From NCBI RefSeq assembly GCF_910592395.1, contig NC_088318.1:6100756-6164755 (forward strand): 64,000 nt of DNA, given 5' to 3'. The translations under genes were made by a program, and so were the position numbers. This DNA comes from Lineus longissimus (taxonomy: Eukaryota > Nemertea > Pilidiophora > Heteronemertea > Lineidae). The notes beneath the pieces are model-generated. The model saw nothing but the letters and a program-made list of their open reading frames with translations, was not told where the DNA came from and did not search any database. Shown here one piece after another: positions 1 to 64,000 of this stretch; the stretch's first letter is position 1; the number at the start of each line of letters is the position of its first letter.

Positions 1-205
1 GGGCATATTGCTGATTGATTGATATACTTTTTATGCACGCATACAGCACGCCACAGCTAGGTCCGAGTCTGTGGACAAATGGTTTGTTTAATTTGTCTCT
101 TCGATATTGCTCCTTTGATATTGCATTAGATTTTCATTGCAATTCAATCTATTCAAGGTATAGCCCATTTGAACCTGCCTGCACCACGGGTACAATGCTA
201 GTAAG
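1..205. other. Unique left edge, no gene seen
   Basis: These bases do not match the start of the other repeat units, which begin near the sequence corresponding to 206. Short open frames exist on both strands but none resembles a known protein or has a conserved counterpart elsewhere in the window. I see nothing functional here. Confidence 0.5.
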
Positions 206-1099
206 CCCATATTAACTAAACACGGCAAATCTGACTTTGGAGAGTTAGTCTGACACGGTCGATGTAGCATTGTCTGGAAAAATCAGATTAATGACAGCGT
301 CTTCAAGAAATTGCACAGGTGCAAAGCTCAAGACTTCGAAATTAACTAATAAACCTTTCTGAGTTGTAGAAGTATATCAAATAGCTTTTTTTCGTTATAT
401 GATTATAATAGACAGACCCGCACTATAGTGACATCGCGGATAATGATCAATACGCCCAATACTATTTTGATATCGCAGATGACAAAGTGTGGAATGTTTA
501 GAATAATTGTGTGGCCAATATAGATAATTTGAAAATTGATCCAAGCTGTGAGGATGAAGGACTTAAACTAGTGGGAAGTGTTGTAGAGACAAAGCGAGGA
601 AGTTCGCGTAATTAGCATAGACCCTCGGTCGTGATGAGAGGACAGGTACAGTACACTAGTCTAGTGTAATATGATGGAGAAACAAGATGGGTTAGATCAG
701 CAAGGTAACCTCCAGAGGAGGGAAGATACATGTACTATTGAGTCAGGATCACTTGAATGTGTACTTTTTCCGGGACAACTGTGTTCGTTATTGACTGAAA
801 CTGGGTGGCTGACACGAAGTTGCGTCTTCGTAATCGTGACGTCACGTCAGTGGCCTTATATCAAACAAGTAGCTGATGACTCAGTGAGTAATTTAACTCT
901 GCTAATGCTCTCCACTTGAATGAGGAGTACCAGTATTCTATTGATATTTCTGTTGAAAGCTAATCCAATCGCCATTGAATGGGCGGAAGGCTTGTTGGAT
1001 GGAACTATGGTGCCCACATTCGCAGTGTAAGCATTTCTGCTAAAATATCCGAATGTCTGGATATTATTTCTGAAATAGCTCGTGGTGAATAAGATAAAA
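206..1099 (+). repeat. Unit 1 upstream conserved region
   Basis: This is the ~0.9 kb 5' part of the tandem unit. It is recognisable in every unit by the string near 206 (CCCATATTAACTAAAC), the segment AGTTAGTCTGACAC, and the block just before the gene. Related copies start near 6063, 9134, 13037, 16228, 21306, 24301, 27720, 41026, 52040 and 56607. It presumably contains the promoter and 5' untranslated region. An AT-rich stretch (CTATTGATATTT in this copy, with longer TATA runs in others) lies ~150 bases before the ATG. A possible 52-base intron (1027-1078) starts GTAAGC and ends AAATAG. Confidence 0.75.
837..883 (+). promoter_or_regulatory. Conserved CRE-type and AP-1-type sites
   Basis: A perfect palindrome TGACGTCA lies at 837-844 and TGACTCA at 877-883, about 260 and 220 bases before the receptor ATG. 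TGACGTCA recurs at 21967, 28378, 52521 and 57259, and is mutated by one base or more in units 2, 3, 5, 6 and 8. TGACTCA recurs at 6657, 9872, 13760, 16817, 22061, 28468, 52615 and 57353. It is changed to TGATGCA in unit 8, whose gene is dead. TGACGTCA is the canonical CREB/ATF site and TGACTCA the AP-1/Maf core. Their use here is inferred from conservation and position only. Confidence 0.5.
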
Positions 1100-2110
1100 A
1101 TGAACACGACTCACATACTCGTTACCCAAGATCTCTGGACGTCTAGCGACCGTCCGTCGTCAGAGCAACCGCTTCTATTCATCCAGCAGCTCCTCAACCT
1201 CGTGCAAGCCTACGTCTTGACCGTCGTTCTTCTACTCGGAATCTTTGGTAACACGTTGTCCTTTGTGATATTCTTCCGAGTGAGAAAGCAGGCGGACGCC
1301 TGCGTCCAGTACCTTAGTTGTCTATCGGTGTCCGACACTGGAGTCATTTTTATTCTTGGGGTGCGTGATTGGTTTTCATTCGGTCTAAACCACATCACAA
1401 ATGGAGCATACGGATTCAACTTAATGCTGTACAATAACGCAACATGTAAATTTGTGGCCGGCGTTTCGTATATTTCTCAAGTAATATCGGGTTGGATAAT
1501 TGTAGCCTTTTCGACAGAAAGAGCTTACGTTGTATGGTTTCCTCTAAAACGGGCAAACATCACACCAAAAATAAGAAAAAATGTATTAGTGACGATCTTT
1601 TTGAACGGTGTGTTTTTAGGTACCCTCCGATTTTGGCTGGCGGAGATCATTCCAGGTATACCTGAAATTTGTTTCTATAAAACGAACCCAATTATTGTTT
1701 CTACGATCCTGAACCAGATCGATGTCTCTTTATATGCTTATGCACCTTTCATCCTGATCTTTTTTGCGAATATGTCAATCATTGTCGCGATATCTCTTTC
1801 AAAAACAAAACATCTTGGAGGAAATCGCGAGAAAACACGGCGGGATGGGAGACTGTTAGTGTCTTTAATGTCTGTTTCGACCTTTTATATAGTCCTTCTT
1901 TTGCCCTCCTCAGCAGTTTTTACTTACATGACGGAAGCCAAGGACATTGGAGAAGAACAATCACTGTTCTTGTGGTTTTTGATGAAATTCCTCAAAGTCG
2001 TAACTATTCTTAATTACTGTTTCAATTTCATTATTTATGGGTGTACGCTGCCCTTTTATCGCCAAGAAATCAAAAAGATGTTTGCAATTCCATTAAGAAA
2101 TAAGAAATAG
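1100..2110 (+). CDS. Class A GPCR, tandem copy 1 (intact)
   Basis: Single-exon rhodopsin-like seven-transmembrane receptor of 336 residues. I chose the ATG at 1100 (AAAATGA context) because the frame upstream has only GTG codons. Landmarks: TM1 about 34-58 with G50-N51; TM2 69-88 with D79; C116 at the top of TM3 and C191 in extracellular loop 2, the usual disulfide pair; ERA at 140-142 in place of DRY; TM4 161-180; TM5 208-232; TM6 252-276; TM7 287-315 with NFIIY (309-313) in place of NPxxY; and a basic helix 8 (FYRQEIKKMF). Sequons occur at N2 and N113. The NFIIY form and loop layout resemble invertebrate peptide/FMRFamide-like receptors and lineage-specific chemosensory expansions; ligand unknown. 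It should act at the plasma membrane through G proteins. Its closest relative here is copy 5. Confidence 0.9.
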   Translation: MNTTHILVTQDLWTSSDRPSSEQPLLFIQQLLNLVQAYVLTVVLLLGIFGNTLSFVIFFRVRKQADACVQYLSCLSVSDTGVIFILGVRDWFSFGLNHITNGAYGFNLMLYNNATCKFVAGVSYISQVISGWIIVAFSTERAYVVWFPLKRANITPKIRKNVLVTIFLNGVFLGTLRFWLAEIIPGIPEICFYKTNPIIVSTILNQIDVSLYAYAPFILIFFANMSIIVAISLSKTKHLGGNREKTRRDGRLLVSLMSVSTFYIVLLLPSSAVFTYMTEAKDIGEEQSLFLWFLMKFLKVVTILNYCFNFIIYGCTLPFYRQEIKKMFAIPLRNKK

Positions 2111-2349
2111 CAATAGGCGTTGTGTCCAGTGATTACATTCGCCACCGCGGCAAAGAAACATGACATGTATTTTATCTATGTACACAACAATTTGTATTTA
2201 CCCAGGACCACAGTGTGCAGACGAGCGTGTTATATCTCCAGGAGAAGTAGAGTCCATTAATCACATTCGTTTGTTATGAAAGGGTATTTCAATGCGAATC
2301 GGCTATTTTTCAATGGGCTATACCCCGTCGGAATTGGTATCTGCACTTG
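2111..2349 (+). repeat. Unit 1 downstream region, first part
   Basis: Conserved 3' flank of the receptor unit, containing the shared strings CGCCACCGCGGCAAAG and GGGCTATACCCCGTCGG. It is cut at 2349 by the inserted transposon and resumes at 5091. Confidence 0.75.
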
Positions 2350-2509
2350 ACTATTATGATGTGTGGCATGTGGCAAAAGGCAGTTTCATTTTCTTCATCA
2401 TTTGGTAGTATATAGTATGTTTGGTACAATCAAGCAGTCTTTACTTTTACAATAGGATAGATAATCCGAGTCTAGGCTATTATTAATCGCCATTACTGTC
2501 CTAAATATT

Positions 2510-3938
2510 TTCCGGGTTAGCAAAGAAGTTGGAAGCACTCGCCAAAAAAAACCGGGATGTGGAGAATTGCGTGATTGGATCAAAAGCATATCAAATCACT
2601 TGTACTGGTGCGCCTCGAGCAATAAAGATGGTGACAAAGAAGTGCTGTTGGCCAAGTGGCTTTCCATTATGAACCACATCCAGAATATTCACGAGGGCCA
2701 CGACAACGAGAAATTTCCACGCTGTGCGCACGAGGTGATTGACGAGTCAGAGCGAAAGAAGAAGTGGCTGAAGCCTAGTAAGTTTTGTTCTTTTTAATCT
2801 CAAATCCTACTACTATCCTCTTTCCCTTACCACTACCAGTGTGATGTTCTTGTGTTTTGATATGCTTACATTTCTTATCATTTCAGGCACCAAGGTCACC
2901 GAGAAGGTGAATGCATTGCTCACCAACAAACGCCTACAGACTGATGTGAAAAAGCTGAGCCCATTACACCAGACATCAAGTGTGGAGGCCTTCCATTCCC
3001 TGATTGTGCACTTCTGCCCAAAATCAACTCATTTCTCTTACCTTGGGATGAAGAGCAGGTGAGTAACATATGCATCTTTCCAACAACACACAAACAAGTT
3101 CTGCCAATCTGCTTTGAAGACTGAGCAGATTGAATGTCAGCTTTTGATAATGTCAATCTTATTTACATTTTCAGGCTTGCATTGGCAGCTCTTCATTACA
3201 ATGAGAACAGCAGTCGCCCAGTTGCAAAGACAATGACCGGTGGAGATGCTTGCACAATTATTTTCCCAAAATTCAAGCAAGGGGGATTCAGTATTCAGAA
3301 GTCCAAACCACCTGCCACCTACAGTATGTATTACTTAGTACATTATCAGGACAGTAAAGTTCCTTCTTTAGGCAATTTGCTGAAGAAAAGAGAGAAGATA
3401 ACGATAAGCTACTAAAAAATATAATATACTTTTATAATATCTTTTGCTTTGAATTTTACACTACAGTAATCGATTGTCTTTTTCAGGATACCTCACAGAT
3501 CTGATGGAGAAACTGTGCGATGAAGTTGTATGTGACCCAGCAAAATTTGACAAAGTTCTTGATGACATCAATGTCCCACCACCACTGGCAACAAAGTATG
3601 TGCGTCCGAACAAGCAAGAAGCCGTCGCAAATTGGTCCAAGCGCTTCAACTCAACGTAAGTTCATTCTTAGTCCTCCTGATCCATATTTGGCAGTTTGAA
3701 ACCCTTGTATGTGTCCGATTGAAAGGCATTCCTAATGACAGTCACTGTACATGAGGGTAGGACGACCCGGATCTTTTTTCCCAAGACTCCCCAGCACCAA
3801 CGCACAAATTGACGGTATGCTACATATCGATACCTCCTGAAAAAGAAAGGTGAAACTGCATATCAAAGAGTAATACAACCAAAATCAACAATCTACAATA
3901 CAAATGTGTTTGTTTTCTTTTGCAGGGTAGCAGTGTGA
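2510..3938 (+). pseudogene. Transposase-like C-terminal exons, 5'-truncated
   Basis: Five exons can be chained with GT-AG introns in matching phase: about 2510-2777, 2887-3058, 3175-3323, 3487-3655 and 3926-3938 (TGA at 3936). Recognisable stretches are RDWIKSISNHLYWC, the acidic/His-rich DGDKEVL to CAHEV region, KKWLKP, NKRLQTDVKKLS, VEAFHSLIVHFCPK and THFSYLGM. I recognise these as a protein family present in many copies in fish and invertebrate genomes and behaving like a transposon protein, often with an N-terminal THAP finger. No THAP finger or upstream exons remain. An A8 run near 2543-2551 appears to break the frame in the first exon. The function is not established from sequence. Confidence 0.55.
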
Positions 3939-4883
3939 GCCATCTAGATGCCAGGCAAAGTGTTTCACTGAGTTCAGATCAACCTCGAAGAACCTACTAA
4001 TATGTAGACTAGAGGGGAACACTAGAATAAAGAACATTGTCCGTTGATAGTACATACTCATGATTTGGTCCATCTGGGGCGTGATTCCCTTGCTGTGCTT
4101 TGAATGTTAGGAAAGCAACTTCCAACGCCCATATATTTAGGCAGGCTCCTTCAAAACCCGGGTGTTCTGTCACACACTTGAAATCAGCACCTTCGATCAA
4201 GGGGTCAGTGAGCTTTTGCTGGACTATGTTCATAGTCTGGCAACATCTGCATTCTAGTGCTGTCTCCATGATCTGACAGTTTCCACAGCTGCACCTGTAG
4301 TGTAAATAAAAATAAACTATTGTAAATAAACGATCATATCACTTTGTAAATATAACAAGTCATTTATCTCATTGTCCGCATTGAGTGAACATCATGGCAT
4401 ACATGGCATGCCATAGGCCAGTGACAGTGTCAGTGTAGGCCTACGTGTGTGTGTTGCATGCATGCTGAACTGAAGAAGCAAATTTCTTTGATAAATCTGT
4501 CTTGAATTGACGATCTATTTTCTTGAATGTCCCGGCTCCAGGCATATCCCCCTCACCCCCTAAACCTACTTTGCATCCATTCACGTCGGTTAAGAACCTA
4601 AACATCACTATACCACTCACCAATAATTCAAATCAACCAGTCGCCGCGCATCGTCTTCATCGTCTTCAACTTCGACTTGCATTTCTGCCTCCGGATCGTC
4701 CGCGTCATATTCCGGCTCAAACTGGTACGGTAGCACCCCGATGGCTGGTCTTTCGACACCTGACTGGTCTATAAATATTTCCTCAGTCTCTGACAAGTAT
4801 TCAGCCGCAGAAAAGTCCGAGAAATCAGAGGAAATGCCAAAAGATTCGCAGCTCGATTGCACAGAAACTTCGCTGTCCGCCAT
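3668..4883 (-). CDS. P2X7-ballast-like cysteine-rich protein, three exons
   Basis: Exons 4883-4621, 4294-4058 and 3836-3668 join in matching phase through GT-AG introns to give 222 residues ending at TAA (3670-3668). The N-terminal ~85 residues are acidic and Ser-rich and end in PYQFEPEYDADDPEAEMQ and a DEDDARR run. Exon 2 brings a dense Cys cluster (CSCGNC, then CRCC), then CVTEHPGFEGACL and LEVAFLTF. Exon 3 has YRYVAYRQFVRWCWGVLG, KKIRVVLPSC and a short tail. This order matches the C-terminal ballast region of vertebrate P2X7 receptors, which binds zinc and guanine nucleotide; no P2X channel part is present. Free-standing ballast proteins are common in invertebrates. All splice sites and the frame are intact. 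Whether it helps transposition is unknown. Confidence 0.75.
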
Positions 4884-5090
4884 GTTTAAAATCAGCTGTT
4901 GACCTTCTGTGACGTCACAGGGTATCTGGGGGCAATCTCCGGATTTAATGTTTTTTTCTTGCGTGGGGTTTTTCAAAATCGTGTTTTGTGATAAATTGGC
5001 TGGGGAAAATTATATGAATTTGTTCATGTTGTTTATTTATAAGGTACTAAGTTAAATTGGCAAGATATAAAGAGGGTCTGGATTATTCCT

Positions 5091-6060
5091 TTAACGATTT
5101 GGGCCGTTGGAATGTACTTCCTGTTAGTTGGCCTATAGGAATCTCTGCTTACGCCAGAACTTTGCGACCTGGTAGATTGCGGCGAGATGCGGAAAATACC
5201 CGTGCCGGAACTTTGCGACACGGCCTAATTCAGTTATACCCGTGCCGCAATGTTGCGGGCCGGGTATATCAAGGTAGGCGGAACGATGATATTGTACCGG
5301 GTCGCAACTTTGCGGCCCGGGATGGTTTATCGCCCAATGAATTGACATTTTGGTATAATTGTTTAAATAGCCATCGCCCGGGACATTGTATAACTTTTGG
5401 CACTGAACTATCCCATCTTACGATAGAAAGAGGATTTGTAAGCACTCTTTTTGCATAATCTACATATTTGATCAATTTGAACCAATACATCTTTGAGGAA
5501 GAGCTGGAGAAGTACAAGTAAAGACATTTCGCTTTCATTTTTCATGGATTCGTCATTATTAATTTAATATAGATTCAGAGACTCGACCAACGCCTGTAAT
5601 ACGCAAAAACTCAAACTCCGAAACGGACAACTTCAGTACAGTATACAATATACCGGCAGCTGCATAGTCCCATCATGTTCACATATTCTCTTCAAATCCC
5701 ATCGGAATGTCACATCATACCAGAAATGTCAAAAGGACTATTTACATGTATATGGAAAACTTTTTTAACTTTCCGTTAATTTTTTTAGGGGGAAGTTGTT
5801 TGATTTAAAAGTATCTAATCAGCATATTTGTAAATAACTAGTATTGTTCTTTTGAAGGGGTAAATATAGGCCAAATCAAAATGAATATGAAATACAAATG
5901 TTTGTCTCTGTTGGTTATTCCTTCCGCCAAATCCGGCACGCCCCCCCCCCCCTCAAATATTTAGCAACTTTACCGAACACTCCATCTGCCCATGCCCCAA
6001 ACTCCGTGCGGAGTAGTTTCTTGATATATGTAAATAAATTACACCGTGATCAGAAAATAT
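5091..6060 (+). repeat. Unit 1 downstream region, second part, with hairpin cluster
   Basis: Continuation of the conserved 3' flank. It has three consecutive GC-rich imperfect palindromes (about 5199-5225, 5239-5264 and 5297-5321), the last reading CCGGGTCGCAA, CTT, then GCGGCCCGG. A C12 tract lies at ~5941-5952 in a conserved setting (CCGGCACGCCCC). Equivalents lie at 8215-8370, 15320-15480, 20395-20560 and 54660-54790. No coding region is credible here. Confidence 0.7.
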
Positions 6061-6891
6061 CATAAGCCTATATTAACTAAACGCAGCAAATCTGACTTTG
6101 GACAGTTAGTCTGACACCCTAAGATGTAGTATTATCTGGAAAAATCAGTTTAATAACAGTGTCTTCAAGAAAATGCACAGGCGCAAATCTCAAGACTTCG
6201 AAATTATCTTCAGAATTATAGATTGGTTGGAGTAAACCTTTCTGAGTTGTAGTAGAATATCAAGTAGCTTTCTTTCGTTATATGATTATAATAGACAGAC
6301 CCATACTATTGTGATATTGCGGATAATGATTAATACGCCCATACTATTTTGATATCGCTGATAAAAAAGTGGCGAAAGTTGAAATGATTTGTGAGGCCAA
6401 TATAGTTCATTTGAAAATTGATCCAAACTATCAGGATGAAGGACTTAAACTAGTGGGAAGTGCTGTACAGACCAGACGCACGTTGTCGCTGGATGCATTT
6501 CAACATGATGAAAAGGGACTGAAACTGGGTGGCTGACGTGAAGTTTTGTCTGGTATGAATCAAGACGTCACGTCAGTGGCATTAGTATCGATTTCTTCGT
6601 AATCAAAATGACACTCGTAGATTAGTCAACCTGAAGTATATCAAACAAGTAGCTAATGACTCAGTGAGTAATCTAACTCTGCTAATGCTCTGCACTTGAA
6701 TGAGGAGTACCAGTATTCTATTGATATATATATCTATTGAAAGCTAATCGAATCGCTGTTGAATGGGCGGAAGGCTTGTTGGATGGGGCTATGGAGCTAA
6801 GGGCCCCACATTCGCAGTGTAAGTATGTCTGCTAAAATATTCGAATGTCTGGATATCATTTCTTAAATAGCTCGTGGTGAATGCGGTCAAT
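6061..6891 (+). repeat. Unit 2 upstream conserved region
   Basis: Same upstream block as unit 1. TGACTCA is at 6657-6663. The CRE-type site is reduced to GACGTCA because the preceding T is A. The candidate 52-base 5'-UTR intron lies at about 6821-6872, GTAAGT to AAATAG. Confidence 0.7.
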
Positions 6892-7890
6892 ATGAACATG
6901 GCTCCCCTACTGGTTACTCAAGATTTCTGGACGTCTAGCGACCGGCCGTCAACAGAGCAACTTCTTCTAATCAACCAGCAGCTCCTCGACCTCGTTCAAG
7001 CCTACGTCATGACTGTCGTTCTTCTACTCGGAATTTTTGGTAACACGTTGTCTTTTATGATATTTTTTCGAGTGAGAAAGCGGGCGGACACCTGCGTCCA
7101 GTACCTTAGTTGTCTATCTGTGTCCGACACTGGAGTCATTCTTATTCTTGGGGTGCCAGATTGGTTTGCATTTGGTCTAAACTACATCACAAATGGAGCA
7201 TACGGATTCAACTTAATGCTGTACAATAACGCAACATGTAAATTTGTGGCCTGTATTTTGCATATTTCTGAAGTAATACCAGGTTGGATAATTGTAGCCT
7301 TTGCGACGGAAAGAGCTTACGTTGTAAGGTTTCCTCTAAAACGCGCAAAAATCACTCCAAAAATAAAGAAAAACGTATTATTGACGATTTTTCTAACCAG
7401 CGTGGTTCTAAGTCTCCACCGATTTTGGCTATCGGAGAACATTCCAGGTACACGTGTAATTTCCTTCTATAAAACAAACCCAATTATTGTTTCTACGATC
7501 TCGAACCAGATCGATATCACTTTATATGCTTATGCACCTGTTATCCTGATATTGTTTGCGAATATGTCCATCCGTGTTGCGATTTCACTCTCAAGTACTA
7601 AACATCTGGGGGGAAATCGTGAGAAAATACGGCAGGAGGGGAGACTGTTAGTGGTGTCTTTAATGTCTGTTTCGACCGTTTATATTGTCCTTTTATTGCC
7701 TTCCGCAGCAATTTTTACTTACATCACGGAAGCCAATGTCATTGGAGAAGAACAATCACTGTTCTTGTGGTTTTTGATGAAATCCCTCGATCTGGTAAGT
7801 GTTCTTAACTACTGCTTCAATTTCATTATCTATGGGTGTACGCTGCCCTTTTATCGCCAAGAAATCAAAATATATTTTCAATTCAAATAA
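6892..7890 (+). CDS. Class A GPCR, tandem copy 2 (intact, diverged)
   Basis: A 332-residue seven-transmembrane receptor homologous to copy 1 throughout. The start is ATG at 6892, since earlier in-frame codons are only GTG. It keeps GN in TM1, SVSDT in TM2, the TM3 Cys (ATCKF), ERA and NFIIY. Oddities: the extracellular loop 2 Cys that pairs with TM3 is Ser (VISFYKT where other copies have EICFYKT), the residue after ERAYVV is Arg instead of Trp, and the tail is short (EIKIYFQFK). The TM3 outer half reads ACILHISEVIPG, unlike other copies. It groups with pseudogene copy 6. It is probably a functional but diverged receptor; loss of the disulfide could also mark early decay. Confidence 0.88.
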   Translation: MNMAPLLVTQDFWTSSDRPSTEQLLLINQQLLDLVQAYVMTVVLLLGIFGNTLSFMIFFRVRKRADTCVQYLSCLSVSDTGVILILGVPDWFAFGLNYITNGAYGFNLMLYNNATCKFVACILHISEVIPGWIIVAFATERAYVVRFPLKRAKITPKIKKNVLLTIFLTSVVLSLHRFWLSENIPGTRVISFYKTNPIIVSTISNQIDITLYAYAPVILILFANMSIRVAISLSSTKHLGGNREKIRQEGRLLVVSLMSVSTVYIVLLLPSAAIFTYITEANVIGEEQSLFLWFLMKSLDLVSVLNYCFNFIIYGCTLPFYRQEIKIYFQFK

Positions 7891-9133
7891 GAAATACCAA
7901 TGGGCGTATTCTCCAGTGATTAAATACGCCGCCGCGGCAAAGAAACATGACATGTATTGTATCTGTGTACATAACAATTTGTATTTGCACATGACCACAG
8001 TGCACACACGAGCGTGCTATATCTCACTGAGAAGTCGTCTCAAGTGATCACATTCGTTTGTTACAAAAGGGCATTTTAATGCGAATCGGCTTTTTTCAAT
8101 GGGCTATACCCCGTCGGCATTAATATCTGCAGTTGTTAACCCTAACGATTTCGACCATTGGAATGTACTGCTTGTAGTATGCCTAATAGCAAGCTCTGCT
8201 TATGACTCAACTTTTCTACCCGGTAGATGCGGTATAAAATACCCGTTCCGGAACTTGGCTCCCCGGGCGAATTCAGCGAGAGGGGAAGAATAGCCGTGCC
8301 GCAAGGTTGCGGGCGGGGTAAGGTTGGCGGAACGATGATATTGTACTGGGTCGCAACGTTTTGGCCCGGGATGGTTTGTAGCCCAATGAATTGACCTTTT
8401 GTTGAAATTGTCTTAATAGCCATCGCCCGGGAGCGGGACACAGTATAACTTTTTGCAGTGAACAATCCCATCTTACAATGAAAAGAGGATTTGTAAGCAC
8501 TCTTTTTGCATATTCTGCATATTTCATCAATTTGAACCAATACATCTTTGAGAAAGACCTGGAGAAGTACATGTAAAAACATTTCGCTCTCATTCTTCAT
8601 GGAGTCGTCATTATTAATGTAATATAGATTCTGAGCTTCGACCAACGCCAATTTATACGCCAAGTGGTCACTCCGATTCCGAAACGGACAACATCAGTAC
8701 AGTATACAATATACCGGTAGCTGCATAGTCCAACCATGTTCACAGATTCTCTTCAAATTCCATCGGAATGTCACATCTCACTGCAAATGGCAAAAAGGAC
8801 TCTTTACATGTATATGGAATTAATATTTTAACTTTCCGTTAAATTTTTTAGGGGGAAGTTTTTTGAGTGAAAAGTATCTAACCCGCATATTTGTAAATAA
8901 CAAGTATTGTTCTTTTGAAGGGGCAAATATAGGCCGAATCAAAATCAATATGAAATATAAATGTTTGTCTCTGTTGATTATTCCTTCCGCCAAATCCGGC
9001 ACGCCCCCCCCCCCCCACCTTCCCCCAAATATTTAGCAGCTTTACCGAACACTCCATGTGTCAATGCCCCAAACTCCGCGCGGATTAGTTTCCTGATATC
9101 TGAAAACAAATTACGCCATGATCAGAAAATATC
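7891..9133 (+). repeat. Unit 2 downstream conserved region
   Basis: 3' flank with the same blocks as unit 1 but uninterrupted: CGCCGCCGCGGCAAAG, GGGCTATACCCCGTCGG, the hairpin cluster (about 8215-8370) and a C-tract at ~9003-9016. A long - strand frame across 8142-8663 is a by-product of the repeat and is not conserved as protein. Confidence 0.7.
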
Positions 9134-10032
9134 ATAAGCATATATTAACTAAAAATGGCAAATCTGACTTTGGAGAGTTAGTCTGACACAGATCGATGTA
9201 GTATTGTCTGGAAAAATCAGTTTAATAACTGTGTCTTCAAGAAAATGCACAGGTGCATAGCTTAAGACTTCAAATTATGTTAAGAATTATTGATAAGTTG
9301 GAGTAAACCTTTCTGAGTTGTAGAAGTATATCAAATAGCTTTCTTTCGTCATGTGATTATAATAGACAGACCCGTACTATAGTGACATCGCGGATAATGA
9401 TCAATACGCCCATACTATTTTTATATCGCAGATGATAAAGTGGCGAAAGTTAAAATGAAATGAGAGGCCAATATAGTTTATTTGAAAATTGATCCAAGCT
9501 GTGAGGATGACGGACTTCAACTAGTAGAGACAAAGCGAGGAAGTTTGCGTAATTAGCATAGACCCTCGGTCGTGATGAGAGGACAGGTACAGTACACTAG
9601 TGTAATATGATGGAAAAACAAGACGGGTTAGATCAGCAATATGACCTCCAGAGGAGGGAAAATACATGTACTATACATATTCAGAGTCAGAATCACTTGA
9701 GTGTGTACTTTTCCGGGACAACCGTGTTCGTTATTGACTGAAACAGGGTGGGTGTCACGAAGTTGCGTTTAGTAATCCATACCATACGTCAGTGGCCTTA
9801 GTGTCGATTTCATCGTAATCAAAAAGTAGTCGTAGATCAGTCAAACTAAGTTATATTTAACAAGTAGCTGATGACTCAGTGAGTAATCTATCTCAGCTAT
9901 TGCTCTGCACTTGGATGAGGAGTACAAGTATTCTATGGATATACAGTATATGTCTAATGAAAGCTAATCAAATCGGTGTTGAATGGGCGGAAAGCTTGTT
10001 GGGTTGGACTACGATGCTAAGGGGCGATAAAA
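9134..10032 (+). repeat. Unit 3 upstream conserved region
   Basis: Upstream block with TGACTCA at 9872-9878. The CRE-type site is destroyed (ATACGTCAG). The ~90-base segment before the gene, including the candidate 5'-UTR intron, is missing: GGGGC joins directly to GATAAAAATGAAC. Unit 8 shows the same join. Confidence 0.7.
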
Positions 10033-11058
10033 ATGAACACGGCTCACCTACTCGTTACCCAAGATCACTGGACGTCTAGGGACAGGCCGTCATCAGAGCA
10101 ACCTCTTCTACTCAACCAGCAGCTCCTCGACCTCGTGCAAGCCTATGTCATGGCCGTCGTTCTTCTACTCGGAATCTTTGGTAACACGTTGTCATTTGTG
10201 ATATTCTTCCGAGTGAGAAAGCGGGCGGACGCCTGCGTCCAGTACCTTAGTTGTCTATCTGTGTCCGACATTGGAGTCATTCTTTTTCTTGGGGTGCGTG
10301 ATTGGTTTTCATTCGGTTTAAACCAAATCACAGATGGAGCATACGGATTCAACTTAATGCTGTACAATAACGCAACATGTAAATTTGTTTCCGGTGTTTT
10401 GTATAAATCTCAAATAATATCGGGTTGGATAATTGTAGCCTTTTCGACAGAAAGGGCTTACGTTGTGTGGTTTCCTCTAAAACGGGCAAACATCAATCCA
10501 AAAATAAGAAAAAATGTATTATTGACGATATTTTTTAGCGGTGTGTTTTTAAGTACCCCCCGATTTTGGCTGGTGGAGATCATTCCAGTTACACCTGAAC
10601 TTTGTTTCTATCAAACGAACCCAATTATTGTTTCTACGATCCTGAACCAGATCGATAACTCTTTATACGCTTATGCACCTTTCATCCTGATATTTTTTGC
10701 GAATAAGTCCATCCTTGTTGCGATTTCTCTCTCAAAAACAAAACATCTTGGGGGAAATCGTGAGAAAAAACGGCGGGATGGGAGACTGTTAGTGTCTTTA
10801 ATGTCTGTTTCGACCTTTTATATAGTCCTTCTTTTGCCTTCTGCAGCAGTTTTTACCTACATCACCGAAGCCAAGGACATTGGAGAGGAACAAACACTGT
10901 TCTTGTGGTTTTTGATGAAATTCCTCAAACTGATAACTATTCTTAACTACTGCCTCAATTTCATTATCTATGGGTGTACGCTGCCCTTTTATTGCCAAGA
11001 AATCAAAAAGTTGTTTCCAATTCCAATACGAAATAGCAAAGGGTGTAGTCTCCAGTGA
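10033..11058 (+). CDS. Class A GPCR, tandem copy 3 (intact)
   Basis: A 341-residue receptor starting at ATG 10033 (AAAAATGAAC). All family landmarks are present: TM1 GN, TM2 SVSDIG, TM3 Cys in ATCKF, ERA, the extracellular loop 2 Cys in ELCFYQT and NFIIY in TM7. It differs from copy 1 mainly in the outer half of TM3 (SGVLYKSQIISG) and around TM4 (FFSGVFLSTPRFWLVE). The C-terminal tail carries extra cysteines (FYCQE, GCSLQ), possible palmitoylation sites. It forms a subgroup with pseudogene copies 4 and 8. Ligand unknown. Confidence 0.9.
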   Translation: MNTAHLLVTQDHWTSRDRPSSEQPLLLNQQLLDLVQAYVMAVVLLLGIFGNTLSFVIFFRVRKRADACVQYLSCLSVSDIGVILFLGVRDWFSFGLNQITDGAYGFNLMLYNNATCKFVSGVLYKSQIISGWIIVAFSTERAYVVWFPLKRANINPKIRKNVLLTIFFSGVFLSTPRFWLVEIIPVTPELCFYQTNPIIVSTILNQIDNSLYAYAPFILIFFANKSILVAISLSKTKHLGGNREKKRRDGRLLVSLMSVSTFYIVLLLPSAAVFTYITEAKDIGEEQTLFLWFLMKFLKLITILNYCLNFIIYGCTLPFYCQEIKKLFPIPIRNSKGCSLQ

Positions 11059-11490
11059 TTACATTCGCCACCGCGTCAAAGAAACATGGCATTTATTGTA
11101 TCAGTGTAGACAATTATTTGTATTTGCACAGGACCACAGGGTACAAACGATCATGCTATATCCAACTGAGAGGTAGAGTCCACTGATCAGATTCCTTTGT
11201 AACGAAAGGGTATTTCAATGCGAATCGGCTATTTTTCAATGGGCTATACCCCGTCGACATTAATATGTTAACTTGTACACCCTATACAAAAAAAATGGGC
11301 CATTGGAATATACTTTATTGTTAGTATATCATCAAGTTCTGCTTCTGACCCGCTTCTGCACATGCGAAGCTAAAGATGGTCTGTCTTGACTTATACAATA
11401 ATAATGTTATGCTCCAGCCAAAATACATCATTCATAAATATTAACCCATCTTGATATCCGTAAACAAATTACACCATGATTAGAAAATAT
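11059..11490 (+). repeat. Unit 3 downstream region, short form
   Basis: A ~430-base version of the 3' flank. The hairpin cluster and C-tract are absent, and it runs through TGCACATGCGAAGCTAAAG to the next unit. Units 4, 7, 8 and 9 also use this short form. Confidence 0.65.
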
Positions 11491-11724
11491 CATCAGTTTA
11501 ATAACAGTGTCTTCAAGAAACTGCACAGGTGCAAAGCTCAAGACTTCGAAATTACCTTAAGAAATATTGACTAGTTGGAATAAACCTTTCTGAGTTGTAG
11601 AAGTATATCAAGTTGCTTTCTCACGTTATATCATTATTATAGACAGACCCATACTATTGTGACATCGCGGAGAATAATCAATACGCCCATACTATTTTGA
11701 TATCGCAGATGACAAAGTGGAATC
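11491..11724 (+). repeat. Unit 4 upstream remnant
   Basis: Only the first ~230 bases of the upstream region remain. The sequence then joins the receptor coding region at the TM1 position. The join falls on GGAAT, which occurs both in the upstream region (AGTGTGGAATG in unit 1) and in the coding region (CTCGGAATC), indicating a microhomology deletion of about 750 bases that removed the promoter region and N-terminus. Confidence 0.7.
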
Positions 11725-12606
11725 TTGGGTAACACGTCGTCCTTTGTGATATTCTTCAGAGTGAGAAAGCGGGCGGACGCCTGCGTCCAGTACCTTTATA
11801 GTTGTCTATCTGTATCCGACACTGGAGTCATCCTTTTTCTTGGTGCGCGTGATTTGTTTTCATTCGGTCTAAACCACATTACAAATGCAGCATACGGATT
11901 CAATTTAATGCTGTACAATAACGCAACATGTAAATTTGTGGCCGGCGTTTTGTATATATCTCAAATAATATCGGGTTGGATAATTGTAGCCTTTTCGACA
12001 GAAAGAGCTTACGTTGTGTGGTTTCCTCTAAAACGCGCAAACATCAATCCAAAAATAAGAAAAAATGTATTATTGACGATATTTTTTAGCGGTGTGTTTT
12101 TAAGTACCCCCCGATTTTGGCTGGTGGAGATCATTCCAGTTACACCTGAACTTTGTTTCTATCAAACGAACCCAATTATTGTTTCTACGATCCTGAACCA
12201 GATGGATAATCTTTATACGCTTATGCACCTTTTATCCTTTTATTCTTTGCGAATAAGTTCATCCTTGTTGCGATTTCTCTCTCAAAAAAAACATCTTGGG
12301 GGAAATCGTGAGAAAAAAAGGCGGGATGGGAGACTGTTAGTGTCTTTAATGTCTGTTTTGACCTTTTATATAGTCCTTCTTTTGCCTTCTGCAGCAGTTT
12401 TTACTTACATCACGGAAGCCAAGGACATTGGAGAAGAACAAACACTGTTCTTGTGGTTTTTGATGAAATTCCTCAAACTGATAAATATTCTTAACTACTG
12501 CCTCAATTTCATTATCTATGGGTGTACGCTGCCCTTTTATCGCCAAGAAATCAAAAAGTTGTTTGCAATTCCAATAAGAAATAGCAATGGGCGTAGTCTC
12601 CAGTGA
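11725..12606 (+). pseudogene. GPCR copy 4, 5'-truncated pseudogene
   Basis: Receptor sequence begins inside TM1 (GNTSSFVIFFR) with no start codon or promoter block. Downstream it follows copy 3 closely through ERA and NFIIY. Between about 12205 and 12290 small indels shift the frame and then restore it, so the TM5 stretch is replaced by unrelated residues (NLYTLMHLLSFYSLR). It also has a one-codon insertion (QYLYSCLS). It has no plausible function as a receptor. Confidence 0.88.
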
Positions 12607-13036
12607 TTACATTCGCCATCGCGGCAAAGAAACATGGCATTTATTGCATCAGTGTAGACAACTATTTGTATTTACACAGGACCACAGTGTACAAACGATC
12701 ATGCTACATCTCACTGAGAAGTAGAGTCCATTGATCAGATTCCTTTGTTACGAAAGGGTATTTCAATGCGAGTCAGCTATTTTTCAATGGGCTATACCCC
12801 GTCGACATTAATATGTTAACTTGTACACCCTATACATAAAAACATTGGGCCATTGGAATATACCTTCTTGTTAGTATATCAGCAAGTTCTGCTTATGACG
12901 CTCTTCTGCACATGCGAAGCTAAAGATGGTCTGTCTTGACTTATACATGTCATGCTCCAGCCAGAATACATCTTTCATAAAAAATACCACATCTTGATAT
13001 CCGTAAACAAATTACATCATGATCAGAAAATATCAT
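12607..13036 (+). repeat. Unit 4 downstream region, short form
   Basis: Same short 3' flank as unit 3, highly similar over its whole length, ending just before the next unit start at 13037. Confidence 0.65.
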
Positions 13037-13990
13037 CAGCCCATGTTAACTAAACATGGCAAATATGACATTGGAGAGTTAGTCTGACACTGTTCGATGT
13101 AGCATTATCTGGAAAAATCAGTTTAATGACAGCGTGTTCAAGAAATTGCACAGGTGCAAAGCTCAAGACATCGAAATTACCTAATAAACCTTTCTGAGTT
13201 GTAGAAGTATATCAAAAAGCTTTTGTTCGTTATATGATTATGATAGGCAGACCCAGACGATTGTGACATCGCGGATAATGATCAATACGCCCATACTATT
13301 TTGATATCGCAGATGACAATGTGTTGAACGTTTAAAATAATTGTGTGGCCAATATAGATAATTTGAAATTTGATCCGAGCTGTGAGGATCAAGGACTTAA
13401 ACTAGTGGGAAGTGCTGTAGAGACCACGCGAGGAAGTTCGCGTAATTAGCACAGAACCTCGGTCGTGATGAGAGGAATGGTACAGAACACAAGCGTAATA
13501 TGCTGGAGAAGCAAGACGAGTCAGATCAGCGAGATGACCTCCAGAGGAGGGAAAATACATGTACTTTACATGTTCTGAGTCAGGATCACTTGAATGTGTG
13601 CTTTTTCCGGGACAACTGTGTTCGTTATTGACTGAAACTGGGTGGCTGACACAAAGTTGCGTCTTTGTAATCGTGACATCACGTCAGTGGCTTTAGTGTC
13701 GATTTCATCGTAATTAGTCGTAGATCAGTCAAACTAAGTTACATTAAACAAGTAGCTGATGACTCAGTGAGTAATTTAACTTTGCTAATGCTCACCACTT
13801 GAATGAGGTGTACCAGTATTCTATTGATATTTCTGTTGAAAGCTAATCGAATCGCTGTTGAATGGGCGGAAGGCTTGTTGGATGGAACTATGGTGCTAAG
13901 GGGCCCACATTCGCCGTGTAAGCATTTCTACTAAAATATTCGAATGTCTGGATATTATTTCTGAAATAGCTCGTGGTGAATGAGATAAAA
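13037..13990 (+). repeat. Unit 5 upstream conserved region
   Basis: Full-length upstream block with TGACTCA at 13760-13766. The CRE-type site has one change (TGACATCA). The candidate 5'-UTR intron segment precedes the gene. Confidence 0.7.
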
Positions 13991-14995
13991 ATGAACACGA
14001 CTCACATACTCGTTACCCAAGATCTCTGGACGTCTAGCGACCCTCCGTCGTCAGAGCAACCGCTTCTATTCATCCAGCAGCTCCTCAACCTCGTGCAAGC
14101 CTACGTCATGACCGTCGTTCTTCTACTCGGAATCATTGGTAACACGTTGTCCTTTGTGATATTCTTCCGAGTGAGAAAGCAGGCGGACGCCTGCGTCCAG
14201 TACCTTAGTTGTCTATCGGTGTCCGACACTGGAGTTATTTTTATTCTTGGGGTGCGTGATTGGTTTTCATTCGGCCTAAACCACATCACCAATGGAGCAT
14301 ACGGATTCAACTTAATGCTGTACAATAACGCAACATGTAAATTTGTGGCCGGCGTTTCGTATATTTCTCAAGTAGTATCGGGTTGGATAATTGTAGCCTT
14401 TTCGACAGAAAGAGCTTACGTTGTATGGTTTCCTCTAAAACGGGCAAACATCACGCCAAAAATAAGAAAAAATGTATTAGTGACGATCTTTTTGAACGGT
14501 GTGTTTTTAGGTACCCCCCGATTTTGGCTGGCGGAGATCATTCCAGGTATACCTGATATTTGTTTCTATAAAATGAACCCAATTATTGTTTCTACGATCT
14601 TGAACCAGATCGATGTCTGTTTATATGCTTATGCACCTTTCATCCTGATATTTTTTGCGAATATGTCAATCATTGTCGCGATATATCTTTCAAAAACAAA
14701 ACATCTAGGGGGAAATAGCGAGAAAAAACGGCAGGATGGGAGACTGTTAGTGTCTTTAATGTCTGTTTCGACCTTTTATATAGTCCTTCTTTTGCCCTCC
14801 TCAGCAGTTTTTACTTACATGACGGAAGCCAAGGACATTGGAGAAGAACAATCACTGTTCTTGTGGTTTTTGATGAAATTCCTTAAAGTCGTAACTATTC
14901 TTAATTACTGCTTCAATTTCATTATCTATGGGTGTACGCTGCCCTTTTATCGCCAAGAAATCAAAAAGATGTTTTGCAATTCCAATAAGAAATAA
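13991..14995 (+). CDS. Class A GPCR, tandem copy 5 (intact)
   Basis: A 334-residue receptor with ATG at 13991, differing from copy 1 by roughly a dozen scattered substitutions and by a frame change in the last few codons (MFCNSNKK). All landmarks are kept: GN in TM1, SVSDT in TM2, Cys in ATCKF and in DICFYKM, ERA and NFIIY. The outer half of TM3 (AGVSYISQVVSG) is nearly the same as in copy 1, so the two probably recognise similar ligands. The two genes and much of their flanks look like a recent duplication pair, although units 2 to 4 lie between them. Confidence 0.9.
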   Translation: MNTTHILVTQDLWTSSDPPSSEQPLLFIQQLLNLVQAYVMTVVLLLGIIGNTLSFVIFFRVRKQADACVQYLSCLSVSDTGVIFILGVRDWFSFGLNHITNGAYGFNLMLYNNATCKFVAGVSYISQVVSGWIIVAFSTERAYVVWFPLKRANITPKIRKNVLVTIFLNGVFLGTPRFWLAEIIPGIPDICFYKMNPIIVSTILNQIDVCLYAYAPFILIFFANMSIIVAIYLSKTKHLGGNSEKKRQDGRLLVSLMSVSTFYIVLLLPSSAVFTYMTEAKDIGEEQSLFLWFLMKFLKVVTILNYCFNFIIYGCTLPFYRQEIKKMFCNSNKK

Positions 14996-16227
14996 GAAAT
15001 AGCAATGGGCGTTGTGTCCAGTGATTACATTCGCCACCGCGGCAAAGAAACATGACATGTATTCTATCTATGTACACAACAATTTGTATTTACCCAGGAC
15101 CACAGTTTACAGACGAGCGTGTTATATCTCCAGGAGAAGTAGAGTCCCTTAATCACATTCGTTTGTTATGAAAGGGTATTTCAATGCGAATCGGCTATTT
15201 TTCAATGGGCTATACCCCGTCGGAATTGGTATCTGCACTTGTCCACCTTAACGATTTGGGCCATTTGAATGTACTTCCTGTTAGTTGGCCTATAGGAAGC
15301 TCTGCTTACGCCAGAACTTTGCTACCCGGTAGATTGCGGAGAGATGCGGAAAATACCCGTGCCGGATTTTAGCGACACGGCTGAATTCAGTTATACCCGT
15401 GCCGCGATGTTGCGATCCGGTTATATAAAGGTAGGCGGAACGATGATATTGTACCGGGTCGCAACTTTGCGGCCCGGGATGGTTTGTCGCCCAATGAATT
15501 GACATTTTGTTGAAATTGTTTTAATAGCCATCGCCCGGGACATTGTATAACTTTTGGCACTGAACTATCCCATCTTACGATAGAAAGAGGATTTGTAAGC
15601 ACTCTTTTTGCATAATCTACATATTTGATCAATTTGAATCAATACATCTTTGAGGAAGAGCTGGAGAAGTACAAGTAAAAACATTTCGCTCTCATTTTTC
15701 ATGGATTCGTCATTATTAATCTAATATGGATTCAGAGCCTCGAACAACGCCGATAATACGCAAAAACTCAAACTCCGAAACGGACAACTTCAGTACAGTA
15801 TACAATATACCGGCAGCTGCATAGTCCCATCATGTTCACAGATTCTCTTCAAATCCCATCGGAATGTCACATCATACTAGAAATGTCAAAAGGACTATTT
15901 ACATGTAAATGTATATGGAAAACGTTTTTTAACTTTCCGTTAATTTTTTAGGGGGAAGTTGTTTGATTTAAAAGTATCTAATCAGCATATTTGTAAATAA
16001 CTAGTATTGTTCTTTTGAAGGGGCAAATATAGGCCAAATCAAAACGAATATGAAATACAAATGTTTGTCTCTGTTGGTTATTCCTTCCGCCAAATCCGGC
16101 ACGCCCCCCCCCCCAAAAATATATATTGAGCAACTTTACCGAACATGCCATGTGCCCATGCCCCAAACTCCGTGCGGAGTAGTTTCTTGATATATGTAAA
16201 TAAATTACACCGTGATCAGAAAATATC
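14996..16227 (+). repeat. Unit 5 downstream conserved region
   Basis: Long-form 3' flank closely matching that of unit 1 (without the transposon), with hairpins at about 15320-15480 and a C-tract at ~16105-16114. It supplies the undisturbed reference for the 2350-5090 insertion site. Confidence 0.7.
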
Positions 16228-17053
16228 ATAAGCCTATATTAACTAAACGCAGCAAATCTGACTTTGGAGAGTTAGTCTGACACCCTACGATGTAGTATTG
16301 TCTGGAAAAATCAGTTTAATAACAGTGTCTTCAAGAAAATGCACAGGCGCAAATCTCAGGACGAAATTATATCTTCAGAATTATTGATTGGTTGGAGTAA
16401 ACCTTTCTGAGTTGTAGTAGAATATCAAGTAGCTTTCTTTCGTTATATGATTATAATAGACAGACCCATACTATAGTGACATTGCGGATAATGATTAATA
16501 CGCCCATACTATTTTGATATCGCTGATAAAAAAGTGGCAAAGTTAAAATGATTTGTGAGGCCAATATAGTTCATTTGAAAATTGATCCAAGCTATCAGGA
16601 TGAAGGACTTAAACTAGTGGGAGGTGCTGTACAGACCAGACGTACGTAGTCGCTGGATGCGTTTCCACATGATGAAAAGGGACTGAAACTGGGTGGCTGA
16701 CATGAAGTTTTGTCTGGTAATCAAGACGTCACGTCAGTGCCTTAGTGTCGATTTCTTCGTAATCAAAATGACACTCGTAGATTAGTCAACCTGAAGTATA
16801 TCAAACAAGTAGCTAATGACTCAGTGAGTAATCTAACTCTGCTAATGCTCTGCACTTGGATGAGGAGTACCAGTATTCTATTTTGATATAAATGTCTGTT
16901 GAAAGCTAATCGAATCGCTGTTGAATGGGCGGACGGCTTGTTGGATGGGGCTAAGGAGCTAAGGGGCCCACATTCGCAGTGTAGGTATGTCTGCTAAAAT
17001 ATTCGAATGTCTAGATATCATTTCTGAAATAGCTCGTTTTGAAAGCGGTCAAT
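16228..17053 (+). repeat. Unit 6 upstream conserved region
   Basis: Upstream block with TGACTCA at 16817-16823. The CRE-type site starts with A instead of T. It leads into a receptor copy whose ATG is lost. Confidence 0.65.
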
Positions 17054-19007
17054 ATAAACTTGGCTCACCCACTCGTTACCCAAGATTTCTGGACGTCTAG
17101 CGACCGGCCGTCATCAGAGCAACCTCTTCAACCTCTTCAACCAGCAGCTCCTCGACCTCGTTCAAGCCTACGTCATCAGCGTTGTTCTTCTACTTGGAAT
17201 TTTTGGTAACACGTTGTTCTTTGTGATATTTTTTCGAGTGAGAAAGCGGGCGGACGCCTGCGTCCAGTACCTTAGTTGTCTATCTGTGTCCGACACTGGA
17301 GTCATTCTTATTTTTTGGGTGCCAGACAAGGAGGATACCGCGGTGGCGTTACGGCTTTTCCAAGATGGCGCTGCATATTGTAAACAAACTCGATCCACGG
17401 CCAAGGGAAAATCAATTCATCAAACAAAGTTAGATTTTTCGCATCAAATCAGAGTTATTAGTACTTTTCTGCTATGAAATAAGTCTTCAGACAATAAGTT
17501 ATCATTTGAATAATGAAAAGAGCTGTTTTGATGGGGAAAAATTGGGTTTTTAAAACCAAATAGCCGGGCACCGATCTTCCAAAATTAGCGATGGTTTCAA
17601 AACAGTCTCCCAGATATGGGGCAATCTCTTCATTATCATAATGGGATTTGGAGGCATGTTCACAGATTTTACAAGTTCGAGACCTGTAGGACCTAAAACT
17701 CGCATAGATCCCCATAGATCCCGTCTATTTGTCGAGTTAGCGTCCTGTAAGATCATGCATTTTCGGACACTAGAACGAATTCTTCCTGCGGATATCGCGG
17801 TTTGAGTGATTAAAGGAGAAATTGACTGTTCTTAGAGTTGTATGGGACAGAAATGAGTTCATACTTCATGAATACATGAATATATTATGATATGGGCGGG
17901 CTTCTAAGTCAAAACAATAACAAACTCAACTGCATCTCTACCGAGTATCGCATAGTGCATTGCCTTGTGTATTTCGTAGTGTATTTTAGCGGAGACATTA
18001 TTTCCGCACTTTGGCCACGCCAAACGTCTTTTTTATTCGTGGAAGTTAATCTGCTCTGTAAATTTTATTTTACACAGGAAGAATCCATACTAGGTATTGC
18101 AATATTTCATGTCTATTGGTGTTTTTGTGTACAGGAGCGCACCAGACAGTGGGAAGTGGAGATGTGTTCAGTACTGGTGCTGTCAGTAGACTGAATCTGA
18201 TTGGCCATAGCGATCACTAATATGGGATGTGATCACGTGATATGACGTCACCGCGGTATCCTCCTTGGGTGCCAGACTGGTTCTCATTTGGTCTAAACCA
18301 CATCACAAATGGAGCATACGGATTTAACTTAATGCTGTACAATAACGCAACATGTAAATTTGTGGCCGGCATTTTGCATATTTCTGAAGTAATACCGGGT
18401 TGGATAATTGTAGCCTTTTCGACGGAAAGAGCTTACGTTGTGTGGTTTCCTCTAAAACGGGCAAAAATCACTCCAAAATTAAGAAAAAACGTATTATTGA
18501 AAATGTTTCTAACCAGTGTGGTTCTAAAGTCTCCACCGATTTTGTCTATCGGAGAACATTCCAGGTACACCTGTAATTTACTTCTATAAAACAAACCCAA
18601 TTATTGTTTCAACGATCTTGAACCAGATCGATATCACTTTATATGCTTATGCACCTTTTATCCTGATATTTTTTGCGAGTATGTCCATTCTTGTTGCGAT
18701 TTCACTCTCAAGTACTAAACATCTGGGGGGAAATCGTGAGAAAAAACGGCAGGAGGGGAGACTGTTAGTGGTGTCTTTAATGTCTGTTTCGACCTTTCAT
18801 ATAGTCCTTCTTTTGCCTTCCGCAGCAATTTTTACTTACATCACGGAAGCCAATGTCATTGGAAAAGAATAATCACTGTTCTTGTGGTTTTTGATAAAAT
18901 CCCTCGATCTCGTAAGTGTTCTTAACTACTGCTTCAATTTCATTATCTATGGGTGTACGCTGCCCTTTTATCGCCAAGAAATCAAAAAGATATTTTCATT
19001 TCAAATA
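17054..19007 (+). pseudogene. GPCR copy 6, pseudogene split by an insertion
   Basis: The start codon is ATA (17054-17056) where other copies have ATG. A 9-base duplication (CTTCAACCT) sits in the N-terminal part. The gene is cut after TM2 by a 939-bp insertion (17328-18266). The rest carries a frameshift near 18530 and a GAA-to-TAA stop near 18870. TM3, ERA, TM5 and TM6 remain recognisable in pieces. It is related to copy 2 (HISEVIPG, LTSVVL). Confidence 0.88.
17328..18266. mobile_element. MITE with 18-bp TIRs and 11-bp target duplication
   Basis: Both ends carry AAGGAGGATACCGCGGTG as an inverted repeat. GGGTGCCAGAC flanks the insert on both sides (17317-17327 and 18267-18277) and occurs once in intact copies. 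The 939-bp interior encodes nothing I recognise; a 100-codon + strand frame at 17892-18194 has no family resemblance. An 11-bp duplication suggests a Mutator-like element, but that is inferred from the duplication length only. Confidence 0.8.
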
Positions 19008-19320
19008 AGGAATACCAATGGGCGTATTCTCCAGTGATTAAATACGCCGCCGCGGCAAAGAAACCTGACATGTATTGTATCTGTGTACACAACAATTTGT
19101 ATTTGCACATAACCACAGTGTACAAACGAGCATGCCATATCTCACTGAGAAGTCGTCTCCAGTGATCACATTCGTTTGTTTCGAAAGAGTATTTTAATGC
19201 AATCGGCTATTTTCAATGGGCTATACCCCGTCGGCATCAATATCTGCACTTGTTCACCCTAACAATTTCGACCATTGGAATGTACTGCTTGTAGTAGGCC
19301 TAATAGCAAGCTCTGCTTGT
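19008..19320 (+). repeat. Unit 6 downstream region, first part
   Basis: Conserved 3' flank, interrupted at 19320 by another insertion and resuming at 20379. Confidence 0.65.
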
Positions 19321-20378
19321 GGGTAGTTGATAAAGCTTGGAACCAGTGATAAACCCTGGAATCAGTCCTAAAAATGCATAAAAACATGAAATAATGCGAT
19401 TGGAACCTAAGGTGGTTACGAATCAATATTTGAAGATTATTTTACATGATCAGATCGGAATTTGACGGTAGTTTAGAAATCAGTCGCATATCCGATTCAA
19501 CGATCTATATTTTAGAACAACCCAGTCATATCTCGACTCCAGTGTACATTACTGATCTCTCAAATATGGGCATGCACGTTACGACACGCCCACCACACAC
19601 CCATAATATGGACCAATCAGCGCTCCGCTTACTACGCCACCACACGGGGCATATTTGAACTACCGAGCGGTGTGATCATACAGGGTGATACAGAGAAGAT
19701 TGACTACATCATGCAGTACCGGCTGGCACTTATCCGTACATCATCTTAAACATGACAAGAAACGTAGATGAAGGTTTATTACCGAAGGTTTTAACCGGGT
19801 TTGGAGATGAAAAATGTGAACAAATTCCTTCGCTGTGAGCGATTTCGTACATATTCATGTACACATCGAGGGATGTAGAGATATTTTCGTGATGTAACCA
19901 GTTCTAAGCGGACACATTTTTTAGTGATTCCCGTGTGCATGTTTGTCCTATCTACCAAGCTTAATCAGAGCATTATATATACAAAATGATTCTTCTAATA
20001 AAAACGTTTTATTTTAGTATATGGAATACAAAACAATCACAAAACCGTTCTTTTGCTTACATTGAAAATAAATCATTAGATATTTGCAATTACGGCCCGT
20101 CATGAATATAAGTTTATATTTTAACGACAACAACGCATTTCAAATGCAATCCATGATGACGTCATCCTCCACAAAAAGGTGGTTTCTGGAACTACTGGCA
20201 AATTGCTATCAATAAAGTAAACCGGGACGAGATTGGCAGTTGGAAGGGTATAAATCGTGGAAGGAACGCATCCGATTTCACGCGGTACTTGCACAGTGAT
20301 TCCACGGTTTAGTACTGACTATTCCAAGATTTATCACTGGTTCCAAGGTTTCACCGATTCCAAGCTTTATCAAAAACC
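19321..20378. mobile_element. TIR element with 8-bp target duplication
   Basis: CTGCTTGT occurs on both sides (19313-19320 and 20379-20386) but once in other units. The ends are inverted versions of GGGTAGTTGATAAAGCTTGG and GGTTTTTGATAAAGCTTGG, followed by further copies of a TTGGAAYCAGTGATAAA motif. The 1058-bp interior has no credible protein. An 8-bp duplication fits hAT or Merlin type, unresolved. Confidence 0.7.
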
Positions 20379-21305
20379 CTGCTTGTGACTCAACTTTGCG
20401 ACCCGGTAGATTGCGGCGAGATGCGGTGTTAATACCCTTTCCGGAACTTTGGCCCCGGGCGAATTCAGCGAGAGGGGAAGAATAGCCGTGTCGCAAGGTT
20501 GCGGGCGGGGTAAGGTTGGCGGAACGATGATATTGTACTGGGTCGCAACGTTTCGGCCCAAAATGGTTTGTCGCCCAATAAATTGACCTTTTGTTGAAAT
20601 TGTCTTAATAGCCATCGCCCGGGAGCGGGACACAGTATAACTTTTTGCAATGAACAATCCGATCTTACAAAAAAAGAGGATTTGTAAGCACTCTTCTTGC
20701 ACTCTATTTCATCAATTTGAACCAATACATATTTGAGGAAGACCTGTAGAAGTACATGTCAAAACATTTCGCTCTCTTAATGGAGTCGTCATTATTCATA
20801 TAATATAGATTCTGAGCTTCGACCAACGCCAATATATACGCCAAGTGGTCACTCCGATTCCGAAACGGACAACTTCAGTACAGTATACAATATACCGGCA
20901 GCTGCATAGTCAAACCGTGTTCACAGATTCTCTTCAAATTCCATCGGAATGTCACATCTTACTACAAATGGCAAAATGACTCTTTACATGTATATGGAAA
21001 ACGTTTTTTAACTTTCCGTTCCATTTTTCGGGGGGGGGGGAGTTGTTTGAGTGAAAAGTATCTAATCAGCATATTTGTAAATAACAAGTATTGTTCTTTT
21101 GAAGGGACAAATATAGGCCAAATCAAAATCAATATTAATATAAATGTTTGTCTCTGTTGGTTATTCCTTCCGCCAAATCCGGCACGCCCCCCTCCCCCGA
21201 ATATTTAGCAGCTTTACCGAGCACTCCATGTGTCAATGCCCCAAACTCCGCACGGAATAGCTTCCTGATATCTGAAAACAAATTACGCCATGATCAGAAA
21301 ATATC
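20379..21305 (+). repeat. Unit 6 downstream region, second part
   Basis: Long-form 3' flank with a hairpin cluster (20395-20560), a G-tract at ~21030-21040 and a C-rich tract at ~21186-21200, ending at the start of unit 7. Confidence 0.65.
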
Positions 21306-22295
21306 ATAAGCCTATATTAATTGAAAATGGCAAATCTGACTTTGGAGAGTTAGTCTGACACAGTTCGATGTAGTATTGTCTGGAAAAATCAGTTCAATAA
21401 CAGTGTCTTCAACAAAATGCACAGGTGCAAAGCTCAAGACTTCAAATTATCTTAAGAATTATAGATAAGCTGGAGTAAACCTTTCTGAATTGTAGTAGTA
21501 TATCAAGTAGCTTTCTTTCGTAATATATGATTATAATAGACAGACTCGTACTATAGTGACATCGCGGATAATGATCAATACGCCAATACTATTTTCATAA
21601 CACAGATGATAAAGTGGCGAAAGTTAAAATGAAATGAGAGGCCAATATAGTTCATTTGAAAATTGATCCAAGCTGTGAGGATGACGGACTTAAACTGGTT
21701 GGAAGTGCAGTAGAAATCACGCGAGGAAGTTCTCGTAATTAGCATAGACCCTCGGTCGTGATGAGAGGCCTGGTGCAGTACACTAGTGTAATATGCTGGA
21801 GAAACAAGACGGGTCAGATCAGCAAGATGACCTCCAGAGGAGGGAAAATACATGTATTATACATGCTCTGAGTCAGGATCACTTGGTTGTGTGCTTTTCC
21901 CCGGACAACTTTGTTTGTTATTGACTGAAACTGGGTGGCTGACACGAAGTTGCGTCTCGGTCATCGTGACGTCACGTCAGCGGCCTAAGTGTCAATTTCC
22001 TCGTAATCAAAAAAGCAGTCGTACATCAGTCAAACTAAGTTATATTAAACAAGTAGCTGATGACTCAGTGAGAAATCTAACTCTGCTAATGCTCTGCACT
22101 TAGATGAGGAGTACCAGTATTCTATTGATATATATGTCTGTTGAAAGCTAATCAAATCGCTGTTGAATGGGCGGAAGGCTTGTTGGATTGGAGTATGATG
22201 CTAATGGGACCACATTCGCAGTATAAGCATATCTGCTAAAATATTCGAATGTCTGGATATCATTTCTGAAACAGCTCGTGGTGAATGCAATCAAT
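21306..22295 (+). repeat. Unit 7 upstream conserved region
   Basis: Upstream block with both TGACGTCA (21967-21974) and TGACTCA (22061-22067) intact, although the gene behind it is a pseudogene. Confidence 0.7.
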
Positions 22296-23297
22296 ATGCA
22301 CACGGCTCACCTACTCGTTACCCAAGATCTCCTGGAGACTAGGGACCGGCCGTCATCAGAGCAACCGTTTCTACTCAACCAGCAGCTCCTGGACGTCACA
22401 CAAGCCTACGTCATGACCGTCGTTCTTCTACTCAGAATCTTTGGTAACACGTTGTCCTTTGTGATATTCTTCCGAGTGAGAAAGCGGGCGGACGCCTGCG
22501 TCCAGTACCTTAGTTGTCTATCTATGTCCGACACTGGAGTCATTCTTATTCTTGGGGTGCCAGATTGGTTCACATTTGGCCTAAACTACATAACAAATGG
22601 AGCATACGGATTTAACTTAATGCTGTACAATAGCGCAACATGTAAATCTGTGGCCGGCGTAATGCATATTCCTGAAGTAATATCGGGTTGGATGATAGTG
22701 GCCTTGTCGGCAGAAAGAGCCTACGTTGTGTGGTTTCCTCTAAAACGGGTAAACATCACTCAAAAAAACCCCAAGAAACCCCGTATTATTGGCCATTTTC
22801 TAACCGGTGTGGTTTTAAGTCTCCATCGATTTTGGCTGGTGGAGACATTCCAGGTACACCTATAATTTGCTTTTATAAAACAAACCCAAATATTGTTTCT
22901 ACGATCCTGAACCATATCGATATCACTTTATATGCTTATGCACCTTTTATCCTGATATTTTTTTGCGAATATGTCCATCCTTGTTGCGATTTCACTCTCA
23001 AGTACTAAACATCTGGGGGGAAATCGTGAGAAAACACGGAAGGATGGGAGACTGTTGGTGTCTTTAATGTCTGTTTCGATCGTTTATATAGTCCTTTTAT
23101 TGCCTTCCGCAGCAATTTTTACTTACATCACGGAAGCCAATGACATTGGAGAAGAACAATCACTGTTCTTGTGGTTTTTGATGAAATTCCTCAAAATCGT
23201 ACAAGTGTGCCTAATTACTGCTTCAATTTCATTATCTATAGGTGTACGCTGCCCTTTTATCGCCAAGAAATCAAAAAGATGTTTTCAATTCAAATAA
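22296..23297 (+). pseudogene. GPCR copy 7, frameshifted pseudogene
   Basis: ATG at 22296, open through TM4, then frameshifted. The first lesion is around 22765-22780 (an altered KNPKK stretch in intracellular loop 2), a stop follows at 22863, and another frame change lies in the T-run near 22962. TM5 to TM7 continue in a different frame with a further change near 23215. Residues conserved elsewhere are altered (ERAYVV is preceded by LSA, and the GIFG motif is RIFG). Confidence 0.87.
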
Positions 23298-24300
23298 GAA
23301 ATAGCACTGGGCGTATTCTACAGTGATTAAATACGCCGCCGCGGCAAAGAAACATGACATGTATTGTATCTGTGAACACAACAACGGCAATACTAAAACA
23401 CGGAATTCTGCGGTTTACGGAACAGATCGATGGGTGATATGAATAAAGACCAGCAAATGCTTTTATCTAAAACGCCATGTACATTTACACTAGGCCTTTC
23501 TGTACAAAATTGTAGTAAAAGCATTTACTTATCTTTATTCATATCGCCCAATGATTGTGACTGCACACGGCCAAAATGGGAAGCCAAGGACTTGTACGGG
23601 AAGCCTATGTAGTTTGAATTACAATTGCAAACCTCGCGCATTTCATTTTATTCCATTTCATGTTAAAAAAGCCGCCAAAAATGCCGTGAGACTGAAATGC
23701 AACTTGAGTGTGACGCACAGCATTCATTTTTCAGTTCCGACCTTCCTCGCGGTCCCCACACCCGCGTTTATCATATTATCGCCTGTGTGAAATCTCTCAA
23801 TCGCCTGTGACAACGAATACAGCCCTGCCACGTGTGTGCAACATCATCTCCCAGAAATGTTGGAAATTAGCTTGGTTCCGTAATCCGCGGAAATCCGCGG
23901 AATTCCGTGTTTTAGTGGTCCCGAAACAACAATTTGCATTTACACAGAACCACAGTATACAAACGAGCGTACTATATCTCACCGAGAAGTTGAGGCCATT
24001 GATCACATTCCTTTCTTAAGAAAGGGTATTTCAATGCGAATCGGCTATTTTCCAATGGGCTATACCCCGTCGACATTAATATGTGCACTTGTCCAAACTA
24101 TACAACAAAGAATTGGGCCATTGGAGTGTACTTCCTGTTAGTATAAGCAATCTCTGCTTATGACGCGCTTCTGCACATTCAAAGCTAAATGTGGTCTCTC
24201 TTGACTTACACGTGTCATGCTCCAGCCAAATACATCCTTCATAAAAATTACCACATCTCGATATCCGTAAACAAATTACACCATGATCAGAAAATATCAT
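23298..24300 (+). repeat. Unit 7 downstream region containing a Mutator-like insert
   Basis: Conserved 3' flank (23298-23384 and 23924-24300) split by the 539-bp element. The distal part is the short form found after units 3 and 4. Confidence 0.65.
23385..23923. mobile_element. Mutator-like MITE with 9-bp target duplication
   Basis: The ends are inverted copies built on CGGCATTACTAAAACACGG followed by palindromic GGAATTCCGCGG. Flanks are ACACAACAA (23376-23384) and AAACAACAA (23924-23932), a 9-bp duplication with one change. Related elements occupy the same site after copies 9 and 11, so the insertion predates those unit duplications. No transposase is encoded. Confidence 0.75.
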
Positions 24301-25793
24301 AAGCCCATGTTAACTAAACACGGCAAATCTGACTTTGGAGAGTTAGTCTGACACTGTTCGATGTAGCATTATCTGGAAAAATCAGTTTAATAACGGCGTC
24401 TTCACGAAAATGCACAGGTGCAAAGCTCAAGACTTCGAAATTATCTTCAGAATTATAGATAAGTTGGAGTAAACCTTTCTGAGTTGTAGTAGTATATCAA
24501 GTAGCTTTCTTTCGTTATATGATTATAATAGACAGACTCGTACTATAGTGACATCGCAGATAATGATCAATACGCCCATATTATTTTAATATCGCAGATG
24601 ACAAAGTGGCGAAAGTTAAAATGTGAGGCCTTTCTAGTTCATTTGAAAATATATCCAAGCTGTGAGGATGAAGGACTTAAAATAGTGGGAAGTGCTGTAG
24701 AGACAACGTGAGGAAGTTCGCGTAATTAGCACAGAGCATCGGTCGTGATGAGAGGACAGGTACAGTACACTAGTGTAATATGCTGGAGAAACAAGACGAG
24801 TTAGATCAGCAAGATGACCTCCAGAGGAGGGAAGATACATGTATTATACATGTTCTGAGTCAGGATCACTTGAGTGTTTGCTTGTCAGGGACAACTGTGT
24901 TCGTTATTGACTGAAACTGGGTGGCTGAAAGGGTGGATGTCGTCCTTGATGCCGACAAATGGTACCCAGGTTCGAGATCGACTGGACAATAAGCACCCTG
25001 GGTGTCATTACACTAGACAAACAGCACCCAGCTTCTTTTTGCCTGGCTTACGGATCTTTGGGACGAGGACGTTTCTTGCAATCTCGTTTTTTCTCGCGCC
25101 GTGGTACTTGCGGCATTAGCAGTGCGCAAAATAAATAGAACAGATCAACAGAAAAAAACGCGTTTAGACCTATAGGTCTTTGAAAGCACATTTCGGATGA
25201 TTTATTCAGAAAAGGTATGTAGGAAGGATATATTCAGAGAATGAAAAAGTGTGTGATGACAAAATGAATGGATTTGCTGCGTATTTTTCTTGACGATCAG
25301 TCGATATGGCTGCGTGGTTATCGTGACACGTGACCTCCGTGAGCGTGGGGCCAACCTCGGTTGTAGGTATAGAAAAAGTGTAGAAGAAGAAGCTGGGTGC
25401 TGTTTGTCTAGTGTAATGGCACCCAGGGTGCTTATTGTCCAGTCGATCTCGAACCTGGGTACCATTTGTCGGCATCCAGGACGACATCCACCCTTTCAGC
25501 GAAACTGGGTGGCTGTCACGAAGTTGCATCTTGGTAATCGTTACGTCACGTCAGTGGCCTTGGTGTCGATTTCATCGTAATCAAAAAAAGTAGTCGTAGA
25601 TCAGTCAAACTAAGTTACATTTAACAAGTAGCTGATGATGCAGTGAGTAATCTAACTGTGCTAATGCTCTGCACTTGGATGAGGAGTACAAGTATTATAT
25701 GGATATATATATGTTTGTTGAAAGATAATCAAATCGGTGTTGAATGGGCGGAAAGCTTGTTGGATGGGACTATGATGCTAAGGGGCGATAAAA
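24301..25793 (+). repeat. Unit 8 upstream region with a foldback insertion
   Basis: Upstream block interrupted at 24925-25499. The AP-1-type site is mutated to TGATGCA near 25635 and the CRE-type site to TTACGTCA. The segment just before the gene is deleted as in unit 3. Confidence 0.7.
24925..25499. mobile_element. Foldback element with ~113-bp TIRs
   Basis: The first ~113 bases (from CTGAAAGGGTGGATGTCG) recur as an almost perfect inverted copy at the right end, with about two or three mismatches. The host string GAAACTGGGTGGCTG is present on both sides (24913-24927 and 25501-25515) and once in other units, giving a 12 to 15 bp target duplication depending on where the TIR is taken to start. 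The ~350-bp centre encodes nothing recognisable. Confidence 0.8.
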
Positions 25794-26812
25794 ATGAACA
25801 CGGTTCACCTATTCGTTACCCAAGATCTCTGGACGTCTAGGGACATGCCGTCATCAGAGCAACCTCTTCTACTCAACCAGCAGCTCCTCGACCTCGTGCA
25901 AGCCTACGTCATGGCCGTCGTTCTTCTACTCGGAATCTTTGGTAACACGTTGTCATTTGTGATATTCTTCCGAGTGAGAAAGCGGGCGGACGCCTGCGTC
26001 CAGTACCTTAGTTGTCTATCCGCTGTGTCCGACACTGGAGTCATCCTTATTCTTGGGGTGGGTGATTGGTTTTCATTCGGTCTAAACCCCATTACAAATG
26101 GAGCATAGGGATTCAACTTAATGCTGTACAATGACGCAACATGTAAATTTGTGGCCGGTGTTTTGTATATATCTCAAATAATATCGGGTTGGATAATTGT
26201 AGCCTTTTCGACAGAAAGAGCTTACGTTGTGTGGTTTCCTCTAAAACGGGCAAACATCACTCCAAAAGTAAGAAAAAATGTATTATTGACGATATTTTTC
26301 AGCGCTGTGTTTTTAAGTACCCCCCGATTTTGGCTGGCGGAGATCATTCCAGGTACACCTGAACTTTGTTTCTATCAAACGAACCCAATTATTGTTTCTA
26401 CGATCTTGAACCAGATTGATAACTCTTCATACGCTTATACACCTTTCATCCTGATATTTTTCTGCGAATAAGTCCATCCTTGTTGCGATTTCTCTCTCAA
26501 AAACAAAACATCTTGGGGGAAATCGTGAGAAAAAACGCCATGATGGGAGACTGTAAGTGCCTTTAATGTCTATTTCGACCTTTTACATGGTCCTTCTTTT
26601 GCCTTCCGCAGCAGTTTTTACTTACATCACAGAAGCCAAGGACATTGGAGAAGAACAAACACTGTTCTTATGGTTTTTGATGAAATTCCTCAAACTGATA
26701 ACTATTCTTAACTACTGCTTCAATTTCATTATCTATGGGTGTACGCTGCCCTTTTATCGCCAAGAAATCAAAAAGTGGTTTCGAATTCCAATAATAGCAA
26801 AGGGCGTAGTCT
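25794..26812 (+). pseudogene. GPCR copy 8, pseudogene
   Basis: ATG at 25794 and good similarity to copy 3. A nonsense change (TAC to TAG) follows NGA near 26106, a one-base insertion in the T-run near 26460 shifts the frame after IFF, and the splice-free frame is open again only from ~26557. A codon insertion (SCLSAVSD) is also present. TM7 NFIIY is intact in the last piece. Confidence 0.88.
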
Positions 26813-26816
26813 CCAG

Positions 26817-27719
26817 TGATTACATTCGCCACCGTGGCAAAGAAACATGGCATTTATTGTATCATGTAGACAACTATTTGTATTTGCACAGGACCACAGT
26901 GTACAAACGATCATGCTATATCTCACTGAGAAGTCGTGTCCAGTGATCACATTCGTTTGTTACGAAAGAGTATTTCAATGCGAATCCGCTATTTTTCAAA
27001 GGGCTTTGCCCGATCGGCATTAATATCTGCACTTGTTCACCCTAACGATTTGGGCCATTGGAATATACTTCCTGTTAGTAGGCCTAATAGCAAGCTCTGC
27101 TTATGATTCAACTTTGACTCAACAATGCGCGTAGTCTCCAGTGATTACACACGCCACCGCGGCAAAGAAACATGGCATGTATTGTATCAGTGTGTATTGT
27201 ACCACAGTGTACAAACGAGCATGCTATATCTCACTGAGAGGTAGACTCCATTGATCAGATTCGTTTGTTACGAAAGAGTATTTGAATGCGAATCGGTTAT
27301 TTTTCAGTGGGCTATACCCCGTCGGCATTAATATGTTAACGTGTACACCCTGAACATGCTTCCCGAAATTGGTTGCTTGCATTGGAACTAACTTTTTCCC
27401 CCTTGTCCGTCATTAAAGGCATTCAAGTGTGTTGGTTAACCACCTTAAAGCCTAGTTTCCCCTCATGACATCACTATTTCGGACACTCAGCGCCCCATTT
27501 CTGGAAAGGTGTATACAAAAAAAAATTGGGCCACTGGAATGTACTTTTTTGTTAGTATATCAGCAAGTTCTGCTTATGACGCGCTTCTGCACATGCGAAG
27601 CTAAAGATTGTCTGTCTTGACTTATACATGTCATTCTCCAGCCAGAATAGTATATCCTTCATAAAAATTACAACATCTTGATATCCGTAAACAAATTACA
27701 CCATGATCAGAAAATATCA
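26817..27719 (+). repeat. Unit 8 downstream region, partly duplicated
   Basis: The 3' flank runs to ~27120, then restarts from the sequence just after a receptor stop codon (GTAGTCTCCAGTGATTAC), giving a second partial flank. A ~165-bp unclassified insert (about 27350-27512, rich in AACCACCTTAAAGCC) splits the second copy. No gene is seen. Confidence 0.6.
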
Positions 27720-28702
27720 TAAGCCCATGTTAACTAAACATGGCAAATCTGACATTGGAGAGTTAGTCTGACACTGTTCGATGTAGCATTATCTGGAAAA
27801 ATCAGTTTAGATAACAATGTCTTCGAGAAAATGCACAGGTGCAAAGCTCAAGACTTCGAAATTCTGAAGAATTATTGATAAGTTGGAGTAAACCTTTCTG
27901 AGTTGTAGTAGTATATCAAGTAGCTTTCTTTCGTTATATGATTATAATAAACAGACCCATACTATAGTGACATTGCGGATAATAATTGATACGCCCATAC
28001 TATTTTGATATCGCAGATGACAAAGTGTTGAAAGTTAAAATGAAATGTGGGGCCAATATAGTTCATTTGAAAATTGATCCAAGCTGTGAGGATGAAGGAC
28101 TTAAACTAGTGGGAAGTGCTGTAGAGACCACGCCAGGTAGTTTTGGTAATTAGCACAGTCTCTCGGTCTTGATGAGAGGCCTGGTGCAGTACACTAGTGT
28201 AAGATGCTGGAGAAACAAGACGGGTCAGATCAGCAAGATGACCTCCAGAGGAGGGAAAATACATGTATTATACATGTTCTGAGTCAGGATCACTTGAGTG
28301 TGTGCTTTTTCCAAGACAACTGTGTTTGTTATTGACTGAAACTGGGTGGCTGTCACGAAGTTGCGTCTTGGTAATCGTGACGTCAGTGGCCATCGTGTCG
28401 ATTTCCTCGTAATCATAAAAAGCAGTCGTACATCAGTCAAACTAAGTTATATTAAACAAGTAGCTGATGACTCAGTGAAAAATCTACCTCTCCTAATGCT
28501 CTGCACTTGGATGAGGAGTACCAGTATTCTATTGATATATTTGTCTGTTGAAAGCTAATCAAATCGCTGTTGAATGGGCGGAAGGCTTGTTGGATGGAAC
28601 TATGGTACTAAGGGGCCCACATTCGCAGTGTAAGCATGTCTGCTAAAATATTCAAAAGTCTGGATATCGTTTCTGAAATAGCTCGTGGTGAATGCGATAA
28701 AT
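27720..28702 (+). repeat. Unit 9 upstream conserved region
   Basis: Complete upstream block with TGACGTCA at 28378-28385 and TGACTCA at 28468-28474, plus the candidate 52-base 5'-UTR intron (GTAAGCATGT to GAAATAG). Confidence 0.7.
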
Positions 28703-29728
28703 ATGAACACGGCTCACCTACTAGTTACTCAAGAGCTCTGGACGAGTAGCGACCGGCCGTCATCAGAGCAACCGCTTCTACTCAACCAGCAGCTCCTCGA
28801 CCTCGTGCAAGCCTACGTCATGACCGTCGTTCTTCTGCTCGGAATTTTTGGTAACACGTTGTCCTTTGTGATATTCTTCCGAGTGCGAAAGCGGGCGGGC
28901 GCCTGCGTCCAGTATCTTAGTTGTTTATCTGTGTCCGACACTGGAGTCATTCTTATTCTTGGGGTCCGAGATTGGTTCGCATTTGGTCTAAACCACATCA
29001 CAAATGGAGCATACGGATTCAACTTAATGCTGTACAATAACGCAACATGTAAATTTGTGGCTGGGGTTTTGCATATTTCTGAAGTAATATCAGGCTGGAT
29101 AATTGTAGCCTTTTCGACAGAAAGGGCTTACGTTGTGTGGTTTCCTCTAAAACGGGCAAACATCACGCCAAAAATAAGAAAAAATGTATTATTGATGATA
29201 CTTTTTAGTGGCGTGATTTTAAGTGCCCCCCGATTTTGGCTGGCGGAGAACATTCCAGGTACACCTGAAATTTGTTTCTATAAAACAAACCCAATTATTG
29301 TTTCTACGATCCTGAACCAGATCGATATCTCTTCATACGCTTATGCCCCGTTCATCTTGATATTTTTTGCGAATGTGTCCATTCTTGTTGCGATTTCGCT
29401 CTCAAGTACTCAACATTTGGGGGGAAATCGTGAGAAAACACGGCAGGATGGCAGACTGTTAGTGTCTTTAATGTCTGTTTCGACCGTTTATATAGTCCTT
29501 CTTTTGCCTTCCGCAGCAGTTTTTACTTACATCACGGAAGCCAATGACATTGGAGAAGAACAATCACTGTTCTTGTGGTTTTTGATGAAATTCCTCGATA
29601 TCGTAAGTGTTCTCAACTACTGCTTCAATTTCATTATCTATGGGTGTACGCTGCCCTTTTATCGCCAAGAAATCAAAAAGATGTTTGCAACTGAAATAAG
29701 AAATAGCAATGGGCGTAATCACCAGTGA
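28703..29728 (+). CDS. Class A GPCR, tandem copy 9 (intact)
   Basis: A 341-residue receptor starting at ATG 28703. Landmarks are complete: TM1 GN, TM2 SVSDT, TM3 Cys in ATCKF, ERA, loop 2 Cys in EICFYKT, NFIIY and a basic tail (RQEIKKMFATEIRNSNGRNHQ). The TM3 outer half is AGVLHISEVISG. Copy 11 is nearly identical downstream of TM1, including the 3' flank and the Mutator-like insert, so both derive from one recent duplication. Both upstream palindromic sites are intact. Probably functional. Confidence 0.91.
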   Translation: MNTAHLLVTQELWTSSDRPSSEQPLLLNQQLLDLVQAYVMTVVLLLGIFGNTLSFVIFFRVRKRAGACVQYLSCLSVSDTGVILILGVRDWFAFGLNHITNGAYGFNLMLYNNATCKFVAGVLHISEVISGWIIVAFSTERAYVVWFPLKRANITPKIRKNVLLMILFSGVILSAPRFWLAENIPGTPEICFYKTNPIIVSTILNQIDISSYAYAPFILIFFANVSILVAISLSSTQHLGGNREKTRQDGRLLVSLMSVSTVYIVLLLPSAAVFTYITEANDIGEEQSLFLWFLMKFLDIVSVLNYCFNFIIYGCTLPFYRQEIKKMFATEIRNSNGRNHQ

Positions 29729-30651
29729 TTACATTCGCCACCGCGGCAAAGAAACATGACATCACAACAACGGCATTACTAAAACACGGAATTCCGCGGA
29801 TTTCCGCCGATTACGGAACGGATCACAGATTGAGACTGCAGGCGGCCTGTATGGAAAGCCAAGGATCAGTACGGGAAGCCTATGTAGTTCGAATTACATA
29901 CTTCGTGCATTTCGTTTCATTTTATATGTAAAAAGCCGCCAAAAATGCTGTGAGATCGATATGCGGCTTGAGTGTTGCGTGCAGCATTCATTTTTCAGCG
30001 CCAACCTTCCTCGTGGTCTCCACACCCGCATTTATCCTACTAGCATATACCCATGGAGCGGGCAAAGTTGAAATGTAATATACATTAGTTAAATGCCCAG
30101 CTAGCAAATTACATGGGACCCATATGGGTGCCAAATGGGCAATCTGGGTTGCCAATATGGGCCCCATCTAAACAAACCATATGGGGCCCAGATGGGAAAC
30201 ATGGGGCCCACTTCAACCATGTGGGGCCCATATGTGTTTTGCACCGTGGACGCCCATGTGGGTACCATCTGGGCAAAGTGGGGTAACTGGGTATGACGTG
30301 GGGGTTGCATGGGCAAGCACCACCTTAAACCCCTGTAAATCCCAGTTAGTGCCCACCTGGTCTGATGTGTTCTACACTTCTTTGAATAGTCTATGTCATC
30401 CCCAGACACGTTGTCTCAAAAAGGGATTGCATGGGGACACTGAGTTGAGTTCATTGAGAATGGAAAAACGAAACAAAATGTATGATAAAAAAATGAAAAT
30501 ATTTATTTGATTTCTATAATGAATTGCAGTTGATACTGAGTATCAACAATGTCAAAGCACCAATGTCATTGAATAAACCTGAGATTTTGTCCTGCATTTC
30601 CATGTTTTGGCAAGTCACTGTTCATCACTATGGTTATATAATATTCTTAAT

Positions 30652-30857
30652 TGTTACTATCAGTATTTTGTGGCTCTGGCAGGGCAGGGTCATTTCCACC
30701 TGGCAATTGTTGTTCATTGACGACTTCACCTCCTCTCGCCGCACGTTTTCCTCCTAGTCCTCGATCACGCGCATTCGTGAACCATGTTGACATTTTCTCT
30801 GCGATGGCCTTGTCTGTTGACTGCTTCTGATAGGCATGTTTACGAACACTTCCTGAA
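30652..30857 (-). CDS. Unknown transposon exon, copy A
   Basis: A terminal exon preceded by a good splice acceptor (GGTTTCAG before GAAGTGTTCG). It reads GSVRKHAYQKQ, then KAIAEKMSTWFTNARDRG, then a Gly/Pro/Asn-rich tail ending in a stop. I do not recognise the family. Its twin at about 31275-31480 is almost identical, with only a few substitutions. Upstream exons could not be identified. Confidence 0.4.
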
Positions 30858-31274
30858 ACCAAAGACGTATAGTGTAACAGTATTATGTACATCACAATAG
30901 TTTTCTGACAAGGCTACGAGTACCACTACACAGGTCTACAATACATGATCATGATAAAACAGCAAAACAGGTAGGCAAGACACACTGCACAGTGTATTTT
31001 CACGTACATAAATGTACACAGTTAAATGTACAGTGTAGCATGTACAGTTACAGTACACTAGCAGCCTACAACGAACGGGATATCACAACAAAAACATCAA
31101 AGAATCTGCAGGATTGTATTGAAAGAATGTATATAAAGCACACAAACATCAAGATTGGTGCTTTAGTAGACAAGGTCACAACTAACCTGGCAAACAAAAA
31201 CCTGAGATTTTGTCCTGCATTTCCATGTTTTGGCAAGTCACTGTTCATCACTATGGTTATATAATATTCTTAAT

Positions 31275-31480
31275 TGTCACTATCAGTGTTTTGTGGCTCT
31301 GGCATGGCAGGGTCATTTCCACCTGGCAATTGTTGTTCATTGACGACTTCAACTCCTCTCGCCGCACGTTTTCCTCCTAGTCCTCGATCACGCGCATTCG
31401 TGAACCATGTTGACATTTTCTCTGCGATGGCCTTGTCTGTTGACTGCTTCTGATAGGCATGTTTACGAACACTTCCTGAA
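31275..31480 (-). CDS. Unknown transposon exon, copy B
   Basis: Second copy of the exon at 30652-30857, keeping acceptor, frame and stop. Differences are conservative (for example GGEVV to GVEVV, and A to M near the end). It could serve as an alternative terminal exon or just be part of the tandem duplication. Confidence 0.4.
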
Positions 31481-32999
31481 ACCAAAGACGTATAGTGTAA
31501 CAGTATTATGTACATCACAATAGTTTTCTGACAAGGCTATGAGTACCACTACACAGGCCTACAATACATGATCATGATAAAACAGCAAAACAGGTAGGCA
31601 AGACACACTGCACAGTGTATTTTCACGTACATAAATGTACACAGTTAAATGTACAGTAACAGTGTAGCATGTACAGTTACAGTACACTAGGAGCCTACAA
31701 CGAACGGGATATCACAACAAAAACATCAAAGAATCTGCAGGATTGTATTTAAAGAATGTATACAAAGCACACAAACATCAAGATTGGTGCTTTAGACAAG
31801 GTTACAACTAACCTGGCGAACAAAAAACTATTCCAATCAATGAAATTATGGGAAAGTTTCTCTGCTTTTTTAGTACTGGCGTGAAGAACAAAATCAAATA
31901 TGGCGGCTGACAATGGCGTGCAAGGAGGCGACAATACTCGTCCCCATCAGCTCTTTCAGCTCCATTGGAGACGCACGATGCACTCGGAGGCCAATGGGGA
32001 CGATTTTGATTTGCTTTGGCGCCAAACAAATTTTGTAAAATGCCAGCTGGTACTCATAAATTTTATAAAACATATTTCATTATCATAATCTTGAATGGGC
32101 CTCATGTAAACCCTTTATTTTTAAAACATATAATTGGAAATTCTCGGATGTGGGATTGATATGGGGTTCATATGGGATACATTGGGCTTACAATTCTCAA
32201 TAGATCCCCATATCAACCATCGCAAACCCACATGGGGCCCATAACTCAAAACTCATATGGGCTTTCCCATATGGGCCCCACATGGTGAAATCCCATGTGA
32301 GATAAACCATCTAGGTCCCACATGGGTTACATGTGGGCCAGATGGGACCCTGCTTGCCCAGGTAAAACCCATGTGGTTCCCATATGTTTTGCTAGCTGGG
32401 TGGGCACGATGATTGAGCTACATTAAATTTCTAACGTTACTGAAGCTTTATTAAAGGTTAAACACGAAATTAACTGCATTTAAGGACTTATTGCTGCTAT
32501 CTACATGCAACCCCCAATAGATTGATTGGAGTACGCTATTTTGCACAATGCATTGAGACCAGTGATAGCAGGTCCTGTTCCAAATAAGACCCTCACATAT
32601 TAGGCATATCACCTACCCACTCCCGTACCCAATGCCACTGTCGGACCAAAGCCAGGCGCATGGAGAGATGCAGAACGCAATTCAAACTGACAACATCAGT
32701 CAGTAAAGAATAAAACAAAGAGCAAGCGCTGGCCACTGTACATATTTTGTCCATCCTGGCATAACTGTTTATTGATACCCTGACTGCATGTTCCGGTAGG
32801 CCACTCTGCAGAATTTGCCTTATCACTCAGGTCAGTGTTTCTCGAATAGAACTAAAATAGAACAGGCTAATCATTAATCTCCCTGCTAATACCCTGCACC
32901 ATGGACCAGGTTGTATAGCACTACATACGTGCTGGAAGCTAATACTGATGTGGCAGGGAGAATATGCGTGAAGTTTGTGTATGCTTTTGAGAATGAGCG

Positions 33000-33249
33000 G
33001 AGCTCTCCAGTCGACGTGCTCTCTGAAAAGTTGTTATTTATTCCAAAACCACCTAGATATTCGACGTATGACACCCTCAGTGACACTCTTACTTATGATC
33101 CACACCTACGAAACCAAAAGTTGCAAGAATTCGACGCATTTTCGAGGCCCAATTTTGAAACAAAAATCGCCTCCTATTTAGCGGCCACAACGCGCATTAT
33201 AGTATAGATTATTATATGCCTTCCCTGTTCGTTTTTAAGTTTCATTCAA
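33000..33249 (+). repeat. Conserved 250-bp block with open frame (unit 9 copy)
   Basis: Matches 63751-64000 with the same length. The + strand frame KLLFIPKPP to AATTRIIV (about 60 codons) is open in both and stops at the same codon, TAG here and TAA there. Neither start codon nor family is clear. Confidence 0.55.
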
Positions 33250-33647
33250 TTGTTGTGTACCTGTGACATTGACCATTGACAGGGTGTCCCTTTGCACAGC
33301 TCCCATGGTGTAGTGCAGCAACAACTACTTGTACGGTAGACACCGATCGGTACTTACTTGACACTATACGTACCGTGGGCCTAATGTACACACTGTACAT
33401 GTGTACTATCATTCATGTACATTCATGATGCGAGGATCAGGAGGAGAGGTCTCTCACTCGCATGTGACAACGAATACACCCCTGCCGCGCAGCAGGTATT
33501 TCTCATTCGCCTGTGTGAAATCTCTCAATCGCCTGTGACAACGAATACAGCTCTGCCGCGTGTGTGCAATATCTCCCTGGATTTTGGAAACAAGCTTGGT
33601 TCCGTAATCCACGGAAATCCGCGGAATTCCGTGTTTTAGTAATGCCG

Positions 33648-33789
33648 TCACAACAATTTGTATTTACACAGGACCACAGTGGATAAACGAGCGTGTTAAA
33701 TCTCACAGAGAGGTTGATTCCATTGATCACATTCCTTTGTTACGAAAGGGTATTTTAATGCGAATCGGCTATTTATCGATGGGGTATAC
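33648..33789 (+). repeat. Unit 9 downstream region between two insertions
   Basis: Short piece of conserved 3' flank. It ends in GGGGTATAC, where the LTR element begins, and resumes at 39430. Confidence 0.7.
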
Positions 33790-33932
33790 TGTAGAATTCT
33801 TGGGTGAAAAGCAGAAAGACATGCTCTCGGTTTACATGCGTTTATTGGGAATATCTAAAATACCAACTCAAACATCTGAAACGATACAGAAACAGCACCT
33901 GGCCGGTTTAGTACAAACTAAACAACACTACA
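33790..33932 (-). repeat. 3' LTR of element C
   Basis: 143-bp LTR, the downstream one in the element's - strand orientation. Confidence 0.88.
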
Positions 33933-34192
33933 TCTCTCCCTTGTTTTAGAAGAGTTCTAACTCTGATAAAGTCCTTGAATAAATCTATGAATTAATTATT
34001 AACTAATCTCTCAGCAGGGATCCACAATACAAAACACAATTATTAGAAATACCGATATGATATAATACGTTTAACACAAGCAATACAAAAGATTGGAGTA
34101 TTTAACCACTGTCCAAAAAGTCCGCTATAGACTTGAATCGTCAACTACACAGTTCTATGGAGCCAGCATTTACAAGACTTAATTCTTTGAAT

Positions 34193-35446
34193 TTAAGTTG
34201 GGTACATCCACAACAAATCTGAATACTTGTCTGGCAACCTAGCCTGTCTCTGTGGACGCCTACGAACAGGAACTTGGGGACTAGGAGCAAGGGAAGAAGG
34301 AACAGGAGGAGACACAAGAGGAGCATCTTGATCATCAACTGAGACTCTTTGACTAGGATCTGAAAACTGATCATCAACTGAGACTCTTTGATTAGGATCT
34401 GAAAACTCGACATACTCGTCTTCCTGTTCAAAAAGAGGTTCAACTTCAGATTTTATGCACCTAAAATGACTGCTGTTACGCGCCTTAACTTCTTGTCCAC
34501 GCTGAGCGATAACCATAGAGCCTTTCTTCTCAACAACCTGGAATGGGTCTGGCTGGAATTTAGGGACAAGTTTACCCTGTTTGGTAACATTTTTCAACAG
34601 AACCTTGTCACCAACTTGAATCATCGATTCCTTGATATTGCGACGTGTTTCTGCATATTTCTTCATCTTCTCTTTTGCTGCGCGATCTTTCTCCAACAGG
34701 CGAGTGTCCTTGGGAGCGGCAAAGACTTCTGGTAGTTTCATCTTCATCGGTCGTCCATTTAGCAGAGTAGCTGGTGCAGTCCCAGTGACACTGTGAGGGG
34801 TAGCCCTATAGTTCCTGAGGAACCTGTTCAGTTCTGAACGCCATGGTTTCCCTTCTACTTGTGCGCATTTCACTGTTTTGCCCATTGTGCGCATGAAGCG
34901 TTCTGCACCGCCATTGGCTTCTGGCCAATATGGAGTTACCCTTTTATGGATAAAACCTAAGTCTTCTGAAAATTTCTTGAATTCCTCACTCTGAAATGGG
35001 GTACCATTATCGCTGCGAACAACTTCAGGTATACCACGCGACGCGAATAACTTATCCAGAGCAGGTATTGTCGCGCGAGCGGATGTTGACATCAGCACGT
35101 CAACTTCTGGAAATCGACTGTAGTCGTCTGGAGTAACTAACAATGAATGACCAGACGGGAGTGGACCAAAAAAGTCCATACTGACTTTTTCCCACGGACG
35201 GGAAGGCAACTTGGACATACAGAGTGTCTCACGTTGCTTTGGGTCAAAATTAGCTTGGCATGGGACACAACTAAGCACCCTGGCTTCAACTAATGCATCG
35301 ATGTTTGGAAACCACACCTTTTCTCTCAGCAACGCTTTTGTTCGATTAACACCCTGGTGTCCTTCATGTGCTAGTTCTATTGCTCGTTTTTGCAATGGAA
35401 CAGGAAGCACTATGCGACTTCTGCGGATCGAGCAATAAGCCGTCAT
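34193..35446 (-). pseudogene. Integrase part of element C pol
   Basis: 417-codon open frame. It holds the zinc-binding HHCC region (AHEGHQGVNRTK to CVPCQ) and the DDE core: D in SMDFFGPLP, D in VVRSDNGTPF and E in PEANGGAERFMR. A basic C-terminal part follows (VGDKVLLKN, PKFQPDPFQV). Near the end a 13-residue unit (FSDPNQRVSVDDQ) is duplicated in tandem. The catalytic residues look intact, but the frame is out of register with RNase H near 35420, so the polyprotein cannot be made from this copy. It inserts retroelement cDNA into chromosomes. Confidence 0.85.
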
Positions 35447-36045
35447 TAGTCAGGCTGAATTGACCACTGGATCTCTGATAAGACTTTAGAGCTTGCAGAT
35501 CTATCTGGTTGGACCACACCATGGGATTATCCACTAGGTACCATCTATTTGTCTGTGTCAATTCACATGCTGCTTTAAGGGTTGGGTCATCTTGGTAGGC
35601 ATTGATGACCTCTGGCCTCGTCATGGCTTTTGGAATGGCTTGACTTGCGATGAAGTTCACGTATTCCTCAGCTAGTCTTTCTTCTGAACTTGGCTTGACG
35701 GATGATGCTAAGGGATGACGTGACAAGTAATCGGCTGGATTCTCGCTTCCTTTCTGATACCGTATCTCTGGTGAGTAAGGTTGGAGTCGGAGATTCCACC
35801 GCTCTAAGCGCATCGAGAGTGAAGCCCTTAGTTTACCAAAGATTCCAAGTAATGGCTTATGGTCAGAATGTACAACCACTGGTTTCCCGTAAATGTAAAT
35901 ATGGAAATGTTCACACGCCCAGACAATTGCCAGCACTTCACGTTCCAACTGAGAGTATCGTTGTTCAGTTGGGGTCAATGACCGGCTACCATACGACACC
36001 GTTTTGATAACGTTGTTCTGGTCTCTTTGGACCAAAATACCACCT
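35364..36045 (-). pseudogene. RNase H part of element C pol
   Basis: Begins directly after the MITE (VQRDQNNVIKTVSYGSRSL), continues through LEREVLAIVWACEHFH and VVHSDHKPLLGIFGK to ADYLSRHP, typical of Ty3/Gypsy RNase H. It degrades the RNA strand of the RNA/DNA hybrid. The frame is lost shortly after NDGLLLD, before integrase. Confidence 0.82.
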
Positions 36046-36053
36046 ATGCCTAC

Positions 36054-36838
36054 GGTTTATGCCTGTTTCGCCTATTCCTGTTTCGCCTATTCCTGTTTCG
36101 CCTACAAAATTCCTGTTTCGCCTATTCCTGTTTCGCCTATTCCTGTTTCGCCTACTTTCCAGTACCCCTACAATAAATCGACTCTCCCACGGGGAACCTT
36201 AGGGATGCATGTCCATTTTATGGGGAAAATGTGAGGGGACAATTGGATGATGTTAACGATGTGATCACAATTTGACTAATCAAATGCCATCAACTTTGTT
36301 ATGCCATGACCGTTTTGAAAGAGTCACCTTGAAAGCGAGGACAGTCCGGGACTTATTTGACCATAGGACCATAGGACCATACTGACACACAGTAAAAACT
36401 AATAGATTAAGTAGAGTAAAGCAGTCGTTTATTTTATGAAAACTGAATTCATGAGTTTTTGATAAAAATACATAATATTGTACATTCTCATAATTATTTG
36501 ATCAAAATCAGCTGTAAAACCCATGTCATAATATACATGTAGGTACAGCACATATAAAGTCAAACAAGGTGGAAAATACATATCATGATATTATGTCAGA
36601 CAAGGTAACTGATGGCATCAACGTAACTCATTATGTCCCTCTCTCCATTGACGTATTGTTTCAATGCGTACATATGTGGCTCTCCTCGGGTTTGGTCGGT
36701 CAGTAAGGGACGGTTCATATTCCTACGTCTGTGGGGAGGTTAGCAATACATTTGAATAGACGAAACAGGAATTAGGCGAAACAGGAATAGGCGAAACAGG
36801 AATAGGCGGAACAGGAATAGGCGAAACAGGAATACACC
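36054..36838. mobile_element. MITE with 15-bp minisatellite-like inverted ends
   Basis: Inserted in pol of element C. ATGCCTAC flanks both sides (36046-36053 and 36839-36846), an 8-bp duplication. Both ends consist of several tandem copies of a 15-base unit (CCTGTTTCGCCTATT) in opposite orientation, starting GGTTTATGCCTG at one end and GGTGTATTCCTG at the other. The ~600-bp centre has no gene. The 8-bp duplication suggests hAT or Merlin type. Confidence 0.75.
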
Positions 36839-38496
36839 ATGCCTACAGGAGATGCATCAACAAATATTTCAGTATCTTTGTTGGTGTCAAAATACGCCAG
36901 AATGGGTTTCTTGGCTAGGCATTGTACCAGTTTTGTCATAGAATCTTGTTGTTCTTGACCCCACACGAAATCAACCTCTTTCCTAGTCAACTTTCTAATA
37001 GGAGCCGTCAGTGTTGAGTAACTGGGGATAAACCTTGAACTGTAATTCAACATGCCCAACAAACTGAGTACCTCTGGCACACTAGATGGTGGCGCCATCT
37101 TCATCAAGGCAACAATTTTACGGGAATCGGGCTGCATGCCGTCCTTTGAAAATTTCATACCGTAAAAGTGCAATTCAGGCACACTAAATAGACACTTTGG
37201 CAAATTGATGGTGAAACCATTTTCTAACAATGCCATCAAAACCTTGATCAAACCTTCGTCATGATCTTGTTGACCTTTACCACCTACGATTAGATCATCT
37301 GAGATATTCAAAACTTGCTTGATACCAGCAGTGGCTTCTTCTACAGCTTTCTGGAAAATTTCACTACAGCTAGTGATTCCGAAGCTAAGCCTTTTTGACC
37401 TGTACAGACCCAAGTGGGTCGCAAACGTCGTGATGTGACGCGATTCCTCATCTAATTCTAATTGTAGGTAGCCCTGACGAAGATCAATCTTAGAAAATAC
37501 CGTGCAGCCATTGAGATGTTCTGCAATGTCATCTACCGTGGGAGTAGGATGTCTCTCTCTAATTATAGCCTGGTTCGCTACCTTCATATCGACACATATG
37601 CGTACATCATCGGTGCTCTTTTTTGGAACAACAACAATTGAGGATACCCAAGTCGTAGGATGACCATCAGCTTTTTCATAGATGTCTGCATCTACCAGCC
37701 TTTTGAGCTCTTTTTCAACTTTCTTTCTAGTGTGAAATGGCAATCTACGATCTTGCTGAACAACTGGCTTGATTGACTCATCAATGTGAAGCTTGAAAGT
37801 CTTGCCCTTGAGTTTTCCGATACCCTGTGTTAGCTGGGGATTATCTTGGACAAATTTATCCGCCACTGACATGGAGGTCGTGGAGCAAACTGTATGGTCA
37901 GCAATGACTAAAAGACCAAGGGCTTGACTTGTTTTCACACTGAGAAGGCAACCTGATGAACCTGGGAGGACAAAAACCGTGTCCTCAATTTGATTACCAT
38001 TATGTGCGATTACACAAGAAAGTTTCCCTAGAGGCCTTATTGCCTCTCTAGCATAGGGGTTTATTTTCTGATTTGTGTCCGTTAATGGAAAGTTCTTGAG
38101 CAGAGCTGCGTAAGTTGCTTCATCCACGATATTGCACGTTGCTGCACTATCCGCTATCATTGAGAGTTCAATGTTATTTATTGACACTTTGAATTTAGGA
38201 GGTTTGTTTACAAAAGTTCCTTGATCCTCTAGGTGCGTAGCGAATAGGTTGTGATCGTCATCGGAATCAGAGTCGAACACGTTAGCTGCTGAAACTTTGT
38301 TGACTTGTGCTCGTCTAGAATTTTGCTTCCTTTTACCACCCCGAAAGCTTGGTTTTGGCTTCCCTTCCGTGCTGCTTTTGCACAGACTGGAGAAATGATT
38401 CTGCTTAAAACATTTACTACAGGTGGTGCCTCTAGCTGGACAGGAATCTGGCCCATTAGTATGTGGATATGGACCACCACAATTGTAGCACTTCAT
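36839..38496 (-). pseudogene. Nucleocapsid, protease and reverse transcriptase of element C
   Basis: The frame starts at ATG 38496 inside the gag stop (ATGA overlap). Two Cys-rich knuckles (CYNCGGPYPHTNGPDSC and CSKCFKQNHFSSLC) precede an aspartic protease with IADSAATCNIV. RT follows with RICVDMKVANQ, FSKIDLRQGYLQLEL and LSFGITSCSEIFQ; the catalytic motif is ISDDLIV instead of the usual Y-x-DD. It ends in the RNase H start (FVDASPVGM) where the MITE is inserted, after which a spurious tail (YSCFAYSC) comes from the minisatellite ends. Confidence 0.85.
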
Positions 38497-39116
38497 GTTT
38501 TTCGACTGTTGATAAAACTTCTGCTAAGTTTTCTGCGCGGAAACTGCTTTTGTGAAGGGGTAGGAACTAAGGATTTCTCAATTTCTACATTCTGTGCCCT
38601 AGTCAACTCGTTGTTACGAGCTTCAGACAAAACGTCAGTCAATGTCATGATTGTGCTCAATGCCTTTTTCCGGACCTTGGAATCCCTCATTGTTTTGATG
38701 AGTTGAGATTTGATCTCAGCGTTTTTGTCAGTAAAGTCGCATGTTTCTGGCATTTGTCGCAACCTGGTATGGTACTGATCCGTTGTTTCGGTTGCGGCTT
38801 GTTTTTGTGTGCGAAACTGGATCTTCTCGTACTCAACGTTAACCTTGGGTCTGAAATAGTCTTTCAGCTTGCGCCTTGCGGTCGCAAAGTCATCACCCGT
38901 TTCCGGAATTGTTTCGAATTCGTCAAAACTTCTTGGCCCTATCAGGTGGAGCAACATAGCTCTCTTGCGTGCGTCGTTTGTGACATTGATGGCACAGAGA
39001 TAGTTCTCCACCCTTTTGATCCACTTCTCCCATAGCGTTCCTGCATTTGATCGATCATCGCCGAGAATTTGGTCAAAAGTTTCCACCGTGGGAAGACCCC
39101 CGAGGTTAGACGCCAT
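38493..39116 (-). CDS. Gag of element C
   Basis: 207 residues, open from ATG 39116. It has the Ty3/Gypsy capsid pattern: TLWEKWIKRVENYLCAIN, RKRAMLLHLIGPRSF, LKDYFRPKVNVEYEKIQF and TDQYHTRLRQMPETCDF. It ends with a basic stretch (KQFPRRKLSRSFINSRKT). The stop overlaps the ATG of the next frame, so pol may be made by frameshift or reinitiation. It forms the particle shell around the element RNA. Confidence 0.8.
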   Translation of the reverse strand: MASNLGGLPTVETFDQILGDDRSNAGTLWEKWIKRVENYLCAINVTNDARKRAMLLHLIGPRSFDEFETIPETGDDFATARRKLKDYFRPKVNVEYEKIQFRTQKQAATETTDQYHTRLRQMPETCDFTDKNAEIKSQLIKTMRDSKVRKKALSTIMTLTDVLSEARNNELTRAQNVEIEKSLVPTPSQKQFPRRKLSRSFINSRKT

Positions 39117-39270
39117 CTTGTTTCGCGCGTTGACGAAAACTTCGAAACGGCTGTCCGTTTAACTCTCAAACTACGGTGCTTTCACGATTATTCACGACTA
39201 GTCAAGGTTACTTGACTGATCTATACAGTGCTAACTATATGCTGGATACTTAAAGAAAGACCGTTGCTTT

Positions 39271-39284
39271 ATCCTCGTCGCCAT
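39271..39284 (-). other. Primer binding site of element C
   Basis: Immediately inside the 5' LTR the - strand reads TGGCGACGAGGATAA. The first 13 bases are complementary to the 3' end of animal tRNA-Ser(GCU), including CCA. Confidence 0.65.
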
Positions 39285-39285
39285 T

Positions 39286-39429
39286 TGTAGAATTCTTGGG
39301 TGAAAAGCAGAAAGACGATGCTCTCGGTTTACATGCGTTTATTGGGAATATCTAAAATACCAACTCAAACATCTGAAACGATACAGAAACGGCACCTGGC
39401 CGGTTTAGTACAAACTAAACAACACTACA
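39286..39429 (-). repeat. 5' LTR of element C
   Basis: 144-bp LTR matching 33790-33932. It would carry the promoter for - strand transcription. Confidence 0.88.
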
Positions 39430-39661
39430 TATACCCCGTCGGCATTAATATGTGCACTTGTCCACCCTGTACAACAAAGAATAGGGCAATTGGATTGTAC
39501 TTCCTGTTAGTATAAAAGCGAGCTCTGCGTATGACGCGCTTCTGCACATGCGAAGCTAAAGATGGTCTGTCTTTACTTATACATGTCATGCTCCAGCCAA
39601 ATACATCTATTATGACATCTTGATATCCGTAAACAAATTACACCATGACCAGAAAATATCA
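39430..39661 (+). repeat. Unit 9 downstream region, last part
   Basis: Short-form 3' flank resuming after element C with CCCCGTCGGCATTAATATG, running to AAAATATCAT, where the LINE fragment starts. Confidence 0.65.
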
Positions 39662-41025
39662 TGATATATAATAATAATAATATAATGATAATAAATACCG
39701 GATATCATAGTGCCTTGTACATGCTAAGCATGCTTCAAGGCACTTTACAATGGAGTTAGAAGCAAGTATTTGGATTCAAACAGTTTGATAGTGGTAAAAC
39801 AGATTGATTAAAAAATGGAGTCTCTAAAACATAGATGGCACATTCGGAATATAAGTCTATGTAGCTACCAACTAAAGGCTTCGCGGAACAAATGGGTTTT
39901 AAGTGATTGTCTGAAAGTTGACACACGCTCTAAGTCCTTCATGGCATCTGGAATCACATTAAAAAGTCTTGGTCCACTGACTCGAAATAATCGGTCTCCA
40001 TTGTTCGTTTTGGTCCTTGGGACGATAAGTCTTGTTTTGGCTGACGATCTTAGTGACCGAGCTGATGTATAGGACCTTATCATATCACGCAAGAATGAAG
40101 GTGCACTGTTGTTAAAAGCTTGAAAAACCATAAGGATAATTTTGTATTTGATACGAAACCTCACCGGCAACCAGTGCAGCTGCTCCAAGACCGGAGTAAT
40201 ATGTTCTCTGCGTTTGGTACGCGTGATTATTCTGGCAGCCATATTCTGAACACGTTGGAGTCTGCCAATTGTTGCATCTGGGAGACCATAAAAGAGCGAA
40301 TTACAGTAGTCCAACCTGGATGTAACCAAACCATGCACAAGAAAGCGACATGCATCTTCTGTCAAGCATCGACGGATTCTACCCACGTTGCGCAATTGCA
40401 TCATCTTGTAACACTGTTAATGTGAGCTTCCACAGACAAGGAACGGTCAAACATAACACCGAGGTTGCGAACGGTAGAGGCTGGACTAATTGATATCCCA
40501 TCTATGCTGAGGCTAAGATCATAATCATGACATTGGTTTTTAGGAGCAAACAACATGACCTCTGTTTATTCACTGTTTTGTTTCAAGAGATTAAGATCCA
40601 TCCATTTTCTGATATCGTCGAGGCATGTTTCTAGCTGTTTAATATATATATCTGTTTATTCCTCCTATATAGAAGATTACAAAAAATTCAAAGCAACATA
40701 AAATTATAACAACTAATGTACACTATTTACATACTTCTAGCTGTTGTCAAAAAATATGTAGTCTTAGGCAAGAAAAACATTTTAGATATAATTAGCCTAA
40801 ACATTCCAGCACTGTGCTGTGATCCGAAGAAGTGCTACATTTTCTTCATAATCAAAAGCGGAAAGTTGTTTCCCAAGCAATGTTTCTGTGAGTTCATCAT
40901 CGCACATGTTCCACAGTGCTGTGCTGAGTTCAACTGAGTTCAACTGATTGGCACCGGTTGTCCAAATATGACATGAACCATTTAAGAGCCGACCCTGTCA
41001 CATTGTAAACTACTCTCAACCACCT
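39662..41025 (-). mobile_element. 5'-truncated CR1/L2-like LINE fragment
   Basis: The - strand encodes the end of a non-LTR reverse transcriptase. At the right edge is VTGSALKWFMSYLDNRCQS. After an unrelated ~290-base stretch (about 40645-40940) follow LETCLDDIRKWMDLN and then an open C-terminal frame (40404-39865) with RLDYCNSLFYGLP, LQRVQNMAARIIT and LHWLPVRFRIKYKI. The 3' end is an AATAAT-rich microsatellite (39662-39700), typical of this group. The RT core with the YADD box is missing. The left junction suggests insertion into the unit boundary. Confidence 0.8.
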
Positions 41026-41143
41026 CATAAGCCCATATTAACTAAACACGGCAAATCTGACTTTGGAGTTAGTCTGACTCTGTTCGATGTAGCATTCTCT
41101 GGAAAAATCAGTTAAATAATAGCGTCTTCACGAAAATGCACGG
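41026..41143 (+). repeat. Unit 10 upstream region, first piece
   Basis: Starts CATAAGCCCATATTAACTAAAC as other units do and breaks at ATGCAC, where element A is inserted. The continuation (GTGCAAAGCTC) is at 52027. Confidence 0.7.
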
Positions 41144-41269
41144 TGTTATAGTATCCTGTATCATCTCATACATTATCCTTATACCTGTTGTACTGCACAT
41201 GCTTACCAATTATGATAGACAATAAAGTCACTTCATGTACAGGAGCCATAGAGTTATCATCTCTTTGCA
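41144..41269 (+). repeat. 5' LTR of element A
   Basis: 126-bp LTR. AATAAA in ACAATAAAGTCAC may serve as its polyadenylation signal. Confidence 0.88.
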
Positions 41270-41286
41270 TGGTGTCAGAAGTGGGT
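41270..41286 (+). other. Primer binding site of element A
   Basis: TGGTGTCAGAAGTGGGT directly abuts the LTR. It is complementary to the 3' end of a tRNA-Leu (acceptor stem GTCAGAA type, with CCA). Element B uses the same primer type. Confidence 0.7.
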
Positions 41287-41306
41287 TTTGAGTTCTAATT
41301 CTAATT

Positions 41307-42210
41307 ATGGAAGGCCTCAAAACGCCAAAACCGCTGCAAGTGGAATCGACAAATCTCGCTGAAACGTGGAGGAGGTGGAAGCAGCAATTCGATTGGTATG
41401 CCACTGCTTCAGGACTCAAAACGAAGGGAGAGGATCTTCAGTGCGCTACGTTATTGCACGCAATAGGCGAGGAGGCAGCTGAGATTTACGGGACCTTCGT
41501 ATTTACTGATGACCAGAAGGATAAAATCAAACCACTGGTAAAAAAGTTTGAGGACTATTTTACACCAAAAAAGAATCTAACAGGTAGAGCGACATAAGTT
41601 CAATTCAAAAACTCAGCAAGAAGGAGAGTCGTTCGATGTTTTTCTAACGGAACTTCGAACAAAGGCAAAGACATGTGAGTACGGGAATCTTACAGATTCG
41701 TTAATTAAAGACAGAATTGTGTTTGGTGTGAGGGATAATGGGCTTCGCGAACGTCTTCTCAGGGTAGCGGACTTGAGTCTCGTTAAATGTGTCGAAACCT
41801 GCAAAGCCGCAGAACTCTCGAAATCACAAGTCGCGGAACTAGCAGAGACAAAGAACGCGCCGGTGGGTGTAAGTGTCAATGCTGTTCGCGCCAAAGATGG
41901 TGCGGGTGCCAGGCCGTACCCTCACCAGAAGTCCCGGTACATGGATAATTGCAGAAACTGCGGTCGGTCCCATCCACCACGCCAATGCCGGGCATATGGC
42001 AAACGTTGTCGGGCATGTGGTAACATGAACCATTTTGCCGAGTTTTGCTTGAAATCAAAACGTGAGTTCAGAACCAGACAGCCGATCCACATGTTGGAGG
42101 TGGATGATGATAACGAATATCGTGACGTTACAGACGACTTGGAGGAGCTCTTTATAGACGCGGTAACCAACACGGGGGTTGGTGCAGATGAACTGTCTCC
42201 ATGGCAGATC
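41307..42210 (+). pseudogene. Gag and nucleocapsid of element A
   Basis: ATG at 41307 opens a capsid-like region (TWRRWKQQFDWYATASG, LLHAIGEEAAEIY, KPLVKKFEDYFTPKKN). One extra base near 41586 shifts the frame. The rest follows in another frame with FVFGVRDNGLRERLL-type sequence and two zinc knuckles (CRNCGRSHPPRQC and CRACGNMNHFAEFC, about 41950-42050). It packages element RNA in the intact family. This copy cannot give full-length Gag. Confidence 0.82.
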
Positions 42211-42594
42211 GCGCTGCCGCTCAGTCGTTCAAAATCCAAGGTCAGTTTCAAGATCGACAAGGGCGCGCAGGCCAATGTTATTCCGTACCACGTGTTTCGA
42301 AAGCTGAAGAAGGCGCCACCGCTCTCCAAGGCAACGGTAAAGCTATCGGCGTACGACGGTTCGAATATAGCTGTTCGGGGTAAATGTATCATGGATGTGG
42401 CTACAGAGGCAAAACGTATCCTTTTGAGTTCATAATAGCGAACGTAAAGTCTGAACCTATTCTAGGTGCGAGATCGAGCATGGATCTTGGACTACTGCAA
42501 CGCATCTTTAATATAAATGGACGTACGAAAACCGATCAGAACGCGAATATTCTTGACGAATACCCAGATCTCTTCGTTGGCGTGGGGTGTATAA
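42211..42594 (+). pseudogene. Protease of element A, cut by element B
   Basis: The retropepsin-type region VSFKIDKGAQANVIPYHVF has DKG where D-T/S-G is normal, so the active-site Thr/Ser is lost. A frame change near 42400 leads into FIIANVKSEPILGARSSMDLGL. Just before the RT the reading is interrupted at 42598 by element B. Confidence 0.78.
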
Positions 42595-42598
42595 AAGG
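42595..42598 (+). other. Target site duplication of element B (left)
   Basis: AAGG here and again at 48853-48856, flanking TGTGG...CTACA. The flanking pol reading frame of element A runs on in register on either side if one copy of the duplication is ignored. Confidence 0.82.
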
Positions 42599-42794
42599 TG
42601 TGGTAAATCGGCTTACCGTTATTAGTGAAATGGATGCTTTTATCCAGCGGTCTAGGCGATGATGCTGTGGTCGCGGTACTCGAGCTTCAAGAGGCCCGAA
42701 TGGGATCTCGGGCGTATGACGGCGTGGCTGTGACCCGTCTGGGTCGGTCGGAGATGACAATCATGATGTTTGGATTTGGTGGGCTCCTACTACA
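42599..42794 (-). repeat. 3' LTR of element B
   Basis: 196 bp, TGTGGTAAATCGG to CTCCTACTACA on the + strand; three substitutions against 48657-48852. Confidence 0.92.
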
Positions 42795-42809
42795 TCCTCC
42801 CCCTGCCTG
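42795..42809 (-). other. Polypurine tract of element B
   Basis: Directly next to the 3' LTR the - strand reads GGCAGGGGGAGGA, the expected site for plus-strand DNA priming. Confidence 0.65.
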
Positions 42810-43209
42810 AAAAGGAAGGCGTGTCCCCAGAGGAACCGACTGACAAGGCAAGCTAGAACTATGCCACTGGCGGTTACTGAGAACAGCGCTAATTAAATAA
42901 TTGAAAAGAACCGTAATTATACAAGGTAACGCCAAACTCAACTGGGTATTACTAGTATGCATGTGAAATATACAGAACAGTCATGGGAATAGATATAAAG
43001 ACACATGTAGGTTCATACCACATGTGGGAAGTGCAATCATATCATAGCACAACAAATGACAACTAATAAGCATAGTTAAAAAAAAAAATCGGCAGTGTAC
43101 ATACAGTTAACCAAAGCTTTAACTATCGGTCATAAAATGTCCTGAATAATAGAAGCTGATCACTATCACATTACTCAGGTTCACATATAATTACAAATAA
43201 TGAGGAATG
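42810..43209 (-). other. 3' untranslated stretch of element B
   Basis: About 400 bases between the TatD stop and the polypurine tract. A/T-rich, with an A-run at ~43078-43088. No coding potential is seen. Confidence 0.5.
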
Positions 43210-44028
43210 TTACAATTTGTAAAGGGCTTTCAGATTGAGGGCGTTGCAGGACAGTATAACTTCTGGCAGCAGGCACAGGATACGGCTGAGAACTGGAAGC
43301 ACCAATGAGCAGCTTTCCCAAGGCGTGGTGACTGAATGAGGTAGATAGGGGGCATCACTCTCGATAACAAGCCGGGAAATTGGCATAACTCGGATGGCCT
43401 CCTGCAACTGAATGTCACTGCACAGTAAGCTGGAAATGCCAAAATACACGTTAGGGCATTGTGACCAAGCGGTAACATCCTCCTGCCTCCCAGTAAAGCA
43501 ATGCAAGTGAATAGGGACATGGGTAAGTCTCAGCTCTTGAATGAGCACCAGCGTAGAGGTTAAAGCTGAACCATCTCCAGAATCACGGCAGTGGACGACC
43601 AGGGATTTGTTGAAGTAGTCAGCGAGTGGGAGAATTGACCGTAAATAATTTTCTTGACTTTGTCTTTTGTTCTCAAGATGACAGCAGGATGATCCTCGGC
43701 AGAGACGGCAAAACCCATAGTCAAAACCAATCTCGCCAATGGCAACACACTTGGGATGTTGTAGGTAGGAGACGAATGAGCGATTCCCCTGCTCCCTTAC
43801 AAAATGTGGGTGAATTCCGATGGTGAAGCTAAATCTCGTTTCTACAAGTTCTGGTATTCTGCTCCAATGATCAGGGTAAACAAAGTTAGTGATTCCTCTT
43901 ATGAATTGAAAATGAGTTTGATTCTCTGCCTCGAGTTGGGTAAATGACCTTTTGGCACGATCCACCAAAGTTTCAACATGGAAATGTCCATCCCAGAGGG
44001 CTCTTTGGAGATGGCCTGATATCCACAA
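43210..44028 (-). CDS. TatD-family metallonuclease domain of element B
   Basis: A 272-codon uninterrupted domain in the env-like position. TatD signature residues are all present: D13-x-H15-x-H17 (WDGHFHVET), GIHPHF at 71-76, E99 in GEIGFDY, H146 in LVVHCRDSG, H176 in IHLHCFTG and D225 in VIESDAPYL. TatD enzymes are TIM-barrel, metal-dependent DNA/RNA nucleases. Length (~260) is as usual for the family; a Cys-rich insertion follows GFDYG (CRLCRGSSCC). The upstream part of the gene (zinc finger and spacer) is in other frames because of small indels, so this M is probably internal. It may be closer to animal TATDN2-type than to bacterial TatD, which needs a search. Confidence 0.87.
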   Translation of the reverse strand: MWISGHLQRALWDGHFHVETLVDRAKRSFTQLEAENQTHFQFIRGITNFVYPDHWSRIPELVETRFSFTIGIHPHFVREQGNRSFVSYLQHPKCVAIGEIGFDYGFCRLCRGSSCCHLENKRQSQENYLRSILPLADYFNKSLVVHCRDSGDGSALTSTLVLIQELRLTHVPIHLHCFTGRQEDVTAWSQCPNVYFGISSLLCSDIQLQEAIRVMPISRLVIESDAPYLPHSVTTPWESCSLVLPVLSRILCLLPEVILSCNALNLKALYKL

Positions 44029-44564
44029 AATGGGCGCGTTGCTCCGGGGAGAGATTTAATAGGAGATTGTAGAGCGTCCTCCAGTGAAAAATAGCAACAA
44101 TAACATTGGGAACATGGGGACGTGGAATTATAAGTTCTCCCGATATCTGATACGCTGCTGCCAGTAGGTAGGTGTCTTCCTTCGAGTCGAACTGCGCATT
44201 CGGTTCTGCCGTAAACAACTGATGGTATAGTACGTATTGCAGTAGGTCGTCGTCTGACTGTAGCTTAAGAGTTTCCACGAAGAACTCCAAAATGACAACT
44301 AAAAGGTGTACCCAGTCCTTAAAATCTTGATCACTCGGGAACGGACAGTGAGGGTGCCGAAGAGAATGGAATACACGCACTGGTCTCCTGCACTTGGCAA
44401 GTTGTACACGCAGTTGAAATTTGCAGGAGCCAAGAGCAGTGTTCATGAAGGACATGACGATTTAACTTTGTTCCAATTCTTTGGTCGCACAATCCACACA
44501 AACGAGAGTGTGTCTTTCTTTTTCTTGCTTGGTCCTGGTATTCTTTTGGTCTGCCTTCAGCCAT
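43973..44564 (-). pseudogene. Zinc-finger N-terminal part of the TatD gene
   Basis: ATG at 44564 lies 4 bases after a splice acceptor (TACTGATTGCAG, AG at 44570-44569). The protein begins MAEGRPKEYQDQARKRKTHS, then a C2H2-like finger (LCGLCDQRIGTKLNRHVLHEH). After HCSWLLQ the frame changes near 44430 and continues as a helical spacer (FKDWVHLLVVILEFF, EDTYLLAAAYQIS, LYNLLLNLSPEQRAHFVDI), which must shift again near 44010 to join the TatD domain. Two indels therefore disable the full protein in this copy. The architecture is zinc finger, spacer, TatD. Confidence 0.65.
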
Positions 44565-44568
44565 GTTG

Positions 44569-44582
44569 CTGCAATCAGTAAA
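44569..44582 (-). promoter_or_regulatory. Candidate splice acceptor for the TatD gene
   Basis: The - strand reads TTTACTGATTGCAG followed by CAACATGGC. TACTGAT resembles a branch point very near the AG, and ATG follows after 4 bases. This fits expression of the last gene from a spliced subgenomic RNA, as retroviral env is. The donor was not identified. Confidence 0.45.
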
Positions 44583-44612
44583 TAATAAAAGATCATAACA
44601 CCAACCAATTAT

Positions 44613-44810
44613 CATTATTTACAGTACAAGACAAAGTTAATGAGAGGTTAAAGCTGTAACTATTAACCACACAATTGCTAACACTTTCAGTGACTGAAGC
44701 TTTCACTATCAATCATCCCCAAAGATCGAATTAACATTATTTACAGTACAAGACAAAGTTAATGAGAGGTTAAAGCTTAGCTATTAACCACACAATTGCT
44801 AACACTTTCA
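44613..44810. repeat. Duplicated ~77-bp block where pol is missing
   Basis: 44613-44689 and 44735-44810 are nearly identical direct repeats (CATTATTTACAGTACAAG to AACACTTTCA) with a period of about 121 bases. They sit exactly between the protease remnant and the TatD gene, where RT-RNase H-IN would be expected. Confidence 0.8.
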
Positions 44811-45055
44811 AATGTGTTTTGCCTTGCAATGGAGGTGGCTTTTCCAATGAGTCATAGAAATCTTGGCTCATCACTGTAACCTGTGCTGCTGTGTCCACCA
44901 CCGCTGACACTGTCTGTCCTAATATTTCACACTTTACTGTCAGATTGGTACTGGTAGTCTGACCGGATACTTTTGAAACTTGGAAAGTTGAGGAGGGTGT
45001 TTTAATGCTTTCTTCTGTTGTTGTTGCTTTCTTGGTGTCAGCCTCATCTTCTTCG
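44811..45055 (-). pseudogene. Retropepsin-like protease of element B
   Basis: After a one-base slip in the A7 run at 45059-45065, the - strand encodes SGQTTSTNLTVKCEILGQ, then VSAVVDTAAQVTVM, an aspartic protease active site (D-T-A, hydrophobic flanks), then SQDFYDSLEKPPPLQGK. It ends abruptly after ~75 residues in the duplicated block, so the second half of the protease (flap end, ILG motif) is missing. It would normally cleave the Gag polyprotein. Confidence 0.7.
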
Positions 45056-45990
45056 TTCTTTTTTTACCTGGGAGGACTCCTCTCCTTTGTCTACATTGCC
45101 TTCAGCTACATTTGTGTTATGTTTTGATTCTCCGGATGAACTGCCTGGATTGGTTGCATCAAACACCCCCCTACAGCTTAAAGTTTCAGCGACACACCCC
45201 GGTGCTAGGGTTGGAGAAGTATTTGATGTCGATTGCTTTGGCTTCAGAGGTGTAGAAAGATTGAAGCCCTGACTACTAGTATCCTTCCTGTCTTCCTCTA
45301 TGGACTGGTTAGTAATAGGTAAGCAGTCGGCTATAACCGACACATTCCTACTATTACTCACAACGTCGATGGGACTGGGACAGTCAGCTGTCACTAACAC
45401 CTTTCCCAAATCGCCATTGCCTGTATCCTGATTTGCACAGTGAAGTGGCTTCTGATAGGAAGTTTCTTTGATATCTGTAACTGAAGACGCAGCACCCTTG
45501 ATTTGTGGTAGCTTCATAACCGTGATTTGTATTGCCGTGTCTTCGAAGACATCATGTAAGATTTGTACGACCTTTGGCCACTGTAAACCATCTAATCCAC
45601 AGCCAATCTTCGGAATAGACAAGGCCGTGTAACCATTCTTGAGAAGATGCTTTTTCATCGCTACAAGGCTTTCACGCAGGTCTGCATAACATGGTTTTTG
45701 CCAGTGGGCCTGTTTTGTGACCAAGTAATAGACGGGACGCTGCTCCCGATAAAGAACTCCTATTTGGCCTACTGCGACTTGCTGGGCTAATAATTCCTTT
45801 ACTCCGTTGTATCTGGATTTAAATCTTGATGCAATTCCGGCACCCATGGCAAAATCCGCACTAACGCAGTGAGCCAACGGTTCTGTTTTTTGGCTAAAGA
45901 GGTCTCCAATTTTTTCTGTGATAGTGAACTGTTCATTTCGGCCTTCCATTTTGACTTGGGCAGGAACACGGCCGACCTGTTCTGCCCCTC
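45044..45990 (-). CDS. TARG1/OARD1-like macrodomain of element B
   Basis: The frame opens in the -1 register at the gag stop and runs 301 codons past M (45949). Residues 8-150 from that M form a macrodomain of the TARG1/OARD1 class: DLFSQKTEPLAHCVSADFAMGAGIASRF, then VYYLVTKQAHWQKPCY and LSIPKIGCGLDGLQW. K79 and D120 sit 41 residues apart, as do the catalytic Lys84 and Asp125 of human TARG1, which removes ADP-ribose from glutamate. A ~140-residue Ser/Thr/Pro-rich linker follows and leads into the protease after an A7 run. It would be made as a Gag-macrodomain-protease fusion. The domain has no interruption. No RT is attached. Confidence 0.88.
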
Positions 45991-46000
45991 CTAGTTTAAC
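45991..46000 (-). promoter_or_regulatory. Candidate -1 ribosomal frameshift site
   Basis: The gag frame ends TTA AAC TAG. The heptamer GTTAAAC (46000-45994) has the spacing of an X-XXY-YYZ slip site, and GUUAAAC is a known functional -1 site in arteriviruses. Slipping back one base at this point enters exactly the macrodomain frame. No downstream pseudoknot was modelled. Confidence 0.55.
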
Positions 46001-48112
46001 GTAGACTTAGATGAGTCAGCCAACTTGTTAGGTTTACGCTGACTTTTTGTTGGACAATCTTTTGAGAAGTGGCCATCTTGGCCACATGAGTAACAGGCGC
46101 CAGATACTCCCCGGGGCTGTGTGGGGGCAACTGATTTGGGGGCGCTACTTGCTGAGGTGGGTTCTAAGCGCTTCAGAGTTTTAAGTAGTTCCACCATAAG
46201 TTCCTGGGTTGTTGAAGAGCCCCCCCTGACTTGGTCTAGGGTTGGTCGGACTAAAACGATCCTGTCTGACGTTTGCACTCCGCCAATTATTGGGCCCCAG
46301 TGGGCGTCGTATTTGGCGTATCTCACCAAACTCATCCTCCTCCCACTCACACTCTTCATCATCGTCCGGAAATGCTAGTCGCCTTGCTGACGCTGTTGGT
46401 CGTATAGATCCATATAAAACTTTCTGATTGGCACTAGTCAGCTTCATTAGCTTTAGGGCTTCATGGATGGTCCGTGGGTTTTTATCCATGACTACTTCTG
46501 CCGCCCGCTTCTCTCGGGTCCCCTTGAGGAATACTTCGATAGCAATCTCGTCAATTGTTCTTTGACGCGCTCCAGGGTGAGCATCAAGGGTAAGAAAGTG
46601 TACCCTCTGTGAAAATTCCTCCAAGCTCTCATCCTCCTTCTGTTTTGCTGCATGGACCTTCCGTCTAGCTGCTGGTGGAGCATCCTTAATCTCGAAACGC
46701 TGTTTGAGTTGATGCTTCAAGGGCTTATACTCCTTGAGATGAAGCTTAATGGCATATTCCAATGCTTTCTTGGCTAGGCAATCCATCAACCTGCTGGCTT
46801 TCTTGGTCTTTCCCCATTTTCTACGATCAGCAATACGCTCAAATTGAAAGATAAATGGCTCCCATGCCTCTTTAGAGTCGCCTGAAAATATTGGCATCTT
46901 TGGCAATGGTGGTGTCCTGCTTCGCTGCCTGCGACCTTTATGCTTCCTCCTGGCTCGGCGACCATACTGTTCTCTCCGTTCATCCTCAGACGATTCAGAA
47001 TTTGTTTCCTCTGATGTGTCTTCTGTACTTTCCTCAGATGATGATGACTCATAAGACACAGTATGTGTCTTCTTGGACCCTTGGGTTGTAGGCTCGTCCT
47101 GCACTGCTGATGACATTTTCTTCGTGCCACTGGTCGTTGGTTGGTCACGACGAGTCAGTTCATTTGGCTGAGGTCCAGCTTGCTTCCTGTCTTGTTTCTC
47201 CGGTTTTTTGTCCCCAATACCTGCTGCTTGATTTCCACCTGCTACTTTCACGCTGGACGGCTTCTCGACCCCATGTACACAGAGTCTGTTGGATAAACAT
47301 TCGACAGCTTCTTTACCAATGAAAATTCACCATCAGTCCTTTTCTCGTCACTTGGTGGTATACTGGAACTTGCATCCGGGGCTTGAGAAGCCTTCTTTTC
47401 ACCTGGCCTGTCTGACCGCGGTAAACTCGAAAACATGGTTGATGGTTGAGAGGCCATCTTCTCACTTGACAAGGGGGGGGGTTCAAAACACCACACGTCT
47501 CCTCTCTGGGTCGACTAGAAAATATGGGGGGTGGTTGACAAGCCATCTTCTCACGTGATGGCGAGGAGTACATAAAACTACTAGCCTCCTCCCGGGGCCT
47601 ACTGTATGACATCGCCATCGGATCTCTCGAGCATAACATGCCGACTATTTGATCGACTGACTCCTGCAACTTCGCTACCTCATGCTGTATCTTATATTGA
47701 AATTCTCCAATTCGTTGATCGTTCTGGTTGGCGATGTTAGAAATTTCCCGCAAACGGTGATCAACTGTACACTGTAGCTGTGCAACGTCATGTTGGACTG
47801 TATTCTGGACTTTACTGATAAGCTGCTTGTTCTGGCTGGCTAAGTTTGACAGTTCCCGCAATCCCTCTGCCATTGCCAACTGCTCTTCTGCGGGGGTTGC
47901 GCCATCTTGGCGGGGGGGTTGAAAAGCGAAAATGCCTTTTGCCGTCAGTTCCTGACAATCTTTAAGGGGTACGTTAGTACCCGCAGCTAATTCTTCCGGC
48001 GAGTGAAGCCAACCTTTTTCTCTTAAGTCCTTGATACTTTGAGCACGCCCCCCCCCCCCCCTATGCCATTGATCTGTTGCAATGCCTCAATTGATACCGT
48101 ATTTGGATTCAT
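45991..48112 (-). pseudogene. Gag of element B
   Basis: ATG at 48112 (MNPNTVSIEALQQINGI). The frame breaks in a G-run at ~48048-48061, then gives SIKDLREKGWLHSPEELAAG and a coiled-coil region (ELSNLASQNKQLISKVQ, IANQNDQRIGEFQYKI). Another slip lies in the C9 run at ~47471-47480 and a third near 47290. The capsid-like core (47251-46181) has EAWEPFIFQFERIADRRKW, LKHQLKQRFEIKDAPP, ESLEEFSQRVHFLTLDAHPG and REKRAAEVVMDKNPRTI. After a slip near 46200, a CCHC knuckle (CYSCGQDGHFSKDC) and a basic tail reach the stop at 45991. Most lesions are in homopolymers, so some could be sequencing errors. Confidence 0.78.
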
Positions 48113-48641
48113 GATACAGAAGTCTGAATTGGTACCGGAATATATATTTACAGATAATGACACTGAGATAACAGAATGAAAACTAACAATCAGAAATCAC
48201 ATGTGCAATTAAAATTTTCTCACTGACATATATAGCTAATTAAGGCTGTAGGCCCTACAGTATTATAGCAAAACAGTGACAGAGCCCAAATTGCTGCGAT
48301 TAAAAAACTGACACACACACTACCAGCCACAAGGGCACAACTGTATAAGCGAGGCTGATCAAATACAAATAAACAAATCATAGAGTGCACAACTTGCGCT
48401 CGGAAATCACTGCACACTAACAGTATCGGCAATAGAAAACACTGATGTACATGTATGCAGAATACACTACAATAATATACGCACGGACACTGTCCCGTAG
48501 CACTGTAACTCACACATTTATTTACTGACACACAGAAATCTGAACCGGGGACCTCCGGAAAAAGAAAGCTGAATTTCTGCTAAACTGCTCTAGTCACGAG
48601 TCGCTCCTGCGGTCACAGCCTCTAGGGAACGCAGAATATTT
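48113..48641 (-). other. Leader of element B
   Basis: About 530 bases between primer site and gag ATG with no long open frame. It probably contains the packaging signal and, if the TatD gene is spliced, the donor. Confidence 0.45.
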
Positions 48642-48655
48642 CACTTCTGACACCA
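48642..48655 (-). other. Primer binding site of element B
   Basis: One base inside the 5' LTR the - strand reads TGGTGTCAGAAGTG, complementary to the 3' end of the same tRNA-Leu type used by element A. Confidence 0.7.
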
Positions 48656-48656
48656 A

Positions 48657-48852
48657 TGTGGTAAATCGGCTTACCGTTATTAGTGAAATGGATGCTTTCA
48701 TCCAGCGGTCTAGGCGATGATGCTGTGGTCGCGGTATTCGAGCTTCAATAGGCCCGAATGGGATCTCGGGCGTATGACGGCGTGGCTGTGACCCGTCTGG
48801 GTCGGTCGGAGATGACAATCATGATGTTTGGATTTGGTGGGCTCCTACTACA
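48657..48852 (-). repeat. 5' LTR of element B
   Basis: 196-bp LTR, three substitutions from the other copy. AAGG follows at 48853-48856. Confidence 0.92.
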
Positions 48853-48856
48853 AAGG

Positions 48857-49956
48857 CGTCACACACAAGATCATATTAAACGAGGATGCTAAGCTGGTAA
48901 TTCATCCAGCCAGACGCACTCCGGAAGCGATAAAACCTAGGCTCAAAGACACGCTGGACAAGATGGTAAACAACGGTATTGTTGCGTATGTGGACGAGCC
49001 GACCGATTGGGTTAACAACATAGTAGTCATAGAAAAGTCAGATGCCTCGCTGAGGGTCTGTTTAGATCCAAAGGAGCTGAATGCAGCCATTAAACGTGAA
49101 CACTATCCACTACCGACAGTGGATGACATAAGCGCTAAGTTAGCAGGTGCAAAATACTTCAGTGTCCTGGATGCATCGTCTTCTTTCTGGCAGATTAAGT
49201 TGGACGAAGACAGTTCGAATCTTGTGACATTCAATACATGCTTTGCAGATATCGCTTTAAGAGATTACCTTTCGGAGTAGCTTCGGCAAGCGAAGTGTTC
49301 CAGAAAGTGCTTGCTCAGGTACTGGATCGTCTTGAACAAACTCCATTGATGACATGATCGTGTACGCCGACACGAAAGCTGAGCACGATAGAAGATTACG
49401 TCTAGTGCTAGACAGACTACGCGAATATGGCATCCGGTTATATCGCGCAAAGTGCAAAATTTGCATTATGCAAGTCAAATACGTAGGGGTGATCTTCACA
49501 GGTGATGGGATAAAAATTGACCCCCAGAAAGTTGACGCTATTACAGCAATGCCAACTCCGCACGATAAGCCAGCTCTGATGCGCTTTCTGGGCATGGTAA
49601 CTTTCTTTGCAAAATTCACACCGGATATAAGCGCCATTACTGCTCCATTACGCCAGCTACTGCAGAAGGACATCGAGTGGCGCTGGGATCAGAGGCATGA
49701 CAGTGCCATTGAGACATTGAAAACAAAACTGACAAAATCACCTGTCTTGGCGTATTTTGATCATACAAAGCCGATTGTGGTCACCGCCGATGCCAGTAAA
49801 GATGGCTTAGGGGCAGCTATCTTACAATCAGGCCATCCGATAGCATTTGAATCAAGAGCACTCACTTCAGCAGAACAGAATTATGCCCAGATAGAGAAAG
49901 AAACACTTGCAATCACGTATGCGTGCGAACGTTTTCATCAGTATCTGTTTGCATAG
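48857..49956 (+). pseudogene. Reverse transcriptase and start of RNase H of element A
   Basis: RT resumes right after element B (THKIILNEDAKLVIHPARR, SLRVCLDPKELNAAIKREHYP, YFSVLDASSSFWQIKLDE). Frame changes between 49240 and 49354 break the fingers/palm; the IDDMIVYA catalytic box is readable at about 49345-49365. The rest is open to 49953: LYRAKCKICIMQVKYVG, FLGMVTFFAKFTPDIS, then RNase H (VVTADASKDGLGAAIL, NYAQIEKETLAITYACERF), ending in a TAG. It copies element RNA into DNA in live relatives. Confidence 0.85.
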
Positions 49957-51405
49957 CCGGAATTCTTGATTCAGTCAGATCACAAACCCCTCGAGGCGAT
50001 AGTGAACAAGCCGATGCACAAAGCCCCACCCAGGATACAACGATTCCTGCTGAGGCTTCAGAAGTACCGTTTCAAGTTAGTACACGTTCCGGGAAAAGAA
50101 ATGTATGTGTCAGATGCATTATCTCGAGCTAACCTGCCAGGACAAACGAACAGTGACATGGAGAAAGAGGTTGATCTGCAAGTTCATTTTGTTGGTGAAA
50201 ACCTGGCAATCTCTCCTGAAAAGCGCAAACAATTTCAGGCAGCCACCTCGAATGACGTGGTATTGCTCAAACTAATAGACTATGTCAACAATGGCTGGCC
50301 AAAATATCATCACGATCTCGATTCCGAACTGCGTCCGTACTAGCATGACAAGGAGGAATTTTACATCGTGGATAACATTATCTTAAAAGGCGCGCGCATT
50401 ACTGTACCGAAATCTATGCAAAGTGAAATGGTTGAACTGGTGCATGACAGTCATCTTGGACGTGAACTCTGTAGCCGCAGGGCAAAGGAAATTCTATTCT
50501 GGCCAGGTATGATAGCGCAAATTGAGGACAAAGTTGCAAAGTGTGCAGTGTGTCAGAAATACCCACGAAAAAACCGTAAGGGGCCGCGCATGCCACATGA
50601 AACGCCAACACGTCCGTGGCAAAATGTTTCCACTGATTTATTTTTCTTCCATTGCAAGGATCACCTGCTTGTCGTCGATGCCTTCTCCGGATATTTCGAA
50701 GTGGAAATGCTTGAGAATACTTCTGCAAATACCGTGATCTAACACATTAAAAGAATATTTGCGAGACATGGTATCCCAGAAACGCTCCTATCTGACAATG
50801 GCCCACAATACAGCAACCGGAATTTCAAGGCATTCGCCGAAAAATGGAACTTCACGCATAAAACGTCCAGTCCGAGGTATCCGAGGTCAAACGGGTTAGC
50901 CGAACGAACTGTTCAAACTGTCAAAAATCTCCTCAAGAAAGCTAAGGCGAACGGTAAAGACCCGTACTTGGCTCTACTTGCGTATCGCGACTCACCACGT
51001 GATGGTTTACCATCACCTGCTCAATTGTTGTTCAGAAGAAAGCTTAGGACACAGTTGCCAATCACAGCAGCAGCTTTAAATCCTAAAATTCCAAGTGCTG
51101 GCGAAACCCGACAAAAGCTAATTGAACGACAGAACGCTGCTAAACATTATCATGACGCGCACGCTAGCAATTCCGAGCTCACCACACTGACGCCTGGTGA
51201 GAGTATCCGTATTGAGAATCATCAAGTGAAGGACTGGTTACCAGGAGAAGTGGTCTCCACAACCCAATATCCGCGGTCGTACAATGTTCGTACACAAAGT
51301 GGCACGACACTGAGGAGGAATCGTTCCCACTTAATGAAAATCCCACAGGACAGTGAGAGGGAGGTAACCAATCACAGTCTTGAGGACACTGGAACAATCC
51401 GATAA
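49957..51405 (+). pseudogene. RNase H end and integrase of element A
   Basis: Continues with QSDHKPLEAIVNKPMHK to YVSDALSRA (RNase H end), a TAG at 50341, then integrase: HHCC region ELVHDSHLGREL to CAVCQKYP, catalytic D in STDLFFFHC, a TAA at 50740, the second D in LLSDNGPQYS, E in SNGLAERTVQTV, and a C-terminal part to 51405. Three in-frame stops show decay. Confidence 0.85.
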
Positions 51406-51891
51406 TCAACCTGGTGATGCTAATGTTACTTAAATGGTTCAGCCTAATGACTCTGTAGTGATTACTAGGTCTGGTCGGGTCTCTAGACCCAACCCGATGT
51501 ACAATGACTTTGTTGAAGAATATGGACTTCGATTCTCTTTTGGGTTTCGATATTGCAACTTATAATCATGTAAACACATTAGCACTTTCTAATTTTGTAT
51601 TCCAGCTCAGGTCAGACACGTCAGATAAGCTTCCAGACATAACATTAGTGCTAATTAATATTCATTCATCATTATTATACTGGTTCAGGACCACGATATC
51701 TGATTCGTTGAGGACTATTTGGAAATGACTTCTGTAGACACTGGTTACCATTGGCAACCGCAACTATTTTATATTAGCATTCTCGTTTGTTGTTTTTGAC
51801 TGAATTACTTAACCCATGTTTCATTTGCACTCTTTATTAATTGCTTTATTTTGATACTAACATAATGTTAGTTGAGGCTGGGAAAGGGGAA
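51406..51891 (+). other. 3' region and polypurine tract of element A
   Basis: Non-coding apart from a short unrelated frame at 51504-51728. It ends in GGCTGGGAAAGGGGAA just before the 3' LTR. Confidence 0.6.
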
Positions 51892-52021
51892 TGTTATAGT
51901 ATCCTGTATCATCTCATACACTATCCTTATATGTACCTGTTGCACTGCTCATGCTTACCAATTATGATAGACAATAAAGTCACTTAATGTACAGGAGCCA
52001 TAGAGTTATCATCTCTTTACA
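51892..52021 (+). repeat. 3' LTR of element A
   Basis: 130-bp LTR matching 41144-41269, with an extra TGTA. Confidence 0.88.
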
Positions 52022-52853
52022 CACAGGTGCAAAGCTCAAGAAATCGGTAAATCTGACTTAGGAGAGTTAGTCTGAAACTTTTCGATGTAGTATTGTCTGG
52101 AAAATCAGTTTAACGACAGTGTCTTCAAGAAAATGCACAGGTGCAAAGCTCAAGACTTCGAAATTATGTTAAGAATTATAGATAAGCTAGAGTAAACCTT
52201 TCTGAATTGTAGAAGTATATCAAGTAGCTTTCTTTCGTTATACGATTATAATAGACAGACCCATACTATTGTGACATCGCGGATAATGATCAATACGCCA
52301 ATACTATTTTGATATCGCAGATGAAAAAGTGGCGAAAGTTGAAATGATTTGTGAGGCCAATATAGTTCATTTGAAAATAGATCCAAGCTATGAGGATAAA
52401 GGACTTAAACTAGTGGGAAGTGCTGTAGAGACCACACGCACGTTGTCGCTCGATGCATTTCAACATGATCAAAAGGGACTGAAACTGGGTGACTGACATG
52501 GAGTTTTGTCTTGGTAATCGTGACGTCACGTCAGTGGCCTTAGTGTCGATTTCTTCATAATCAAAATAGCAGTCGTAAATCAGTCAACCTGAAGTATATC
52601 AAACAAGTAGCTAATGACTCAGTGAGTAATCTAACTCTGCTAATGCTCTGCACTTGGATGAGGAGTACCAGTATTCTATTTTCATATATAAATGTATGTT
52701 GAAAGCTAATCGAATCGCTGTTGAATGTGTGGAAGGCTTGTTTGAGGAGGCTATGGAACTACGGGGCCCACATTCGCAGTGTAAGTATGTCTGCTAAAAT
52801 ATTCGAATGTCTGGATATCATATCTGAAATAGTTCATGGTGAATGCAATCAAT
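52022..52853 (+). repeat. Unit 10 upstream region, second piece
   Basis: After CACAGGTGCAAAGCTCAAG the sequence jumps back to the unit start (AATCGGTAAATCTGACTTAG), so two partial unit starts are joined here. TGACGTCA (52521-52528) and TGACTCA (52615-52621) are both intact. Confidence 0.65.
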
Positions 52854-53877
52854 ATGAACACGGCTCACATACTCGTTACCCAAGATCTCTGGACGTCTAG
52901 GGACCGACCGTCATCAGAGCAACCGCTTCTACTCAACCAGCAGCTCCTCGAAATCGTACAAGCCTACGTCATGACCGTCGTTCTTCTACTCGGAATCTCT
53001 GGTAACGCGTTGTCCTTTGTGATATTCTTCCGAGTGAGAAAGTGGGCGGACGCCTGCGTCCAGTACCTTAGTTGTCTATCTGTCTCCGACACTGGAGTCA
53101 TTCTTATTCTTGGGGTGCGAGATTGGTTCGCATTTGGTCTAAACCACATCACAAATGGAGCTTACGTATTCAACTTAATCCTGTACAATAACGCAACATG
53201 TAAATTTGTGATCGGAGTTTGGCATGTTTTTGAAGTAATATCGGGTTGGATAATTGTAGCCTTTTCGACAGAAAGAGCTTACGTCGTGTGGTTTCCTCTA
53301 AAACGCGCGAATATCACTCCGAAAATACGTAAAAACGTATTATTGATGATATCTTTTAGTGACGTGTTTTAAGCACCCCAGATTTTGGCTGGCGGAGATC
53401 ATTCCAGGTACACCTGAAATTTGTTTCTATAACACGAACCCAATTATTGTTTCTACGATCCTGAACCAGATCGATATCACTTTATATGCTTATGCACCTT
53501 TCATCTTGATATTTTTTGCGAATGTGTCCATCGTTCTTGCGATTTCTCTCTCAAGTACTAAACATCTGGGAGGAAATCGTGAGAAAAAACGGCAGGATGG
53601 GAGACTGTTGGTGTCTTTAATGTCTGTTTCGACCGTTCATATAGTCCTTTTTTTGCCTTCCGCAGCAGTTTTTACTTACATCGCGGAAGCCAAGGAGAAT
53701 GGAGACGAGCAATCACAGTTCTTGTGGTTTTTGATGAAATCCCTCGATCTCGTAAGTGTTCTTAACTACTGCTTCAATTTCATTATCTATGGGTGTACGC
53801 TGCCCTTTTATCGCCAAGAAATCAAAAAGATGTTTTCAACTCAAATAAGAAATAGCAATGGGCGTATTTTCAAGTGA
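52854..53877 (+). pseudogene. GPCR copy 10, single-frameshift pseudogene
   Basis: The conserved ATG is at 52854; an additional in-frame ATG at 52836 arises where other copies have GTG. It is open through TM4, then one base is missing near 53370 (GACGTGTTTTAAGC), giving an immediate stop. TM4 to the C-terminus continue open in the next frame (53377-53877) with loop 2 Cys, TM6 and NFIIY. Apart from that base it is well preserved, so it may be a recent pseudogene or a polymorphic allele. TM3 is the most diverged of all copies (IGVWHVFEVISG). Confidence 0.85.
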
Positions 53878-55573
53878 TTAAATACGCCGCCGCGGCAAAG
53901 AACCATGGCATGAATTGTATCAGTATACACAACAATTTGTATTTGCACAGGACCACAGTGTACAAACGAGCATGCTATATCTCACTGAGAAGGCGTGTCC
54001 AGTGATCACATTCGTTTGTTACGAAAGAGTACTTCAATGAGAATCGGCTATTTTTCAATGGGCTATACCCCGTCGGCATTAATATCTGCACTTGTTCACC
54101 CTAACGATTTCGGCCATTGGAATGTATTTCCTGTCAGTAGGCCTAATAGCAAGCTCTGCTTATGACTCAACTTTGCGACCCGGTAGATTGCTGCGAGATG
54201 CGGTATATAGCCCGCAGCACACTAGCCGCCAACTTTGGCGACAAGAAGCGTTCAGCTGACGCCTCCCGACGCCGAAGTTGGCGGCCAGTGGATCCCGGTC
54301 AGAGCACACCTGCCCAGAATCGGCGTCCAGTAGCGTCGTTTCCGCCACTTTAGGCTGCCATTTTGAAATCATGTGACATCAAGACGCATACTGATTGGCC
54401 ATAGCCTCGCCGCCGACGCCAATTCAGGCGGCAACCCGTAGCACACCTGCTTCTTCTTGCGTTTAAACGCGGCGACAGGCGTCAAAAATCAAACATGTTA
54501 GATATTTGGCGTTTAGTTGCGGCAAGTGGCGTCAAGTCGCGTTCGCCGACGCCGTTCTTAGCAGACTAGGGATTTTTCAGGTGTTCAGGACTCTTGCGGC
54601 AAAAAACGCCAGTGAACGCCAAAGTTGGCAGCTAGTGTGCTGCGGGCTGAAAATACCCGTTCCGCAACTTTGCGCCCCGGGCGAATTCAGCGAGAGGGGA
54701 AGAATAGCCGTGCCGCAATGTTTCGGGCAGGGTAAGGTTGGCGGAACGATGATATTGTACCGGGTCGCAACGTTGCGGCCCGGGATGGTTTGTCGCCCAA
54801 TTAATTGACTCTTTGTTGTAATTGTCTTGATAGCCATCGCCCAGGACATAGTATAACTTTTTGCAGTGAACTGTCCCATCTTACAATAAAAAGAGGATTT
54901 GTAAACACTCCTTTTGCATAATCTACATATTTCATCGATCTGAACCAAAATTTTTGAGGGGAGAGCTGGAGAAGTACATGTACAGACATTTCGCTCTCAC
55001 TTTTCATTAAGTCGTCATTATTAATGTAATATAGATTCTGAGCCTCGACCAACGCCAATATATACGCCACGTCATCACTACAACTCCGAATCGGACAACT
55101 TCAGTTCATGCTCTATTCTTCCATTTACCTGTCCCACTACCGAACCCATAAATATATTTCTTAGTCCAATGTTGAGGAAAATAGTGTGGGAGTATGGTAA
55201 AAATAGTAATGTCCTGGTTGAATATATAGTCGGTGTGTCCAAGCCCTGAGATGACCATCAAAGTGGCCTTAAGTCTATGAGGCAATCGGTATGTGACCGA
55301 GCAAAAGTGTGACAACAGCTCCAGCATGCTCGCCAGTGTTACAGCACAAGATAGGACACCAGGATTTGGCTTTCACATTCTGAAGAGGGACAATAATACA
55401 GGGTTATCCAATCGAATTGTCTGGCCAATGAAAATTTTTAAGTTGGCCTGATAGTGGGTACACCCCCCCCCCAAAAAAAAATTCTTAGCAGCTTTACCGA
55501 ACACTCCAATTGTCCATGCCCCAAACTCCGTGCGGAGTAGTTTCTTGATATCTGTTAAAACAAATTACGCCAT
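53878..55573 (+). repeat. Unit 10 downstream region with a MITE
   Basis: Long-form 3' flank. The hairpin cluster is split by the 54209-54648 element. After ~55095 the flank is replaced by an unrelated ~340-bp stretch (55105-55440) in which I recognise nothing, then the C-tract (~55446) and conserved end follow. Confidence 0.6.
54209..54648. mobile_element. 440-bp MITE with GC-rich TIRs
   Basis: The ends are inverted copies of AGCCCGCAGCACACTAGC with continued similarity (GCCAACTTTGGCG). Compared with the intact flank at 8215-8245 it sits in GCGGTA...AAATACCC. The target duplication is not resolved (TA at most). No coding capacity. Confidence 0.7.
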
Positions 55574-56576
55574 TGTAACAACACACACTTGGCCGGGGCC
55601 CACTATTCTTCTAAAAGTTGGCCAGGGATTGCCCACCGTGTGTGCGGGGTTCAAATCACAGGGTTGTTTAAATAATCAATAGAGAAACTCAGTAATTCCC
55701 TAGGATCCACATATATTATATCAAATGTAGAGGTCCTAAACCTCTCAATACAAATACAAATTCAGTTACCAGTACATGAGTGTACCCAAACAACTACCCA
55801 TGTATGTACTATACTCAATACATGTATGATGTACACCGTACTGCATGCACTGCAGACTGCAGTAGGCCTTGGGCCTACAGACCAGTTTTTACAACTGGCA
55901 GCTATCCAACTTCCATCAAAAACCGAGAAGATGGGCCTAATGCACAACAGATCAGGTCCCCTTACAAGATAATCAATAAAACCTGTCCTGCCAGCAGCAA
56001 AACACAAGGGCCAAAGTTCTTAAGGTTAAGGAGTCAAAACTGCCAAACTCAAGGGCGTGGCCAACAGGGCAAGGTCACACACAAAAACCTCATTATAAAC
56101 CACAGGGACAGATCCACAGTTAAAATAAGGGGTCCATTCTGTGCTTGGAATGCTATTCCTTCACTTTGGCTAGGACATCAAGGTGGTACTGGTCGAAAAA
56201 GGGTTTAAATATGCATTTTTATCAGAGAGACTAAAATAAATGGATGTTTTAAAATTGGGACCAAAAAGCAGACGACCTCGAGTCTGTTGTGCAGAAACAA
56301 ATTAGGGAAGGCCTAATTACTCATTATGATGATATCAAAAATCATCTAAAAATCATAAACAAATATTAATTTTACTCAAATTATTTTAAGATGGGTATTT
56401 AAGTTACTGTTTTAGTAATCTCCCATGGCAACAGCACAAAACGACAAAACAAATATGGCAGCACCTGCTGGTGTGTCAACAGGTTGTCAATGGCAACAGA
56501 ACCAATTAACTCAAAAGAGACAGCAATTAAGCTGAGCTGATCCCCAACTCTTAAGGATCAACTTCACTACTTTACA
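55574..56576. repeat. Solo LTR, about 1 kb
   Basis: Starts TGTAACAACACACAC and ends CTACTTTACA, flanked by CCAT on both sides (55570-55573 and 56577-56580), which is single in other units (CCATGATCAG). No internal region or second LTR is present. It is probably the product of recombination between two LTRs. The open frame at 55780-56208 has no resemblance to a protein. Confidence 0.6.
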
Positions 56577-57589
56577 CCATGATCAGAAAATAAGTAAATA
56601 GCACCCCCATATTACCTACAATCGGTAAATCTGACTTTGGAGAGTTAGTCTGAAACTGTTCGATGTAGTATTGTCTGGAAAAATCAGTTTAACAACAGTG
56701 TCTTCAAGAAAATGCACAGGTGCAAAGCTAAAGACTTCGAAATTATCTTCCGAATTATTGATAAGTTGGAGTAAACATTTCTGAGTTGTAGTAGTATATC
56801 AAATAGCTTTCTCACGTTGTACGATTATAATAGACAGACCCATACTAGTGTGACATCGCGGATAACGATCAATACGCCCATACTATTTTGATATTGCAGA
56901 TGACAAAGTGGCGAAAGTTAAAATGAAATGTGTGGCCAATATAGTTCATTTGAAAATTGATCCAAGCTGTGAGGATCAAGGACTTAAACTAGTGGGAAGT
57001 GCAGTAGAGATCACGCGAGGAAGTTCGCGTAATTAGCATAGACCCTCGGTCGTGATGAGAGGACTGGTACAGTACACTAGCGTAATATCCTGGAGAACAA
57101 GACGGGTCAGATCAGCGAGATGACCTCCAGAGGAGGGAAGATACATGTACTATACATGTTCTGAGTCAGGATCACTTGAGTGTGTGCTTTTCCGGGACAA
57201 CTGTGTTCGTTATTGACTGAAACTGGGTGGCTGTCACGAAGTTGCGTCTTGGTAATCGTGACGTCACGTCAGCGGCCTTAGTGTCGATTTCCTCGTAATC
57301 ATAAAATCAGTCGTACATCAGACAAACTAAGTTATATTAAACAAGTAGCTGATGACTCAGTGAAAAATCTAACTCTGCTAATGCTCTGCACTTGGATGAG
57401 GAGTACCAGTATTCTATTGATATATATATCTCTGTTGAAAGCTAACCAAATCGCTGTTAAATGGGCGGAAGGCTTGTTGGATTGGAGTATGATGCTAAGG
57501 GACCCTCGTTCGCAGTATAAGCATGTCTGCTAAAATATTCGAAAGTCTGGATATTGTTTCTGAAATAGCTCGTGGTGGATGCGATAAAT
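56577..57589 (+). repeat. Unit 11 upstream conserved region
   Basis: Complete block with TGACGTCA (57259-57266) and TGACTCA (57353-57359), plus the candidate 5'-UTR intron before the gene. Confidence 0.7.
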
Positions 57590-58038
57590 ATGAACACGGC
57601 TCACCTACTAGTTACTCAAGATCTCTTGACGAGTAGCGACCGGCCGTCATCAGAGCAACCGCTTCTACTCAACCAGCAGCTCCTCGACCTCGTGCAAGCC
57701 TATGTCATGACCGTCGTTCTTCTACTAGAGTTTCTCCTAAATCCCGACAGTTCACAGCCCTCGAAAGTTCCTTTGTATCAGGCCTTGCTACGGGACAATG
57801 CCAATTCATAGATCATGAAATAGGCATTCATTTTGTGGAGACCATATTGTCCAAGCTATTAATGAGGGTTATTGAATAGTGCTGTCATGCCCTTTTTGTC
57901 TGACCTCATCCCAGTATAAATTACGCGCATGCTGTTGGGCCTGTCCCTCTCCTGGGAAACTTAACCTGGGAATTACGAAACCAGTTCCACCTCTACCTTG
58001 GTCAGCCATAGAATTTGACTCGCCGTTCCGTACTGAAC

Positions 58039-59693
58039 ATGGATTTTGATAATGAGAACATGTTGATTTTGGCCTATGTGATAAATGAACAACAACTGGA
58101 GGATTTTACTCTGGCTGTGGCTGCAGTTGTTACAGCAGAAGCCAATATCGGTGACATCTATAACGCTCTGTTTGGCAGATACTACCAAGATCACATTAGT
58201 GTCGACGTCCTTGCTTATCTGGAGGGCCGGCCACGACTTTTCTTTACCCTATCAGGGATTACCAGAAACGACTTCAATGATATGTTCAATACTTTTCGTG
58301 ATCACCTGGTTCCCACTCGACGTCCCGGACCTCTCTCCCCTGAAAACAAATTACTTCTCTTTCTCGTTTGGGCAAGGCTATACCCATCCTATGCCATTCT
58401 TTCAGTAATTTTTGGAGTAAGCGAGAAATACATTTCCGAAACCATTACCAAGCTATTACCAGTCATAGCCTTCTCAACCTACCGGCGATACGTCAGGTGG
58501 CCGAACCGCCAGGAATGGGCCATGATGAGACGACTTCCTGGTAACTGTGTCGGTATAATTGATGGCACCCCACAGCCCATCCAACGGCCACTCAGGGGAA
58601 ACTTGCAAAGACTGTTCTTCTCTGGACACAGGCATTGTCATGTCATGAATTCCCAAATGGTTGTCGACGCAGAAAACTACGTCATCATGTGTCGCCCAGG
58701 ATTTCAAGGTTCAACCACAGATGCCCTGGCATATCGGTAAGAACACCAGTCTGACTTAAAGGGACTCATGCGAAAAGTTTTTGTACGCCAGACACCGTCT
58801 CCCGGCAGGTGGCAGCACGTGTTTTCCCCAGTAAATTTCCACAGAATTGGGTCCAAAATCAACAACTACACATGTGTACAGTGTGTGTATAGCGACTATG
58901 ATCTATTTGTAGACTGTTTCATTACGCATTTATGACATGCGGCGATTTTAGAAGCATTCTATCTTAGGGGGAAAACGCCTGCTGCCACTGCCGTTAGATG
59001 GCAGTACTGTAGTTCTCGGCGTGAAATAACTTTTCGCATGTGTCCCTTTAAGACAAGCACTTTTAGAACGACGTGCAACGCCGCCACTATTGGCAAAATC
59101 TGCATGGTACTCCTGTACAGAAATGAATGGGAAAGATGCGAGAAACAAAACCAAAAATCCCTCGAGTCACAAAATCACTGCACTTATCAGTAGTCACCAG
59201 TACTGTGGTAAAAGAAGCATACAGGGTTCTCAAAAAGTCTCCCTCTTGCCTGGAAGACGCCCTTCTGTTAAACCCGTATGAATCAATGTTGATTTGTTGC
59301 GCTATGCTGTGTGACAACGGATTAACCCTTTTGAGCCAACGAACAACTACAGAAGGTTTTCTGTGACACCCTGTTCTTGCACGCAGTCCATAATTTAATT
59401 TCCATTCCATTGACAGGATGATACCCGAACTTTATGTCCCTCATGGTCATTCCATACTAGCCGACCAGGGATATCCTGATGAGCATCCTTTACTAGTTGC
59501 TGGTGGCCGAGGAAGGGAATTTCGTGCAGCCCGAGTTAGGGTAGAACATTGCTTGCACGATGTCAAAATTTTCAGGTCATGTGCAAGATCACGACACCGC
59601 AGGAAAACTGTGCCGCCGATTTTTTCATGCGCCGCTGGTCTTCGAAATATGCGACGTGGTTCATTTAGAAGAGCAAATGTTCTTCTTGGATAA
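58039..59693 (+). CDS. Harbinger-like DDE transposase, two exons
   Basis: Exon 1 58039-58736 and exon 2 59417-59693 join in phase 2 across a GTAAGA...TTGACAG intron of 680 bases; about 324 residues. I chose ATG 58039 because the frame upstream begins with TTG. A helix-turn-helix-like region is at LLFLVWARLYPSYAILSVIFG followed by SEKYISETITKLL. DDE residues: D in GIIDGTPQPI, D in ILADQGYPDEHP and E in VRVEHCL. HARBI1-type proteins are ~350 residues, so the length fits. It should cut and paste the element together with a DNA-binding partner. Confidence 0.85.
58756..59051. mobile_element. TTAA-flanked MITE in the transposase intron
   Basis: The ends are inverted copies of TTAAAGGGACTCATGCGAAA and TTAAAGGGACACATGCGAAA, with further inner similarity (GGCAG and GTTTTCCCC). 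TTAA at both edges suggests a Kolobok- or piggyBac-type target. It lies wholly within the intron, leaving splice sites untouched. Confidence 0.75.
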
Positions 59694-60047
59694 GCTGGTG
59701 GTCAGTAACATTCACATCTGACTCGAAGGGACATTGTGATGCGAACGAACATGTTTGAGGATAATAAATTGTGTGTAGACAGGGTACTGTCATCTGTCTT
59801 TCAACCAAGGTGTTCAAATAGTGAGGTTTAGATCTCTGACGTTAGCGTAAATGCCAACAGGCCATGTTCCAATGGATTTCAATAGAGTTTGACATCATTA
59901 CCGTTGGCGTTTATGTTAACCTCGGAGATCGAAACCTCACTGATGGAACAGAGATTATGGTGCAAATAACAATTTTGCTGAGAACCTAATCATTAAAACT
60001 ATACTTTTGGATTACCATTTTTTACCATATTTATTAGACAAATACAA
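59694..60047. other. Space between the two convergent Harbinger genes
   Basis: A 354-base non-coding stretch. It contains a ~50-bp imperfect inverted pair (CAATAGTGAGGTTT region near 59815 and GAAACCTCACTGATGGAAC near 59930, each next to a GTTAGCGTAAATGCC-like string), possibly shared 3'-end hairpins or a small MITE. Confidence 0.4.
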
Positions 60048-61150
60048 TTAATTGGCCCCATTGTTGGGGTCGGCTGGTTCCAGGCGGTTGATGAGCAACC
60101 TGGTGAGGTGATCCTGTTGATCTTGCCTGGCCTCTAGTCTCGTCAGGATCCTCTGCAAAAGCACCTGGTTTTGCACCTGCAGTTGTCTGAGTCCACCCCT
60201 GTGAAGAAAGGAAAGGTCCTGGTGTTAATGCGGAAGGATTGACGATTACGCAGAAGAGTTGTCTCAAGTAAAGGATCATGAGGAGTCTCTGGACGAGTTA
60301 ACACTTTCAGTAGCACCAGCCTCTGAAAAATTGATGGCAACATTGCTAGTGCCAATGATCAATTTAATATTTTGAAATGTTGGCAACCATAGATGCTGGC
60401 TTACCTTGGAAGTTGGTTCAACTCATTGACATTGTCTTCAAATCCGGCTCCATCACCACCTTCTGCTTGGTTGTTTTGGGCAACTCCACCATCTTCCGGA
60501 TTGTTTGCCTCACCCTCATTTGCCAGGGGGTCCGCCGCCTCTCTCTCAGCCGCATTGTTCATGTTATCCTGCAAATGGAAAACAACTTTTAGTATTCCAA
60601 TGGGGGTTCACCTGGGATTATACAGGGTGTTAAAAATTAATTGTTTAAACTGCACTGGTAAAGCTCATCAAGGTCTAAAATGCGTCCTTGATTAAATAGA
60701 ATTGCCCTAGTTCTCATCATGCCTGGAAGTATTTTGACACCTGTCAAAGGATTTCACTTTAGGTAATAATTTAAAGATTTCGGGCTATTTTTAAAACCCT
60801 GACGCGTATCGGTGATCAGGTCGTTGTTGGCTACTTACCTGCAGTTCCCTCGGATCAACCAGGCCTTCTAGATTGAAAGCAAAACGGTCGTCCCGCCGAT
60901 TTGGGTCCTCCGGCAAATGCCCATTCACCAATTGCCTTCGCTGTATGTGCCGGCGGACAACTCGCAGGCGGTTGGCCACGCCCCGTACAGGACCCGCATA
61001 TATGTTGCGGGCGTGTTCCGTCAACACCTCCCGTTGCGCCATGTGGGCAGCTATCCGCACATTATCATTTCCGAAACGATGATTTGCCTCTTGGTAGGCC
61101 GCAATCTCGGCGTCGGTGACGGCGTCTCGTCTGTTTCTTCTTGCTGCCAT
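60048..61150 (-). CDS. Harbinger partner protein with C-terminal coiled coil, three exons
   Basis: Exons 61150-60839, 60568-60405 and 60198-60048 join in phase through GTAAGT/GTAAGC donors and CAG acceptors, giving 208 residues. The N-terminal ~105 residues are Arg-rich and helical (MAARRNRRDAVTDAEIAAYQ, RVVRRHIQRRQL) and may bind DNA. Exon 2 is acidic and Asn/Gly-rich. Exon 3 is a leucine-rich coiled coil (LRQLQVQNQVLLQRILTRLE, HLTRLLINRLEP). Canonical Harbinger elements encode a Myb/SANT-like partner; I see no clear Myb tryptophans here, so this may be a different or strongly diverged partner. The frame is intact. Confidence 0.72.
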
Positions 61151-62400
61151 TTCCGAACTGTTCAGAGGAACTGTGCCCTTGGAGTGAGTAAGGATAGTAC
61201 ACCAAGAACTATCCACCCAGTCCATTGTATTCAAGCATTCAAAAGTGCCAAAAAGTTCATTGAACAGTTCCACCCATTAGATAATATTTAGAGGGAGATG
61301 ACCCAAGAAATATTCAGGAAATGTACACACCATGAGGTTACTGACAACAGGCCGATGATCCTTTTCATGGCAAGCTGAACAGCCCACCTAGGTTTGTGCA
61401 CTCATGCCAAGTGAAAGGCAGGTTATTGTCCCGTCAACAATGCCTATACAAAAGAGCTACTTGGGAACTTTAGAAGGGTATGAACTGTCAGGATATAGGA
61501 GAAACTCTACCAGGAATTTTTGGTAACACATTGTCCTTTGTGATATTCTTCCGAGTGCGAAAGCGGGCGGGCGCCTGCGTCCAGTATCTAAGTTGTCTAT
61601 CTGTGTCCGACACTGGAGTCATTCTTATTCTTGGGGTCCGAGATTGGTTCGCATTTGGTCTTAAGCACATCACAAATGGAGCATACGGATTCAACTTAGT
61701 GCAGTACAATAACGCAACATGTAAATTTGCAGCAGGAGTTTTGCATATTTCTCAAGTAATATCAGGTTGGATAATCGTAGCCTTTTCGACAGAAAGAGCT
61801 TACGTTGTGTGGTTTCCTCTAAAACGGGCAAACATCACGCCAAAAATAAGAAAAAACGTATTATTGATGATACTTTTTAGTGGCGTGTTTTTAAGTGCCC
61901 CCCGATTTTGGCTGGCGGAGAACATTCCAGGTACACCTGAAATTTGTTTCTATAAAACGAACCCAATTATTGTTTCTACGATCCTGAACCAGATCGATAT
62001 CTCTTCATACGCTTATGCCCCGTTCATCTTGATATTTTTTGCGAATGTGTCCATTCTTGTTGCGATTTCGCTCTCAAGTACTCAACATTTGGGAGGAAAT
62101 CGTGAGAAAACACGGCAGGATGGCAGACTGTTAGTGTCTTTAATGTCTGTTTCGACCGTTTATATAGTCCTTCTTTTGCCTTCCGAAGCAGTTTTTACTT
62201 ACATCACGGAAACCAATGACATTGGAGAAGAACAATCACTGTTCTTGTGGTTTTTGATGAAATTCCTCGATATCGTAAGTGCTCTTAATTACTGCTTCAA
62301 TTTCATTATCTATGGGTGTACGCTGCCCTTTTATCGCCAAGAAATCAAAAAGATGTTTGCAACTCAAATAAGAAATAGCAATGGGCGTAATCGCCAGTGA

Positions 62401-62458
62401 TTACATTCGCCACCGCGGCAAAGAAACATGGCATGTATTGTATCAGTGAAGACAACAA
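62401..62458 (+). repeat. Unit 11 downstream region stub
   Basis: The start of the conserved 3' flank (CGCCACCGCGGCAAAG), interrupted by the Mutator-like element at the same site as in unit 9. Confidence 0.65.
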
Positions 62459-64000
62459 CGGCATTACTAAAACGCGGAATTCCGCGGATTTCCGCCGATT
62501 ACAGAACGGATCACGGATTGGGACTGAAGACGGCCTGTATGGAAAGCCAAAGACCAGTACGGGAAGCCTATGTAGTTCGAATTATATACTTCGCGCATTT
62601 CATTTCATTTTATATTTAAAAAGCCGCCAAAAATGCCGTGAGACCGAAATGCGTCTTGAGTGTGGCGCACAGCATTCATTTTTCAGCTCCAACCTTCCTC
62701 GTGGTCTCCACACCCGCATTTATCATACTAGCATATACCCGTGGCGCGGGCTGTTCGAGGTATAAACATCGGATTGTGTGGGTGCTGGTATGTTGTGGGT
62801 TTGGTGTAAATGGGGTGCTGGTTTGTGAGTAACACTTTTTTTCATGAGTGTAATACTTCTTGAAAACGGAACTATGTAATCATGTACATGATGTACAGGC
62901 GTCCACAATGCTAAACCAATTCTCGGAAAACCAAGATGGTGCAGACTGGTGATGTACCCGATATCAGCCAGCGATTAGCGCCAGAATGGTTAAAGTTACC
63001 TGTGTGCGCGTAAATCTTGTCTCCCGTTGGGTACATTGTGTCCTAAGATGAGCTATTTGTGAATAAATGGCTGTCACGAGGTGGAAAAGCAGCATTGAGA
63101 CAAGACCACAATTGATTTGTTAAGCCTTTTAGCAGTTAAATTGTCAATGTTTGACCGCGACGCATCAAATACTGCGTGCGGTTGTGAATCTGAAATTTAG
63201 ATTATGTTATTCCGAGCAGTCGGGCAAGTAAATGGTGAAAAATAAACTGGTGATTGACCACGGAAATTTTTTGATAATCGACAAATTAGACAGACTTTGA
63301 TATTTCCACTCTTTTCAGCCAACTGGCAGAAAAAACTCAAAACACGCCCCCTATTACCAAATTAGCAAAATTCGAAATTAATTTTTTCATCAAATAATTT
63401 CTTTATATCTGTAGACTTGCCACAGCAAATATTTTTTCAATACCTCTCCAAATATGTACTTGATAGTTAAAAATATTCACTCGTCTAATTGATAGGCCAT
63501 GACCCTCCAACCTATGAATATTCATTAGTGGTCTTGTCTCGCATTTTTCCTTCAGATATGTGCGCCGCCATCTTGCATGCTGGCGTCAGTGACGTCGATT
63601 TTGATTGGTGGATGATGCGCGCATGGAAGGGACCATTTGAACAGGACATCTGATTGGTTGATAGCGGAGGTGGGAGGTGGCTCGGCAATTTTCGTGACGG
63701 TAATAATGCAGAGAGATTACTGATGGACTTCTCGGCGAAGAGTTTACTTGGAGCTCTCCAGTTGACGTCATCTCCACAAAGTTGTTATTTATTCCAAAAC
63801 CACCAATATATTCGACGTATGACACCCTCAGTGACACTCTTACTTATGATCCACACCTACGAAGCCAAAAGTTGCAAGAATTCGACGCATTTTCGAGGCC
63901 AAATTTTGAAACAAAAATCGCCTCCTATTTAGCGGCCACAACGCGCATTATAGTATAAATTATTATATGCCTTCCCTGTTCGTTTTTAAGTTTCATTCAA
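62459..64000. mobile_element. Mutator-like element, third copy, runs off the window
   Basis: Left TIR CGGCATTACTAAAACGCGGA after AGACAACAA. The first ~300 bases match 29771-30065, the last 250 match 33000-33249. Between them about 1 kb (62760-63750) has no recognisable gene. It lacks the GGGCCC-rich insertion seen in the unit 9 copy. The right end lies outside the window. Confidence 0.65.
63751..64000 (+). repeat. Conserved 250-bp block with open frame (unit 11 copy)
   Basis: Equal in length to 33000-33249. The frame from KLLFIPKPP to ATTRIIV is kept with two amino-acid changes, one synonymous change and a stop changed from TAG to TAA. Confidence 0.55.

Follow-up and report, generated by a model that had tools for sequence, protein, structure and literature searches.

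The LTR Element and Its Genes

The window, by which we mean the whole 64,000-nucleotide stretch of Lineus longissimus DNA that was analysed, contains a minus-strand LTR element nested in a plus-strand Gypsy element (Table 1). The two LTRs differ at three positions, have TG...CA ends and are flanked by an AAGG duplication, in agreement with the original prediction, which also named a polypurine tract; the purine tract GGCAGGGGGAGGA directly precedes the 3' LTR. The 5' LTR, which holds ACG/GTAAGC, a possible splice donor, is followed by TTGGTGTCAGAAGTG, and the 14-mer of the primer-binding site (PBS) recurs identically at 41270–41283 in the outer Gypsy element. The PBS had been described as tRNA-Leu-type; the sequence is indeed there behind the 5' LTR, and its assignment to tRNA-Leu is presumed. 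No tRNA genes were found within the window.

Pfam and the comparison with human TARG1 bear out the earlier reading that a CCHC Gag, a macrodomain, half a protease and a TatD nuclease lie on one strand. Likewise, reverse transcriptase (RT), RNase H and integrase (IN) are absent from the frames of this copy, as judged from the ORF list, Pfam and comparison with the pol of a second copy; the RT and integrase ORFs that occur elsewhere in the window are those of other Gypsy elements, among them the plus-strand host of the insertion. The gag and TatD genes are each split over several frames. The fold of Gag predicted without an alignment had a pLDDT of 45, too low to be informative.

Table 1. Features of the element in the window and their positions
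Feature	Position	Strand	Remarks
5' LTR	48657..48852	-	196 bp, TG...CA ends
3' LTR	42599..42794	-	196 bp, 3 mismatches to 5' LTR
Target-site duplication AAGG, left	42595..42598	.	flank letters
Target-site duplication AAGG, right	48853..48856	.	flank letters
Primer-binding site TGGTGTCAGAAGTG	48642..48655	-	
Gag, split over several frames (48086-47316, 47326-46184, knuckle frame)	46184..48086	-	PNMA weak, 0.012
Gag end with CCHC knuckle	45994..46374	-	Pfam zf-CCHC 1.9e-7
GUUAAAC slippery heptamer, Gag phase, directly before Gag UAG	45994..46000	-	
Stem-loop, 6 nt 3' of heptamer	45958..45987	-	folding
Pol start: TARG1/OARD1-type macrodomain (ORF residues 28-165) and linker	45047..46006	-	TARG1 2.7e-41
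N-terminal half of aspartic protease (DTAAQ), cut by pol deletion	44773..45063	-	Pfam 1.8e-5
Deletion junction and tandem duplication, 122-bp period	44607..44810	-	
ORF3 first part: zinc-finger-like MAEGRP... start and helical part, frameshift-broken	43976..44564	-	
ORF3 last part: TatD nuclease domain, HxH, E, H, H, D	43213..44055	-	Pfam 1.6e-34
Polypurine tract before 3' LTR	42795..42807	-	

A Second Copy Retains pol

Another copy of the element, on C5 of this genome (copy 2), with LTRs that differ at 2 of 196 positions, its own target-site duplication (TTAC), a PBS and a polypurine tract, carries protease (PR), RT, RNase H and integrase in a single open frame of 1421 codons between the macrodomain and TatD (Pfam RVT_1 4.4e-29, rve 1.9e-13). 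The Gag part at 47326–46184 of the window copy (copy 1) matches copy 2 at 95–96%, and the two pol sequences align only as far as the middle of the protease, the remaining half of which has a Pfam score (1.8e-5) below the model's cut-off. On both its PR side and its ORF3 side copy 2 carries TGAAAG, the point at which the window copy joins them. The window copy is short of about 3.95 kb of pol, which went missing at a repeat of six bases, and the deletion may date from during or after its only insertion. Splicing was considered as the source of the missing pol and rejected, as the PR side of copy 2 has no GT start at the junction.

The element had been proposed to lack RT by nature and to borrow pol from a relative, i.e. 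to belong to a family that is normally without pol, carries the macrodomain and TatD, and is mobilised in trans. The window copy has LTRs, a target-site duplication, a PBS and a polypurine tract yet no RT, and the surrounding Gypsy shares its 14-nt PBS, as such a family would have it. However, a complete pol stands between protease and TatD in the sole other full copy found, exactly the arrangement that the original prediction had named as its refutation, which makes the window copy a single deleted one. An LTR search of the genome gave at least five places, which amount to two full copies and one fragment, and the pol-less state was seen once, at a microhomology junction. Of the two full copies only one lacks pol, so the shared pol-less state that marks LARD- or TR-GAG-like families is not found here, and borrowing in trans is left unsupported; we regard a non-autonomous family as very improbable.

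The TG...CA LTRs with short duplications (AAGG, TTAC), PBS, polypurine tract and CCHC Gag are those of Ty3/Gypsy elements (Metaviridae), as is the order PR-RT-RNase H-IN, present in copy 2 and missing from the deleted window copy. Unlike Ty3/Gypsy, the Lineus element has a macrodomain as the first part of Pol and adds a zinc-finger-TatD ORF3 past the integrase. Synonymous and non-synonymous differences between copies 1 and 2 numbered 0/10 and 3/14 in the two gag parts, 1/8 in the macrodomain, 4/8 in the helical part and 6/14 in TatD. These differences bear no mark of purifying selection, which is expected for dead copies and does not speak for function.

The Macrodomain at the Start of Pol

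The window macrodomain matched human TARG1/OARD1 chains at 2.7e-41, and the best match outside those chains was 2.8e-7; in Pfam the match was weak (0.0014, below cut-off), and the model of bacterial DarG gave 1.6e-15, far under its own cut-off. A protein database search with the ORF returned one match, OARD1 of Pseudolycoriella. Identity with human TARG1 extends to 75 of 138 residues, including the position of Lys-84, which the accessible part of PMC8501950 gives as the catalytic lysine. In the window ORF, the catalytic lysine and aspartate of TARG1 align to K98 and D139, with the human-chain numbering assigned by hand. The second catalytic residue of TARG1 we take to be D125. TARG1/OARD1 and DarG, which share this macrodomain class, are free enzymes, whereas the Lineus domain is part of a retroelement Pol.

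At least six related loci carry a macrodomain in this one slot, between Gag and PR. In copies 1 and 2 and in L033 it is of the TARG1 type; in at least three others (L051, L053 and L054) it is of the MacroD1 type, the L051 domain falling in the human MACROD1 class (5.5e-51) and differing from MACROD1 in that it occupies a Pol slot. L053 and L054 were recognized among the stretches behind four further gag loci, the other two of which (L055 and L056) are without a macrodomain. Downstream of gag, no macrodomain was found before a protease in L052 or L055, the protease of L055 looks different by eye, and neither macrodomain nor protease was found in 2.8 kb past gag in L056. The genome counts are lower bounds, 66 of 1922 candidates having been scored in one search and 108 of 272 in another.

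These relatives bear on the reading that the macrodomain and TatD came later, by nested insertion or host-gene transduction, in a single copy. Both domains do have cellular relatives, and the genome carries a two-exon OARD1 candidate (C5:2355274-2355910). Nevertheless, copy 2 and divergent relatives have the two domains at these same places, and the element's macrodomain is about equally near the host candidate (76 of 136 identical) and human TARG1, which argues that the capture was not recent. We find nested insertion scarcely credible. That the macrodomain and TatD belong to the LTR retroelement is supported by their same order in copy 2 and by the recurrence of each in divergent relatives.

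Macrodomains are best known as the anti-PARP tools of RNA viruses. The domain could instead bind ADP-ribose or poly-ADP-ribose, serve in assembly, or tune Gag-Pol geometry, with no part as an anti-defence hydrolase. The presence of two macrodomain classes in a single slot is as compatible with shared binding as with shared catalysis, and L033 has lost one catalytic segment, that which holds the second catalytic residue of TARG1. Against this, copy 1 retains the TARG1 K84 position and the GCGLD motif, L051 and L053 carry the NAAN and GGGGVDG motifs, and MACROD1, MACROD2 and TARG1 are all described, in the accessible part of PMC7237415, as enzymes that reverse mono-ADP-ribosylation. A binding or assembly module is a real possibility, if a rather doubtful one.

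A Predicted −1 Frameshift Signal

The heptamer GUUAAAC, which is the slippery site of equine arteritis virus (Table 1 of PMC3835772, as far as that source was available), occurs in Gag phase at the overlap of Gag and macrodomain in five of the six macrodomain loci (copies 1 and 2, L033, L051 and L053). It is absent from L054, in which the macrodomain frame is broken. Together with a spacer and a stem, the heptamer, which stands in 0-frame phase ahead of the 0-frame stop, makes up a predicted frameshift signal. The stem begins 6 nt after the heptamer in the minimum free energy fold of copies 1 and 2, L033 and L051 (2 nt in L051 when the 60-nt fold is used) and 3 nt after it in L053, where a stop lies in the −1 frame just past the heptamer. 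Across the loci, the folds of the downstream stem ranked 7 of 6218, 207 of 3401, 35 of 4961 and 10 of 2961. For the window copy, the 61-nt fold gives a z of only −1.11; with a 36-nt fold its stem ranks second of 392, one other heptamer in the window folding better.

ORF3 and the TatD Nuclease

TatD forms the C-terminal end of a longer ORF with zinc-finger-like and helical parts. The domain has the TatD fold (2gzx, E 5.6e-14; TATDN3, 2.7e-12) and the HxH, E, H, H, D metal site of TatD/TATDN nucleases, from which it differs by a C-x-C-x3-C insert and by the zinc-finger-helical N-terminal parts. The search of the protein database with the window TatD ORF gave seven matches. The metal-site residues and the insert are invariant in a 16-row alignment at 25–41% identity, which took in 13 of the best 120 of 223 protein matches to the ORF3 of locus L011. 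An ORF3 of this kind lies less than 3 kb behind pol on the same strand at at least eight loci of divergent families (copy 2, C6, C17:1492823, C4, C15:641102, C10, C15:3114092 and C9, where TatD is reduced to a remnant). No TatD match was found near the MacroD1-type elements, and among the loci found the macrodomain and TatD occur together only in copies 1 and 2. In viral contigs, queries made from the macrodomain, TatD, Gag and the helical part brought up no relatives, and a scan with the TatD alignment found six loci at 24–31% identity.

Splice-acceptor-like sites stand at the ORF3 ATG in four of five distinct leaders; among background ATGs, such sites number 60 of 2473. Copies 1 and 2 have the weakest acceptor of the five (Y 0.60), and that of L025 alone scores 0.67. 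From these sites, the TatD ORF3 is probably spliced like env. An env-type fusion glycoprotein, as in retroviruses or errantiviruses, was considered for ORF3 and set aside, its domain content being zinc finger-TatD.

The enzyme may act on the element's own nucleic acids, by trimming of 3' ends or flaps, and not on host targets, or it may be a passenger shared among retroelements, a reading that has been weighed for bdelloid ORF3s as well. ORF3 of the bdelloid Juno/Vesta elements encodes a DEDDy exonuclease whose residues are mostly intact, with no significant departure from neutrality, according to the accessible part of PMC5408684; the differences between copies 1 and 2 likewise look neutral. 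A passenger, however, would hardly keep the metal site and the C-x-C-x3-C insert invariant over 16 sequences of such divergence. We consider these readings of ORF3 unlikely, though not strongly so.

Proposed Explanation

We think it likely that the window copy derives, by deletion of pol, from a Ty3/Gypsy-type element that is otherwise autonomous, with the macrodomain as Gag-Pol cargo and ORF3 expressed by splicing. The intact layout would be LTR - gag - (−1 shift) - macrodomain-PR-RT-RNase H-IN - ORF3 (zinc finger-helical part-TatD) - LTR; it is the one seen in copy 2, and the deletion junction, the macrodomain slot and the recurrence of ORF3 are established at the level of sequence. Judging by the signals, ribosomes would translate Gag and a minority would slip −1 at GUUAAAC, so that the ADP-ribosyl-hydrolase would be made as Gag-Macro-Pol and packed along with the polymerase, and ORF3, in the env position, would be made from spliced RNA. 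During reverse transcription the packed hydrolase might strip ADP-ribose that host ADP-ribosyltransferases put on Gag, Pol or nucleic-acid ends, and TatD might trim DNA or RNA ends or clear competing nucleic acid.

More tentatively, we suggest as quite possible, if somewhat short of an even chance, that a Gypsy-type lineage makes an ADP-ribosyl-hydrolase in Gag-Pol via the conserved GUUAAAC; TARG1-type and MacroD1-type domains would share the slot because retrotransposition constantly needs to undo the marks that host PARPs or ADP-ribosyltransferases leave on the particle or on nascent cDNA, and one branch would have added TatD as a spliced ORF3. If so, ADP-ribosylation becomes a candidate animal defence against retrotransposons. 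Relatives that combine copying machinery with an ADP-ribose-removing and a DNA-cutting enzyme offer a rare chance to test what use a retroelement has for these two enzymes, and where two classes of hydrolase-type macrodomain share a Pol slot behind the same heptamer, a single catalytic residue provides a direct test.

Relation to Known Retroelements

In the open-access literature, searched by title and the start of the abstract, no LTR retrotransposon with such a macrodomain or TatD was found among the matches listed. One precedent was met for the macrodomain, in the accessible part of PMC4977317: epsilon-like endogenous retroviruses of teleosts that contain macro-domain ORFs (Basta et al. 2009). 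These are likewise LTR retroelements that acquired a macrodomain, there as an additional ORF; in the Gypsy-type Lineus elements it is the first Pol domain, comes in two classes and is accompanied by TatD. The giant planarian Gypsy element Burro similarly joins extra domains (dUTPase, BCL2, env homology) to a Gypsy Pol, with macrodomain and TatD unmentioned in the accessible part of PMC6431247. The bdelloid Juno/Vesta LTR retrotransposons share with the Lineus element an extra enzymatic ORF3, there a DEDDy nuclease or an esterase (PMC5408684, same portion); the Lineus nuclease is of the TatD superfamily with zinc-finger and helical N-terminal parts, and the macrodomain is in Pol. The TatD ORF3 of several divergent families stands as a second nuclease ORF3 beside the bdelloid DEDDy case.

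Structure of the window copy and of a second copy

The element in the window (copy 1) carries every structural feature of the original prediction: a pair of 196-bp LTRs with TG..CA ends and 3 mismatches, AAGG at either side, a primer-binding site, a purine tract, a Gag with a CCHC knuckle (1.9e-7) that is split across several frames, a macrodomain ORF of 320 codons followed by half a protease, and a third gene (ORF3) that terminates in a TatD nuclease domain (1.6e-34). The predicted structure of the latter (mean pLDDT 76, from an alignment of 7) matches structurally known TatD enzymes. The outer Gypsy element has the window's one other occurrence of these 14 primer-binding bases, at 41270.

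The genome (391,118,348 bases in 30 contigs, with the window at C11:6100756-6164755) holds the LTR in at least five places, namely the two LTRs of copy 1, two of a second copy on contig C5 (copy 2), and one fragment whose flank is a repeat of the flank of the C5 copy. Copy 2, with TTAC at either side and LTRs differing at 2 of 196 positions, reads Gag, macrodomain, protease-RT-RNase H-integrase, zinc-finger part, helical part and TatD on the minus strand, and its pol is one open frame of 1421 codons (protease 1.7e-7, RT 4.4e-29, RNase H, integrase 1.9e-13). It is also damaged, as an insertion of ~1.35 kb with a THAP-domain ORF lies in the macrodomain linker and TatD is interrupted by about 11 kb.

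The lack of RT had been read as a property of a non-autonomous element. Since copy 2, the only other full copy found, holds RT between protease and TatD, that absence is instead a deletion in copy 1, while the macrodomain and TatD are common to both copies. At the junction in copy 1 the protease runs directly into the beginning of the ORF3 region, about 3.95 kb being skipped; TGAAAG is present in copy 2 on both sides of the deletion junction, and 122 bases are repeated after it in copy 1. From its sequence, the junction looks like the product of template switching in the course of reverse transcription. Splicing as the origin of the missing pol was ruled out, since the junction sequence does not fit a GT-AG intron.

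Features of the element, its relatives and its surroundings
Feature	Position	Strand	Remarks
Studied element (copy 1)	window 42599-48852	minus	inserted within plus-strand Gypsy element
Primer-binding site TGGTGTCAGAAGTG	copy 1, expected position		purine tract likewise in place
Gag start MNPNTVSIEALQQINGIG...	window about 48050-48110	minus	helix-hairpin-helix-like by eye
Copy 2 LTRs	C5:13850690-13850885 and 13873036-13873231
THAP-domain ORF insertion, copy 2	L008 2200-3555
Insertion in L051	L051 4351-5001		ORF resembling DDE-type transposase by eye
pol-ORF3 locus, copy 2	C5
pol-ORF3 locus L011	C6		integrase 53%
pol-ORF3 locus L012	C17:1492823		integrase 57%
pol-ORF3 locus L013	C4		RT region 62%; no integrase seen
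pol-ORF3 locus	C15:641102
pol-ORF3 locus	C10:11077498
pol-ORF3 locus L027	C9		integrase 51-53%; TatD reduced to remnant
pol-ORF3 locus L052	C15:3114092
Outer Gypsy	window 41182-52021	plus	88-nt LTR stretches 95% alike; same 14-nt primer-binding site; hosts studied element
Gypsy element	window 33821-39437	minus	weakly PNMA-like Gag, RT, RNase H, integrase
Seven-helix receptor-like ORFs	window 1079-2110, 6871-7890, 10021-11058, 11713-12606, 13970-14995
Seven-helix receptor-like ORFs, further	window 22227-22865, 28682-29728, 52833-53877, 61474-62400
Transposase fragment	window 58012-58740		HTH_Tnp_4/DDE_Tnp_4

Two classes of macrodomain in one slot

The macrodomain of copy 1 is of TARG1/OARD1 type (2.7e-41 to human C6orf130, 75 of 138 residues identical) and keeps the position of TARG1 Lys-84, K84A being described as a catalytic mutant of that enzyme (PMC8501950). 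A genome search with this domain gave six places: copy 1, copy 2 in two pieces, the related locus L033 (C14), and on C5 a pair of exons that, by their sequence, look like the cellular OARD1 gene. Because the macrodomain of copy 1 is about equally close to the host gene (76/136) and to human TARG1, the capture, whether single or double, is old. L033, whose macrodomain matches copy 1 at 60 of 133 positions and is without the aspartate segment, runs from gag (44-67% depending on the segment) through macrodomain (44%) and protease (43-45%) to RT (52%), followed by RNase H and a partial integrase, and is interrupted by another element.

L051 (C15), which resembles the studied element in Gag (47%), protease (38-39%) and RT region (46-56%), has a macrodomain of another class in the same slot (Pfam 1.5e-33; human MACROD1 5.5e-51). 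A MacroD1-type domain also lies between Gag and protease in L053 (C1) and L054 (C13), at 54% and 50-61% to L051, that of L054 being broken. The slot is without a macrodomain in L052, whose family is more distant (Gag at about 34%), and in L055, whose protease has a different look; in L056, 2.8 kb of sequence gave no match to either macrodomain or protease. Overall, 6 of the 9 related gag loci followed downstream contain the domain.

A slippery heptamer before the macrodomain

In copy 1, GUUAAAC stands in Gag phase immediately 5' of the Gag UAG, with the macrodomain in the -1 frame and no second occurrence on the minus strand of the element. A stem starts 6 bases past the heptamer (-15.1 kcal/mol over 36 nt, 7th among 6218 windows) and is second among the 392 slippery-type heptamers of the window under a pattern broadened to include GUUAAAC; its z is -2.11 at 45 nt but -1.11 at 61 nt. 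The heptamer is likewise in Gag phase in copy 2, L033 (stem of unrelated sequence, z -1.88, rank 207/3401), L051 (rank 35/4961) and L053 (rank 10/2961, minimum free energy stem at 3 nt), the last copy being dead because a stop follows soon in the -1 frame. No GUUAAAC occurs within 3601 bases in L054. The same heptamer, with a spacer of 5, is tabulated for equine arteritis virus as its slippery site (PMC3835772). That it is kept in phase in 5 of 6 macrodomain loci, while identity between the compared coding parts, outside the pair of copies 1 and 2, is down to some 38-67%, is good evidence at the sequence level for programmed -1 frameshifting into the macrodomain frame.

ORF3 and its TatD domain

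The genome contains TatD in at least 22 places. The order zinc-finger-like part, helical part and TatD is seen in copies 1 and 2, L011-L015 and L016/L018, the above-threshold helical stretch being only partial in some of these, and from ORF reading in L022, L023, L025 and L026. In eight loci, listed in the table, TatD is preceded on the same strand by pol at a distance of under 3 kb. Conversely, among 13 integrase places (at least 53% identity and >350 bits, among 66 scored of 1922 candidates), TatD follows on the same strand within 3 kb in 4 and within 13 kb in 6; behind another (L044, C14:10662101) stand the zinc-finger and helical parts without TatD, and the remaining 6, including the MacroD1-type L051, L053 and L054, have no TatD match. 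A 16-row alignment shows D-x-H-F-H, E, H, H, D and a C-x-C-x3-C insert to be invariant. Database relatives, among them P0009 (37% over 91%), share the N-terminal parts, and more distant ones occur in Saccostrea and a sea urchin.

A pyrimidine tract (at least 0.73 pyrimidine) with YAG no more than 6 nt upstream precedes the ORF3 ATG in 4 of 5 distinct leaders, a level reached by 60 of the 2473 ATGs of the window; the fifth leader, which belongs to copies 1 and 2, reaches 0.60, and L025, within one of the four, 0.67. L012 and L016 have in-frame ATGs further upstream without an acceptor-like site. Together with a donor-like ACG/GTAAGC in the LTR, these acceptor-like sites suggest that ORF3 is expressed from a spliced RNA, as env is.

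Three further loci (L020 on C5, L021 on C12 and L029 on C3) form a separate repeated group with TatD and a common upstream ORF, perhaps another mobile element; in L021 and L029 TatD stands behind a CCCH-like stretch, by eye. The proteins P0027 and P0031, on large contigs, fuse TatD to CCHC knuckles and might be Gag-derived genes. The legend on the squid Hox cluster places a TATDN2 annotation among transposon-like genes of the giant squid (PMC6962438), possibly an ORF3 of the present kind.

Possible roles and known systems

Beyond the architecture, pol deletion and conserved domains and signals observed here, the predicted hydrolase would be delivered inside the particle alongside the polymerase, at low ratio, and ORF3 would be made separately from Gag-Pol. 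The occupation of one slot by two hydrolase-class macrodomains points to a function involving ADP-ribose, which may be defence evasion, end repair or mere binding. The differences between copies 1 and 2 give no sign of purifying selection. Within this one genome, both enzymes are seen together in a single family, that of copies 1 and 2; L033 has its 3' end broken away, and the elements on C6, C17 and C4 were read downstream of their 5' parts.

LTR elements are already known to carry additional enzymatic domains, with reports of DEDDy and GDSL enzymes encoded by ORF3s of bdelloid elements (PMC5408684), dUTPase and other domains in Burro elements (PMC6431247) and macro-domain ORFs in fish retroviruses (PMC4977317). 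Among the papers listed, titles and abstract openings mention neither macrodomains of two classes at the start of a Gypsy Pol nor a TatD ORF3.

The retroelements of the window sit within a tandem array of ORFs that closely resemble one another and, by eye, are seven-helix receptor-like.
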